Shown here in pieces: positions 1 through 64,000 of a stretch of 64,000 nucleotides of DNA (its first letter is position 1; every line of letters starts with the position of its first letter). The notes beneath the pieces are model-generated. The model worked only from the letters and a program-made list of their open reading frames with translations, searched no databases and was not told the DNA's origin. This DNA comes from Pegea sp. RAD2-039 (taxonomy: Eukaryota > Chordata > Thaliacea > Salpida > Salpidae). The DNA lies in NCBI GenBank assembly GCA_034620365.1, contig JAQGEQ010000351.1, forward strand, positions 124,001-188,000. The letters are read 5' to 3'. Both the position numbers and the translations under genes were made by a program.

Positions 1-35
1 TTCCAAATATTAAATGAAAATATTTAATTGTTTCA

Positions 36-3000
36 GAATGTGTGAGGTTACCCTTTGTGAAGCCAGAATACTTGAAGCTTCAAGCGACCGTTGATCCTAT
101 TATTTATGGGAATAAAAATTGTATCAGACAGGTCTCTAAAACAACATTGAATGTTTTGAAGCACAAAAGAAAGAAAAACTTTTTTGTATTCACCAAATAT
201 TCTTTGTTAACTTGTTTATTAGTTGGTGCAAACCTGATAAATGAAAAAAAATATTTTGGTATTCTTATTAAACGTGGTCTTGAAGGTACTAGAAGCTCGG
301 AAGTTCCAAATTTCCGGGGAGTTCTCAGCTGATTGCGGTCATTTACAACGCAAACCTCGCCGTGGAACTAGCAACGAGGTTCCTAACTGATTTCTCATCT
401 CAAAATTCAATCACAAGATTACTAGGTTTTGATGGTTTTTGGGGCCGAGTCTTTAGTAAGCCAAGAACATCACGATCTTTCGAGCAAAATTTTCTACTAT
501 GACGTCACAAAGAATAGCTGGGATACTGTGATGATATCGTTAGAGACACTGAGCACAAGAGCATTTACCGCTGTATCTTCACACTACGAAATCTACTTAA
601 CAGGTAACAGAAATTTCCAAACTCTTTTGCAATCTCCAAACTCTTCTGCAATCTCCAAACTCTTCTACAATCTCCAAACTCTTCTACAATCTCCAAACTC
701 TTCTACAATCTGCAAACTCTTCTGCAATCTCCAAACTCTTTTGCAATCTGCAAACTCTTTTGCAATCTGCAAACTCTTCTACAATCTCCAAACTCTTCTA
801 CAATCTCCAAACTCTTCTGCAATCTCCAAACTCTTCTACAATCTCCAAACTCTTCTGCAATCTGCAAACTCTTCTGCAATCTGCAAACTCTTTTGCAATC
901 TCCAAACTCTTCTGCAATATGCAAACTCTTCTGCAATCTGCAAACTCTTCTACAATCTCCAAACTCTTCTACAATCTCCAAACTCTTCTACAATCTCCAA
1001 ACTCTTCTGCAATCTGCAAACTCTTCTGCAATCTGCAAACTCTTTTGCAATCTTCAAACTCTTCTGCAATCTGCAAACTCTTCTACAATCTGCAAACTCT
1101 TCTACAATCTCCAAACTCTTCTACAATCTCCAAACTCTTCTACAATCTCCAAACTCTTCTGCAATCTGCAAACTCTTCTGCAATCTGCAAACTCTTTTGC
1201 AATCTCCAAACTCTTCTGCAATATGCAAACTCTTCTGCAATCTGCAAACTCTTCTACAATCTCCAAACTCTTCTACAATCTCCAAACTCTTCTACAATCT
1301 GCAAACTCTTCTGCAATCTGCAAACTCTTCTGCAATCTGCAAACTCTTCTACAATCTCCAAATTCTTCTACAATTTGCAAACTCTTCTGCAATCTCCAAA
1401 CTCTTCTACAATCTCCAAACTCTTCTGCAATCTGCAAACTCTTCTGCAATCTGCAAACTCTTCTGCAATCTGCAAACTCTTCTACAATCTCCAAACTCTT
1501 CTACAATCTCCAAACTCTTCTACAATCTCCAAACTCTTCTACAATCTCCAAACTCTTCTACAATCTCCAAACTCTTCTGCAATCTGCAAACTCTTCTGCA
1601 ATCTCCAAACTCTTTTGCAATCTTCACAATCTCCAAACTCTTCTACAATCTCCAAACTCTTCTGCAATCTCCAAACTCTTCTGCAATCTCCAAACTCTTC
1701 TGCAATCTGCAAACTCTTCTGCAATCTCCAAACTCTTCTACAATCTCCAAACTCTTCTGCAATCTCCAAACTCTTCTACAATCTCCAAACTCTTCTACAA
1801 TCTCCAAACTCTTCTGCAATCTCCAAACTCTTCTGCAATCTCCAAACTCTTCTGCAATCTCCAAACTCTTTTGCAATCTCCAAACTCTTTTGCAATCTGC
1901 AAACTCTTTTGCAATCTGCAAGCTCTTCTACAATCTCCAAACTCTTCTACAATCTCCAAACTCTTCTGCAATCTCCAAACTCTTCTGCAATCTCCAAACT
2001 CTTTTGCAATCTCCAAACTCTTTTGCAATCTGCAAACTCTTTTGCAATCTGCAAGCTCTTCTACAATCTCCAAACTCTTTTGCAATCTCCAAACTCTTTT
2101 GCAATCTGCAAACTCTTTTGCAATCTACAAGCTCTTCTACAATCTCCAAACTCTTCTACAATCTCCAAACTCTTCTGCAATCTCCAAACTCTTCTGCAAT
2201 CTCCAAACTCTTCTGCAATCTGCAAACTCTTCTGCAATCTCCAAACTCTTCTACAATCTCCAAACTCTTCTGCAATCTCCAAACTCTTCTGCAAGGTGGA
2301 ATAAAAAATGAAAAGGTTTGTGATGAAGCCCGTGTCTTCTATACTTACCTCAACAAATGGAAGCAAATACATCCTCTCATCCAAGGACGATATCATCACA
2401 GTTGTATATTTGAAGAAAACAAATTATACGCGATTGGTTAGTATCACATCACATCACATCACAAAAACACAAAACATTCAATAAATTTCCTTGTTAGGAG
2501 GGACTAATGGGTCTCGCTGCTTAAACTCAGTCGAATGCTACAATCCATCTTCAGACTCCTGGAAGTTGCTCCCAAATATGCCGCACGCGGTTAAATGTGC
2601 AGCAGCGGCCTCTTGTGGTGGGAAAGTTTATCTATTCGGGGGGTTTACCGACTCATATAGAATTCTTCCTCAAATTCAGGTGAACATCGAACAAACATTT
2701 TCACCTTCTAATCAATCTGCACATGAGCAGGTCTTTGATATCATGACTTCACATTGGAGTTCGATGACATCATCTATGATAGACTACACGTGCGCGAAAG
2801 CAGCTTCCATCAACTCAATGATCTATCTGTTGGGAGGATCTTCGAAGAAGATGAAAGTCTATGACGTCATCAGTGGAATAGTTAGCAACGCCCCGTCTAT
2901 GACTCAAGTGACCCAGATGAACGGGTGGGGCGCTTGTTAAATCGCGCATTTCAGAAGCGCGATAATTGTGGATTATCAGTTTTGGGAAAGAACCTTTATG

Positions 3001-3252
3001 TCACTGGAGGTGTCAGTGAGTCTACTTCGCTTGATTCGGTTGAGTGCTTTTGCCCCTCAAAAGGGGTCTGGGAGACAGTTGGCGTTCTACCTCATAAAAT
3101 CTACAGGTAAAAATTGAAAAGTGGGATCTAGAGATCAAAATTTTGTTGATTTTAGGCATAGTAGCGTTGCTACGAGGATCCCAATCTATCGAAGAGACCC
3201 TTCAAGAAAGGTCCTAATATTTTCTGATTTCAACTTTTCTAAATTTAATTAA
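36..3252 (+). CDS. Kelch-like (KLHL/BACK-kelch) protein, 5'-truncated by the window edge
   Basis: Probable substrate adaptor of a cullin-3 ubiquitin ligase, by family. The window opens inside the BACK region (RLPFVKPEYLKLQATVDPII is the typical BACK helix pair). Kelch repeats follow, with double-glycine strands such as YLTGG, YAIGG, YLFGG, YLLGG and YVTGG. Exons that keep frame: 36-285, 329-378, 426-603, 2296-2436, 2498-2679, 2731-2907, 2955-3106, 3156-3252 (TAA). Introns are 43-61 bp except intron 3, which is filled by a 19-bp minisatellite. The 2680-2730 intron is 51 bp and also open, so its removal rests on kelch spacing. The BTB domain and start codon lie outside the window. The exact KLHL subfamily is not recognised. 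Confidence 0.85.
604..2295 (+). repeat. 19-bp minisatellite filling an intron of the kelch gene
   Basis: About 88 tandem copies of a 19-bp unit (CTTCTGCAATCTCCAAACT with variants at a few positions: G/A, C/G, C/T). The array is flanked by a donor (ACAG|GTAACAG) and an acceptor (TGCAAG|GTGG) that join kelch exons as I-Y-L-T-G-G-I-K-N-E. The insert is 1692 bp, an exact multiple of three, and has no stop in any forward frame. Because 19 is not divisible by 3, three units give one 19-residue cycle rich in N-L-Q-T-L-L-Q-S. The intron reading is preferred because splicing restores the kelch repeat. Confidence 0.9.
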
Positions 3253-4625
3253 AATAATTTCAATCAATTTTGAAACTAAACTCAATTTAGACATTAAAAA
3301 AAACTTTTTAATTTTTCAAAAGCTGTTTATTTTTAGGTTGATCCTCAAAGCATTGAACGTAAAAACACTTTTGTTTGAAAAATGAACAAGTTTTTAGTTC
3401 TTAGAAAAAGAATACTAGAAAGCTGTTATTGCTTTTCTCTCTTCTTTTAATACTTTTTGCAAACTTTAAATATATTTCTTTACTGGAAGCAATCTCAAAG
3501 CAGATTTCAGTACAAACAAGAACCTGAATCGTTGACAGTTTTTAAAACTGAATATCCGCAACAACCAATTATTTGTTTCTATTATCATTATTTTTTCTAT
3601 TAATAGTTCTTAACAATAAGATTATTTTGAAATGATAACAAAACTCGGAATAGAAGGAAGTTCAATATATCTAGGCTTTCAATTAGTTTCGAAGACTTTT
3701 TTATTTTCTTTTAAAAACCATAAAAATGTTTAACCAACAAGTTTCCAATAAATCATAAATTAAAGTTAATTATATAAAATAATAGGTAAATATTATAAAA
3801 ATATTTATATATTAAATTTTATATATTTTATATAAAAAAATAATCAAAAGTTATGATTAAAACTCAAATCTTTCAATAAAAAGAGATAGTAGCGTATAAA
3901 AATAATTCAATTTAATCAGTAAAATCTATTTTGCCTGTTTAACATTGCAAAATACACTTTTAACATAGATAGATATTTAACACATCAAGAAAGCTAGTTT
4001 AACAATCGGGTGAATTTGGTACCACGGAGTTTTTACCGAACAAATTCATGAAAAGTTTTCTAGTAAAATTCGGATAATTTTGTTTTGGTCGTTCGTAAAA
4101 GTGTATATAAATAAAAGGCAAAAGAAATGCTTTGTTTGCTGATGTCATGCTAAATTGAGTTAATAGATCATAATGAGTGTTTTATTATAGGTCCCAAGCT
4201 TAAAAATAGGTCTTAAAAATTAGAAATACTTGATCTAAATATTAAAATAAAGTAACTCATGCAATTCCCTGTTAAAACAAAGTTTAAAGATATTTGAAGG
4301 TGAGGTTGTTTAAAACTGTGTAAAGTCTTTATATTCAAACAATTATAGATTTATTTCTTTGACGTTCTATGAACTGAAATCAGTCAAGCCAGCTGGTAAC
4401 AGTAAGAAGAGCAGAAAATGTCATGATAAAAGATTTAAATAAAAAACATCAAAAACTTGTTTTCATTTGGATATGAAACTATTTTCCGAAAAACTCAATT
4501 TATTATTTCACTGAAGGTTAAATTTGAAGTTTCTTGTGTTTAGTAAAAAATAAATATTTACACTATCATGAGAAGATGGCAGATTGAGACAAAATAATAT
4601 CAAAAGAAGGCAAATAAGAAACAAG
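3253..4625. other. AT-rich spacer, no gene seen
   Basis: Between the kelch stop and the protease promoter. It holds only short AT-rich open frames and no recognisable coding or RNA gene. No GACGTCA core was seen. Confidence 0.6.
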
Positions 4626-4634
4626 TATAAAAGG
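4626..4634 (+). promoter_or_regulatory. TATA box of the chymotrypsin-like gene
   Basis: TATAAAAGG lies 49 bases before the ATG, followed by an initiator-like CCAGTTGTTG about 30 bases downstream. The whole block is repeated almost exactly at 7465, ahead of the duplicated copy. Confidence 0.75.
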
Positions 4635-4682
4635 TAGTTTCGAGCAACTTTGTTATTCCAGTTGTTGTGAGAAACAAACAAA

Positions 4683-5852
4683 ATGAATTCCGCCTTCATC
4701 TTTACACTAGCTTTTCTCGGATGTGGTAGGTTTGAGATTAAGATTAAAGTAGAACTTTAATTGATAAATATTAAGAATTATATAATTTTTGATATTTAGC
4801 ATTTGCAAGAAATGTCCCAGAAAATCGTATCATTGGAGGTAGTCAAGTGGTATCTACTTCCCAAACTCCTTTCCAAGTGTCCTTGCAAATGAGTGGAGCT
4901 CATCTTTGCGGAGGTTCTCTTTTGTCACCAACTCATGTTATGTCTGCTGCCCACTGTAAACTTGCCATCGGATCTGACCAGTAAGTTGACTAATTGAAAC
5001 TTGTGTCACTTTTCGAAAGCTATATAGATAATAAGATAGAATCATTTCATTTACTACAACATTAGCTGTTTCAGGCCATTTTTAAAAAGTTCCATTTTGG
5101 TTGCGAATGTAAAATAATCGAGTTAAAAAAAGATTTTTATTTTTTTTATTAGAACCACAGTTGCTTTAGAAGGTCTTGACTGGAACAATTTGGCTCAAAA
5201 CATAAAAATCTCTGAATGGATTCGTCACCCAGACTTTACTCGTGGTATCATCATCGATTTCGATTATTCTGTCATCACCTTGGCTGAACCTGTTACTATG
5301 AAGCCAGGAGTTGTAAGTTAGATACATTTGATGATTCATGGAAGAATTTATCCTTTTTATTCTTAAATACTAAAATTAAAAAAAAACTGAAATTCAAATA
5401 TCCAATTACTCTAGGTTGAAGCAATCAATCTTCCTGCTGCTGGTCAGGAATTCACCGGAACCGCAACTATCTCTGGATGGGGTCTTCTTGATGCCTCCCA
5501 TCGCCTTCCACCAAATGAACTTTACATCGTTGATGTCCCAATTGTATCAAATGAAGATTGTGGGAAAATCTTCGGAGACGTCCGCGTCACTCCCCAAACT
5601 ATTTGTGTTGGACTCGGTGGTGTTGGTGCTTGCAGTGTAAGTTCATAATGTTTAAGATTGAATCCTTAAAACATGAACGACTTATGTGAGTAGGGAGACT
5701 CTGGTGGTCCACTTTGGCAAGAAGTTGACGGAGTTAAATACTTGATTGGGAATACTTCTTGGGGTGCAGCTAACTGTGACGCTGATACTTATCCAACTGC
5801 ATACTCCAAAAACTCAGCTGTGATTGATTGGATTCAGGCTTCCATGCACTGA
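4683..5852 (+). CDS. Secreted chymotrypsin-like serine protease (S1A)
   Basis: Extracellular digestive-type endopeptidase, 254 aa. Exons: 4683-4725, 4800-4980, 5153-5312, 5415-5636, 5694-5852. The signal peptide is MNSAFIFTLAFLGCAFA. A short propeptide ends in ENR before mature IIGG. Catalytic His is in MSAAHC, Asp in DFDYSVITL and Ser in GDSGGPLW. The S1 pocket reads G-A-C-S-G-D-S, so position 189 is Gly rather than Asp. That suggests chymotrypsin- or elastase-like rather than trypsin-like cleavage (inference from family numbering). Introns are 58-172 bp and AT-rich, and no GACGTCA core was seen. A strong TATA box fits a tissue-restricted, highly expressed gene. Confidence 0.92.
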
Positions 5853-5929
5853 CAACTGTTATTGATCAAGCATGAATGAAGGTTGATGGAATTCTATATT
5901 AGGTAAACATTTTTCCTAATTCGTTAAAG

Positions 5930-5935
5930 AATAAA
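5930..5935 (+). promoter_or_regulatory. Poly(A) signal of the protease gene
   Basis: AATAAA 78 bases after the TGA stop. Confidence 0.6.
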
Positions 5936-7464
5936 ATTGAACTTTGAAAAGTATATTAAAGAGTTTTTTGATATTGTAAAAGCAAGATAAGCTAAAAGAA
6001 AGTTTTCTTAAATGCAATTCGAGGTTAAGTACCAGTGGTTGTAAATATTCTATTTCTTTGAGCTCTGAACCATTTTTTATTTTTCTTAAACTTGTTATGA
6101 GCCTCGTTCAGTCGGAAGCTTCTGATGAAAGAATAAATTCATTGTGAAAGCTAGTAACAAAACAAGTTGATAGATGCTACCAAACCTCAAGGGTTGACAA
6201 TTGTTGATTGTATAAGAAATAAACTTTAAGTAGATTGGTGTAATAGATAAAACACAAGATTTAATTACTTCGATAAATGTCACTAAATTTTAACTTATAA
6301 AGTATTAGAAGCAGTAGAATATATCTGACAGTTGAGTTTACCTAAAATCTTTAAAAACTATATCTGGCTAAAAAGCTTTGATTTTACTCTAATTTCAACA
6401 TTTAAAAAATTATTCTTCATCCCAAAGTTTGAATTGAATCAAATAGTTTTTGTTAGTAGCTGATTGCTACATTTCTTAGTTATTACGCTTCTAGAAAAAT
6501 TTAAACATTCAAAATTTAAAAACTTTTAGAAAATGAATATTTAGTGACTACCTTGTAATTTTTATCAGACCTTATTTAGCAAGTTCTAATGAAGGATTTG
6601 AAAACTCGAAACTTTATAAAGTTTACAACTACTATCAGTAAAATACTTTTCTGCTTTACTTTCTAGTTCAGAAAATCATAATAAAAACAGTTCGTATCAA
6701 CACGTTTACATGTCATAATTATGTCAGACGTTCTTCCAAATTGTACTAAATTGTGAAAGCTACTCAAATTAAATATAAAAACACACAACAAAAGAAAACT
6801 ATGAGGCTGGTGAAGTAGTTGCAAAAAGTTTGTAAATAAAGAGACCTGTTCTATTTTGAGTTCTTTGTATAAAAAGATGAAATAAAATGGATTTTATAAA
6901 TTGGAGAATAACTAAAAAAGGGTTTTTAACTTTTTTATAGACTTTTAATTTCTTTATTTAAACTTTATCTGTACATTTGAATCATGGAAATAATCTACTA
7001 GCAAACAAACTTTATGCGTGTAATTAAAGTGAATTTGAATTATCACAAAAAGACAAAATTTCGATTTATTTATGAGTTGAAAATATTTTAAAATGTTGTA
7101 TAGTTGTCAAATATTAAAATAAAAGTTTGTTTGATTGTTAAAAACATCAGGAAAATCGTTGTAACATCATTTATAATGTTATAAATGACAAATAATTTTT
7201 CTTGTTTAGAAATTTTATAATTACAAGAATTGAAAATACTATTAAAAAATGATCCATCAAATCTGATCACAATCTCGTGTTGTTTTAGTTCAGCAAAAAA
7301 CCACTCATCTAGATTTTATTCATTCGCTTAAAATAGTAAAAACAAAAGTTTTGAAATGGTTAGAAAACGTAAACAAATATTTACATTGATATGAGAATAT
7401 ACCAGATTAAAGTTGGGCGACAAAAATTTTAACGTAAATGAGAAAAAGTCAAATAAGAAACAAG
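5936..7464. other. AT-rich spacer between protease copies
   Basis: No gene seen. The last ~120 bases before 7465 are recognisably related to the region upstream of 4626, so the duplicated unit includes promoter-proximal DNA. Confidence 0.55.
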
Positions 7465-7473
7465 TATAAAAGG
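7465..7473 (+). promoter_or_regulatory. Duplicated TATA box
   Basis: TATAAAAGG 49 bases before the ATG of the truncated copy, in the same arrangement as at 4626. The core promoter therefore survives even though the gene body is lost. Confidence 0.65.
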
Positions 7474-7521
7474 TAGTTCGGAGCAACTTTGTTATTCCAG
7501 TTGTTGTGAGAAACAAACAAA

Positions 7522-7819
7522 ATGAATTCCGCCTTCATCTTTACACTAGCTTTTCTCGGATGTGGTAGGTTTGAGATTAAGATTAAAGTAGAACTTTAAT
7601 TGATAAACATTAAGAATTATATAATTTTTGATATTTAGCATATGCAAGAAATGTCCCAGAAAATCGTATCATTGGAGGTAGTCAAGTGGTATCTACTTCC
7701 CAAACTCCTTTCCAAGTGTCCTTGCAAATGAGTGGAGCTCATCTTTGCGAAGGTTCTCTTTTGTTACCAACTCATGTTATGTCTGCTGCCCACTGTAAAC
7801 TTGCCATCGGATCTGACCA
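7522..7819 (+). pseudogene. Truncated duplicate of the chymotrypsin-like gene (exons 1-2 only)
   Basis: Exon 1 (7522-7564) and exon 2 (7639-7819) are nearly identical to the gene at 4683, including the intron between them. Differences include F to Y after the signal peptide, C-G-G to C-E-G near the catalytic His, and S to L. Similarity stops shortly inside the following intron (about 7900). No Asp or Ser exon is found before COA7. An intact donor remains at 7820. The near identity implies a recent partial tandem duplication. It could still be transcribed. Confidence 0.85.
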
Positions 7820-8632
7820 GTAAGTTGACTGATTGAAACTTGGGTCACTTTTCGAAAGCTAGTTGATAGAATCATTCCATTTAATACAACATTAGAGTTA
7901 CTACTTCAATATTTAGTAATAATATTTCAGATAAGTAGGTTATTTGTAAAGTTGTTTGTAAAATCTACTAGGGCAGTCTTCAATTTTTCGAGTAAAAATA
8001 TTATGCAAATAAAACTATTATGCTTACAGATGTTGAAATTTTTATGATTTTTTCATCAAATATTTTCCAATAAACTTTGATTTCTAGCTCATGTTGACAG
8101 AAAATAAAAAACAATTTCCAAATAATCCATATTTGTTCAAACTTAGGGGTCGTTAAAATGACTTTTTATTAAATTTATAAATCATTTTAAATAAAATAAT
8201 TTATTGATTTTTATGTATTTTTTCTGTATTTTGAAACAAATTTTATCACAGAAAGGCTTTATAATTTTTTATGATTTTTTATATTTTGATTTTAATACAA
8301 AAATTCTCAAAAATTTGTATTATGCTTTTTGTACGCTACTGTAAAATCATTCACTGAAATAAAAACGAATTATTATTTTGCTAGTTTCTTCAAGATCTAG
8401 TTTTTAAATTATTATTTTTTCCAACCTATTTAGTAAACATCTTATAATTAAAGTTGTTTACTAAACAATTTATAATGAATAAAAAGTTAAATGTTTAGAT
8501 TGTTCATATAAATATATATTGGTTGTATGAAATTTATTTTATTGTGATATTAAAAAAATATTAATACAATTTTTATTTATAGTTTTGATTTTTATTTAAT
8601 TATTTAAATTGTGAAAAAGCCTATTTAACAAT
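7820..8632. other. AT-rich spacer after the protease fragment
   Basis: The first ~80 bases match the protease intron 2; the rest is unique AT-rich sequence. No missing protease exons are present. Confidence 0.6.
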
Positions 8633-8704
8633 ATGTCTATCTTCTTTTATTTAAAAGGTTTCAAAATATTTAGGGTAATAATTTTATTTTTAATCTTAGT
8701 TAGA

Positions 8705-10135
8705 ATGTCAAATTTAGCAACAAATCCAGTAAATTTCAATGATGAACAGGAAGTGAAAGAATGGTTAGAAAATATTGAAGTTGAATACAAGTTTGGATGT
8801 GAAAAAGAAAAAGATCCTGAATGTAATCTAATTTCTCATTTAACATTTAATTAGTTGAAACAAATATTTATTTAAGCATGTTTTTTATCTAAGTTTTTTT
8901 TAATTCTTCATATTTATAATAATTATACAAACAAATATTTGTAGAAAATATTTTTTTTAAAGGTTGCTTTCGTTTAGCTCAGTTCTATGAAACTATTAGT
9001 AACAACTTTTCAGAAGCTGCAAAAATTTATAAGTCTTGCTGCGAAGACTTCAGCAATCCTGTCTGCTGCTTTAAATTGGGACAATTTTATCAACTTGGAA
9101 AAGGTAATAACAAAAGCAATTATAGAATATTTTGTAGATTAAAAAAATTTCTATAAAAAAATTATTAACTAGTTGATTAATTTTATAAATATTTTGCTTT
9201 TGACAAAGTCTATAAGAAACTATTTGATTTAAAATTTACTTTTAACGTTTTTTCACCACTTTTAAACATTTAATACAAATTTAAGCAATTAATAATATTC
9301 AATCATTAATTAAGACATTTTATGTAATAAAAAAAGTTTTTTAATTACAAATTAGGGAAACTCCCTTTGGACGGTTTGAAGGCTTATCAATCTTATGAGA
9401 GAGCCTGTGAGCAAGACATAACTTCAGATGTTGGACAAAATACTCGAATTGCTAACTCCTGTAGTAGTATGGCTCTTTTCCTAGTTGCTGGAAATGTAAG
9501 TAAATTAATTGAAGTATATATTTGCTGATTTGTAAAAATGTTATCGGCTGCGATGGCCGAGTGGTTAAGGCGTTTTCTACACTTGAAGTTCTACAGTTTT
9601 CTTTACTTAAAATCCAATGGGATCTCCCCGCGTAAGTTCAAATCCTGCTCAAAGCGCATTTTTTCTATAAATTGTAATCATTGGTTTTTCAAAATAAAAC
9701 TATTTTTAATCTTTTTTTTATAATATTTAATATTTCTCCTAAAAATCGAATTTTTAACAGGATGCTAAAGAAGATATTATCAAATATCTAAAGAAGAAAG
9801 AAAATGTCACAAAAGTTAATGAAGTTGATAAAATCAAAAAAGCTTTTCATCGCGCTTGTCAACTTCGAGATCCAATCGCGTGTAATCTTCTCAGTCAATT
9901 TTATATGAAAGGATTTCCTATTGAAGGTAAACCTCAGAGTGGACAAGATCTAGTTAACGCGCGAAAATATTCACTGGAAGCTTGTGACCTTGGAGCTGCT
10001 AAAGCTTGTCACAACCTCTCTGTGATGTACAAATATGGTGATGGAGGTGAGAAAAGTGAAGAGAGGATGAAGTTTTATCAACAGCGCTTTGAAGAGCTCA
10101 CCAATGGATCTTTCTCGATGCAGTTTGGAAGATGA
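8705..10135 (+). CDS. COA7: Cytochrome c oxidase assembly factor 7 (Sel1-repeat protein)
   Basis: Mitochondrial intermembrane-space Sel1-like repeat protein required for complex IV assembly (family knowledge). Product 257 aa; human COA7 is about 231. The N-terminus N-D-E-Q-E-V-K-E-W-L-E-N-I-E-V-E aligns with the human D-E-E-Q-V-K-S-F-L-E-N-M-E-V-E. Cys-rich Sel1 helices follow (FKLGQFYQLGKG, ACDLGAAKACHNLSVMYKYG). Exons: 8705-8822, 8963-9103, 9356-9495, 9761-10135. The start at 8705 matches the family. An in-frame upstream ATG at 8633 would add a hydrophobic leader, but an AG acceptor-like site lies just before 8705. Introns are 140-265 bp and AT-rich. No GACGTCA core was seen. Confidence 0.9.
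9547..9656 (+). pseudogene. tRNA-Ser(UGA)-like pseudogene inside COA7 intron 3
   Basis: The 5' half (GCTGCGATGGCCGAGTGG) and the variable-arm/T-arm region (AATCCAATGGGATCTCCCCG) match animal tRNA-Ser(UGA). The anticodon region CTTGAA is followed by about 22 extra bases. The 5' anticodon stem is disrupted (TTTTCTACA where TTGGA is expected). The acceptor stem (GCTGCGA against TCAAAGC) and the T stem carry mismatches. This is most likely a decayed gene that had gained an insertion or intron. It lies on the sense strand of COA7. Confidence 0.75.
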
Positions 10136-10186
10136 TTTTTTGATTATTTAATTTACTTTAACTGTTGTTTATTGAAAAAGTTATTG

Positions 10187-10192
10187 AATAAA
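10187..10192 (+). promoter_or_regulatory. Poly(A) signal of COA7
   Basis: AATAAA 51 bases after the COA7 stop codon. Confidence 0.6.
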
Positions 10193-11798
10193 TGAAGATG
10201 TTTTTGTTTTCAAAGAACTTTTTCTGGTTTTAAATAAATCAGTATTTATCTTGATCGATTTTATTTTTAAAAAGTTTCTTTTCAGATTAAAATCTCAATA
10301 AAATTTCAATCTGAAGTTAGTAGTTTCTATAAAAGTCACAAATTTAGAATTTGAAGCGATTTAGCCTAAAATGTTTCTGTTCAAACCCTTCACAAGGCAG
10401 CTTACTTCAAGTTTTTATCTGAAGTAAGTTTATGTTACTAAGCAGTCCAGCCAATTGTGAAACCGCTGAATTATTGATATCATAATCTCAGATATTTATT
10501 TCAAAGTTTCAAATACAAATTGTAGTTGTGTGACTATATCCAGTAACTCTAAAAATATTTACTTTTCAATTAATTGTTTCTGTTTAAAAGTTTTTCAATA
10601 ATCTTTTTTTAATTGTTTTTTTTGCAATTTTTATTCAAATGTGGAAATGAATTTAAGATTTTCATTTATAAATCAACTTTTATAAAATCTCAATAAAACT
10701 TCTATTTTTTCTTTCCTTTTGGTATATCTATGTTGTAATAACGGATTTTCAAATGTTTCAATTTCTTTTATATTGAAGTTTTTAATATGTAGATATTTCG
10801 ATAATGTATTTTCTATTTTTACATATCGATTGACTAATGTTCAAAAATTCCACTTTTTTTCCAAATTGTTAAACTAGTTTTAGTAATTTTAAAGGAAATT
10901 ATTAAAGTGAAAAACTTTTGGTTTCTTTAAAACACTTTAAAGTTTTTTTAGGCAAAAAAATATATAAACCACAAAAACACCTTCAAAATTATCAAAATTA
11001 AAAAAAATATATTTAAGAATAAATCATCTTTAATAGAAAATCAAAATGTTAAACAATTTAAATAAACGTAATATTTTTGAATGAGTCATGATATAATTGT
11101 TGGAAGTTTTATATTGATTCATTTAATTTGTTATTTCTAAAAGTAGAATTTGTTTTTGGTTTAATGAGGGGCTGAAAAGAAACCTCAAAAAAGTTGTAGA
11201 AAAAAACAATTTCTCCAAAACTTCATAAGCAATTTCTCAAGAAGACAGAAAATTATCTTCAAAATTGCTTTTGTTTGTTTACAAAGAAAATGAAATGAAA
11301 TCAAGTTTACATTCTAGAATTTTAACAGATAAATTTCTAGATAAATATTTATTCGATTTTAAAACAAAGAACTTTTGTGAAATTTCTATTTTTACAAATT
11401 GTTCTATAATTGAAATTCTAAAAATGGTTTGAAATAAATTGAATTTTGTTATAGATTTGAGATTTTCTATTTTCAAAATCCCAGCTATTGATGACACTTT
11501 TGAAAAAGAGAAATATTTACAAAATAAATTTTATTTCAAATTTTTAGACATAAAACAGAAAAGTGAATTTTACTCGATTAAATTTTATTCAAAAAAAAAG
11601 TTATTTTTAAGTTTTATCTACAAAAGAAGAATGAAAAAATGTGAAAGATGAAGAGCAGCCGAAGAGAGATGTGAGAGGATTTGGTGGAATGACTTCTTGC
11701 GTTAAACTGGACGGAAATCAAAAATAAATAAAAAAAGTCCCGCAAAGGCAACAAGGAAGTGATTTGCATATCCGCAGGACAGTGACGTCATGCTTCGA
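10193..11798. other. AT-rich spacer between COA7 and CBL 3' ends
   Basis: No gene recognised. Base composition becomes more GC-rich after about 11640, near the 3' end of the minus-strand CBL gene. The first GACGTCA since the kelch gene appears at about 11784. Confidence 0.55.
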
Positions 11799-14700
11799 TT
11801 ACGTCACAGATCGCACAAAGTTGCTGAGGATTTGCATCGCGATGGAATAGTCGTTGTTAGCGACGACCAGGGCGCGATTGACATCCTGGAACGAGTATCC
11901 GAGGTCCATAAGACGCGCGATGTTTTCATCCATCAGAAGATGACTGGAATCGCGAGAAGGGACCGGAGGGGGCTGTGATAGGGTCGACTTTGGGGGTCTG
12001 GGCGGGGGCACCGCTAATTCAGGTTCTGGAAAGCTTTTAACGATTCTTGGGGGTACTTGGGGTCCCGGGCTGGTCGCGCTTGAGGTTCCCATACCGCGTT
12101 GGCGAGTTGATGACGTAGTAGAGGGGTTGGAAGAGGCTGAAGTGATTCGAGGGGGCACTTGGGGGGCTGCTGGGGGTACTGTAGGGGGCGGGGGAATCTT
12201 TGAGTGGGTCCTAAGATAAATTAAGGAATAAAAAAAGTTTTTGGGGCGTTTGGGGCACTTACTTGTTAGTTACAATCCAATCGTAGTCACTGGGAGTCCG
12301 ATGACGTCGATTTGATGACGTAGGAGCTTCGGCAAGAGGAGGATCTTCATCAGCAAAGTCGTAGACAAGGTCTGAGCTCCGTGAAGTTTGCTCACTAGAT
12401 GGCGTTGTCTGATGATAAAAAAAAAGGTGAAAAGGAAGTTTTGGAGGAATTTAGAGGGACTTTTTGGGGCGATTTTCGGATCTCAAAAGCTCTACGATTA
12501 TCAGGAGAAGACTTCATTCGATTAGAATCTAAAAAAAATCATGATTCAAAAAGACACGAAAAAAGGCGTCTGAGTTACATGTGGTCCGCTCGTCGAGGAC
12601 GTTTGAGATGGGTCGTTGCCTTGGTGATGGCGTTGGACTGCCTCTCATTGGTACTGAAAGTTCTAGCTGAAAGAAACGAAAGATTTGAAAGATTTAGAAG
12701 ATGATTGACAGAGAGCTTACTGAAAGGGTTTTCTTCGAGTTGTCGTGCTCCAAACTTCTGTTGAAAAACAAAATGATCACGTCACAATCGCGTGATGTCA
12801 CGCGAACTAACTTACTTAAAGCTTGGACGGGCAGAGGACCCCAATTGAAGGGTATGAGGAGGACGAGGAGGAACGATTGGAGTTGGTGTTCGTGAACTCT
12901 ATAAAAAAATTTTGTAAATGATGAAAAGATCAAAAAGATCTTACTTCTGATGAGGAGGAGTGTGGAAGAGGTGGTTCTCGTCTCGGCATGTTAGGAGAAT
13001 TGACTTCATTGGTTCCATTACTACCAAACACATTCAAGCGGGACAACACTGATGATGATGACGTCACGCTTGATTGAACACAATCCACATTTTTCTGAGA
13101 TAAAATAAAGTGAAGAATGGTTTTTTTTTTACATTGGAACTTACTGCAAACGCGTATGTACTGCCGCTAGTTTCAGGCGTTTGTTCTGTTGCGTTTTCAG
13201 GTGCCAGGGTCTTCTTCCTGTTATCATGATATTTGTAAGGCCAATCATATTCGATTTGTTGCTACGTACTTTGGTGCTGAGACAATGACGTCAACACCGC
13301 TCGCGTCATTTACGTTATCACAATCAATGTTGGTATCTGTTGTAGTTGTGGCCCGTTTGTAGGGTTCAATCACCACCGTTTCAGTCCCCTTAATCTCACA
13401 TCTACACCAGGGACACGTGTTGTCGGTTCCCTAGCAACAGAAATCGCAATTTAAGAAGCTAAAATAACTCTGAAATTTGCTGAGTGGTCACGTGATAAGT
13501 TGACAATGGGTTAAAAATAGATTTGGTTATGAGAAAAAGGTTCACCTGCCAGGACTCTAAACACTCCTTACAGATCAGATGACCACAAGGCTCAATTTTC
13601 ATGTCCTTATTACGGACTGCACATATCTTACACAATTGAAAAGTGGACCCCATCTCACAATAGAGCTCATACTGCTCCTGAGATACTTGGATGTGGTTCT
13701 CTTCATCTGTAGAGTGCTCTAACAAGGAGGTAAGATCCGGATTGACGTCCAAACCATCCGGGAACAAATAACTGTAGATAAGAAGATGAAGATGACACGA
13801 AGAGTGAGATGTCTTCCACTTACAATCTTTCTTTATTTCCATCTATTAGAGCTTGACAAAGAGACTTATTTTGAGGGATGGTTTGTAGTATTTGTCCTTC
13901 TAAAGTCACATAACCCACAGCCCATTGACCTAGTCGCGTGCAACTTAAGCGGAAAATGTAACTGAAATTGAAACAACAAAAGGCTGATGACAGGAGTTTG
14001 AATCATCGGATTATGATGAGATGTTTCAAACTTTTCTGTCTACCTTCCTGGCTTCGCGATATATTTTTGAAGTCGTAGCTTCACTTCGTCATATGTTAAA
14101 AAGGCCATATAACCAGGATGAGTGACTGCCAGCATGTTCCAGTTACGCAGCAAAGTTGACCAAGGCTTTAAAAACAAGGAAATCAAAGTTGTTGTCAAGT
14201 ACAGGTTGAAGGAAGGAACCTGGAAAAGCCTGCTGAAGACGTCAAACTCAAAATTTGAGATATAATCGTTGCAAACGAGGTCGATTGTGGTTTTCAAAGC
14301 AATACTTTCAAGGCTGGAAGAGATATGATGAACTTTTTGTAGCTCTTGTCGGAATGTCTTCCAAGATACAACAGTTCTAAAGATGAAAACAATGATCAAC
14401 TGACCAATCAATGGCAGGCAAAGCTACTTTGTGCCAAAAGTGTTCCGCCAAAATTGGGCTGCATCACTTTTTGTGATTCGGTATTCATCACCAATAAACT
14501 TGCCGCTTGGAAATTCTGCTTTCAGTTCAGCAAGCATGTGACTGAATACTAAAGAGAGTTTAGTAAGCTGTCTTCTATTTAATGATGATTCGTCAAAAAT
14601 TCGTCCATCTTTAAACAATTTGATCGTCTAGAAGAAAATTGTGTCATCGAAAGTGAAAGAAATAAAATCAAATTTTACTTCTTTGCATTTTTTGATTAAA

Positions 14701-15304
14701 TTATCCAAAAATAAATGGAAATATTCACATTCATTTAAACTTTGCATATTATCTTCATATCTACAATAAAAAAAAAGATAAATTATTAGCTAAAAGAATA
14801 TTTTCATTAAACAAATTTAAACAATATCAAAAAAGTATTTTAAATCAGGAAGTTAAACTCGTCAACAACTAACTTTCCTAGGATGGTTCTGAGATGGTTA
14901 TAAGTGTCTGGTAAAATGTCTAGGATATAAGGGGGACTATTCTTCAAATTCATCTTGGATTGTTGACAAAGTTTTGCGACCTTGAAGACAACAACACTTT
15001 ATTCAAATCTTTGAAGTTTTACTAGATCTTCACCTTGTCCATGAGTTTTGAAGATTTGTCAATATACTTCTTATCAATAGCTATTCGTTGATTCGCGGAG
15101 ACATTAGGCTCATGCAATCTGCATATAATTCTAAATGAAATTTGTTGTTATAAGTAATCAACTAAAATATGAAGTTTAACAAAAAGTTTCATCATTTTTT
15201 TGCAGTTTGAAAATTTTATTTATAAATAAATATTAAAATAATAAATGAATGAAAAGTCACCCTAGTCTGCTGAAAAAGTTGTATCCTGATCTAGATTGAT
15301 GCAT
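11799..15304 (-). CDS. CBL: E3 ubiquitin ligase CBL (c-Cbl/Cbl-b type)
   Basis: RING E3 ligase that binds phosphotyrosine on activated receptor kinases and ubiquitinates them. About 766 aa. Order: TKB four-helix domain ([35 protein letters not shown]), EF-hand, SH2-like region ([10 protein letters not shown]), linker ([18 protein letters not shown]), RING ([25 protein letters not shown]), proline-rich tail (VPPPRPPKS) and C-terminal UBA ([18 protein letters not shown]). Exons, read down the minus strand: 15304-15261, 15130-15034, 14980-14874, 14760-14679, 14627-14428, 14376-14220, 14165-14044, 13961-13824, 13771-13546, 13430-13270, 13217-13145, 13094-12945, 12898-12816, 12757-12721, 12666-12601, 12408-12263, 12210-11799. 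The donor at 12600 (GTCCTC) is weak and chosen for phase. The 44-nt first exon is less certain than the rest. Confidence 0.93.
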
Positions 15305-18300
15305 ATTGTAAATGAAAAAAAAAAACAAATTTTATAAAGATAAATTACAGATTCCCATAACTCTAGAAACATCAAAATTAATTTATCTATTTTCAATGAT
15401 ATAATTACAAAAGCTATTTAAACAATTCAAACATCATATGAATTGACTTTCAAGGTGTCCTATGTACACTTTTAAGGTTAAATATAATTCTAGGTCTATA
15501 TAAGAGGTTTAAATAAGAATAATCGATTGTTGATAAGTTTTATAAATTTTATAGATTTTTAGGAGTAAAAAATGTGTTAGAATTGAATTAAAGAACTTAG
15601 ATAAAAAGCAAAACTTGAAAATGAGACAAAAAGATTTTTTCAAACTATTTTAAAAGATCTTTTTATCTACAATATAAATAAACAAATATAAACAACAGTT
15701 AAGTATTTATCAGTTAAAAACAATAAAATGAATGAAACATTAAAATAGTTTTAAAGATCATTAGATATAACTAAAATGTTTTTAAATTGTATTGTTTGCA
15801 AATGAGTTTTAATAAAATTATTAAATAAAATTGTTAACCAAGTAAAAAGTTTTTTTTTAAACTTGTTGAACATTATTTTTAAGCTAACCAAAGTATTAAA
15901 TACCAAAGTAATAATTTTGGACTTATTAAACAACATTTAGGATTTAAATAAGCAGCTGACAAATTTATTTCTTTATATAAGATGGTGAAATTTACATTCA
16001 AGCAGTTTTCAAAGATATGAAAAAACTAAAGTGCATTTAGTTGCTAAAAACAAAACTGTTTATGAAATAACAAACTAGAAATTTATGTAATAATTTATTC
16101 TTTTTATGATCAAAATTAGAATTTCAATCATTTGTATTTAAAGTTTTCAAAGAATTATTATTTAAATAGTGACATAATTTCATGCAATTACTATAGAAGT
16201 TAACTTTCATTTTTTTTCAAATTCTATTAAGCTAAAATTAATGTTGAAACGTTATTATCTACAAATCTAATTATCGTTAAATAAATTATCGATTTAATGG
16301 TAGAAAAATATAGAAATGATAATTTTGTAAAGTATATAAAATATTTTCGTGATCTATATATAAAAATTACAATTTATCTTAGTAACTACAGCTAAAATAA
16401 CATGAAAATTGTAAGCGAAATATGAGGACTTAAGCTAACAAGTACTACGAGCATCATACACAAATGTTCATTAATAAAATAAACTTGTCTTAGCACTAAG
16501 ATAAACCTACTTATTTGTTGCTTTATTTGGTGATTTCGCCCATAAATAAATACTTTTACAATGAGGTCAATATCATTAGACCATCAGCTGATTAAGTAAT
16601 CTAAAAGTAAAATAAAACAAAACAACAGTACTTAAGCAATTCTGCCATGTCAGGCAATTTAAATCTTCAGAGAGAACGATTACTTTTGAAGTCAATTTTT
16701 GCTTATAAACTTTTTCTCACAAACTCATTTGTATCTATTGTCTCAATTGTTGACCTACTAAAGCTTATGAAGATCTTTACGACATTTTACAAACTTGAAA
16801 CTTGTAAAGTTAAACTAACTTCAATTTTATTATAATAAGGAATGAAAAATTCTGTTAGAAAGAAAAAGGTTCAACTTTTTTGTATAACAATTTTTTTATT
16901 ACATTCAAGCGAACATTTTTATTTTAATTCTTGTAATTTTATTCTATAATAGCACTAAATGAAACCAGCTGTTGAAGTGCATTAGTCCTTAGTTGTAGCC
17001 AAACAAAAATTGCAAAGCTTCTAAGACTGTTTCTCTCCCTAAAATACTTATCAAGTTTGAGATAGCTATAATACTAAAAACGATAAATCAAGTTAAAAAG
17101 TAGTTTTACACTATCAGAAAACTTAACAGCTCTAAAGAGTCTTAAAAACAATCAGATTCATAAAAAAGTAAGGTTTCGATAATTTTTAAGCAAAAATATA
17201 GTTGAAAAATGATTTATGAAGATAATTGTAAAAGAAAGCACTTATAAAGTAAATAAGACTTTTCAAAGAAATGCAGAATGTTGAGCTTTATTATAAAGCA
17301 AGGTTAAGAAGCAAAACGAAATACAACATTCATATTTCATAATGTTAATTTTCATTTTTATACGTAATAATACTCCATATAATAACTTTACGATTAATTT
17401 TCTATTTGTTGAATATAGTAAACAATTTGAAAACTTCACCATAACTTTACTGCATCAAAATGTATTCATTTTACAAATGTTAAATTTTTCTACGAATAGT
17501 GTATGTTAACTTTTATCAAATTCAACTACATATGAAAAATAAAGTGATAAATACTTAAAAACTTATCGTTTGTTTCATTAACTTTGTAATAGTAATGTCG
17601 AATTTTTTTATAAAGCAATCTTACTAAATAGATAACTTTATGATCAGGCCATTTGTAAGGCTATAATAAGAAGAATATTGACGTTTATTAAGCAATAATA
17701 TTTAGATTACAAAATAATAGTAATAAGATTTTATGAAAAAGTTTTTTCAAATCTTAGAGTCTTAAATGATAAACAATTTTATAGAATACAGATTGTTTAT
17801 TTAGTTTAAATAATTCTATTACAAATTATGAGTCAAATTCTTAAATCTTGTTCAGCCTTTAATTTTAAGCGTCTCGTCGTAGGGACTTACCCAATATTCC
17901 ATACAGATACCCTATTTTTTAAATTGTTAAACCAACCAACATTTAAAATATTAAACTTATAACAGCATATAATTAAGAAAAATTTGCTTGTAGCTAGTAT
18001 TTCCAAATGAATTGTTTTAATTTTTACTCTTAATCAATAAATATTAAGTTAAACCAGTTTTTAATAAACTTGATAAAAAATGTATTAATAATAATATGTA
18101 ATATTCTTTGAAAGTATTTTTTTGTTTGTTTGTGTAGCTTCATTTTTTAAAACATTTAATAGTTTTAAAAGTTAATTTTAGTTAATTTTTTTAACTGAAT
18201 TTTGTTTAAAAGTATCTCAAAAATTTAAAGACAACTTTATTTACAAATATCTTCATTATCTATTTGTCTATTTTTAATTTATTAGAATTTAAAAACATGA

Positions 18301-18430
18301 ATTTTATTCAAAGTTGTAAGAGTTCAAACTATTATTTGGTTTTCTCCAATTTTTTCTCCAATTTCAAATTTATTTTTTGTAGTTAATTATTTCTTTAAAG
18401 TATTTTTAGGGAAATTATTAGTACTTTATA
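15305..18430. other. 3.1-kb AT-rich desert
   Basis: Between the divergent CBL and NRDE2 genes. No recognisable protein or RNA gene. The only longer plus frame (16647-16835) has no family resemblance and AT-driven composition. Not a single GACGTCA core was seen here, in contrast to gene-rich stretches. Confidence 0.6.
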
Positions 18431-21400
18431 ATGAGTCTATTTCCATCTGTAAAACAAGTTACAAAAAAGGATGAAAACCAAGGTAAGATTTATTCTAATG
18501 TTTTAAGTTCAAGAATAATCAATTATACTATCAATAACAGTATTAATTAGAAAAATTATTTTTCAAAACTTATGAAATATTTTATCTTTGTTTTAAAGAA
18601 GAAACTAAAGATGATAGCTGGTTGACAAACAACAGTTTTGGTGCTGCTTCTTCAAGCTTTTTAAAATATTCAAAATATCACAGTCAAGAAGATGATATAT
18701 CTAAAAGTAACAACTTTATTACTGATTAATGAATTATTGTTTTCTTAATTATTGCTCATATTTAAACAAATTGATAATGAAATTATGTTATTGCTTACTA
18801 GTTTCAATTTCAAATAAACTAATTTTGAGGTGAAATATAAGTTTAGAAAATAATTGTTTTGAAATTTCTAAACATCTAATTTCTTTAACTTTGATCCAAA
18901 CTTCAGATAAAAGCTTTGAGGAGGTTTTTCAGTTAGCATATCAAAAAAGAGAGATACCAATGCAAACAAACCAGCTGATAGGTGATTGTTATATCTGTTT
19001 ACAGATTCTTACTAAACATTTGTCATACAACAGAAAGTGATACAGAAAGCTCTTCAGATAATTCATCTAAAGAAGATCTTCCTAAAAAGATACCACAAGT
19101 GACATCATCAGTAAGATCAAGTCAAGATCTTTATTTCATTGACAAAAAAGGAGATAAAAATTTTTTTTATTTCTCACGACCTTTTAATTGTAAACCTCCC
19201 AGGTGAGATCTTCATCAAACGATCTCAATTTGACCCAAAAAGTCTTAGGTATCGGAGGATCACGACTCAGTGTCTAGGACTTCCTAAACATCTTATGATT
19301 GAGTTTAAGAAGAAGAAGAAGAAAAGGAGAAGATATGAAACATCATTAGATCGCTACTTCCATTTACAAGATGAAGACATGCAAGTAAGATTCAAGTGAT
19401 CTCTAATCTTGGATGCTGATCTTTCATTATAGAAGGAGGATGAAGAAAGATCAAATGAAGTAAAAAGATTAAATGAGACCTTAGGATCAAATCCGGAAGA
19501 TATCGACTCATGGATGAAGTTAGTTGATCTTCAAGATCAAGGTAAGTCCTCCTTGATCCTCATCCAACTTCAATCTTCCTGGTTTCAGATCGATCTTGTC
19601 GGAATAAGACCTTCATTGCGGAAAAGAAGATCTCAATCCTAGACAGAGCGATCGAAGAGAACAATAAAGTGATCTCGTTGAAGTTGAAGAAGCTACAGAT
19701 CATGGGTCGGTTCCCCTGGATCCTTATATTAGTTCTAATTAGTCCATTTCACAGATTCTGTGGCGAAAGGGACAGAGCGTGATTGGGAAAACCTGGCCTT
19801 CTACCATTCTGATTCGATCGAAGCTTGGACTGCTTACATCGACCACATCAAGGTCAGGAACGCACTTGCTGTCCACGTGTTTACTAACACCGCTATCCTA
19901 GACTAACCACCAGTTCACTGTGCGTAAAGTACTAAACATCTACGCTAAGTGTTTTGAATCGATGACGTCACACGCGCGATTAGCCGAGCAGAAATTGTCC
20001 CAATTGTTGAGTCCATCTGTGTTTGAGGACCGGAAAATAGAGATGTTTGGACAAATGGTCCATTTCTTGCTAGAAGCTGGTCACGATGAAAAATGCTTTG
20101 TTTTGCTTGGTCTGATGGTCGAAATCAATGTGGTGATGATGACACGCGGTGACGCTGATATTGATGATGTCAGAGGCTTCTGTGATGAGGGAATTCCCCT
20201 GATTGGCGAGCCTGATGCAAAAGGTGACGAAAATGGCCGTTTTTAGTTTTGGTGTTGAATTTGATGTTTTTAGGATTTGAGTCTTGGCTTAAGAAGTATG
20301 AGAAAGGAGGTTGGAAAGATCAGGAAGATCCTGTGGATGAAGATGAGGAAGAAGATGAGGATGTTGATGAAGAGAAATCAGAAGCTGAGAATTGGTTGGA
20401 TTTGGAGTTGATCAGATCTTACAGGTAGAAAAGATAAGAAAATGATCCCGATAACCTTTGCTCTTTTCAGGCATTTTCTTCCCTGGAGATCTTCAGAAGA
20501 TTGTGAAGATCCAAAGAGAAAGGTTTGCGCGAGCGTTTCTGACGTCATCATCTCAAGTTTCATCTCTTTAGGTGACTTTTGATCAAATCCGTAAACTACT
20601 CTTCTTTGTGACGTCAGCAAAGAGCAAAATTGCGTTAGTCCTTCTCTACCTCCGTTTCATGGGATTCGAACCTCAGGTATGATCTCGGGATAGCGACTTG
20701 GATTTCATTTTTAACTTTTCAGCATCGAGATGGAAGCAGATTCCATTTCCTGCATCCCTGCCACATCCTGCATCCTTGCTACAACTTCAGCTTCCGTTTT
20801 ATCACCTCTTCATCTATTTGTGATCTTAAAAGATGTCTTCATCGTTCTCATCTTTCAAACACTCGTCATCAAATCATCACAAGGTTCTTCCACCTTCTCA
20901 TTCATATCTCAAGATCTGATCCTCATCTCTTCTCCCAAATCTCCATGCTACATCTCGATTATCGGATCTCTTGCATCCAATCATCAAAGAGCGATTCAGT
21001 AAAGCGTAAATCTGGCAAAAAAGCGCGAAGTATCGCGAAGCGATCCCTTCAAATCCAACCAGACAATATCGAGCTGTGGTTGAGGCTGGCCCAGATCGAG
21101 TACGAGTGTGGCAGACTCGAGGACGGACGCAAAGTGGTCACCAACTCTCTAGTCATGTTGCCACATTGCTGCCTGCGGACTGCGTCCTCTTTTGCGATGT
21201 TTGCGTGGAAAAAAGACCCTGAAAGAGTGAAGAGGATCTTGGTGGGATTGGGTGATGGAAAAAAGTTTGAGTTTTATTTGAAGGATTCCACAAAAGTGTC
21301 GAGTTCTGTTGTTTTGAAGTCGAGTCGTTGGTTGGTGAAGAAATGCGACGATTTGATTGGTTGCTATGAAAAGGTTAGTTGTTTAGATGGTTGATTGGTT

Positions 21401-22263
21401 TCAGATCTGGTTGTTGATAGATGGTGACGAGTGGAGGTGATATGAAAGAATTTGGACAGTGGTTGGTTTGTGCTCTCGTAAATGGGTTCTTAATATCCTC
21501 ATCAATTGAAAAAGATCTGGCTCCTGCTCTTCAGAAGATCAAATCTCTTCATTCACAAAGTACTTGCTTAAATCTTTAGATCCTAATCTGATCTTCATCA
21601 TCTTCAGATTACATCCAAGCTACAAATGATCTTAAAATGATTCAAACGCTTCTTGTGGATTTAAAAGAGTCCCTGGTAACGGAAGACTCTTACAAGAAGA
21701 CCAAATCCCAAATAGAGTTCCAGGAAGCGGTTCTCAACGGACTTGGATTCTTTCCGGCTTCCTCAGTATTCGCTACCCGCCTTTGTGAGGCAAGTAAGAT
21801 TCCAAAATCTTTTCAGAAATTCAAATTTAATCTCGAACAGATGAAAGCAAGAAGCGCCATCTCGTGGCATACACTAAACTACTTCGACATCCACTCACTA
21901 CCGCCCGCTAGTGGTGAGCAGATGAAGAACCTCGTGATTCGGTTTGTCATCTTTACAATGAAATGTGAAATGAGTCGGAACGAAAGAAGATCACCGTATC
22001 GACTCATCAACGTTATCGAAAAAGGTCTTAAACAACACCCGCATTCGATCCTCCTGTGGAGGATGCTCTTAAAGAATCATCCCCACCCAGAAAGAGTCTT
22101 TCCAAGAGCTCTTGCTGCGTGTCCCTGGTCTAAAGAGATCGCATTGGATTGTGTCCGAGTTCATCCGGAGTCAGTTGAGGAAGTCATCAAACAGATGAAG
22201 GAAGGAGGAATCAGGATTAGGACTCCTCTAGAGGAGGTCCGGCTCCTTTTATCTTTATGTTGA
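18431..22263 (+). CDS. NRDE2: NRDE-2 nuclear exosome / nuclear RNAi regulator
   Basis: Nuclear RNA-surveillance factor known to bind the exosome-linked helicase MTR4, with HAT/TPR-like helical repeats. About 975 aa. N-terminus MSLFPSVKQ, then an acidic/Ser-rich and Lys-rich region (K6 R3 run), then W-motif helices (DSWMKLVDLQDQ, LDRAIEENN, WLKKYEKGGW, LPWRSSEDCEDPKRKVTFDQ) and the family C-terminus (LLWRMLLKN; ACPWSKEIALDCV; IRTPLEEVRLLL). Exons: 18431-18482, 18599-18706, 18907-18981, 19034-19202, 19249-19384, 19433-19541, 19589-19705, 19755-19852, 19914-20223, 20274-20424, 20471-20522, 20572-20676, 20723-21373, 21421-21559, 21608-22263. The first three introns are long and AT-rich; the later ones are about 47-62 bp. 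The centre of exon 13 is weakly conserved. Confidence 0.92.
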
Positions 22264-22272
22264 TTTTATGTG

Positions 22273-22278
22273 AATAAA
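22273..22278 (+). promoter_or_regulatory. Poly(A) signal of NRDE2
   Basis: AATAAA 10 bases after the stop, so the 3' UTR is very short. Confidence 0.65.
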
Positions 22279-22333
22279 ACTTTTGTTGTTCTAACATCTC
22301 ACTCTACAAAGTCGCATCAGTCGAGAAACGAGG

Positions 22334-22339
22334 TTTATT
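22334..22339 (-). promoter_or_regulatory. Poly(A) signal of CARS1
   Basis: AATAAA on the minus strand (TTTATT on plus), 69 bases past the CARS1 stop. The two convergent 3' ends are squeezed into 144 bp. Confidence 0.6.
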
Positions 22340-22407
22340 AACGAGCCACCAGAAAGTAGAAAACATAAAATATTTAATATTTCAAGTAGTCCTCAGCAGC
22401 AGTAATC

Positions 22408-25400
22408 TCATTCCTGTTCCTTCAAATACTCTTCATGAGATTTCTTTCTTGCATCAAATAGTTTCTTCAACTTCTTGGTAAGTCCCTTACTGATCTCTTT
22501 TCCATCAACATCATGTGTAGGAAGACCCTTCGAACATAAACTCATATTTGATCTCAGATGATTTGATTAAATCACAAGATGTGTTTGAAGTTGATACTTA
22601 CTTGTTCATCAAATTTCGAGTACTTGTCAGTCATTTGAAGGAACATTTGTTGAGGGGGTTGACGTCTTTGTGCTTCTTTTTCTTGTTTTTTCTTTTCAGC
22701 TGCTTCTTTAGCAGCAATTTTTTTTAATCTTTTTTCCTCCTCAATCTGTAAAATGAGTAAATTTTCAATCTTCTGATATTAGATAAACTTCTCAGCTCTT
22801 CTCAACTAGCTTCCTCAATCTTACGCTCTTTCGGATGGGACTCATCTTCCTCAACACAAATGTTATCAACAAAAATATTTTTCAAATTTGATGACATTTG
22901 ATTTGATTTTGTATCTTACTGGGAGCGTTCACCAACAACAGCGGATGTCAGCGTGAAAATATTCTCTACTTTTTTGGGGATGTCTTTTGATCAAATCAAT
23001 TAAAATCAGGTTGATGTACTCTCCAAGCCCCAGTAAAGTATCTTAAGGAATCCAATAAATCCCTGGAGCACTTGATTTGAGGTTTTAGAGCCGCATTTAA
23101 GATCTGATCTTGGGAGACTTTACCTTCTTTTTCGCTTCCATTTCTTTCAGGAGTTGTTCTGGGTCCATAATCTTCACCACAGTTTTTGCTCCTTCCTTGT
23201 CTTCCAGACGAACTCCAAGATGAGGGAGGACCTCATCGCGAAGCTTATCGCATAGTTTCAAGATCGCGACATCTGTAAACAATCAAAAGGAGTTGAGATC
23301 AAATAGAGATCAGAAAGTTTGGATCACCTTTGCTTTCCAATCCAGCGTTGCGGATCTGTTCACGAAACGTCGAGAGCGCCTCTAAATAAGGCATCAAAGT
23401 AGCCTCTGTGTTTCCTCCGCTTATATTGACCGGAAAACCAATCACATCATCAGATTCGATGGTTCCAAACACCTAGCAACTAATCATAAGTGAAAAGAAC
23501 AACCAATCATAACCAACCTTCAACAACCAAGTCACATATTCAGCGATCTCCCGCAATAAGCAGGTATCGGGAGGGATCTGATCTGATGAAGATGAAAGGT
23601 AGTTGTTGACAGTTGAGACGAGCTGACGAATCTGGCTTAAAGCAGTTTTGGTGTCGATATTATCACAAAGCGCTTTATGAACATTTTGTTGCCTCATAAT
23701 GAACCTAAAATGAAAGATTTAGAAGATGAAGATCAGAAAGATTAGATCTCACTCTTCGGATAGTTTCATCTCTCTTGTGTCCCATTTTTGAAACTTATCA
23801 CTTCCTTGAGTCGATCGCTTTCGTATCGCGTCTTTTACAGTCAAAAAGAACTCCTGGGAGAAACCGGAAGATCAGAAGATGTTTTCAAATGATTTGTGGA
23901 TGATTACGTTGATGGACTTCTCGTATTGGACGGCATCTTGCATCGTGTTATCCGAATAGTCAAGTGTGTCTTTCCATGAATGAAGAAGGAACGCGAGACG
24001 CAGCTGACGCGATGTATTCTTCTTCAAGGCTTCCTGGTTACACAAATGATGACATGATGATGACGTAATGATGAAATCATACTTTGATTGTGATGAAGTT
24101 TTTGAGGGATTTCGACATTTTACATCCGGCAATTGTCAGATGTCCAGAATGGAGAAAAAACTTCACCCAAGAGTCATTATCGAAGAAAGCCTAAAACAAA
24201 TTCAACCATTTTCACATCCTCTTTTCGATGACGTCACTAACCTCTGATTGGGCGAGCTCGTTGTCATGGTGAGGGAATTTAAGGTCCACCCCTCCCGTGT
24301 GGATGTCCATTTCACTTCCTAGAATCGAACTAGCCATGGCCGAACACTCAATATGCCATCCTGGTCGACCCTATGACGTCATCACTGAAATTGAATGATG
24401 ACGTCACATCCCAACTACTGACCTTGCCCCAGGGCGAGTCCCAGGAAGGTTCTCCGGGTTTGGACGCTTTCCACAAAGCAAAGTCATTTGGAGATCTCTT
24501 TTCGTTGTCGGAAGAGACACTGAGCGATCCTGGGTAGAGCGGTTAAAAGACGCGGTTATGACGTCATAGAGGCACCTTCGCCTTCTTCCAGGGCTTTTCG
24601 GTCACCAACTGCTTCGGGGACCAGTTTGGCGTAGAAGTGGTTGCAGGTAGAATCAAATTTAGAAACCGCGAAGTAAACAGAGTTATTGGATTCATACGCA
24701 AAGCCGTTGTCGATGATTCGCGTCACAAACGCGACGATTTCCGGAACATATTCACTCACGCGTGTCAGGACAGTTGGTGGGAGGACCTGGATTAGATTTA
24801 GGGGTCAGATAAAGGTGGCTGAGATGAAGGACTGACATTTAAAGCTTCCATATCAGCAAAATATTCTTTTTCCCAGAATTGGGGCAGTGAGGTGAAAATG
24901 GAGTTGTCTTCAACAGTGCTTCCAAACTGAAATTATAAATTATTGAAATTGTGATCGGAAACACTGATTGAAAAAAGAACTTTTTTGTCAAGAAATAAAC
25001 AAAGAGCATCTTTGCAATCTTGCAATGTGTCTTCAATCGAATCTTTCGACATTTTTGGCTCGTTTTTCATCTTCTCAAGACTTGCTAAGGTCTTAAGATT
25101 CTGTTTTTCTAACATCTTCTTCTTGTCGAGATCAGTTGTTTCAGAAATCTTCTTTTGAAGAATCTGGAAAGGATTTATGAGTTGAATCAGTAAAATCAGT
25201 TCAAATCCAACCTGTTGAGCTAATTTGACATCATCAAATGACTTCTCTTGTTCTGCTTTCTTCAAGTAATTCTTGAACAAGTATTCCTGACGAGCTCGAA
25301 GAATGATCTTCAAAGATGAAAGAGTCAAGACGTGATCAAGATCAAAAGATCATCACCTTATCATCAATATCAGTGATGTTCATACAGAAGAGGATTTTGT

Positions 25401-25924
25401 ATCCAAAGTAATCTGACATCACCCTTCTGAGGATATCAAATGAGATATATGACCTGGCATGTCCCATATGGGAGGCATCATACACAGTTGGGCCACAACT
25501 GTACCATTTAACTTGTGGACCATTCTTAGGGACAAATATTTCCTGTTAAAAATAAATTTAGATTACTTTGAAAAAATTACCTTCAAAATGTCTTCATAAT
25601 TTGAATCAAAAAATAAAAAGTTGAAATAATAAACAAACCTTGGATCTTGTGAAACTATTATAAAGTTTAAGTTGAACATCATTAGGTAGATAGTTTTTCC
25701 AACTTGCTTTTATCTTTTGATCTATAAATATAAAATATGAAAATCTGGCGACAGTATGATGATAACCTACCATCTATAGTTTGCATATTTGAGAAATTGT
25801 TGGCTGATCCACAAATGAACCTGTCAAGTTGTTCTTGTACTTCTATAATATTTGATAAGATCTTTTGAGAAGACGAGGCTAATTTATTTATTGAAATTTC
25901 TAAACTACTTTTAGAATTATCCAT
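22408..25924 (-). CDS. CARS1: Cysteinyl-tRNA synthetase, cytoplasmic
   Basis: Class I synthetase charging tRNA-Cys, about 772 aa. An N-terminal extension of about 60 residues ([20 protein letters not shown]) precedes the catalytic domain. Visible motifs: zinc-ligand Cys in [17 protein letters not shown]-type [29 protein letters not shown] with zinc His residues, and the KMSKS loop ([11 protein letters not shown]). The C-terminus is Lys/Glu-rich with [19 protein letters not shown]. Exons: 25924-25771, 25721-25639, 25542-25357, 25307-25212, 25163-24981, 24926-24837, 24786-24576, 24529-24423, 24370-24242, 24190-24083, 24033-23908, 23853-23753, 23704-23518, 23472-23328, 23272-23124, 22745-22602, 22527-22408. 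The intron 22746-23123 is unusually long. Intron 24371-24422 is mostly two TGACGTCA copies. Confidence 0.95.
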
Positions 25925-27930
25925 TGAGCTAGCAACCTAAAAAAAGTAATTGCTAAAAATACATGCATAAAAAAAGCAAATAAATTGAAACGTAATCAGG
26001 TTAAAATATAAAACATTGACCTCAAAAGTAGCTTTAAATTCAAACTTTATATGTGATGCCCAGTGTTTTTAGAAACAACAGATAAATCAGTTTTTAAATT
26101 ATTGTTGGCAGAATAATAAAAAAATATAAAGTAATAAAAATTTTATATTGCTATAAACAACTTTGGCAAAGTTTAATTTCCTAAAGTTTTTTAACTGATT
26201 GAGTTTATTACCACAAAAAATAGTTTCAATATATAGCAACTTAAAAAGTTGTAACTAATAGCTTTGGGGTAAACTTGAAAATTCAAAGATGTTAGAATTT
26301 AAGCTAATTCAAGTTAATAAATATCTGACAAAAATATATAAAATTTTATAATCAACTTTTCTTTTTCAAATTGTTTAAATGACTTATCTATATTCGAATA
26401 TACTCACAAATACCAATAAAAAACATTTAAAAATTCGTTATTAAAATCTTAAACTTATTGATAAATATTTTTAGTTAGTCAAACCGGAATTTAAAAACGA
26501 AGAAGTGGGAAGCTCATGAGATTGTTATCCATAAAAACTTTCTACTTTAGTTGATTTATAACTTTCTCAAAATTACACACGTGTCAAAAACTAATTTCCA
26601 CTTTTGTACAAATCACAAAATGTATAGATGTTGGCAACAAACCCGGCTACTGAACATTATGTCTTTTAAATTAATACCTTTAAACCACTTATAAAAAATT
26701 CAAACTAAACTATTCTTTTGCAAGATGAAAAACAACTAAAAAACAACATGTACTTCAGCTAATTTAAAAAAAGCACTTGATTACTTGAAGTTCACATAGG
26801 GCTCATACATTAAAACTATTTGTTGATCAGACGGTGAAATAAATTAATGATAATCTAAGCATTCTAATAAATGTCTTATTTTCAATTCAAAGATGTTGCC
26901 TGAGCTTAAATGTAAAAAATTACTTATTGATAATCTACAACATTTCAAAAGGTTGTTAACTGTGCTTATAAACAACTCTATTTACAAACTTCAGTAACTA
27001 AAAAGTTTAGGAGGTAAGCTTGACTGACTTTTAACTTCCGAATTAAAACAAAATCTCATAAATCTACATTTTGAAAGTACTTAATGATAAATTATATGTT
27101 TATAACCTTAAGTTTGTTTTCAACGCAAACATCCATAAAATAAAACAACCATTCATAAAATGAAGCTATTGTTATAATTAAGATTTTTTTTTCAAGTATA
27201 AATACAAATATAGTTTAAAAAAAAGTTTAACCAAACACTCTTTCGTATTAGGTTTTTCACGTTAACAGCGCAAACGAAGATGTGTACCAGTATTTAGAGA
27301 GCTATCAGACTTATGTAGAAGCTGAAGCGACGTTGGAATGATTATATGTGAAGAAAGTATTTGATTAAAATTATTTATCAACCTTTAAACCGATTTTAAT
27401 TTAAAGTTTTCTAAGTACATCATATTTTATCTTGAAACCTAACTAATCCTGAAACAAATCAAATCTGCAAAATGCAACCAAAACCATCAAAAACTAGAAA
27501 ACCTTTTCAGGAAACTAATTCTGAGTATCACCAAAAATTATGTTCTGAAAGCCATCATCATAAAAAAAGTCTTAATTTAAAGAATCAAATTATTTGACTC
27601 AATGGAGTTAAAAATCGATCTTTTGTAGAACTGTTTTTATTAGATGAATAATTTCTTTTTTTTTCTATAAAACGAAGCAAAGTAGTCTAATCATTTTTGT
27701 TATCTTTGTATGTTTGTATGATTACTTTACAAAGAGTATCGATGAAACAGAATATTTGATTTATATAAAACAAGATTTAATTCCAAAGTTTATTTATTTT
27801 TTAATTTAAGCAAGTTTCTAAACAAATTTCTTGACTTCCAACAAAAGTTTTATGTCAAACAGTCAGATCTATAATCAAAACTGATTTACATTTTAAATGT
27901 TTAAACTAAATTTAAAGTAATATTTCTCGT
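25925..27930. other. AT-rich spacer upstream of CARS1
   Basis: No complete gene seen. It contains one short GC-richer open segment, listed separately at 27261. Confidence 0.5.
27261..27341 (+). other. Possible orphan exon or gene relic
   Basis: An 81-base island of non-AT-biased sequence reads V-N-S-A-N-E-D-V-Y-Q-Y-L-E-S-Y-Q-T-Y-V-E and ends A-E-A-T-L-E-stop. It is preceded by an acceptor-like GTTAACAG. Composition looks coding against its surroundings, but no partner exon was found within 1.3 kb. It may be the terminal exon of an unrecognised gene, a retrocopy scrap, or chance. Confidence 0.25.
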
Positions 27931-28653
27931 GACGTCATATATCTCGACTTTGCTAAAGCCTTTGATTCTGTCCCACGACAAGCTCATTATTGTTTTACAA
28001 AATTTAAAAATCAACAGCCCTATCTTAAAGTAGATTGAAGAATACTTATCAGGTAGAATCCAACAAGCTCGTGTTGAAAGATCTTTATCTACTCCTAGTC
28101 CAGTCACCAGTGGTGTCCCTCAGAGTTTTGTCCTGGGTCCCCTTCTCTTTTTAATTTTCATTGAAGACTTCATCAGAAGACTAGTAACAGTAAATGGTGT
28201 CGGTGTGTTGGTGTATGCAGATGACAGCAAGCTGTTATCTTTTAATACTTCAAAACTTCGAACTGCTCTACAAACTATAGAAAACTGATCTGTGAACTGG
28301 CAGCTTAGAATCCAGCCTACAAAGTCTGAACGTATAACTTTATCCCGCAAGCCAGCTGCAAATTCCTTCAACCAATGTTATATCAATAGATTTGTTATTC
28401 CACGAATATCTTCGGAGCTAGACCTTGGCATTATCCTATCATCTGACTTTAAATAGCGCATTTATGTTGCCAAAATCTTTTCAAAATCAATCAATCTTGC
28501 TCTACCTTATTGTAAGGAGTTTTAATTATAAGGATCCATGCAATATGTTACATCTTTTGGTTTCTATATTTCTAACTTAATGAGTATTATGTGTTTTGGC
28601 AAAAGGTGCTGTTTTCAGGCACCCTCCTTCGCACTTATTGTAATAAATAAATG
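27931..28653 (+). mobile_element. Degenerate non-LTR retrotransposon (CR1/jockey-like RT) 3' fragment
   Basis: Reverse-transcriptase motifs lie in shifting frames: Y-L-D-F-A-K-A-F-D-S-V-P-R (motif A), a relic of G-V-P-Q-S-V-L-G-P-L-L-F (motif B) and V-Y-A-D-D-S-K-L (catalytic Y/ADD motif C). Stops and frameshifts break the frame. The 3' end is a GC-richer hairpin-like stretch (AGGTGCTGTTTTCAGGCACC) followed by TAATAAATAAATGAATA, a simple-repeat tail typical of CR1-like elements. The minus-strand fragment at 37932 shares this 3' end. The element is inactive. Confidence 0.8.
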
Positions 28654-30155
28654 AATAGAAAGTTTAGAAGCTTACAGCAGTTTACAACAAAATACCAAGT
28701 ATTGACTAGCAAAGCTACATACTTTAACAATTTGTTTTAAGCAAAGTTTGGATTGTTTGAAATCATTTATTGCTGTGGCTTTAGGCATATTTTTTCTAAA
28801 AGCTTTATTTACTTTGGAGTTTGAATTAAATGGGTTATCATTTAGATTACAGCTATTCAGAAGTTAATAAAATCACTTGATGCTGTTTAATGTTTTTTAA
28901 TTCCGATCATAAATAATATTTATTTTTCATAAATTTTGATACCTCAGTTTTAATGTTTAAAAAAGCTTTTGCTACTTTTACTTAACACCAAATTATAAAA
29001 AAGTCAAAATCGTCAAGTTTCAAGAATCCGCAAGGAGGCTTGACTTTCTAATTGCTTCGATTGCGTAGCGTCGCTAAGCAACATTCGAAAATTGTTTGTG
29101 AAATTGGATCGGTCGCTAGGAGAGAGGCAAGCATGTACATGATCATCAAAAGCAATTCATGAATGAAAAAAGCTTTTAAATCGATTAATTTAATTCATTT
29201 GAAAGTTTCAGTTGCTTGCTCAAGAGTTTATTTAGATCATATGTTTATTGACTGTCGGTTAATTGGAAAATTATTCGATAAAAAGATTTTGTTGTTTATG
29301 TTTAGAAATTAATCTCGAAAATACAAGTTTATTTGGAGGTTTTTTAATATTTGTAGCTTTATTTGTGTTTAAAATGATGGTTGTGTTTTATTTGTTATTT
29401 TACTGGTTAATCCAATGATTCTGTTGTTTTAGCTTAAGTAAATTTTACAAAGTGAATAATCACAAAAAGCTTCTTCAACTTGTTCAATTTTGAAATGAGA
29501 TAAATGATTGATAAAACTTTGAATTAATCAAAAAGTTTTTAACAATTTTTATAACATCTTTTTTAAAACAAAATTTATATTTTTTTTAGTTTATTAGTTT
29601 TGTTGTTGTTTTGAAACCAATTTTCCTTCAAAATTACTTTCTTTCTTTCTTTCTTTCATTTAGAAACTAATGATGTATGACAAGTAAAAACTTTTTTCTT
29701 AGTAATATCATCTTTTGAAACTTAGTCAAAATTAACAAACTTTTGTATAGAATATCAATTTATTTACATGCAAATAATTGAAATTGGTAAAACAGATATT
29801 TTCAAAATGTTTTTATCTTCTCATATTTCAAGGCTTACACACCTTAGAAAACACCTTTAATAATTTGGTCAAACCATTTAAATTAAATGATTAAGTAATT
29901 GGTGGTGTGGTTTTTAGGGTCTATCAGTCTAAACTTTTAGCACTTTTGCAAAACTTTAAATGTAAGCGTGCAAAAAATAAGTTGAATTTTTAAAATTGAT
30001 TATTTTTTGAAATCGAAATATTTCGTTTCTTCCTAGTTCTAAATAACAAAAGCCAATAAAATAAACTTTTAAAACAAACTAGATTAGTTTTGATAATAGA
30101 AGTTTATGTTTGAAGTAAATTCAACTTTTCTTCAGGATGTTCAAATGATGTTAGA
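28654..30155. other. AT-rich region upstream of the 30-kb gene
   Basis: No coding exon recognised. A GC-richer island at about 29010-29150 (containing GCGTAGCGTCGCTAAGCAAC) could be a promoter or 5' UTR exon of the gene starting at 30156; this is inference. Confidence 0.4.
29637..29657 (+). repeat. (CTTT)n microsatellite
   Basis: About five CTTT units in AT-rich spacer. Confidence 0.7.
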
Positions 30156-32566
30156 ATGATGGAGGTCACTCCAAGTAAGATTTCAATTCAACCGATTGGA
30201 ATTCCAATCAAAGTTGTTCAAGTGACAAATGAAATCAAAGTACCAAAATCTCGTCATATTCAAGAACTGAAACCAATCATCACAATTCCAGACAATGCTT
30301 CAAAATTTCTACAAAACCATCGACAAACTTCAAACATTCAATTAAACAAAACCTCAAATCATCCACGAATTCTATTCACTAGACCTGTACCTCCTTCTTC
30401 CACTCCCAATCCTTCGATCATCAGAAGAAGACTCATTTCAGGAGAAGAACAGAGAAAAATCATTAAACGATTTGAAGTCTGGCCAGAAGATCAGGAAAAT
30501 AAAGAAGTCCCGACCCACGTGGGAGCAGTAAACCGGCCTACAAAGTGCTTTTTTGTTAGTAACTCTAAAACCGCTCAGCCGAGCACAAGGCGTAAAAAGC
30601 AGCGACGAACAATTAACCCTCGAGTGCAAAAAAGGGTCTTGGCCGGGACTGAAGACAACGTTTCCGGCGAAGCTGCAAACATTTCTCCGAAGATAAAGCC
30701 GATCATTTTCGATGTATCGAAAGACAAGTTGACAGCTGCTTGGTTGTCGTTGGTTAAAAGCGTGAAAGTCGCGCGAGATATGACTCGAAATAAAGGTCAA
30801 CGTGTCTTAGGTACCTCTCAGGATACTCTTTTTGAGTTCTCTGTTGAAAATCCGAATTCAAAAAGTCTTGAAAGATCAGATTCAAAGAGTATATCGCGTC
30901 CTGCATCCGGAGAAAAAAGATCCGCATCCAGTAGTCTCTCATCTTCATCTTCTTCTTCCTCCCTTGCCTCAAATGATGAAGATCATCCTCAAACTCTTCC
31001 AAGTAAAGAGGAAAGTCTTCAAGAGGAATCTTTCAGGTAAATTTTTCTTCAAATAATCACCGCGCTTCGTGACGTCATAATCGCGCGAGTAATCTTTGCT
31101 TTTATAGAAGATCTTTTATCAGGTAAACAAATTCGTCTCGCGTACTTCACGCTTCGCTTCTTTCAAGACACTCCTTCAACACGGCTCATGTAGTCACTGA
31201 TGCGTATCCAACTTCAAATCTTCTACACGACATGCTAGATCCACATCCTTCAGATCTTTATTTTCTGGCTCTTTTTAATTCTTGATTTGTTAATTCAGAA
31301 GATCTTAATCTAGATATTGAAAATTTCATTTAATTTCAACACTTTAGTATCAAACACTTCAAATTGTTTGAGAAGGACACGTCACACTAGTAAGGTGCTT
31401 TGTAGCGAGCGACATTTGATATCTTTTCAACTTTTATTATTTCTCATTCTAACATTTTACAATTTCCTATTGATGCATCAACCTGGCTCTTCACCACATA
31501 AATAGATAAAATCAAAACTGGCACCTTGACCAGCAAAAACTCCTCGGCCAGTAACTTCTGGTGGAAGGTGCTAAGGAGACGCGCGTCTTTTTGCGGCAAA
31601 TCACTGAATCTGTTGATAACTTTGGAGCAGTCTTCCTCTTGATGTTTTTGATTCTTTCTTTTGATCTTTCCAATCATCTCTTTAATCTTCCTTCACCTAA
31701 TATTCCTGATCTTCAATTTGATCATCTTCCTGATCTTCCTAATTTTTCAGGAGCACTCCTTCTGCTCCAACAACCAAAAAACCTCCTCGGATTTTTCGCG
31801 GAAAGAAGCTACAACGTCGCGACGACCCTCTTCTGACGTCACCACATCTTTCATCCACCTCCAAGAGTCCTGCGTCCTCGTCTTTCGGAGAAGTGCTTCC
31901 GATGAAGATGAGATCCTTCCCCAAATCCTTCTGGCAACAACCCAATCACATCAACCCGACATCCTACTGTGTCCTACCACCTGTCCAATCTCTCTTTAAA
32001 AACCACAGCGGCGATGACGTCACAAGTCAGTCGCGAGCATCACGTGATGAGTGACATCATTAGCTGTGTTGTAGATATTCGTCCGATAGAAGATCAAATC
32101 CAGGAAGATGTGATCGTGAAGACTGGAGACACAGATCTCTTGATGAGACTTTTTGATTCATTGGATTCAAATGATTCTAAATCTGGTGAGATAAAGATCA
32201 AGCGATCTGTGAGGTCAGCAACTTTTTTGGTTTTTTTTCCATTTTGTCACGATCCATTTTCGTAGATCGAAAATCAACCTTCGAAACACAAACCGCGCGA
32301 AGCTTGGTTTCGATGACAACCCCTACATCATCGAGTCTATCAGCGAGAAGTTATTATCGAGGTTATCGATCAATCGTCACCTCAGCGGGTCTGATGACGT
32401 CACTGACTCAAAGTTGGAGGAAAGTCTGTTGAGAAATAAAAATATGATTGATGACGTATATGCCGCGATTACGCCGTCATTACGTCATGAAGTTCTACCT
32501 CAGCTAGTCCCTGATGGTGGCGAGAGCTTTTCTCAGCTTTTGTCTGAAGTTGTTTCAGTTTTATAA
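30156..32566 (+). CDS. Unrecognised multi-exon protein (basic, Ser-rich N-terminal half)
   Basis: I do not recognise the family. The first exon (30156-31036) encodes 293 residues. It has a basic stretch (RRKKQRRT), a segment DKLTAAWLSLVKSVKVARDM and a poly-Ser tract. The next frame-keeping pieces are a 15-nt microexon (31108-31122) and an exon from 31168 that reads HSFNTAHVVTDAYPTSNLL and stops at about 31285, unless it is spliced at a GT near 31190. Downstream, a good exon chain ends at a TAA: ?-31629, 31751-32025, 32075-32213, 32266-32566. The C-terminus includes GFDDNPYIIESISEKLLSRL. The 31190-31629 region is unresolved, and this could be two genes. An AcceptorAG precedes the first ATG (30135), so a 5' UTR intron is likely. 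Confidence 0.55.
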
Positions 32567-32668
32567 TTTTTATTTATTTTTTTATTCATCTTTTTTTTTA
32601 CCTTTTTTTTAATTCCACTTTTTTCCGCTTTTTTGTTCAATTTTTGAAACTTTTTTTGTTAAAATGTG

Positions 32669-32674
32669 AATAAA
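32669..32674 (+). promoter_or_regulatory. Poly(A) signal downstream of the 30-kb gene
   Basis: AATAAA about 103 bases after the stop at 32566. Confidence 0.5.
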
Positions 32675-33340
32675 CAATTTTAATCTTTCAAAATGAGTTT
32701 CAGATTTATCTCTTTATGAAAATATCGACATTTTAAACACGCTGTAAATATGACAAAATTATCAATTTCTAAATAATAAATTTTTCAAAAGGGAGTTAAA
32801 TTATTCAGTTTTAAAATGTCCCCAACAAATTATATTTGTTTGAAATCATTTCTAATTTATCAGAATTTGATTTTCAAAACGATTTTTAAACTATTCAAAT
32901 TTCCTGAAGCTACAAAACTAAAGTTGGATTTGAAATTTAAAAAAGAAATTAGTTGTTAATCAGAACAAATTTGTCCAAAGCAAATAGAATTTAAAATTGT
33001 CTAAAAGAGAATGTGAAAACGGTTTTAATAACACTTTAAGTTAAGTGGAACAATTTAATTAAATTGTTGGTGGTTTGGTTACATTTGATCATTTATTAAT
33101 ATTATTGAAGCAAAAATATTCTTGTAAAATTGTAACAGTAAAAAGCAGGTGGTGATAAAAGGTGAATAAATAAATTATTGATAACTTTACAGTTTCTTTA
33201 CAGCAAAGAAATTGAATTCTTCTTGAAATAAGTAGATGCTAGAATATGAATGAGCAAAAAACTTATTTTTTATAGTGACGTCATAATCACAACTTTATGG
33301 TAAGTAATTAAAGCTTGAGAATTTGAAGCAAAATTTCAAA
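32675..33340. other. AT-rich spacer
   Basis: No gene seen. One TGACGTCA at about 33276, shortly upstream of the small gene at 33341, may mark its promoter or 5' UTR; a GTAAGT follows at 33300. Confidence 0.45.
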
Positions 33341-33894
33341 ATGGCTAAAAAATATAAAAATCATTTTATTATCAGAGTTTTTATCATACTCTTTTATTAT
33401 AGTTTCTTTTGGGGGTTAGATCTTCTTCATTTATCTCTTGACAAGGCTTGTTTAGCTGTAATGTATTTGTCTAACTTTATTCTTCAATTTATTAGAGAGT
33501 TAGCAGGTATTTTATAAATAAGTTTTTTGAATAAAATTATCTTTTGTGCTTCTTAAAAAAGGTTTTCTTTAAGCAACTGAAATCTACAAATTAATATTTT
33601 ATTTTTTATATCAAATTCTATAATTAACTAATAAGTTTTACTCAATAATTCACTAATAAAATGTTTCCATTTACTTATTTGTAATATACTAAATTATATT
33701 TGAATATTTGAATTCGACATAAAGACGGGAAATAAGTGATGCAGATCAGTTTGTGTCTTTCAGATGAACTAATTGGCTGCGACATTGCGAGTGCAAAACC
33801 ATTTCCAAGCCCCAAATGTCGATGCGTAAGAAGTCCTGCAGATACGCCAGAAGACTTTTGCTTGGAAGATGAACACTTTAAAAACAATCTGTAG
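33341..33894 (+). CDS. Small membrane-anchored or secreted Cys-containing protein, unknown
   Basis: Two exons, 33341-33506 and 33764-33894, join in phase to give 98 aa. The N-terminus MAKKYKNHFIIRVFIILFYY and following residues form a hydrophobic signal-anchor or signal peptide. The tail is hydrophilic (ELIGCDIASAKPFPSPKCRC then a PEDFCLEDEHF segment) with four cysteines. The second exon is clearly more GC-rich and coding-like than its surroundings, which supports the call. Family not recognised. A short transmembrane protein or peptide precursor is possible. Confidence 0.5.
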
Positions 33895-34311
33895 ATGACA
33901 CCTTGTGACGTCATCGCTTCTTAGATAAATGAGGAAGTAGTGAAAGTGAACGATGCCGGGGTGTATGCGTGATTGTAATTATTTGTGAAGTTTTATGAAT
34001 ACAATTTTGATGAAATTTGGCTTTAAATTTTGTTTATCAAAATAATTAAATTAAAAGTTTTGACTTTTAATACAGGATTTCAGTGTATATAAATACTTGA
34101 TAGTTTTATCAAAAAGCTTAAAATAGTTTTAAAAAGTTTCCAAAACTTTAAAACTATTAAAAAAATTTTTTAATTTATCAATTAAAAGAATAAAAAAATA
34201 ATAATTAAAAGATTATTACTAAATCATATTTTACGGTTAAATTACATCAGTTTAGCCGGTTAATTAGTCAAATATTATAAATATATTTTTGTAACTCATT
34301 CTCTTCGTAAT
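33895..34311. other. Spacer before the tRNA pair
   Basis: A TGACGTCA lies just after the preceding stop (about 33905). The remainder is AT-rich with no feature. Confidence 0.5.
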
Positions 34312-34385
34312 GGCCGGTTAGCTCAGTTGGTTAGAGCGTCGTGCTAATAACGCGAATGTCGCGGGTTCGATCCCCGTACTGGCCA
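34312..34385 (+). tRNA. tRNA-Ile (AAU)
   Basis: 74 bases. Acceptor stem GGCCGGT pairs with ACTGGCC and the discriminator is A. D-loop TTAGCTCAGTTGGTTAGAG, anticodon loop TGCTAATAA with AAT, and T-loop GGGTTCGATCCCC are all canonical. It sits 16 bp upstream of tRNA-Asp. Confidence 0.96.
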
Positions 34386-34401
34386 TTTTCTCTTTTCTCT
34401 T

Positions 34402-34472
34402 TTCTCGTTAGTATAGTGGTGAGTATCCCGCCTGTCACGCGGGAGACCGGGGTTCGATTCCCCGACGGGGAG
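34402..34472 (+). tRNA. tRNA-Asp (GUC)
   Basis: 71 bases. TTAGTATAGTGGTGAGTA D-arm, anticodon stem CCCGC/GCGGG around the loop CTGTCAC (GTC), and the T-arm CGGGGTTCGATTCCCCG. The acceptor stem TTCTCGT/ACGGGGA uses two G-T pairs. A T-run (TTTTTT) follows at 34475, suiting Pol III termination. Confidence 0.95.
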
Positions 34473-34868
34473 GATTTTTTATTTTATTTAAAATGTACTT
34501 TTAAACCCAAAATATATATTTTTTTCATTTGATTTAAATTAATTTTTTTACGTTTAAAATACTTTTTTAACAGCATAAAATTGATGAATGAGGTGCAAAC
34601 AATTCATCACATTTAAAGCTTCCAATAGAAAACTTAAGAAAATAGTAAATGGTGATAATAAATTTTAATAACTGTACAGAAAAAATTTTACACCAAAACA
34701 CTTTCTTTACGCTGAATAAATTATAAGTAGACGGCCTTTAAAACTTTTCGCGTAAATTATTGATCAGTGAAAAATATTTTATAAATTTTATAGTAATATA
34801 ACAATCAAAAAGTTGTATTTTGTCTGTTTTCCAGAAGTTGAAGATTCTGCTTGCCAGTCACTAATCAG

Positions 34869-35775
34869 TCATAATAGGATGTCAAAAATACAGTTACGAA
34901 AATAAAGGGCGCGACACGGACAGTTTCTACAAAACAAGAAAGGTGAAAGATAGAAAATATTACAGATGGGATAGCAACGTCGCATAGACTTTGGAAATTC
35001 GTTGGTATTCACCTTAGCGTCGCTTGCTGCGTCTATTACCTTGTTTTTTACAAGTATATCAAGTATGCTGTCTCTAACTTCTCGTATCATATAGTTTTAC
35101 TTTAATACTTAGTTCAGAAGTCCTTGAGAGACATTTATATTTGCAAATATATCTGTTGCCTTACAAATGTACCAGTGAAAGTTTTTAATTATGGCGTTGA
35201 GGATATTCTGTTTTACTATACTGAAACACTTCCAACTATTGATTGCTTTGTTTGTTTGCGTTGTCTGATTTCCTCTAGCAGCTTAAGCAAAAAGTCCGGG
35301 AGATGCAGAAGATTAGCGGTAAGAACGTCTTAGCGAAAGATTCCTCGTTTGAATTTCATTTTAGTCGAGACTTTAATCTTTTTCCAGATGTAGGCCAGTT
35401 TTACATTGAATTTTTCAAGAATTCAAGGGAAGATCAAAGAATAGGGCGATTCTAATCTTTAAGTAGTCGATTCATACCATAATAATATCTTACTTTCAGT
35501 ATGTATTTATTCCTGGACCATTTTATTAACCAGGAGCTGGTCTTCACAATCGCCTGATCCTTTGCGACACCTCTTTAGTTGCTCTCTTAAAAATGCTCGT
35601 GCGTTCTCTCGGGAAGAATCTAAGTAATTAGTTCAAATAAAGTACTTAAGTAGGTATCTGGTTGATAGTTTTTTAGATCTTTTGTTTCTTCTGACAATAA
35701 GAGTAGGTATGTTGCTCCTGTAAGCCAACATTGTACATTAGTTAACAAATCCATGAGATTATTCAATTGGTTTGC
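34869..35775 (-). mobile_element. Degenerate non-LTR retrotransposon RT, minus strand
   Basis: On the minus strand a broken reading frame gives Q-C-W-L-T-G-A-T-Y-L-L-L-L then K-N-Y-Q-P-D-T-Y-L-S-T-L-F-E-L-I-T (about 35770-35635). This matches the W-x-x-G-x-T...N-Y-R-P-I-T-C-L-S-T-x-Y-K-L-x-T block of LINE reverse transcriptases. R-C-R-K-G-S-G-D-C-E-D-Q-L-L-V-N-K-M-V-Q follows (about 35570-35510), matching the downstream C-R-R-G-S-R-G-x-x-D-Q-L-L block. Further decayed segments run to 34869. Stops and frameshifts are numerous. The RT type differs from that at 27931. The clade (R2-like?) is not certain. Confidence 0.65.
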
Positions 35776-36595
35776 AGTCGCCTTATGTGGTACATATTAT
35801 TATAGGATTATTATAATTTTTTTATACAATTTATCTTCATCATTAAGCTTGCCCATACAATTTTTATAGCAAGTAAAATTATTTGACATTATTTCTGTTT
35901 TTTTTTTAAACTCAGAAGTCATTTTTATTGAAAGCCAAATTAGGTAAGCTCTCAAATTTAACCTATTAAAGCATGTTAAATTATATTTGAGTGAAATTAT
36001 TTTTATTTATTTAGTTAATTGTTAATTCATTATAACTTTTCGTTCATTTTGTTTAATTTTGATTTTAAATATACTCACTAAAATAACGAATATTTGTCTT
36101 GATTACATCTCCAATCTTAGCTTAATATTATTTTTATATTGTTAAATAGCTTTTTAATTAGGAATATAATTATTATATTTGATAGTGTTAGCAACAATTG
36201 ATTTTTTTACTTTCATTAAAGATTTCCTTATTCTAGTTTTTTATAATATTTTAAGTTTTTTATTATTTTTATTTTGAAATAGTAATTATAATTTCATCTT
36301 TAATATTTTACAATTATTCTGAAAAAGAAGGACTTGATTGGTTTGATGATGAATGATATGTTACCATCTCATTTTTCTGCTTATTCTGTTTTCTATTCCT
36401 AATTTTATTATACTTATACCTTTGAAATGTTCAAATTTTTTTCACTATTTATGTTACTTTAGATTTTATTATTTCTCTGAATATTATTTTATGTTAACTA
36501 TAAGAGAGTTGATAAAATTTATTAATTTACTTCAATTTTGGTGGCATTTCAAACATTAAATCTAATTTGATGACAATTTCAGGAACTGAAATTTT
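35776..36595. other. AT-rich spacer upstream of mL49
   Basis: No gene seen. Very T-rich; the small plus frame 36353-36559 has only AT-driven hydrophobic codons. Confidence 0.5.
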
Positions 36596-37307
36596 ATGAA
36601 AATGTTAAGATTGAAAATCTTCAAAGAGTTGATTCCTCGTTCAACTTTCTATCAAAGATTTTCATCAGAACAACATCCAAAGTACATCATCTCAAAAGAA
36701 GACTTCAAATTTGTTAAAAGACTTTTACCTCCATCACAAATCCCAGATCCTCCAAAACGAGACTCTTATCCAACCCCGTCGGGATGGTGTCCTCCATCTG
36801 GTCAGCAACAACATTTCATGTTTGATTAAAAATGTTTAAAAATTAAAATTTCGAACTTTCTTAAACTTCTAGGTTTTCAATTTGCTAACTGATGACGTCA
36901 TCAACAATTGTTTGTTTTCATGAACGCAGAGCAACCACCAGATCGCTCTTATTACGTCACAAGGACTAAATATCATCTCTTTCCTGTTGATGAGATTGCT
37001 GAAGACTTCAAATTTGAAATCAAGCCAAAAATAGCTCACGATGACGTCATCAGCATTGATGAGCCTCAAATGCTAACAACAGTGAAAAATATAGAGGGCG
37101 ATATCGCGGTTAGTGACGTCATTACTTGCTTGTCACGTCATCACTAAAGATGACTCTTAGGAGCTTGTGGAAGATCTTCGGAAGATAGTGGCTCCTGTTT
37201 GCGAGTATGATCCCGCGATAAGCTTTGATGAATCAAATGGAATTGTTTACGTTAAAGGAAGCTACAGTGACGTCATCACGCGATTCCTTCGCGATTGTGG
37301 ATTTTAA
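36596..37307 (+). CDS. MRPL49: Mitochondrial large ribosomal subunit protein mL49
   Basis: Mitoribosome component, 176 aa. Exons: 36596-36800, 36930-37108, 37161-37307. The diagnostic block LPPSQIPDPPKRDSYPTPSG then WCPPSEQPPDRSYYVTRT matches the vertebrate LPPSQIPEPPKHEHYPTPSG. The conserved end NIEGDIAELVEDL...GIVYVKGSYSDVITRFLRDCGF also fits. An N-terminal presequence-like MKMLRLKIFKELIPRSTF precedes it; the second Met at 36602 is an alternative start. The 52-bp second intron carries two GACGTCA-type cores right after the donor. Confidence 0.92.
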
Positions 37308-37344
37308 TTTAACTTTATTTCGATTTTGTTATAAATTTGGATGA

Positions 37345-37350
37345 AATAAA
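37345..37350 (+). promoter_or_regulatory. Poly(A) signal of mL49
   Basis: AATAAA 38 bases after the stop codon. Confidence 0.6.
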
Positions 37351-37931
37351 ATTATTTGGAGAAATTTAGCTGGAAATAGTTTTTCAAAGTTTTGATTTTT
37401 TCTGTTTGGAAACACTTTATTATTCTCAATATCTTTGAATCTTGATAATATCACCAAATTGTTTCATGACATCTTTTACAAATATCAGATTTACTTAATA
37501 TGTTAGTGAGTTTCAACTATTTTACTGAAAAAAGACTTTTATTTGTATATCGAAGCAAGAGGTGATCTCCTGGAGATCGAGATATTTTTCTAAAACCAAC
37601 TAATCTTACTTCAGCTCAACATCTATCTTCATGTAATTCCAACTAACTAAGATGAGCTCAATGGAATTATGCTAAATTATAAGATGAAAATTATCTTTTT
37701 CACAACACCTTTTAACAATTCTTCGAATAATTTTTTTGGGAAAAACGTAAAAGAATAATTATCAGCTGCCAAGCAGCCTAGAAAGAATTTTTCTCCTGCT
37801 TGCCGCGAGAATTGTTGAGAAAAGTTGCCTCATAATTTTAATGATAATTTGCCTAATAATTCTACGAATGTTGCTTCTCTTTTAAATTATTTTTGATGTT
37901 GGATTACTTCATAAAATTTAAATCTTTAATA

Positions 37932-38040
37932 TTTATTTATTACAATAAATGCGAAGAAGGGTGCCTAAACAGAGCACCTCTCGCTAACACACATTCTCAC
38001 AAATAACATATATTAAGTTAGAAATATAAAAATATGTAAC
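37932..38040 (-). mobile_element. 3' end of a CR1/jockey-like LINE, minus strand
   Basis: Its reverse complement (ATATTTCTAACTTAATATAT, then AGGTGCTCTGTTTAGGCACC, then CGCATTTATTGTAATAAATA) matches the 3' end of the element at 28541-28653 across about 100 bases. It includes the hairpin-like GGTGCY...RGCACC and the TAATAAATAAAT tail. It is a 5'-truncated copy of the same family. Confidence 0.8.
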
Positions 38041-40982
38041 AAAGGGCATGTATACTATTTATATTAATTCCTCTTACTCTTGATTAAAGATAAGAATCAA
38101 AGAATAAAAGTCTAGATTTTCTAATCAGAAGTACTGAGTTGCAAAGTTGGCTGAAATTTAGAAGTGAAAAATTCATTGAAAGTTCGATGTGTTAAAAAGT
38201 CGAAAACTTTTTCATCCAACATATTACATATTCAAAATTGTTTTTTTTTTCATTCCTTGATAAAATTTCTTTAATAATTTGCGTAAAGAAACTATTCTGT
38301 AAAGTATACTGGTAAATTAATCCTGATTGCAATGGAAACAAACTGGTTACAGAGATAAAGAGTTTTAGGAACATGACTAGGAATAGGGTCATAGAAGAAA
38401 ATTAGGCGGATGATGAAGAAAACCCAAGGAACCATTTTGCTAGTTACGTTGGAATTGCTTTTGAAACTCCATTTTTGATATACATAGATCAACGGTTTTA
38501 ACTCTTTTGATTATTTTTTGTAGATAACTTAGATGTCTTAGACGCCTATATAATGTGTAAGACTTTATAAGATAGTATATAGTTTGCTACAACTTTTTTT
38601 AATGAAATCTAGAAGTAAATTTTGTGACACAGTTTTCTTGATGCATTTATAGATAAAAAAAATGAGCTGAAATAAGTAGCTTAATTTTATAAGCTTTGAC
38701 ATATCATAAAAAACATAAAGCACATCCATTTAAAAAACATAATAAAATGTTTTCTATATTAATGCTTTAAATACAAGTTAAAAAATTCAAATTTCTTACC
38801 AGTATCGAAGGTATTAGTAAATAGAAGAAATATATGGAGAAATATTCTACAAATTATAAGGTATATTTTTCATTAATTTTATCTTCAAAAAATAAAGTAA
38901 TTTGGATAACAATGATTCAAAACTTTTTAAGAATAGTCAAAATAATAGCAACAATAGTTCTATAAAGGAATGATTAAGCCTTAAAAACATGAATTTTGTT
39001 TTAGAAAAAATGTTTAGGCATTTAAATAACTTTTATTAATACACTCTTTCATGAAAAAACATGAAAATATTTCTTTTTTAAAAGTTTTTTTTTGTATTTA
39101 TTTTTTTCATGTTTTTTTAATGCTTGATTAAAACATAAAATGAATAGTTCAAAAGTGTTCTGTAGCTAACCTATTTCAATCATCATTAATAACATAGCAG
39201 CGTCTATTTTGATTTTAACTTTTTCTAAGCAATAATATAATAGTCTTAAATTATGTCTCTTTTTCTTAAATAAATAGTCTTGTAATAACTTATTTGTTTA
39301 AATTTATCTTTAGAAAATATATTTATAAATTTTACTTGATGTTTCTTTAAACCTGTTTTTAATTTTATGTTAATTATTTTTCTGTTAAAGAAGTCCATTT
39401 TTTATTTTGTTATTTATAATACTGGTAAGACGTTATTTTACACAAATTAGCATTAAAAAATAGTTTGAAATATTATAAAATTGTTATTTTTAATTAGAAT
39501 TTGTGATTTCATTTTTGTTATTTAGTAAATAAACATATTCAAAATATTTTTAATAGATGTAATCTCTTTAATAATTATTATCACATTTCTTAATTTATTT
39601 TAAAGATTTTAAACCTTAAATAACTTTAAAATAAAGTTTTATTATTTGTTTGTTTGTTTGTTTGTTCAAAATACATATTTTATTATAAATCTGATAAACT
39701 AAAATAATTAAGTTATGTTTATTTTAATATTCTATAAAAAATAAAATAACATTAATTAAAAGAAATAATATAAATTGTAAATCAAATTATAGATTTTATG
39801 TCAGTAGCTTTTATCATTGTTTTATTTATAAATTGAATTTACAACATGTTAATTATAGAATTACATTATATTGCATAGTTTTATATATAATATATATTTA
39901 ATAAATTATTTTAAAAATTATTGTAATGATTCAAACAACATATATAGATATCATAATTAATTAGTTTTTTGCTAATAAAGTATTCAGCCCTTTATATGCT
40001 TCTTGTTTTACTTCAATGTTTAAATGTGACTAATTATTAACTAAATTTTTTTCATTTAAAATAAATTATTTTCAAAATTTGTTCTATAAATTTTTTCAAT
40101 TGATTATATTTTGCTTTGTTTATAGTAGGGCTTGATGATATATCAAAAGTTGTTTAATTAACTTCCTTTATAACTCAATTAATCATTAGATAGATTATAA
40201 TTATTTTAGATAGAGTATTTTATACTTGTAAAAGGTTATAGTTTCATAAATTTATCCATAAATAAAATATTTTAGAAGTATATTGGTGAGTTCTATATTT
40301 GATATATATGATGAATATGTTGCATAAAATATTTTACTTTCTAGATGATAAATAGATAAATCTTTTATAGGATTGTTCTTAACTAGTTTTTTAAAGACTT
40401 TCTTTAGATACTTTTTATATCTTTTAAAATGATTCATTCAATAATTTACTTTTGATGTAAAATCGATTTAGTTGATTGTCAAAGCTAATTTATTGCTACT
40501 ATGAATTTCAGATCTAAATTTGAAATCTTCTAAACTGATTATTGTTATACTTCATAAAAGTTTATTGTTTTAAAACATTTCTAAAATAAGATAAATAAAT
40601 TATAAAGTTGAGATAAATTTGAACTTTTATAATTGATCAAATTAATAGATTTAAATATGATTCTTTTAGGTTACTTTTTAATTTTAATCTTTTCAAATGT
40701 TATAAAAATTGAACTTTTAAATAACATTTTTCGTTGAATTTTCTTTTTTCAACAATTTTTAGTAAATCTTTAAAAATAGAAAATTGATTTAAAGCGTTTA
40801 GTTAAAACCAGAAAGTTTAAATCTTTGACAATTGAGAACAACTGTTTTCTTGAAAATTTTTTAAATTAGGGAAATTTTAACAAAACTTCAGATTACTGAA
40901 AATGTTCAAAAATTTTTTTAGGTTAAAAAAAAATTGAAGTAAAATTTTTATTTCAATTTTTTAAAATAATTTTTCATTTTAA
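38041..40982. other. 2.9-kb AT-rich desert
   Basis: No recognisable gene and no GACGTCA core. It ends abruptly at the TBC1D10 start codon, where composition becomes GC-richer. Confidence 0.6.
39645..39666 (+). repeat. (TTTG)n microsatellite
   Basis: About five TTTG units in the AT-rich spacer. Confidence 0.75.
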
Positions 40983-42296
40983 ATGTCTGATGACGAAACT
41001 GGTTCAATTGTCAGCAGCTTCTTGGGTACTGACGTCACTGAATTCGTCACAGACCGCTATGGCTTTACTGGTGGCTCCCAATTCACCTCATCACAAAATA
41101 GTGACGTCACTGCTCAAAAAAATCGCGAACGCGAGATGAAGTGGCTCGAAATGTTCGCCTCGTGGCCAAAATGGGCTTCAAAAAACTTCTTAATGTTAAA
41201 AAAACGATGCAGAAAAGGAATTCCATCATCGCTTCGTGGTCGTGCGTGGCAATACCTCAGCGGAAGTAAATATGACCTCGATCTTCATCCAGGGACATAC
41301 CAGGAGCTTCTACAACAGTCCCTGCCTCCTCAAGTTAAGGATGACATCATTAAAGATCTTCATCGTCAATTTCCTTTCCATGAAATGTTCGCGCGGCAAG
41401 GGGGCACGGGACAACAAGATCTTTATGACGTATTACACGCGTATGCGGTTCACAAACCCAAGGATGGTTACTGTCAGGCCCAAGCACCAGTCGCAGCGGT
41501 TATTTTGATGCATATGCCGGCTGAGGAAGCATTTTGGTGTCTTGTCGCGGTAATGACGCGATACATCGATGGTTACTATAGTCCAGGACTTACAGCGGTC
41601 CAGATGGACTGCAATGTCCTTCAGGGTCTCTTTCGCAAAGTCAGCCCAGTTGGCTTCCGCCACTTGCGGCGCTGCTCTGTAGAACCGCTTTTGTACTGCC
41701 AGGAGTGGTTGATGTGTTTGTTCTCGCGTACGTTGCCATGGAGATCAGTGTTGCGTTTATGGGACATGTTCTTCTGTGAAGGGATTAAAGTAATCTTCAG
41801 ATGCAGTTTAGTGATCCTGAAACACCGGATTGGAAATTCGGTGCGATGTCGCGCGCTCAATGACATGTATGATACGCTACAAGCATTACGTCAGATCGAT
41901 ACTGAAGTCGTTCAGCCGGAACGAATCATTGTTGACGTCATTAACTTGAAACTAAGTGAAAGCGACATCGAGAAGGAATTTCGAGTCCAACAGCGCTCCA
42001 AGAAGCAACACGACCCCGATAGTGACGTCATCACTCGTTGCTATCGAACCAAACCAGCCAACAATATCCCTAAGTCTAGCCAACTCGCTGGTGACGTCAT
42101 TCAGCGCGCTGCTACGTCATCAATTGCTCAAAATTCCAGCAGAAATTCGAACAAAACAAAAAAACCATCTGTGACTTCATCATCTTCGTTACCAACCAAA
42201 TCGACGGTCGAGTTGAAGAAATACACTCCGCTTGGTGATGTAACGTCGACAGCGCCGATGACGTCATCTAGTGACGTCACAGGTATTACAAATTGA
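40983..42296 (+). CDS. TBC1D10: TBC-domain Rab GTPase-activating protein, TBC1D10 (EPI64) family, single exon
   Basis: Rab-GAP (TBC1D10/EPI64 members act on Rab27/Rab35-type GTPases), 437 aa with no intron. The N-terminus includes TDRYGFTGG and REREMKWLEMFASW. The TBC domain spans about residues 75-290: RCRKGIPSSLRGRAWQYLSG, arginine-finger block DLHRQFPFHEMF, glutamine-finger block GYCQAQAPVAAVILMHMP, and LPWRSVLRLWDMFFCEGIK. The C-terminal ~110 residues are Ser/Thr-rich and low in conservation, with repeated D-V-I and T-S-S encoded by TGACGTCA copies. About seven GACGTCA cores lie in the CDS. Vertebrate genes of this family are multi-exon, so intron loss is inferred. Confidence 0.92.
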   Translation: MSDDETGSIVSSFLGTDVTEFVTDRYGFTGGSQFTSSQNSDVTAQKNREREMKWLEMFASWPKWASKNFLMLKKRCRKGIPSSLRGRAWQYLSGSKYDLDLHPGTYQELLQQSLPPQVKDDIIKDLHRQFPFHEMFARQGGTGQQDLYDVLHAYAVHKPKDGYCQAQAPVAAVILMHMPAEEAFWCLVAVMTRYIDGYYSPGLTAVQMDCNVLQGLFRKVSPVGFRHLRRCSVEPLLYCQEWLMCLFSRTLPWRSVLRLWDMFFCEGIKVIFRCSLVILKHRIGNSVRCRALNDMYDTLQALRQIDTEVVQPERIIVDVINLKLSESDIEKEFRVQQRSKKQHDPDSDVITRCYRTKPANNIPKSSQLAGDVIQRAATSSIAQNSSRNSNKTKKPSVTSSSSLPTKSTVELKKYTPLGDVTSTAPMTSSSDVTGITN

Positions 42297-42659
42297 AGAA
42301 CTTTGTTCCTTTTTTTTGGTGTTTTCTGCAATTTTTTTCACTTTTTAATTTTTTTTTATGATTTTCTTCTGATTTAATTATTAAAGTTTTATGACGTCAT
42401 CATCAAATAGCGATGACGTCACTTTTGAACTTTTGCTGACATCATCTGCGTGTTTTCGTCATCAGCAACTCTTGTGATCTCATTTTGCTCAAATCGTGTT
42501 TTTACGCTGATGACGTCATCGCTGCCCATTCCATTTCTAATTACGTCATCACTTTTCTAGACAAATTTCGTTTTTCCCCCGTGACGTCACTAACCCCGCT
42601 TTTCGCTCATTTCAGGAATTTTTTTACTTTAAATAATTTTTTGTGATTGTGAAGTCATC
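42297..42659. other. Short spacer between TBC1D10 and TAF2, dense in TGACGTCA
   Basis: Holds four GACGTCA cores plus near-variants (TACGTCATCAC, GACATCATC) and an acceptor-like TTTCAG at about 42610. The two genes are head-to-tail only 363 bp apart, so promoter, terminator or trans-splice signals must all fit here. Confidence 0.6.
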
Positions 42660-45600
42660 ATGAAGAAAAGAATTGAAAAATACTACAAACTGATACATCA
42701 GAAGCTGTGTGTGACGTCATTAAACTTTGCGCGTCAGACCCTCATCGGTACCACAACCCTTCATCTGCGTGTCAATGCTGCAGGTGTGACGTCATCTGCG
42801 CTACGCGTCATCAAGTTAAACGCCAAACAACTGCGCATCTTGAAACTAACTGTTGATGACGTCATCGCCAACTTCCAGTATCACGATCCTGCTCTCGATC
42901 TCATGCAGCGATCGCCTCAATCACGTGACCTTCAGTCGCTTAATGCGCGACACCTAGCGGCCATTGAAGACGTTGATGCTGATTTGGGGCGTGGTGAAGT
43001 TACCATCGAGGTGCCCTTAAGCGTCATACAATCGATGACGTCATCAGAATATAAAAACGAACTGAAAATCGCGATTCAATTCGCGGTTGAGAAGCCACAA
43101 GGTGGAATTCACTTCGTTGTCAAGGGTAACGGCGATTTCGATGACGCGAATCACGTGTTCACGTCACTACGTCACAATCAAGCGCGCTTGTGGTTCCCGT
43201 GCATCGACACTTTTACTGAACCTTGTACCTGGTTTCTCGAACTCACTTGTGACGTCACCATGACAGCGGTAGCGAGCGGGGTGCTCGTTGAAACATTACT
43301 AAGCAACGATCGAAGTCGAAAGACGTTTCGTTACCAAGTAGCAACACCGACGTCAGCGCCAAACATCGGAATCGCGATTGGAAACTTTGAGATTTTAATG
43401 GATCCCAAGATGCACGAGATCACACACTTCTGTCTCCCGCGTCTCAAACCGCTTTTACGTCATACTACGTCATCACTTCACGTCATCATCGGCTTCTACG
43501 AAGAGCTACTTGGATTTCGGTTCCCTTTCGCTTCTTACAAACAAGTGTTTGTTGATGAGAGTGATGACGTCACAACCGCTTTCAGCGCGCTTGCAATCTT
43601 CGACACGAAGCTTCTTCACAGCGAAGTGATTCTCGATCAGAATCCTGAAACGCGCAAACACATGTCTTACGTCATCACTACACAACTCTTTGGATGCTTC
43701 ATGTCACGTGCTTCGTGGAATGATGCGTGGGTGACGTATGGGATCGCGCGATACTTGTATGGTTTGTGGTTAAAGCATACATTCGGTAGCAACGAATATC
43801 GCGCTTGGATACGCGATCAAATGGATGAATTGTGTGGTTACGAGCTTGACACCGGCCCCTTGTTGCTACGTTATCATGCCAACTCAATGACGTCGTCACC
43901 AAAACGCTGTTTCGCGCATCAGAATCCACTTACAATACCAGATCATCATCTTGACATGGTCATCACCAAATCCCATCTTCTTCTCAGAAGAATCGAAAAC
44001 CGCATCGGTCGTCATCTACTACTTCAAGCCATCAACAAACTGTTGTCATTAGCTACCGCTGTCATCAACCAGAAGATGACGAAAGCAGTGACGTCATCGA
44101 TGCTTCTCACCACCGCTGGATTCATCAAGTCGATTTTTACTGTCTCCGGAAAAGACCTCACGCCAGTGATTGACGATTGGTTGGGGTCTGGGGGCGTCGT
44201 CTGTTTCGAAAGTTCTTTCATTTTCAACCGGAAACGAAACGCAGTCGAATTGTCCCTGACCCAACAATTAGTCCGTGACGGTGTGGTCCGTTATGTTGGT
44301 CCACTCACTGTACGACTACAGGAGCTGGACGGGACCTTTAATCACGTGATACAAATCGAACATGATAATCGTAAACATGACATCCCGTGTCATTCAAAAA
44401 GTCGCCGGAATAAAAAGAAGAAAATCCCGCTGTTGAACGGCGATGAAGCCGATATCGATCTCAGTGCGATGGATCAGGACTCACCTGTGATGTGGTTACG
44501 AATCGATCCTGACCTTAACATTGTGCGTCGTGTACGTCATCAACAGCCCGACTTCATGTGGCAATATCAAGCCAAATACGAACGTGACGTCATAGGCCAA
44601 CTTGAAGCGATCGAGGCATTACGTCAGTACACAGCGCAAAGTACAAGCGTCGCGCTGATTGACGTCATCGAAAACGAGAAATTCTACTATAAAGTCCGCA
44701 CGGCAGCATGTGACTGTCTACGTCACGTGTTTAGTGACGTCATCAGCAATTGGACAGGCGCGCGAAAGATGATTGATATTTTTACTCACTTTTTCTGCTG
44801 CGCCACCAAGCGGCCAATAATCACTCTTAACAACTTCTCTAATTTCCGTCACTACTTCCTGCAGCGCGCGTTGCTGACGTCAATGTCGTTGCTACGCGAC
44901 AGCCAGGGGACTCCCCCGCCAGATATTGTTCGTTTTGTGCTTGACGTCATCAAATTAAATGATAATTCGCGTAATCGATACGCAGACAACTACTATCGCG
45001 CCACGTTGGTCACGTGCCTCACTAATATGGTCACGCCTGCTGTTACCTTGACAACCGAGCGACCATTTACTGCCGACGAACTGTCACGTGACGTCAGAGC
45101 GATTGTCGACGAAGTGACGCGATTTTTAAACATCGAAAAGCATTTGCCGTCGTATCGCTGCACCGTCACTGTGACGTCATTACACGCTATCCGAAAGTTG
45201 CAAAGATGTGGACATCTTCCTCCGAATGCAGAGATTTTTAAAAGCTACGCGCGACCAGGATTTATTGATGACGTCAGAATCGCGGCTCTTCAATGTCTTG
45301 TCGATCTACTCAAAACAACTTGTGACGTCATGTTGCTCATGTGGCTACTTGCGCACGTCACTGATGACGTCATGCCGACTGTGCGCGTAGGTGTCCTGCG
45401 CGCGCTCATTGACAATCCACCGTTTGTATATCGCAATGATGACGTCATCAAGTCGAAGTTAAACACGTCAGCACTGGTCGATGAGTTGTGGCGATTAATC
45501 AGCACAGCGACATGCCATGACGCGAAAGCGCGATGCGAAGCGATTCGTCTTTATCACAAACTCTTTGGGAAATCACGACCTTTGTGTCTTCCCACCGCGC

Positions 45601-46160
45601 ACATGACGTCATCATCATTCGTTGTAAATCTGAAGAAGAATGGAAAAAGTGACGTCATTACACCAATGATGACGTCACCACCGCATCAACGAAAACGTCA
45701 TCGCTCTCCAACGTCACCCATAGAAGCCAATGACGTCATTAACACTAACAACGGAATTCGAATGAAGATCAAACTTCCAGCGTCATCGATGACGTCATCA
45801 ACGTCCTCAGCAAAAACTATTAACACTGATGACGTCATCGCCGCTGAAAGTCTTCTTTCATTGGCTAAGAACACGGATGTGATGACGTCATCACGTCCAG
45901 CAACGCCCGGTCGAAATTTTACGTCAGAAACGGAACAGATGATGATGACGTCATCAACGTCTTTGTATAAAGAAAAGAAGAAGAAACGAAAACATCACAA
46001 GCATCTACGTCATCATCATCATCGTCATCACCATGGGAAGCATCACAAGTCGATGATGACGTCATCATCCAAACATCATCGCTTCACTGATGACGACATC
46101 GTTACGTCATCACCAGCTACACCTTCTACAGACTCGCCTAATTTTGCGCCATCACCGTGA
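42660..46160 (+). CDS. TAF2: Transcription initiation factor TFIID subunit 2, single exon
   Basis: Core-promoter (initiator)-contacting TFIID subunit with an M1-aminopeptidase-like fold that lacks the zinc HEXXH site. 1166 aa in one uninterrupted exon; human TAF2 is about 1199 aa and multi-exon. Landmarks: YYKLIHQKLCVTSLNFARQT at the N-terminus, RLWFPCIDTFTEPCTWFLEL, MHEITHFCLPRLKPLLRHTT, FNRKRNAVELSL, the family signature HDIPCHSKSRRNKKKKIPL, SPVMWLRIDPDLNIVRRV, then HEAT-like helices and a disordered His/Lys-rich tail (KEKKKKRKHHKHLRHHHHRH). The coding sequence is saturated with TGACGTCA, read as D-V-I, M-T-S-S or V-T-S, often at positions where relatives have chemically similar residues. 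No frameshift was seen. Confidence 0.96.
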   Translation: MKKRIEKYYKLIHQKLCVTSLNFARQTLIGTTTLHLRVNAAGVTSSALRVIKLNAKQLRILKLTVDDVIANFQYHDPALDLMQRSPQSRDLQSLNARHLAAIEDVDADLGRGEVTIEVPLSVIQSMTSSEYKNELKIAIQFAVEKPQGGIHFVVKGNGDFDDANHVFTSLRHNQARLWFPCIDTFTEPCTWFLELTCDVTMTAVASGVLVETLLSNDRSRKTFRYQVATPTSAPNIGIAIGNFEILMDPKMHEITHFCLPRLKPLLRHTTSSLHVIIGFYEELLGFRFPFASYKQVFVDESDDVTTAFSALAIFDTKLLHSEVILDQNPETRKHMSYVITTQLFGCFMSRASWNDAWVTYGIARYLYGLWLKHTFGSNEYRAWIRDQMDELCGYELDTGPLLLRYHANSMTSSPKRCFAHQNPLTIPDHHLDMVITKSHLLLRRIENRIGRHLLLQAINKLLSLATAVINQKMTKAVTSSMLLTTAGFIKSIFTVSGKDLTPVIDDWLGSGGVVCFESSFIFNRKRNAVELSLTQQLVRDGVVRYVGPLTVRLQELDGTFNHVIQIEHDNRKHDIPCHSKSRRNKKKKIPLLNGDEADIDLSAMDQDSPVMWLRIDPDLNIVRRVRHQQPDFMWQYQAKYERDVIGQLEAIEALRQYTAQSTSVALIDVIENEKFYYKVRTAACDCLRHVFSDVISNWTGARKMIDIFTHFFCCATKRPIITLNNFSNFRHYFLQRALLTSMSLLRDSQGTPPPDIVRFVLDVIKLNDNSRNRYADNYYRATLVTCLTNMVTPAVTLTTERPFTADELSRDVRAIVDEVTRFLNIEKHLPSYRCTVTVTSLHAIRKLQRCGHLPPNAEIFKSYARPGFIDDVRIAALQCLVDLLKTTCDVMLLMWLLAHVTDDVMPTVRVGVLRALIDNPPFVYRNDDVIKSKLNTSALVDELWRLISTATCHDAKARCEAIRLYHKLFGKSRPLCLPTAHMTSSSFVVNLKKNGKSDVITPMMTSPPHQRKRHRSPTSPIEANDVINTNNGIRMKIKLPASSMTSSTSSAKTINTDDVIAAESLLSLAKNTDVMTSSRPATPGRNFTSETEQMMMTSSTSLYKEKKKKRKHHKHLRHHHHRHHHGKHHKSMMTSSSKHHRFTDDDIVTSSPATPSTDSPNFAPSP

Positions 46161-46333
46161 CGTCATTGACGCTATATTATATTATGACGTCATCGTGTAC
46201 ATATCATCTTTTTTTCATTTCTTATTTTATTTTTTATAGTTTTTTTTTTTGAGGAAAATTTGTTTTTTAAACTCGTTCATGCGAAGCGAGAGTTTGACGT
46301 CATCAGCAGCAGCATCATTGCATGTGTGACGTC

Positions 46334-47247
46334 ATGATGAGTAAAAGTGAGTCCTGATAACACATCTACTAATGACGTCACGATAACTTGATCTTCAGAT
46401 GAACAAAGGATCTCAAGACATGAAATCCTTCACCGGATGCGAGACTTTGATCTTGATATTCTTTCTCGCGTTCAGTTACGCGCTGGCGGCTTTCATGAGA
46501 TCGGTGACGTGATCAAATGCGTCAACATTGTCCACTTAGATTTGTCACTGAACCAATTACAAAGTGCTGACGTCATCAGCGCGCTGCAACTTCTCGAAGT
46601 GGTCGATCTCCATGGCAACCAACTCACTAACATCGGTAAGTGATGACGTCATCGCTGTTTGATTAATTACAGTTTTGTGATAGACGTAATGACGTCACTA
46701 CCGCGATTACGCGATCTGAACGTGTCAGGAAATCTGCTCAATGACGTCACTAGTCTCAAAGAAGTGATGACGTTGCGAAAGTTGGTGCTGCGTTCCGATG
46801 ACGACCATCTCACTAATCCCATCTGCTTGTCTGGGAAATACCCGCGTGACGTCATCGCCCTGCTACCGCAAGTGTCTGATTTTGACGGTGAGATCTATTG
46901 ACGTCATCAAACCCTTTTTAGTGACCTATTTTTAGGGATCCGAGTCAGAGGGGTAGGTTCACAATTTCATCTTCTTTGCTGTCACGTGATCGACCAAATC
47001 GAAGCACAAAGCCGAGCGGCTCGTGAGTAATTGTCGATGACGTCATTGGTTTGATTATGACGTTGCTCGAATAACATTTTCAGAAAATTTGATAAAAGAT
47101 GAAACGACGACGTCATCAAGTCGATTGGATAGTTTAATGACGTCATACAGTAAGCAGGATGATCGATTTGGATCGGTTGCTATGGCAACAAAACGTTTTG
47201 AAGAAGTGTTGAAGGAGAGTCGAGTTTTATGTCAGCAAAAATTCTGA
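46334..47247 (+). CDS. LRRC61: Leucine-rich repeat-containing protein 61
   Basis: Small LRR protein of poorly defined function; 249 aa. Exons: 46334-46346, 46399-46635, 46684-46887, 46936-47022, 47084-47247. LRR turns are visible: CVNIVHLDLSLNQLQ, LLEVVDLHGNQLTNI, LPRLRDLNVSGNLLNDV. An LRR-cap-like end (NPICLSGKYPRDVIALLPQV then SDFDGIRVRGVGSQFHLLC) matches the vertebrate NPLCANP...LLPGLKVIDGERVIGRGSEFYQLC. It starts 174 bp after the TAF2 stop on the same strand. The 13-nt first coding exon was chosen because it supplies an in-frame ATG, and is less certain. Introns are 48-61 bp and each carries a GACGTCA-type core. Confidence 0.85.
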
Positions 47248-48315
47248 ATGATTATTTGGAAACACTATTACTTGTTTTGAAATCTTTCAGCGTTTCTATT
47301 TGAATTTTAATAAATTTAAAATTTTAATTAAAATCCTTTTTTAGAAATTTTTTTAAATTTTAGAATTCGAATTTCGATGACTAAATTATAAAGATTTTGT
47401 TTCAATATTTTTATTTAAATTTAATAAAAACATTAAAAAAATAGAAACTGAATTTTATAAAAGAAATATTCAAAAATGAAATTAAAAATTTTAGGAATTA
47501 AATTAGCATCAAAAATATGATAAAAGATTTCCGAAAATTAAATTTATCAAAATTTTAAATAATTTTAAAAGAAATCTTCAAAAAAATTTGTTGCAAAAAT
47601 AAATATTTAAAAAGTTTGTGATTTTATCCAATTTATCTGAAGTGCAATTAGTTGTGAAAATGTAAATGTTTCAGTAAACTTATTTTGGCAGAAAGATAAA
47701 AACTTTCAAAATAATTATTTTCTCAAAATAAATGTCTGACATTTTTTAGGCTGAATATAAAAAGTAGGAAATTTTGGAGAAATTTTTTTTTGTCATCAAA
47801 TTTCAGTTAATTGAGATTTTTATCTGAAGTGAATGGTAAATTTCTCATCAACTTACAATCTCTAAAATCATTAAATTTAATCATTATATATTTCATCAAA
47901 TAATTCTGTAATTATCAACTTTCTCTGAAACTTTTTTTCAATTTTTAACAAAACAACAAAATTTAACTAAAAGAGCTTTTGAGAGCTGAACAAAAGGTTT
48001 CTTGAGATTTTCATTTTCCAAAGAATTTATTCTGAGAATTTATCTGCAACATAAAATTTGCTTATATGATTTGTGGTCAAATATGAGATGTTATCACTAA
48101 AAGCAGAACAATTTTTAAAGAATTTTTTTTCTAATTATTTTATTACATGATTTGTAAAAATTAAATATTTCAAAAATTTTGTTAATTTCTACTTAAACAA
48201 TCAAAATTTGCAATTTAAAAGCTTCACATTTATTTTTTTGCTAAAAGTGACTTTAACTTTTAAAAGTGAACAAAAATCAAGTTTTATTTTAGTATATAAT
48301 ATTATAAAAAATAAG
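47248..48315. other. AT-rich spacer upstream of the tRNA cluster
   Basis: No gene seen. GACGTCA disappears immediately after the LRRC61 stop. The last ~150 bases are part of a duplicated tRNA-Glu segment. Confidence 0.55.
48170..48315 (-). repeat. Duplicated 3' flank of tRNA-Glu, copy A
   Basis: Read on the minus strand, this flank (for example AAAGTCACTTTTAGCAAAAA, then AATTGCAAATTTTGATTGTT, then AAGTAGAAATTAACAAAATT) matches the plus-strand sequence at 62176-62310 with small indels. Together with the adjoining tRNA gene, this makes an inverted dispersed duplication of about 210 bp. Confidence 0.85.
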
Positions 48316-48387
48316 TTCCTACACCGGGAATCGAACCCGGGCCGCCTGGGTGAAAGCCAGGAATCCTAACCACTAGACCATATAGGA
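48316..48387 (-). tRNA. tRNA-Glu (UUC)
   Basis: 72 bases on the minus strand. TCCTATATGGTCTAGTGGTT start, anticodon loop CTTTCAC (TTC), T-arm CCCGGGTTCGATTCCCGG, acceptor TCCTATA/TGTAGGA. Identical to the plus-strand copy at 62104. Confidence 0.96.
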
Positions 48388-48879
48388 TTTGCTCAAATTT
48401 TATATCATTATAATATGTTGAAACATCTTTTAGATTTATATATTTAAAAAAATGAAAATCTACGAGCTTTTATAGCTGATATCTGCACAAAAATGATCAA
48501 GGTAATCTAAAAATTAGTATTTTACAAAGATATTTTATGATTAAAAGCTAGAATTAAGCATAGAGCTACAACAGAAAGTTCAATGAACTGTTTCAGAAAT
48601 ATTGTTGAAACTTTTGTTTGATTAAGTTGTCGATAAGCAAAGAAGTGAGTTGTTTTGAAGCAATATTTGCCAATTTTGTTTTTATTTCTCCATCGGAAAT
48701 TTTTTCTTAATTTAGTTTTTTGAGTGAATCTACAAAATTATTTTTTTACAAACATAAACTAAAGATTTTGGCGGATAAATATTTTTAAAAAGTTTACAGA
48801 AAAAATTAATTTTACTGTTTCTTAATAAATTTGACAAAAGTTGTTTTTATTAATTTCTCTGGACAAAAAATTCAAAAAC

Positions 48880-48963
48880 TCCTTCGAGCCGGATTCGAAC
48901 CAGCGACCTATGGATTTCAACGTACTCTACAGTCCACCGCTCTACCAACTGAGCTATCGAAGG
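48880..48963 (-). tRNA. tRNA-Tyr (GUA) with a short intron
   Basis: 84 bases on the minus strand. CCTTCGATAGCTCAGTTGGT start, acceptor CCTTCGA/TCGAAGG, T-arm GCTGGTTCGAATCCGGC. The anticodon region is GGACTGTAG followed by about 11 extra bases (AGTACGTTGAA) before TCCATAGG, at the canonical 37/38 position expected for eukaryotic tRNA-Tyr. Confidence 0.95.
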
Positions 48964-49491
48964 CGACGTCGCTGATATATTTTTTTAAATTTAATTTTTA
49001 ACTTGTTCGAAATAGTTTGTGTAAGCTTATTCGGATAAGTTTTTTTATAAAATTTTTAAAAAGCTTCTTTTGGTCTGCAAGAATGGAGAAATATTTTTTT
49101 TATGCAAAAATAAATTCATAAAATATAATTTTTTAAACAAAAAACCATTTTACTGCTGTTAAAGCTACTTTATTGAAATAAACTCAAACATTCTATTTTA
49201 ATACTATACATTTAAATGCCAATTTTTTGCCGATTCAACTATAAAAAAACACATATTAGGGTAATTTCAACGATACTAAAAACTTAATCGAATTTAAATG
49301 AAAATGGCAAACATATAAACTTATATATATAAAAGTACCTTACTTATATGAACTTATAACATTAAGTAAGTTTGAAGTTGAATTTGTGGCGAACACAAAC
49401 TCTGTGAATTTATCTTTTAAAGTAAAATACTTAAAATTATTTTTTCCGATGTTTAATCTCACAGTAATAAACTGTAAAAGTATTAAAGAAC

Positions 49492-49563
49492 TTCCTACAC
49501 CGGGAATCGAACCCGGGCCGCCTGGGTGAAAGCCGGGAATCCTAACAACTAGACCATATAAGA
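49492..49563 (-). pseudogene. tRNA-Glu (UUC)-like copy, probably decayed
   Basis: Same length and overall sequence as the tRNA-Glu at 48316. Substitutions: TCCTATA to TCTTATA in the acceptor (tolerable G-T), GTGGTTAGG to GTTGTTAGG in the D-arm, and CCTGG to CCCGG in the anticodon stem, which makes a C-A mismatch. It may be a young pseudogene or a weak isodecoder. Confidence 0.7.
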
Positions 49564-49773
49564 GGTTGACTCAAATTTTTATTTAAATTTTATTTTTGTA
49601 TAACAAATTGCGTTTTGCAAATAAAACTGAAGTTTTTTATTTTCTCTGTTTTTCTTTAAGTTTTCAAGATATTTGAAGAAACTTTTAAGTTAATTTCCAC
49701 AAATGTTTTGCCTGATTTTATTTGACACGGATTTCAGTAAAACACTAAACTTAAAAATCAACTTTTACATATT

Positions 49774-51856
49774 TTATTTGCGAAATTCAAAGAATCCAAT
49801 CTTCTTAAGATCTTCTTTCATCTTTTGGAGCTGATCTTTAGATGCAGATTTTAGCGGTAATCTTGGTGGACCACATTTTAATCCAGTAACCATTTCCATA
49901 ATCGACTTATTAACACCAACATTAAAACCTGCGCCAATTTAGTCGTTTTACAAAATACTCGAACAATTTTACAAAATACATAAAAAGCCTGAAATCACCA
50001 TGACGAAGAAAGACATCAATAAAACGTTGAGATTGTTGCTGACAAAGAGATGCTGTCTTCATATCACCTTCCTTTACTGCTTCATACATTCGCGAGTAAA
50101 TCTTCCCTGCGTAGTTGTAAGTCCCTCCAACAGCGGTTGTTGCTCCTAGCAATAAAGCCCCTACAAGTTGCTGGGAAAAAATTGAAATAATTTTAGCGAC
50201 TTTTTTGGCTTTTTTCACCTCATCCCTGCCGTAGGCCATTGTTAGATTTCGACCAAATTTGTCGTTGAGTAAGCAACGACCAAAATCCAGCAAATTGTAA
50301 TCAGTGAATTTGACTCCACTAAAAGTTGGGACTTTCATAACCGATTTTTCCACAATTTCAGTTATTGGAACTAAAAAAAGGAAAATTTAGTTTCCAAAAA
50401 ATAAATTTTCGGCAAATAAACGTTGCAGATTTGTCATGTCAGGAAAATGATAATATAGAAGAGGAAGTCTCGGAGCTGCTGCTGAGACTTCGTTCAAATA
50501 ATCGATCAAATCATCCACAGATGACGGTTTAAAGAATATCGGAGGAAGAACTCCAATTGCATCCGCTCCAGCATCTTCAGCGTGTCTCGCCTTCAAAGAT
50601 AAATTTATTGTCAACCCGATTCTGAGACTTGACTGTCACCAGCTCCTTGGTGTCCCAGAGTGATACTGATCCGACTTGAGCGATGATCTTTTGCAGCCTG
50701 AAACATACTTTTGGGACTTTAGGAGTCTTGAAGAGGTTTTTACCTATTTTTTCCGCATTTGATCCATTTTTCAAGAAGCATCTTTCTTTCAGAAGTTGTC
50801 AGACTCAAACCCTCGCCGTTAGTTCCGTTCACTGAAAAATAAAGATCAGATAAAGATCAGATAAAGATCAGATAAAGATCAGATAAAGATCAGATAAAGA
50901 TCAGATAAAGATCAGATTAAGATCAGATAAAGATCAGATAAAGATCAGATAAAGATCAGATAAAGATCAGATAAAGATCAGATAAAGATCAGATAAAGAT
51001 CAGATAAAGATCAGATAAAGATCAGATAAAGATCAGATAAAGATCAGATAAAGATCAGATAAAGATCAGATAAAGATCAGATAAAGATCAGATAAAGATC
51101 AGATAAAGATCAGATAAAGATCAGATAAAGATCAGATAAAGATCAGATAAAGATCAGATAAAGATCAGATAAAGATCAGATAAAGATCAGATAAAGATCA
51201 GATAAAGATCAGATAAAGATCAGATAAAGATCAGATAAAGATCAGATAAAGATCAGATAAAGATCAGATAAAGATCAGATAAAGATCAGATAAAGATCAG
51301 ATAAAGATCAGATAAAGATCAGATAAAGATCAGATAAAGATCAGATAAAGATCAGATAAAGATCAGATAAAGATCAGATAAAGATCAGATAAAGATCAGA
51401 TAAAGATCAGATAAAGATCAGATAAAGATCAGATAAAGATCAGATAAAGATCAGATAAAGATCAGATAAAGATCAGATAAAGATCAGATAAAGATCAGAT
51501 AAAGATCAGATAAAGATCAGATAAAGATCAGTTGGGAATGTTGGAAGATTGGGATCAGAAATTAAAGATCAAAAGAAGACTTAATGATGAAGATCAGAAG
51601 ATGAAAAACAAAAAATTAAAGTTAGAAGGAGATTACGATTTAGTTGCTAGGGCAACATTCGTACCATACACGTGATAAATGGACTGCTTTACCAAAACGT
51701 CCACATACTCATCGATGACGTCATAATTGACTTCACTAAAAAATAGTTTCAAAATATTCAAATGAATCATAATTTGGGCTATCTTAAATCTCACCCATTT
51801 TCGTGCATCGGCGTTACAGGCGCCGCTATCAACCCAGTAACCTCACAACTTTTCAT
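49774..51856 (-). CDS. NPL: N-acetylneuraminate (sialic acid) lyase
   Basis: Class I aldolase of the DapA/NanA family that cleaves N-acetylneuraminate to N-acetylmannosamine and pyruvate. 308 aa. Exons: 51856-51795, 51735-51665, 50831-50744, 50697-50640, 50590-50422, 50370-50219, 50170-49999, 49928-49774. Motifs: GLIAAPVTPMHENGEVN at the start, substrate carboxylate loop NGTNGEGLSL, LLYYHFPDMTN with the Tyr, Schiff-base Lys in FSGVKFTD, and MVTGLKCGPPRLPL near the end, all matching human NPL. Most introns are 41-58 bp. Intron 2 (50832-51664) is inflated by an 11-bp satellite. Confidence 0.94.
50841..51532. repeat. 11-bp minisatellite in NPL intron 2
   Basis: About 63 head-to-tail copies of AGATCAGATAA, almost perfectly homogeneous; one variant unit (AGATCAGATTA) near 50910. 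Flanking sequence contains looser GATCAG words (51540-51600) from which the array may have grown. Confidence 0.97.
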
Positions 51857-52411
51857 TATTTACCTCTGCAACAAAAAAAAAACAAAATCTGTCACTAATT
51901 AAGTGACGTCATCAACTTGTGACGTCATCACTAAGAAACCGAAATCTAAACTGATTTAATTTGTAAATTTTTATTTTTTTGTTGTTATTACTCTTTACTT
52001 CAACAACAAACTTAAAAATAAAACAAAACTTCAAAACCTTGCAAATTAATTAGTTGAAAATTAATTATTAATTTTTATTAATTTTTAAACTTTTTCTTCG
52101 ACACAAAAAGAAACAAAGAAGTTTTTTTCTGACAAAATTTTTATTGCGGACAAAAAGTTGAACTGGAAACTTTTGACAGATTCGAAAATGGTTTTTTTCA
52201 AATCTGCGCCAAAATCGGCCATTCTTGTCGCAATTTTACAACAAATAAAGCCTCTGCAAGCTTTAAGCACGTGCAAACATGCTTGGGGGTGAATTGGAAG
52301 CAAATCCAGCTATATACATTCGTCAAGAGCAAACCACCACGTCATCATCAACATGACGTCACCATCGGTCACACAGGGACCTCCCCCATCGGCAAACATT
52401 CGGCGGTTTTT
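51857..52411. other. Spacer between NPL start and transporter stop
   Basis: Both flanking genes read on the minus strand. Two TGACGTCA copies lie near 51903-51925, 50-70 bp upstream of the NPL ATG. No further gene recognised. Confidence 0.5.
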
Positions 52412-54781
52412 TTAATGTCGTTTTTCGGACGAAAAATTTTGCGGAATTTCTGAAAAAATGGATTGTGGGTCGAACCAGGTGCTGATGACATGACAAACCT
52501 CTTGACAGCTGTTTCCTGACGCTGTGACGTAAGCATAGATGATGTATGCAGGAATAATTGCCATTGAAGATAAAGTTATGGCCCAGCCAAGCCCAGTAGA
52601 CCAGGACACGAATTTATGGTCCCCGTATTCAAGTGGCGGTGGACTAACGAAACTGATGACTATCATCATCTGAAAATATTCAATTTAGTGAGGTGATGAC
52701 GTCATAAACGCGATACAAACTATTAGAAAGATTGGTGAGATAAAGCACCAGGCTGCTTTCCAGTAGATGCCAGGTGAAAACCCTAACATGGTTTTGATGT
52801 CATCGCAAAGTCGGTTGAGACCTGCGGACCACATTTATGATATCAATGACCACATTTATGACACAAGCAGTATACTTACCATAGACCCAGGTGAGTGCGA
52901 TGGCTTCGACCAGGACTACAGTCATGATAGCTGGACCAGTGGCGTAGATCTCTAACAAAGATAGGAAATACATCCCACCTTGGGTTGTGGTCGAAAGTGC
53001 CCCAAGAAAAGAGACCGTCAAAAGCAAAAGGACAAACAGTTCACGATGTTGGCCCACACGGACCGGGAACTCGTCACAAAACGCAGTGATGACTGCTTCC
53101 AGGCCACCAAACTGAAATGGAACAATCAGTGGACAGTTAGTGGTTGCTAGGTACCTGGTTACCGAGCTGTCCAGTCCCAAAGTGATTAACATACTGAAGA
53201 AAATAATTGAGAAGATGGAAGAGCCTCCAAATTTGGTCATCGCCTGCCCATAGACCACAAACAGCAGTCCTGGACCTGGACCAGACAACTGACAGCGTCA
53301 GTGGAACAGTATGACGTCATCACCTTGCTTGGCAACGTCCTTTACTTTCACTTTCATTTGGTGAGCCATGTAGCCAAGAACAGAGAAGACCACAAAACCT
53401 GCCAGGAAGCTTGTCAAGCAGTTAACCACGCTAGTGATGATCGCGTCTCTGTGACGTCATCAGTGAGCAAAAATCAGTGATGATGAAAAGATAACCACCG
53501 ATAGCAGTTGTTATTGAATTGGTTGTAACTGGACAGGGCGATAAGGGTCCCGAATCCTGGTCCCAGTGAGAAGAAGACCTGCGTGGCTGCATCAAACCAA
53601 ACTGAAGTTTTTTGAATTTGAGTCCAGTTTGGAGTCAAATAGAACCGGATCCCTTCTCCAGCGCCCACTAGTGTGCAGCCACGGACCAATAGCACCATTA
53701 ACACCACATATGGAAATGTGGCAGTGACCCAAACCACCTGGTACGTGACCAGTGAATGGTCAAGACAAAATGACGTCACTACAAACCTTCCCAGACGATC
53801 GGACGCCTTTCCACAGCGTAAAATAGAGCATGACGTAGACAAGGGCCAGACAAAGGACCAGAGGCCATCTAGGACTACCCAGACCGTCCAACCCGCTCGA
53901 TTTGTAAAGCTCGAGAACTTTTCGTCTGTAAAATACTGATGCTCATTACTCATGCAGTCACTAGGTGGCGCTAGCGCACTCAAAGAACTGTTGCGCTGGC
54001 AACTGGGTTTCCATGTCAACCGTTACATTATGTGTCGCGTTGTCCAAAGGATTCCAACAGCGGTGGTCGGCCCACTCAGCGCCGCATGTTGCCCAGGGAA
54101 GTTTCCATGTCAATGAGCTGCAAGTGAAGTCATCAGCTTGTAAACGCGTTTGCTGATGACGTCATCACCTGTAGAGGTAGTAGAGGCTCCAAGCGATGAT
54201 AGTGTTGTAATAAAAGCTGACGTAGAGCGCCATTAAACAGATTGCAAAGCCCACACCTAAAATCACTAATGACATCACAAGCGATGACATCACACACAAT
54301 TACGTCACCTTTGAACATCGGACAAATCTTTTTCCAGATCGAGATGCAGCCGCTTCGATGAAATTGACCAATCAGAAGCTCCAAATAGAACATAGGAACT
54401 CCACCTAACAGAACCATCACCAAATAAGGTAAAAGAAACGCGCCTGTAGAAATGATGATGTCATTATCAATTGGGTAATCAAGGTTTGAGGGTACCTCCT
54501 CCATTTTTAAAGCAGATGTAGGGAAACCTCCAGACGTTGCCCAGGTCCACTGCAAATCCAATCACTGAAAGCAGAAATTCCAATTTTCGGCCCCATTGTT
54601 CGCGATCTGGGGTTATGATGTCACTGTCGACTTCTGACGTCATTGCTACGTCCTTATTGTCTGGGATCTACAATCATGGACACTTTTGTGACGTTTGAGA
54701 AGTAATGACGTCACTTACGAGTGATGTTTTGTAGCTGGAACTGTCGGTAGTCAAGATACTTTCTTTTCGGGAATTCCCCAT
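52412..54781 (-). CDS. Sodium-dependent monoamine neurotransmitter transporter (SLC6, SERT/DAT-type)
   Basis: Plasma-membrane Na+/Cl- symporter with the 12-TM LeuT fold, 600 aa. Exons: 54781-54719, 54667-54496, 54443-54309, 54256-54169, 54117-53980, 53925-53787, 53737-53499, 53448-53324, 53275-53163, 53111-52880, 52821-52721, 52669-52412. TM1 reads [20 protein letters not shown]; its Asp marks the monoamine branch, since amino-acid transporters have Gly there. Other blocks: [30 protein letters not shown] (TM3 Tyr), an extracellular loop with Cys pair and N-D-N-A-T-type glycosylation sites, [40 protein letters not shown], and [20 protein letters not shown] (TM8). TM8 S-F-G-G-L-E resembles SERT more than DAT, but the subtype is not settled. 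Several introns begin with or contain TGACGTCA. Confidence 0.95.
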
Positions 54782-56437
54782 CGCTGAAAGTTGTCAGAAA
54801 ATTTGTCAAAATTCAAAAATCGATTTTTGAAATTACAAATAAATACAAGTTTCAAGATTCTAAATAAAAAATCTTCATAAAAAAAACAATTTCAAAAAAA
54901 AGTTGGAAAAATGAACAAATCTGCAACATGACTACCTTCCTTATCTTCTCCTCGAAATGACTTCTTCCCCATCGCTTCTTTTGATCCCATATGGTCACGT
55001 GATTTTATTCGTTGACAATAAATTCAATTTGAATGATGATAAAATCGATGGCAAAGTTGCTAGATATTCACAAAAATATTTTATTTCTCTACTTGTTTTT
55101 CTTGTTGTTGTTTTTTTACTATTAATTATTAATTTGTAATTTTTATTGAAATTTTGTGTTTTGGGTTAATTCAATTTCTGAGACTTCTTTAAGTTTCCGC
55201 AAATCTCAAATTGAAATCAAATTTAATTAGGATGTATAGAGACTTTACATTCGTAGTAGAAAAATTCAATTTTGGAATTTGAATTTTGTTTACAGAAAAT
55301 AGACTTTTTCAGATATTTACATAAAAATATTTCCTTTTAAAATTATTTCAACTTTTTAGCAATTTTTATTTCTAAGGTTGCAAAAAAACTTGAATGAAGT
55401 TCTGAAAAAACCTGTGACTTCATCAACACTATCTGAAATGATTCTAAACTCAACTGGTGACGTCACGCACGTGTCGTTGTCATGACAACGTGGCTTAGTC
55501 GGCGGTAAGTGAGCGAAAGTAAAAATTGATTTTTGTCAAAAATCAAATATTGCTAAAACGTTTTTTGAAATGAAAAAAAAATTAAAATTTTTTTCAAACT
55601 AACTTCAAATTTCAGTATGTCACCAGAAATCTTTAATTTCTAATCTAATATCATATTTATATTTTGCAATCACTTAGAGCGCTCCTAGTGGACACTCAAA
55701 AGGCGCCTTAGGGCAGCGGTGACGTCATAGTTTGTTTGTAGGAGCAGGGGTGCAAGAAATATGACGTCATCAGTTTCAATTGCTGCATCTGGTTGTAGAA
55801 TTCAAGTTGAAAAAGATTTGATTGTAGCAGAATCCCAAAATAAAAAAGCCATTTTGTGACAATCTTCAAGATTACAAAGTTATTAATTAACTTTTCAAAT
55901 CACTTTTTAGGAGAGTTAAACAACTTTTTTTGATCAAACTTTTAATTTGTTTACAATTTGAAAGTCTTTCTCAAATATTTCAAAGGATTTAATAAAATAT
56001 TCTTTTAACAAAAGAGTTTTTCTACCTCATTTCGTATATATTAGTTAAAGTTTGGTGAACTTTTCTTGTTTGAAAAAGAATTTTGTCAGTTTAAAAATCG
56101 TTATTTATTTCACTTAGTTTAGTTTCGGAACAAACAAATAAGTTCGATCTTTTAGCCGGAAGTAACTTCTAATTAAAAACCAAAATCGGTTAAAAAAACC
56201 TCGAATAACTTTAAAGGGGAATTTTTGCGGAAGGCTTAAAATATCTTCTGATTCAAAAAAGTTCGGTGCTGACACCTAATTGTACAAAAGTTTTTATTGT
56301 ACTTTTTTCAACTTAATTCAATCTTACTTATATACTGGTTTTGTTTATGAAATACGTCATAACAGTTTACTAAAGATTATTAAAGTGATAATTTATTATC
56401 AATATTAGTTAACGAGAACCTTCATTAGCTTTCTTGT
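54782..56437. other. Spacer between the transporter promoter side and MSL2
   Basis: No complete gene seen. GACGTCA cores occur at about 55459, 55721 and 55762, and a 16-bp perfect palindrome at 55475. The open frame 54957-55139 has no family resemblance. Confidence 0.5.
55475..55490. repeat. Perfect 16-bp palindrome CGTTGTCATGACAACG
   Basis: Self-complementary over 16 bases and 9 bp downstream of a TGACGTCA. It resembles an RFX X-box (GTTGYCATGRCAAC), and could be a regulatory site for the minus-strand transporter about 700 bp away (inference). Confidence 0.6.
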
Positions 56438-56620
56438 AGCCTCATTACGTAGTTTTAGCTACTTAGCAACCTCATTACATCACTAATGGTTACGTAGAAA
56501 CCTAATTACGTCACTAATAGTTACCTAGCAACCTCATTATAGTTACATAGCAACCTTATTACTTTACTAATAATTGCCTAGTAACCTGATGACGTCACTA
56601 ATAATTAGACAGTAACTTGA
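56438..56620. repeat. Degenerate 31-bp tandem repeat carrying TGACGTCA derivatives
   Basis: About six units on the pattern GCAACCTCATTACGTCACTA + ATAGTTACCTA. The ACGTCA core appears as ACGTAG, ACATCA, ACGTCA, a deleted form, ACTTTA and an intact GATGACGTCA, so the array looks like a decaying local amplification of the motif. Confidence 0.75.
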
Positions 56621-56711
56621 TAAAATCAAAAAAAAAGTTGCAAATTTTTTTTATTAAAAATCGAATGAAAATTTATTGAACATTTTTCGACTATTTCAGG
56701 TTCCTGAGACT

Positions 56712-57421
56712 CTATAGAGGTTCAGTTTTCAGGGTTATTGGATGTCCAAGAACCAAAGAATCAGAAGACATTGGAATATTAACTGCTTCCTGTAAAACTT
56801 CTAAAAGTGTCATCAACTTCCGGTGTCGAGCGCCTCTGCAGAAAGCGTAGTAACGTCATAATGACGTCATGTGGTTGAGATGTCTTAAAAAGCTTACTTT
56901 TTGGGTTTTGACTCAGTATTATTCGTTACACAACCTTCTGAAATTCAAACGACGTATAATGACGTAATAGTGACGTCATCACTACTTACGCTGGCTTTCG
57001 TAGGTAGTTTTGATTGGTGAGTTGTAAATGGCTCGACACAATGTGATGTAGCCTGTCACCATGATTGACAGCGTTGAGTTACCCTTTAACGCCCTCCAGC
57101 GGCTACAATTGTCACAACATCCAATAAAAGGTCGGACTGAATCCCTACATTCAGAGCCTGAAGAAGATTAGATTAAAATTGAAATAGTCTTTATGATGAA
57201 GATGACTTACAAATGAAATGATTACATTTTGAGTTTGGTGATGTGAATGGTTTATTGAGAATCCGATCACAGTTGTAACAAGATAAGTTTCTCCTTAAAG
57301 TTGGTAATAAATGAGCTAGTTGGTTATATGTGATAGGTTCAGTCAATTTGCAAGCATAGAACATATCACATGCTTTCAAATATAAATTCATCGTTTTTTC
57401 TATGTCTGTAACCATCATCAA
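56712..57421 (-). CDS. MSL2: MSL2-like RING E3 ligase (male-specific lethal complex), short form
   Basis: RING subunit of the MSL histone H4K16 acetyltransferase complex (family knowledge). Exons: 57421-57211, 57157-56990, 56833-56712; 166 aa. MMMVTDIEKTMNLYLKACDM start, then LAHLLPTLRRNLSCYNCDRI aligning with the vertebrate INRLLPYFRQSLSCCVCGHL. Zinc ligands are visible as C-x2-C, C-x-H, C-x2-C and C-x2-C (SCYNC...SKCNHFICSEC...CCDNC). The following SIMVTGYITLCRAIYNSPIK matches the vertebrate SILVNCYKKLCEYI. The C-terminal CXC domain is not found; the frame stops at TAG 56712 and I saw no CXC cysteines downstream to 54.8 kb. Either a missed distant exon or a truly short protein. Confidence 0.82.
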
Positions 57422-59229
57422 ACTGAATTTGGTTCAAAATCTGTGAAATAATTTAAAAAAAGTTTATTTTTTTATGAATACTTAAATATTATTTCAAACA
57501 GTTTTTGCAGGTATTGAAAAAATGTAAAATATTATAAGAAAAATATTTATAAAATGCTGTAATTACGTAAAATATATTTTGTCATTATCAAAAATAAATA
57601 AAACTTTTTTTGAAGAACAAATTTATGAGATAACAATTTTTAATAGTGAAAAGCTTATTATGAAATATACCAATTTATAAAAAAAACTTACATAAAAACT
57701 AATAAAACTAGAAATATATTAAAAAGTTAATATTAAAAAATATATTAAAAATTGATTAAAGACAAATGATTTTTTTATTATTATCTGAAAATTCAATAAT
57801 TTAATTTGTGATTCTAATTACAGAGGTTTATAAGATTCAATTAAAAAATAATACTAGTCAAGTCAACATTAATAATATATTAAAAAATTTGAGAAACACT
57901 TATTATTAAATATTCAAAAAAATTTACAATTTTATTTGATTTCGAGCTATGTTAGTAATATAAAAAAATAATAAATCAATAAAATAACTGAATCATTAAA
58001 AATAAGATATTTCTATAAACACGTGTACATTAATGAAATTTAATTCAAATTTATATCATAAAAGAAATAAAAAATGTTAAGTACAATTTTGTTAAATCTT
58101 TTAAAGTATTTTTTAAGTTAGTTTTCACATTTCGTGAAAATTTAACAAGAACCGATGTAAAACGACGAAAATGGTCTAATCTAAAAATTGTAAAGAAAAA
58201 CATGAAACACCAAGTAAAGTTAAAAAAAATAAATTGATACAAAATTGAAGTCAAGACATTACTTCAAAATTTAAAATGATTTTAAAGGTTTATTATGAGC
58301 AGTAGTTAAACATTTACAAAACTATTTCCTGACTTTATCATAATAACTGAAACAATCCCTAAACCAAACAGTGTAAAGAAAAGAGAGTTAAAATTATTTT
58401 TGTAGTACCAATTATTTAGTTTGATATTCAATATAGTTTTTAAAGAGACAAAAAGTTAAGGCATTAAGTTTACTTTATTTCTATCTCAGAGCCGGTTTAT
58501 AAAAACAATTAGGATTTAGATTTTTGATATTGAATGAAATTTTCAAAAAAATCTTAACGTAATGTATTATTTTTCTTTTAAAAGTATTCACGGATCAGAT
58601 AAACGTCGTTAAAGCTGAGAGAGATTATATTTTATAAAAGATTTGTAACATAGTATGAATTTCAAACAGCTTATGCATATTGCGATTTATGGGAATTCTT
58701 AACTGTGTAGTTTCTACCAGACTTTTATTTTCCTATTTAAAGAAATTCAATGAAATCCAACTGCCAAAAACTTTGGGACTAATACGTCTGTTCTGTATAT
58801 CACAAATATTTTTAAAATGAAAATAAAATCTACGTAAATAAAGTCTATTAAAGTGGAACTAATAAGGAGTATAAATGAATTTTAACTTCATAAATCTCTA
58901 GACAGTATACAACCACGTATATGGAACCACAGTATAAGAATATAGTATTAAAAAAAGGTTAAAAAGACATATTAAGTAATAAAGTTTCACTCAATGTACA
59001 GATTTAATTATTTTAAATTAAAAAAGTTGATTTATATTTTATTAATTTAGTATAAATTTGCTTTAAAGCAAATACTTTTGATTCAAGTTGAAAATTTTTG
59101 TTTTAGAATATTTTTTTCGTCTAAAGATATTTTTATCGCTTAGGTAAGTTAGCTCATCTCAGATATTTCATTTTCTAGCAAGCCGGGGTTCTTTTTGTTG
59201 CTATTCAGGTCAATAGGATTTAATTCATA
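57422..59229. other. AT-rich desert between MSL2 and RPS15
   Basis: No gene seen and no GACGTCA core. A slightly GC-richer patch at 59150-59225 (GCAAGCCGGGGTTCTTTTTG) probably holds the RPS15 promoter or 5' UTR. Confidence 0.55.
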
Positions 59230-60985
59230 ATGGTAAGGTTTTGTTTTATTTATTTGCTGTATAAATTAAATATCTTTTTAAACTCCAGTTATATTTTTCC
59301 GAAATTTTATTCAGTTACGAAAACAAATTATTTTAAATCAGTAAATACTGATTAATATTCTCTAAATTTATTAATTTAATTTGGTTTGAAGTTGTTTCAC
59401 TTTTATAAAATCTTTTTTAAATTCTAATTTTATGAAGAATGAACCTTTTCCTAATTCTGTTGAATTTTTTTTATTTTTATAAGATAATTACTATTTATAT
59501 GATTAATGTGGAATTATTTAACTATGATAAAGTTTCTTAGAACATTTTTCTGATATGAAATATTTTGTAAATTATATTTATTGGATTTTGGGTTATTGAA
59601 CAAAGTAATCTTATATATTTATGATTATTGATTTATATACTTTTTATTTAGTTTTAAATTATATTATATATATATTTAATTAGATTTTTAAATTTGTTCA
59701 GGTTTTTTTATGCTTAAAACTTTATCTTAAATATTTAAACTTTTCTGTAGATATATAATATTTTAATTGTAAGTTTTAATTTTTTGTTAAATATTTGTAG
59801 AATTTGGTTTTAATATAATTTTCACTAAAATATTCAGTCTAATTAATTCTCTTTGTTATTTAGTTTATGTTTTAAGCATATCAATAAATCATAATTTTGT
59901 CAGCTATGTTAAAAACTTAATTTCTAATTAGAATTAATTAATTTAGTTGAAAATTGGGAATTAGTTTCTGATGATTATGCCTTAAATTTATGGCTTAATA
60001 TAATTTATTTTTTTTATATTATAAATATATTAAAGTTTCTGAAATGGTACATGTTTTAAATGCCTTTTCTTGTTATCAATTTTTCTTCTATAATTACTAT
60101 CTACTTACAAGTTTTTATATTTTTTTATAACAATGTGCTAATCCTTTAAACTATAAACATGTGGTTGTGATATCAGTAATTATTTCAATAAATTCTTTTA
60201 TTTCCTTTTTACCATTTTCTTTGTTTCTTTCAACAAAATTATGTAGAGACTTATATTTTATTTTACCTAATTAAATGGGGAAGATATAGAAAGAGGTTAA
60301 CCAAGATCTGATTTGACTTCTGATACAGTCTTCCAAAATCAATGCTTCTATTTTAGAACAAAAGTCTTCATCAAAGCAAATGTTGGCTTCTACTTTCATA
60401 GAAACAGATTTTCAACTTTTTATCATCATTTATAACAATTGATATTTACTTTATAGGCAGACACCGTTCAACCAAAACGTAGAACTTTTCGCAAGTTCAG
60501 TTACCGAGGTGTTGACCTCGACAAACTCCTTGACATGAAACGCGAAGGTATGTTACCTTTGTACTGCTCACGTCAACGCAGAGCTCTTTCACGAGGATCC
60601 ACTCGTAAACACGAAGCTTTCCTCAAACGTCTTCGAAAGGTACTCTACTCCCTTCTATTATTCTTTTGTTGAAAGATTGTTTGTAGGCCAAGAAGAACTG
60701 TCAACCCCTCGAAAAACCAGAGGTTGTCAAGACCCATCTTCGAAACATGATTGTAGAACCCGAAATGACCGGCTCTGTGATTGGTGTATACAATGGCAAG
60801 ACTTTTACAACCGTTGAAATTAAGGTAACAGTTGACGATGTCATCACTTCGATTCTGATTGTTGAATGCAGCCGGAGATGATTGGTCACTACTTGGGAGA
60901 ATTTGCGATGACATACCGACCTGTGAAGCATGGACGCCCTGGTATCGGTGCCACCCATTCTTCACGATTCATCCCTCTTAAATAA
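59230..60985 (+). CDS. RPS15: Small ribosomal subunit protein uS19 (RPS15)
   Basis: Cytosolic 40S ribosomal protein, 145 aa, the same length as human RPS15. Exons: 59230-59232 (ATG only), 60457-60639, 60687-60824, 60872-60985. Conserved blocks: [58 protein letters not shown], and the C-terminus [18 protein letters not shown]. The start is fixed by ATG|GTAAGG splicing to AG|GCAGACACC to give [11 protein letters not shown]. The first intron is 1224 bp and AT-rich; the others are 47 bp. No GACGTCA core in the exons. Confidence 0.95.
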
Positions 60986-61010
60986 ATTTTCTGCGATTTG
61001 ATTTCGTTGA

Positions 61011-61016
61011 AATAAA
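61011..61016 (+). promoter_or_regulatory. Poly(A) signal of RPS15
   Basis: AATAAA 26 bases after the stop codon; a second AATAAA overlaps the stop itself at 60981. Confidence 0.65.
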
Positions 61017-61745
61017 AGATTTAAAAACATTTCTTGTTGAAGTTTCGCGTAAAGAAGCTTTTAAGTTAAATATCTGCCATCAACATTTCTCGAATTTATG
61101 ATATGCTTAGTTGGATTGAGTCTTAACCAAGATTCTCACTTCGTTTTAAACTTTTTCAAATGACGAGCTATAACTGGAACTTATCCAATAATTATATAAA
61201 GTTTTCAAATGTTTCTGACTTTTGAAAAATTGAAACATAACAATGAGCATATTTATATCGAAATTGGCTAAATAAACCATAAAGCTAAATTTTATAAAAA
61301 TAAATTATTGAATAAAAACTCCTTGAAGTCCTAAAAGAGTTTGCAGGAAGCTGTTTGATTGTTCGGTTTTCTATAAAATGATTCTTAAAGAGTTCACTTG
61401 AAGCCATTTTTAAAAAAAGCCATTTTCATGTGTTTACATCAAAACCAGCTTTGAATCAATTTTAAAATTATTTGAAACTACCAAAGTTTCTACCGAATTC
61501 TATTTCAATAATTGTTTTTATTAATCATTTTTTGTAAAAAAATAGTTTATATAATTAATGAATGATCAAAATATATAAAGTTTTATATTAACTATGAAAC
61601 TATCCGTCAACTCAATCATTTTTATTCAATTTTGTTTTGAAAACGAATTTATCATGATTTAATTATGAGTAAAAATATTCAAATTCTAAAAATGTTATTT
61701 AGATAAATGTTGTGTTTGTAAATTTGTTAATTGTTTTTGAAAAGA
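61017..61745. other. AT-rich spacer
   Basis: No gene or structured RNA recognised. Confidence 0.5.
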
Positions 61746-63325
61746 ATGGCGTCATCATTACATCAGCAATTTGGAATTGAAATTAAAGAAGTAAAACTGA
61801 AAAGAAAAAGAAAATTTAAAATAGAAATAAAATTAGAAACTGAAAAAGATGAGGATTTATCAAAAGTTAGTTGAAAAGAACCAGATAATGATTTATGAAA
61901 TTATTTTTTTCAACTGAATTTAAAAACTTGCCAAACATTTTCTACTTATTGTACAAATTTATAATTCTGTACATAATTACATAAAACTTTAAAAAATTTT
62001 TTAAATGCTGAATAATATTTTGCTATCAAACATAATTTATACAATGGCAATAATCTGGTGTTAAAAAATATTTATATTTACAATTGAAAAGACTGTTTGC
62101 ATATCCTATATGGTCTAGTGGTTAGGATTCCTGGCTTTCACCCAGGCGGCCCGGGTTCGATTCCCGGTGTAGGAACTTATTTTTTATATATTGTGCTAAA
62201 ACTTAATTTTTGTTCAAGATAAAGTCACTTTTAGCAAAAAGATAAATGTGAAACTTTTGAATTGCAAATTTTGATTGTTAAAGTAGAAATTAACAAAATT
62301 TAATTTCATATAGATATTTATAAGAATTGGATTTGATGATAAACTGTTAAATTATCGAAAAATTCAATCACAACTTGATAATTTACATTTAAAAGATTTC
62401 AAATTTTCCTACATTTTTCCTCATGGTTTGTTGTAGTAAAAAAATTGAAAACTGAAATAAAATGTTACACAACGTAATATCTTCTAAGTTTTTGTTGCTT
62501 TTAGATCTTAAAGTTTCCATTTTTCAAATTAAGTTTGAAGTTTTTAAAGATCCTTGCAATAATGAAATGAAAATGGCGGAGAACATTATCTGGCCCAGGA
62601 AGTTTTTGCAGTAAAAAGCCATTGAAATTAATTTCATAATTTAAAGTATTTTATCAATTACAGTAAACAATATTCTGATTTTAAGCTGGAATATCTTGGA
62701 CTGGAAAATTGTGGGGAACTTTTTTTCATTACGGATTTTCAAAAAAAAGAAGTTAGTTTAGAAAAAGAAGATTTGAGATATTTTTAAAACGACTTAAAAA
62801 TTTCAGATGAAAATTCCTAGAATCAACCAATTTGAAAATGATACGTCATTAATATACAAAGGTAAATACGTTATTAAGTAACGTCATCACAAACACTGTC
62901 CTCTAACAGTTTTACCAAAGCATCATTCAAACACATCGCTATCATCTGTGACGTCACACAGGCAATCCTGTGCTGATGACATTGTTAGTTCAGATGATAT
63001 GACGTCAGCCGACACGCCAACAGTCTCTAAAATTAAAGCTTTGACGAGTAAACGCGATGTCGTCAGCAATTCATCAAGAAATGAGCAAGTAACAGCGGCT
63101 GTGACGACATCAGATGCTGCTGATAGCTCAATAGGAGGCGTTACATCAAATATTAATAATCAGAAAAAAACAACGTCTTCTCAAACTGATGACGTCATTT
63201 TCGTTTGTGACATCATCAAGTCGAACTCAGTTGGACCAGCTGTTCAAAGAAAAACTTCTTTAGATGATGTCACTTTTAATTTGTTTTTTAAGCACCTTCA
63301 GACCAGTAATGAAGTCACTAAGTGA
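61746..63325 (+). CDS. Unrecognised protein, Lys-rich N-terminus and Ser/Thr/Asp-rich tail
   Basis: Family not recognised. Three exons keep frame: 61746-61865, 62807-62861, 62910-63325 (stop), giving about 196 aa. The N-terminus MASSLHQQFGIEIKEVKLKR has a basic K-R-K-R-K stretch; the middle is M-K-I-P-R-I-N-Q-F-E-N. The tail is low-complexity, rich in S, T and D, with D-D-V-I, V-T-S and M-T-S imprints from embedded TGACGTCA copies, and ends FNLFFKHLQTSNEVTK. A tRNA-Glu gene lies in the 941-bp first intron. Exons 2-3 are more secure than the link to exon 1, and an intervening exon may be missed. Confidence 0.5.
62104..62175 (+). tRNA. tRNA-Glu (UUC)
   Basis: 72 bases, identical to the minus-strand gene at 48316. 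Anticodon loop CTTTCAC, acceptor TCCTATA/TGTAGGA, canonical T-arm. It lies within the first intron of the gene at 61746 on the sense strand. Confidence 0.96.
62176..62310 (+). repeat. Duplicated 3' flank of tRNA-Glu, copy B
   Basis: Matches the minus-strand 3' flank of the tRNA-Glu at 48316 over about 130 bases, with small indels. The upstream flanks do not match, so the duplicated unit runs from the tRNA through its 3' flank. Confidence 0.85.
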
Positions 63326-64000
63326 TGACGCCACTAAGTAAAGAGGTCACTAAGTGATCATGTCAATACTAGAGAAGCATTTTGAAGATATAAAAATTTA
63401 TGTTAGCGAATTTATGTTGGTTGGTTTTGATATTGTTTAAAAATCAATTTCAATTTTTATGAAAATCTAAATTCAGTTCACTCCTAAAACCTAAAATTAT
63501 TTAATTTACTATCTTCAGACATAAAACAATCTTTTATTAAATTGGCTTTCTTTAAATACCAAAGTTCAATTCAAAGAGCTTTTTGCAAATTTAATAGATT
63601 GAGCCAAAACTTAAGTTTAAAAAATGAAACAAGCAAATGAATAAGGCAAGAATTTAGTTTAAGAGTTTTCAACTTTTTTGGACAAAAATCAAATTTTGAA
63701 TTTTGTTTGAAAGGCTAACACAACCTTATAACACCAAAAACCAAATAACACTTAAGCCATTTTTATATTAACCTTAAAGTCTGTATTGGTGTCTTTAAAG
63801 AGTTGTGAGCTCGATCTTTTGTTAGAAAATATATTTTAATCTTTAATGGGTTTAGCTTTAAAGAATAGAAGAAAGAACTCTGTACAAATCTCAACGTCCA
63901 GTATGACTCTCCTCACAAGAGTAGTTAATGTCCTTTGAAGTGCCACTGAGTAGTAAGAACATTTTACAGTTTGAAGAAGCATTTGATCAAAGGTTCTCAG
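63326..64000. other. Spacer to the window edge
   Basis: No gene recognised. GACGTCA-like words decay quickly after the stop (TGACGCCA at 63326). Confidence 0.5.

Follow-up and report, generated by a model that had tools for sequence, protein, structure and literature searches.

The 64-kb stretch of the Pegea sp. RAD2-039 genome analysed here (the window) raises the question of why one 8-bp palindrome, TGACGTCA, recurs through the exons, introns and spacers of its genes, and whether a protein that reads the palindrome or a bias that spreads it lies behind the recurrence.

Excess of the palindrome in the window and the genome

The window contains 94 copies of TGACGTCA, approximately one per 680 bp and 51 of them inside 40,983-47,200, relative to 0.58, 0.63 and 1.0 copies expected at order 0, 1 and 2, respectively. 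A sequence-only reading had described the palindrome as hyper-iterated, and the excess is stronger than it claimed. Expectations climb to 9.8, 45, 78 and 92 copies at orders 3 to 6 because a model trained on the 64 kb has learned TGACGTCA itself, and an order 5-6 Markov test is therefore uninformative on the window alone. Comparison of the 96 palindromes of composition 2A2C2G2T, with two tandem arrays masked, gave 94 copies of TGACGTCA and a sum of 58 copies for the remaining 95. The copies are dispersed and not tandem, as had been proposed, being scattered over exons, introns and spacers; in the block at 40,983-47,200 (Table 1) there are 35 sites in the 4,815 bp of the TBC1D10 and TAF2 ORFs, counting one at the TAF2 stop codon, and 16 in the 1,403 bp that remain. 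The assignment to a class of animal genes broadly holds, with sites following GC-richer DNA, yet 19 lie in the 37.5 kb of bins below 35% GC.

The 14-mer TGATGACGTCATCA, present in 6 copies in the window, has 1,972 copies across the genome of 105.7 Mb, where 0.4-0.9 copies are expected, and its backward control occurs 0 times. For the 8-mer itself, order 2 predicts about 1,900 copies genome-wide. The phenomenon is therefore not confined to one window, which answers the concern that the density might be a local one, and a single palindrome is hugely over-represented both in the window (94 copies vs approximately 1) and, as the 14-mer, across the genome (1,972 vs <1). On contig C1, the first 50 sites listed of the 1,972 are clustered, with 14 of 49 gaps being 2 kb or shorter compared with 1.25 expected.

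Table 1 Features of the window that carry or adjoin copies of the palindrome
Feature	Position	Strand	Sites or basis
CARS1-like intron, 51 bp, with TGACGTCA	24191..24241	-	boundaries by eye
CARS1-like intron, 52 bp, with two TGACGTCA	24371..24422	-	boundaries by eye
CARS1-like intron, 46 bp, with TGACGTCA	24530..24575	-	boundaries by eye
CpG-rich, site-saturated block, TBC1D10-TAF2-LRR gene	40983..47200	+	51 TGACGTCA; CpG o/e 1.42; GC 0.46
TBC1D10-like single ORF, 437 aa	40983..42296	+	Pfam RabGAP-TBC, tunicate homologs
Spacer between TBC1D10 and TAF2	42297..42659	+	4 TGACGTCA: 42392, 42414, 42511, 42582
TAF2 single ORF, 1166 aa (counted from the first Met used)	42660..46160	+	Pfam TAF2 domains, homologs
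Spacer 3' of TAF2	46161..46395	+	4 TGACGTCA: 46185, 46295, 46327, 46373
LRR-type ORFs (LRRC61 in the sequence-only reading)	46392..46901	+	Clavelina TAF2 record P0125 with LRR Pfam domains
SLC6 intron, 40 bp, with TGACGTCA	52670..52709	-	boundaries by eye
SLC6 intron, 48 bp, with TGACGTCA 4 bases from donor	53276..53323	-	boundaries by eye
SLC6 intron, 50 bp, with TGACGTCA at acceptor	53449..53498	-	boundaries by eye
SLC6 intron, 49 bp, with TGACGTCA	53738..53786	-	boundaries by eye
SLC6 intron, 51 bp, with TGATGACGTCATCA	54118..54168	-	boundaries by eye
SLC6 intron, 52 bp, with TGACGTAA plus two TGATGTCA, as decayed or variant copies	54257..54308	-
TGACGTCA over likely SLC6 ATG start codon	54635..54642	-	start inferred by eye

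Sites in gene bodies and their effect on protein sequence

The saturated block retains a CpG o/e of 1.33 when the CpGs of the motif are masked. Its TBC1D10-like ORF has 7 copies of TGACGTCA, 6 coding for DV and 1 for MTS, and its TAF2 ORF has 27 exact copies, about one per 130 bp, in close agreement with the earlier estimate by eye of approximately 28 GACGTCA cores, one every 120 bp or so; the TAF2 stop TGA (46158-46160) is the start of one more. The two spacers combined hold 8 copies in 598 bp, and sites in the LRR-type ORFs lie at 46568, 46644, 46690, 46742, 46847 and 46899. By eye, the sites at 46644 and 46899 seem to fall within short introns. TGACGTCA is absent from 37,300-41,029, the 3.7 kb ahead of the first site of the block. 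The palindrome had been called frequent in a list of genes, and the counts are 7 in TBC1D10, 27 in TAF2, 4 in the CARS1-like span and 6 in the SLC6 span analysed, and 1 in one NRDE2 exon; the frequency was not confirmed for NPL, as the NPL-like ORF (49,925-50,386) has 0 copies and there are none anywhere in 47,147-51,715.

Synonymous shuffling left 3.2 copies of TGACGTCA in TAF2 and 0.81 in TBC1D10, compared with the observed 27 and 7. GACGTC codes for 15 of the 17 Asp-Val pairs of TAF2, and the protein contains 17 DV, 23 TS and 8 MTS, whereas eight distant TAF2 proteins contain 3-8, 4-11 and 0, respectively; the enrichment is common to one close relative and not to the eight. The TGACGTCA signal acts at the DNA level and has altered protein sequence. 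The 14-mer count and the synonymous shuffles support a genome-wide, DNA-level phenomenon, as the sequence-only reading had suggested. Between TAF2 and its relative P0121, compared as protein, 0 of 54 residues coded wholly by the motif differ, relative to 53 of 1,070 others, a retention that is weak alone (2.7 changes expected, chance of zero approximately 0.06). A scan of viral contigs for DNA of relatives found none, and a protein search with the frame at 62,882-63,322, as a case of retention in a faster protein, returned 0 matches at E 0.001.

Lineage-specific insertions in TAF2 coincide with some sites. One is DDVI (residues 927-930), which GATGACGTCATC encodes and at which seven of the distant TAF2s are gapped over the full length and the remaining one in part. 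Together with flanks that lean to TGA/TCA triplets, such cases would fit spread by insertion in multiples of three, with either a palindromic element of very small size or slippage at the flanking triplets as the source. This origin is improbable, however: only 5 of the 27 sites are on insertions vs 2.2 expected (P 0.06), and 2 of the 18 up to residue 975 vs 0.48 expected (P 0.08). Most sites align ungapped to other residues and therefore arose by substitution. A pure insertion origin was accordingly downgraded on the placement test.

Regulatory sites of the ordinary CREB/ATF kind in DNA of high CpG content, with nothing new involved, would explain the identity of the 8-mer with the canonical CRE, the CpG-richness of the block and the four copies (54706, 55458, 55720 and 55762) that precede the likely SLC6 start by no more than approximately 1.1 kb. 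This explanation appears very improbable, as palindromes with a central CpG are otherwise rare (63 sequences with 43 copies in all, vs 94 of TGACGTCA), the 3.7 kb ahead of the block is empty, and the excess persists when codons are conditioned. Unlike CREs of promoters and enhancers, TGACGTCA runs through coding sequence (34 sites in the two ORFs), introns and spacers, and the prevailing pattern is not one of promoter use, though some sites do lie upstream of SLC6.

Within the spans of two short-intron genes, all 4 copies in the CARS1-like gene are intronic, as are 5 of the 6 in SLC6, the sixth being at the likely start codon. The 20 introns of the two genes thus hold 9 copies in 1,021 bp, compared with 1 in the remaining 2,972 bp, and 6 of the 9 lie 4-9 bases past the donor of introns of approximately 50 bp. 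A function at the RNA level, in splicing or in pairing of copies within one transcript, would fit these positions and the self-complementarity of the copies, but 12 of the 20 introns lack an exact copy and copies are as dense in spacers, which may or may not be transcribed, and in the intronless TAF2 frame, so that we judge it highly unlikely. Due to TGACGTCA being a perfect palindrome, the motif alone cannot separate DNA from RNA action.

Variant copies, flanks and the process behind the sites

The 65 copies of TGACGTCA that differ by one base are distributed as 7 at the first or last base, 23 at the second or seventh, 5 at the third or sixth and 30 at the centre, against order-2 expectations of 3.1, 6.3, 3.0 and 9.9, respectively. 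They are concentrated at the second base (TTACGTCA, 15 observed vs approximately 2.3 expected) and the central CpG (TGATGTCA). The ratio of intact TGACGTCA to TGATGTCA is 51:2 in the block and 43:15 elsewhere (Fisher p 0.0012). In a process like that proposed for the cyanobacterial palindrome HIP1 (GCGATCGC), methylation of DNA in or beside the palindrome would steer mismatch repair so that the palindrome is generated and then maintained, in keeping with the central CpG, the palindromic form, the density in the window and the presence in coding and noncoding DNA. Decay of a methylated centre should yield TGATGTCA, but this variant is almost missing where sites are densest (2 vs 51), and we know of no animal DNA methylase with such sequence specificity; a process of this type therefore seems quite improbable here.

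The part of PMC4390886 available to us describes a model of the same form, not a proof, in which copies number about one per 1,000, and places one-off copies of HIP1 mainly at the first and last base, in contrast to the 7 of 65 (30 of 65 at the centre) found for TGACGTCA. HIP1 and the alternate HIPs resemble TGACGTCA in being dispersed palindromes far above chance, in coding and noncoding sequence of a whole genome, on the order of one per kb; the differences are an animal host, another sequence, one-off copies without end bias, a methylase link that is putative, and concentration in genic, CpG-rich blocks. HIP1 is the nearest analogue of the iteration, with one hallmark failing: the likeness drawn by the sequence-only reading extends to genome-wide iteration at the DNA level and not to the one-off pattern, and a mechanism in the style of HIP1 has so far found no support.

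The flanks of the sites tend to TGA-R-TGACGTCA-Y-TCA, which is dyad-symmetric, and in the block they are mirror images although all ORFs share one direction, as for a dimer on DNA. The R...Y and TGA/TCA flanks resemble the in vitro optima of bZIP proteins, and GATGACGTCATC fits those of JDP2/BATF3/ATF-type bZIPs, so that the sites share with the CRE both the core and bZIP-like flanks. TGACTCA, with AP-1 spacing, is not enriched on either strand (7 vs approximately 11.5 expected), and the CRE spacing is therefore specific. Among the other factor sites tried, none came near TGACGTCA as a real signal relative to order-2 expectation in the block and the rest: TTGCGCAA (0 vs 0.9) and TGATGCAA (2 vs 2.5) were not raised, and TTTCGCGC (4 vs 1.5), CCGGAAG (4 vs 1.3) and TCACGTGA (7 vs 1.2) were mildly raised.

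Our tentative preference is that TGACGTCA is a genome-wide, gene-body candidate site for a dimeric CRE-type bZIP (ATF/CREB/JDP2-like), kept by weak selection. Some protein, probably a bZIP, would read the palindrome, and many weakly selected copies could jointly hold genic chromatin open, with its CpGs undecayed; copies would then build up in free sequence and spill into the codons of less constrained proteins, and in a large enough population very weak selection could hold thousands of sites. In favour of bZIP sites, the palindrome is dispersed, far above chance and active at the DNA level, it fills free sequence in introns and spacers, and it is dense all along the bodies of compact genes. 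Against them, one coding site per 130 bp with amino-acid change exceeds usual regulatory need, another ACGT-core palindrome, CACGTG, is raised (20 vs 4.8 expected) and unexplained by a CRE-only reader, and 139 site pairs within 300 bp showed neither a helical nor a 3-bp period.

Biased gene conversion is a close rival to bZIP sites under selection. Conversion or repair at a bound palindrome would over-transmit sites without benefit, a possibility that we hold to be somewhat unlikely and which is consistent with the indifference of sites to exon, intron or spacer, the amino-acid replacements created in TAF2 (DV, TS and MTS above the eight other TAF2s) and the lack of sites in the 3.7 kb ahead of the block. 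A motif that initiates breaks should destroy itself, and drive therefore needs the opposite sign, in which, for example, the site suppresses breaks, the copy carrying it becomes the donor, and sites spread in genic DNA and rewrite codons; we know of no precedent for such drive. The fission yeast M26/CRE hotspot bears on both sides: in the portion of PMC9775316 available, a CRE-like ATGACGT in a coding frame is bound by the bZIP dimer Atf1-Pcr1 as a meiotic hotspot with changed chromatin, but the hotspot was created at one locus, TGACGTCA in the ade6 frame was neither bound by Atf1-Pcr1 nor promoted recombination, and there is no genome saturation. It is rather unlikely, in our estimate, that a protein-read palindrome became self-spreading, with biased conversion or repair fixing genic copies, turnover continuing between close species, and, jointly with this, copies overriding synonymous choice and altering the amino acids of conserved proteins, TAF2 among them.

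Related patterns and significance

For the role that bZIP sites might have in chromatin, the periodic An/Tn clusters of C. elegans (PATCs; PMC7725773) offer a model, being a gene-associated pattern that prevents germline silencing, but they are noncoding DNA with periodic A/T runs and no 8-bp palindrome in coding sequence. Among the open-access titles and abstract beginnings listed, no description of TGACGTCA iteration in the genome of a tunicate or any other animal was found, which is not proof of absence; the sequence occurs once in the available text of a Ciona paper (PMC11001920), and the term has no occurrence in that of PMC13326754.

Hyper-iterated palindromes have so far been a bacterial puzzle, that of HIP1. 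An animal case, with introns, alleles, tissues and an obvious candidate reader (bZIP), would make the choice between selection for occupancy and biased conversion testable. If the palindrome is self-spreading, it would be an instance of site-directed molecular drive in nature and, to our knowledge, the first highly iterated palindrome known in an animal. Pressure at the DNA level strong enough to change the protein sequence of a conserved gene is relevant to the interpretation of protein divergence among fast-evolving tunicates.

Excess of the palindrome in the window and the genome

The 64-kb window contains 94 copies of the palindrome TGACGTCA, which is identical to the CREB/ATF site (CRE); 51 of these copies lie in 40,983-47,200, the CpG-rich block that carries TBC1D10, TAF2 and an LRR gene. 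Models of order 0, 1 and 2 predict 0.58, 0.63 and 1.0 copies, respectively; window-trained models of orders 3-6 predict 9.8, 45, 78 and 92, which are high because the motif itself fills their word counts. The other 95 palindromes of the same composition (n = 96) sum to 58 copies in the window, and the other 63 CpG-centred palindromes (n = 64) to 43. The next most frequent palindrome of the same composition is TCACGTGA (7 copies). The sequence-only reading had put about 28 GACGTCA cores in the TAF2 frame, where 27 exact copies of TGACGTCA were counted. Its expectation of genome-wide occurrence was borne out by the 14-mer extension TGATGACGTCATCA, with 1,972 copies in 105,744,746 bases compared to 0.37 (order 1) or 0.93 (order 2) expected from window models scaled up, and 0 copies of the string read backwards; this genome-wide evidence is a 14-mer count in one genome, and the other site statistics come from one window. 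Among the first 50 copies of TGATGACGTCATCA listed on contig C1, 14 of 49 gaps were 2 kb or less (1.25 expected), so dense clusters also exist outside the window, which is itself a rich one as its 6 copies are ~5 times the genome mean.

Pressure on DNA and change in protein

Synonymous-codon shuffling of TAF2 gave a mean of 3.2 and a maximum of 9 copies of TGACGTCA (1,000 shuffles) versus 27 observed, and that of TBC1D10 a mean of 0.81 and a maximum of 4 versus 7 observed. In TAF2, GACGTC codes 15/17 Asp-Val pairs and ACGTCA 19/23 Thr-Ser pairs, with GAC used for 40/74 Asp and GTC for 39/78 Val overall. Counts of the peptides DV, TS, MTS, TSS and DVI were 17, 23, 8, 12 and 9 in the window's TAF2, 20, 23, 7, 12 and 11 in that of a close relative (protein record P0121); the corresponding ranges for the remaining eight TAF2s, four of them from named tunicates and four from further records at 52-53%, were 3-8, 4-11, 0, 0-1 and 0-2. 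The shuffle excess and the peptide enrichment therefore indicate a pressure that acts on DNA and extends to amino acids. Judged from the ten TAF2 proteins compared, the enrichment is limited to the window's species and the close relative.

The relative's proteins (P0001 for TBC1D10, and P0121), which probably come from a single contig, share 92-95% identity with those of the window, and the best named matches of both frames are all tunicates (Clavelina, Halocynthia, Styela, Phallusia and Ciona; 46-53% in protein alignments). LRR domains in the Clavelina TAF2 record suggest an old TAF2-LRR neighbourhood. Names beyond TBC1D10, TAF2, SLC6 (Pfam and PDB), NRDE2 and the NPL-like domain come from the sequence-only reading or were assigned by eye, as for CARS1-like.

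Between the window's TAF2 and P0121, differences affect 0/54 residues that the motif encodes entirely, 3/42 partly motif-coded residues and 53/1,070 others, which is only suggestive of retention (chance of zero changes ~0.06); in TBC1D10, DV or TS is retained in the relative at all seven sites (by eye, protein alignment). Site turnover between the two is likely: the relative has DV at residue 337, where the window encodes Tyr-Val with TTACGTCA (protein comparison), it also has DV at residue 121-122 of TAF2, and in two half-sites that are not part of a full motif it has TP for the window's TS. Some TAF2 insertions, DDVI 927-930 and MTSS 983-985, fall on sites, but of all 27 sites only 5 lie on insertions (2.2 expected, P 0.06). 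Most sites stand in place of aligned residues, and substitution is therefore the main route; the extra insertions may stem from triplet slippage in the TGA/TCA flanks. One unit of the ~31-bp array (see table) carries TGATGACGTCAC and others ATTACGTCAC or ATTACATCAC, so a site is apparently gained or lost by decay within a repeat.

Placement in exons, introns and spacers

In the block, the two ORFs carry 35 copies of TGACGTCA per 4,815 bp (including the TAF2 stop-codon copy), the remainder 16 per 1,403 bp, and the two spacers 8 per 598 bp. The 20 introns (40-74 bp) of the CARS1-like and SLC6 genes carry 9 per 1,021 bp, with exact copies in 8/20, and three further introns contain TTACGTCA, TGACATCA, or TGATGTCA together with TGACGTAA; the spans minus introns carry 1 per 2,972 bp, at the likely SLC6 start codon (borders drawn by eye, one doubtful SLC6 intron being omitted and counted as exon). 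Conserved exons are therefore mostly without the motif, and free sequence bears it. There is no copy in 37,300-41,029 before the block or 47,147-51,715 after it. In the rest of the window, 24 copies fall in the 16.8 kb of bins with 35% GC or more and 19 in the 37.5 kb of poorer bins. The four copies upstream of SLC6 run counter to a strict gene-body rule and make the reading of TGACGTCA as ordinary regulatory sites slightly more probable, although it is still very improbable.

Features of the window and of a further locus, L003
Feature	Position	Remarks
Locus L003	539-1804 of L003	CpG o/e 0.59 in the locus; frame Ig-domain-like by eye; two TGACGTCA, one coding DDVI
19-bp minisatellite	612-2294	89 copies, 92% match, within Kelch-type gene; zero CpG in two middle 500-bp bins; three frames open for at least 567 codons; probably an intron array, read by eye
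Intron sizes	23705-25356, 52450-54495	19/20 are 40-58 bp, one 74 bp (by eye)
CARS1-like gene	23755-25500	patchwork; CpG-rich motif-bearing stretches adjoin CpG-poor motif-free ones
TGACGTCA at TAF2 stop codon	46158-46165	its TGA is the stop; additional to the 27 inside the frame
11-bp tandem array ATAAAGATCAG	50839-51531	63 copies, 99% match, near NPL-like ORF
TGACGTCA over likely SLC6 start codon	54635-54642	start read by eye
Four TGACGTCA	54706, 55458, 55720, 55762	within ~1.1 kb upstream of likely SLC6 start
Degenerate array	56440-56620	short, ~31-bp units

Character of the site and its putative reader

TGACGTCA is flanked by R 5′ and Y 3′, then by TGA/TCA halves, and its left and right flanks are mirror images within the block. 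Words one base away exceed the order-2 expectation for TTACGTCA (15 vs 2.2), TGATGTCA (17 vs 3.8), TGAAGTCA (10 vs 4.4), TCACGTCA (6 vs 1.8) and CGACGTCA (4 vs 0.7), and the remaining seven have 0-3 copies each. AP-1 sites (7 vs ~11.5 expected) and C/EBP-like words are unenriched in the window. These properties fit a dimer that reads CRE spacing; GATGACGTCATC is an in-vitro optimum of JDP2/BATF3/ATF-type bZIPs. CACGTG, a second palindrome with an ACGT core, is also raised in the window (20 vs 4.8, order 2), and its excess is unaccounted for by the CRE-dimer reading. CpG o/e is 1.42 in the block (1.33 with motif CpGs masked) versus 0.86 elsewhere in the window, and the ratio of the CpG-decay product TGATGTCA to intact TGACGTCA is 2:51 in the block and 15:43 outside (Fisher p 0.0012); TGACGTCA is protected or renewed inside the CpG-rich block.

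The earlier analogy to HIP1, the highly iterated palindrome of cyanobacteria, holds for appearance, in which HIP1 is the best analogue, but not for one-off copies, which are end-biased in HIP1 (PMC4390886) and not so in the window. Biased fixation at bound sites is a close rival to a bZIP-dimer reading, although we consider it rather unlikely. In a review that covers fission-yeast M26 (PMC9775316), a bZIP-bound CRE-like site within a reading frame remodels chromatin and starts recombination; a full CRE in ade6 is described there as unbound and as not promoting recombination. With somewhat less than even confidence, we propose that a putative CRE-type bZIP dimer would read TGACGTCA within gene bodies, where many copies, each under weak selection, would keep genic chromatin open.
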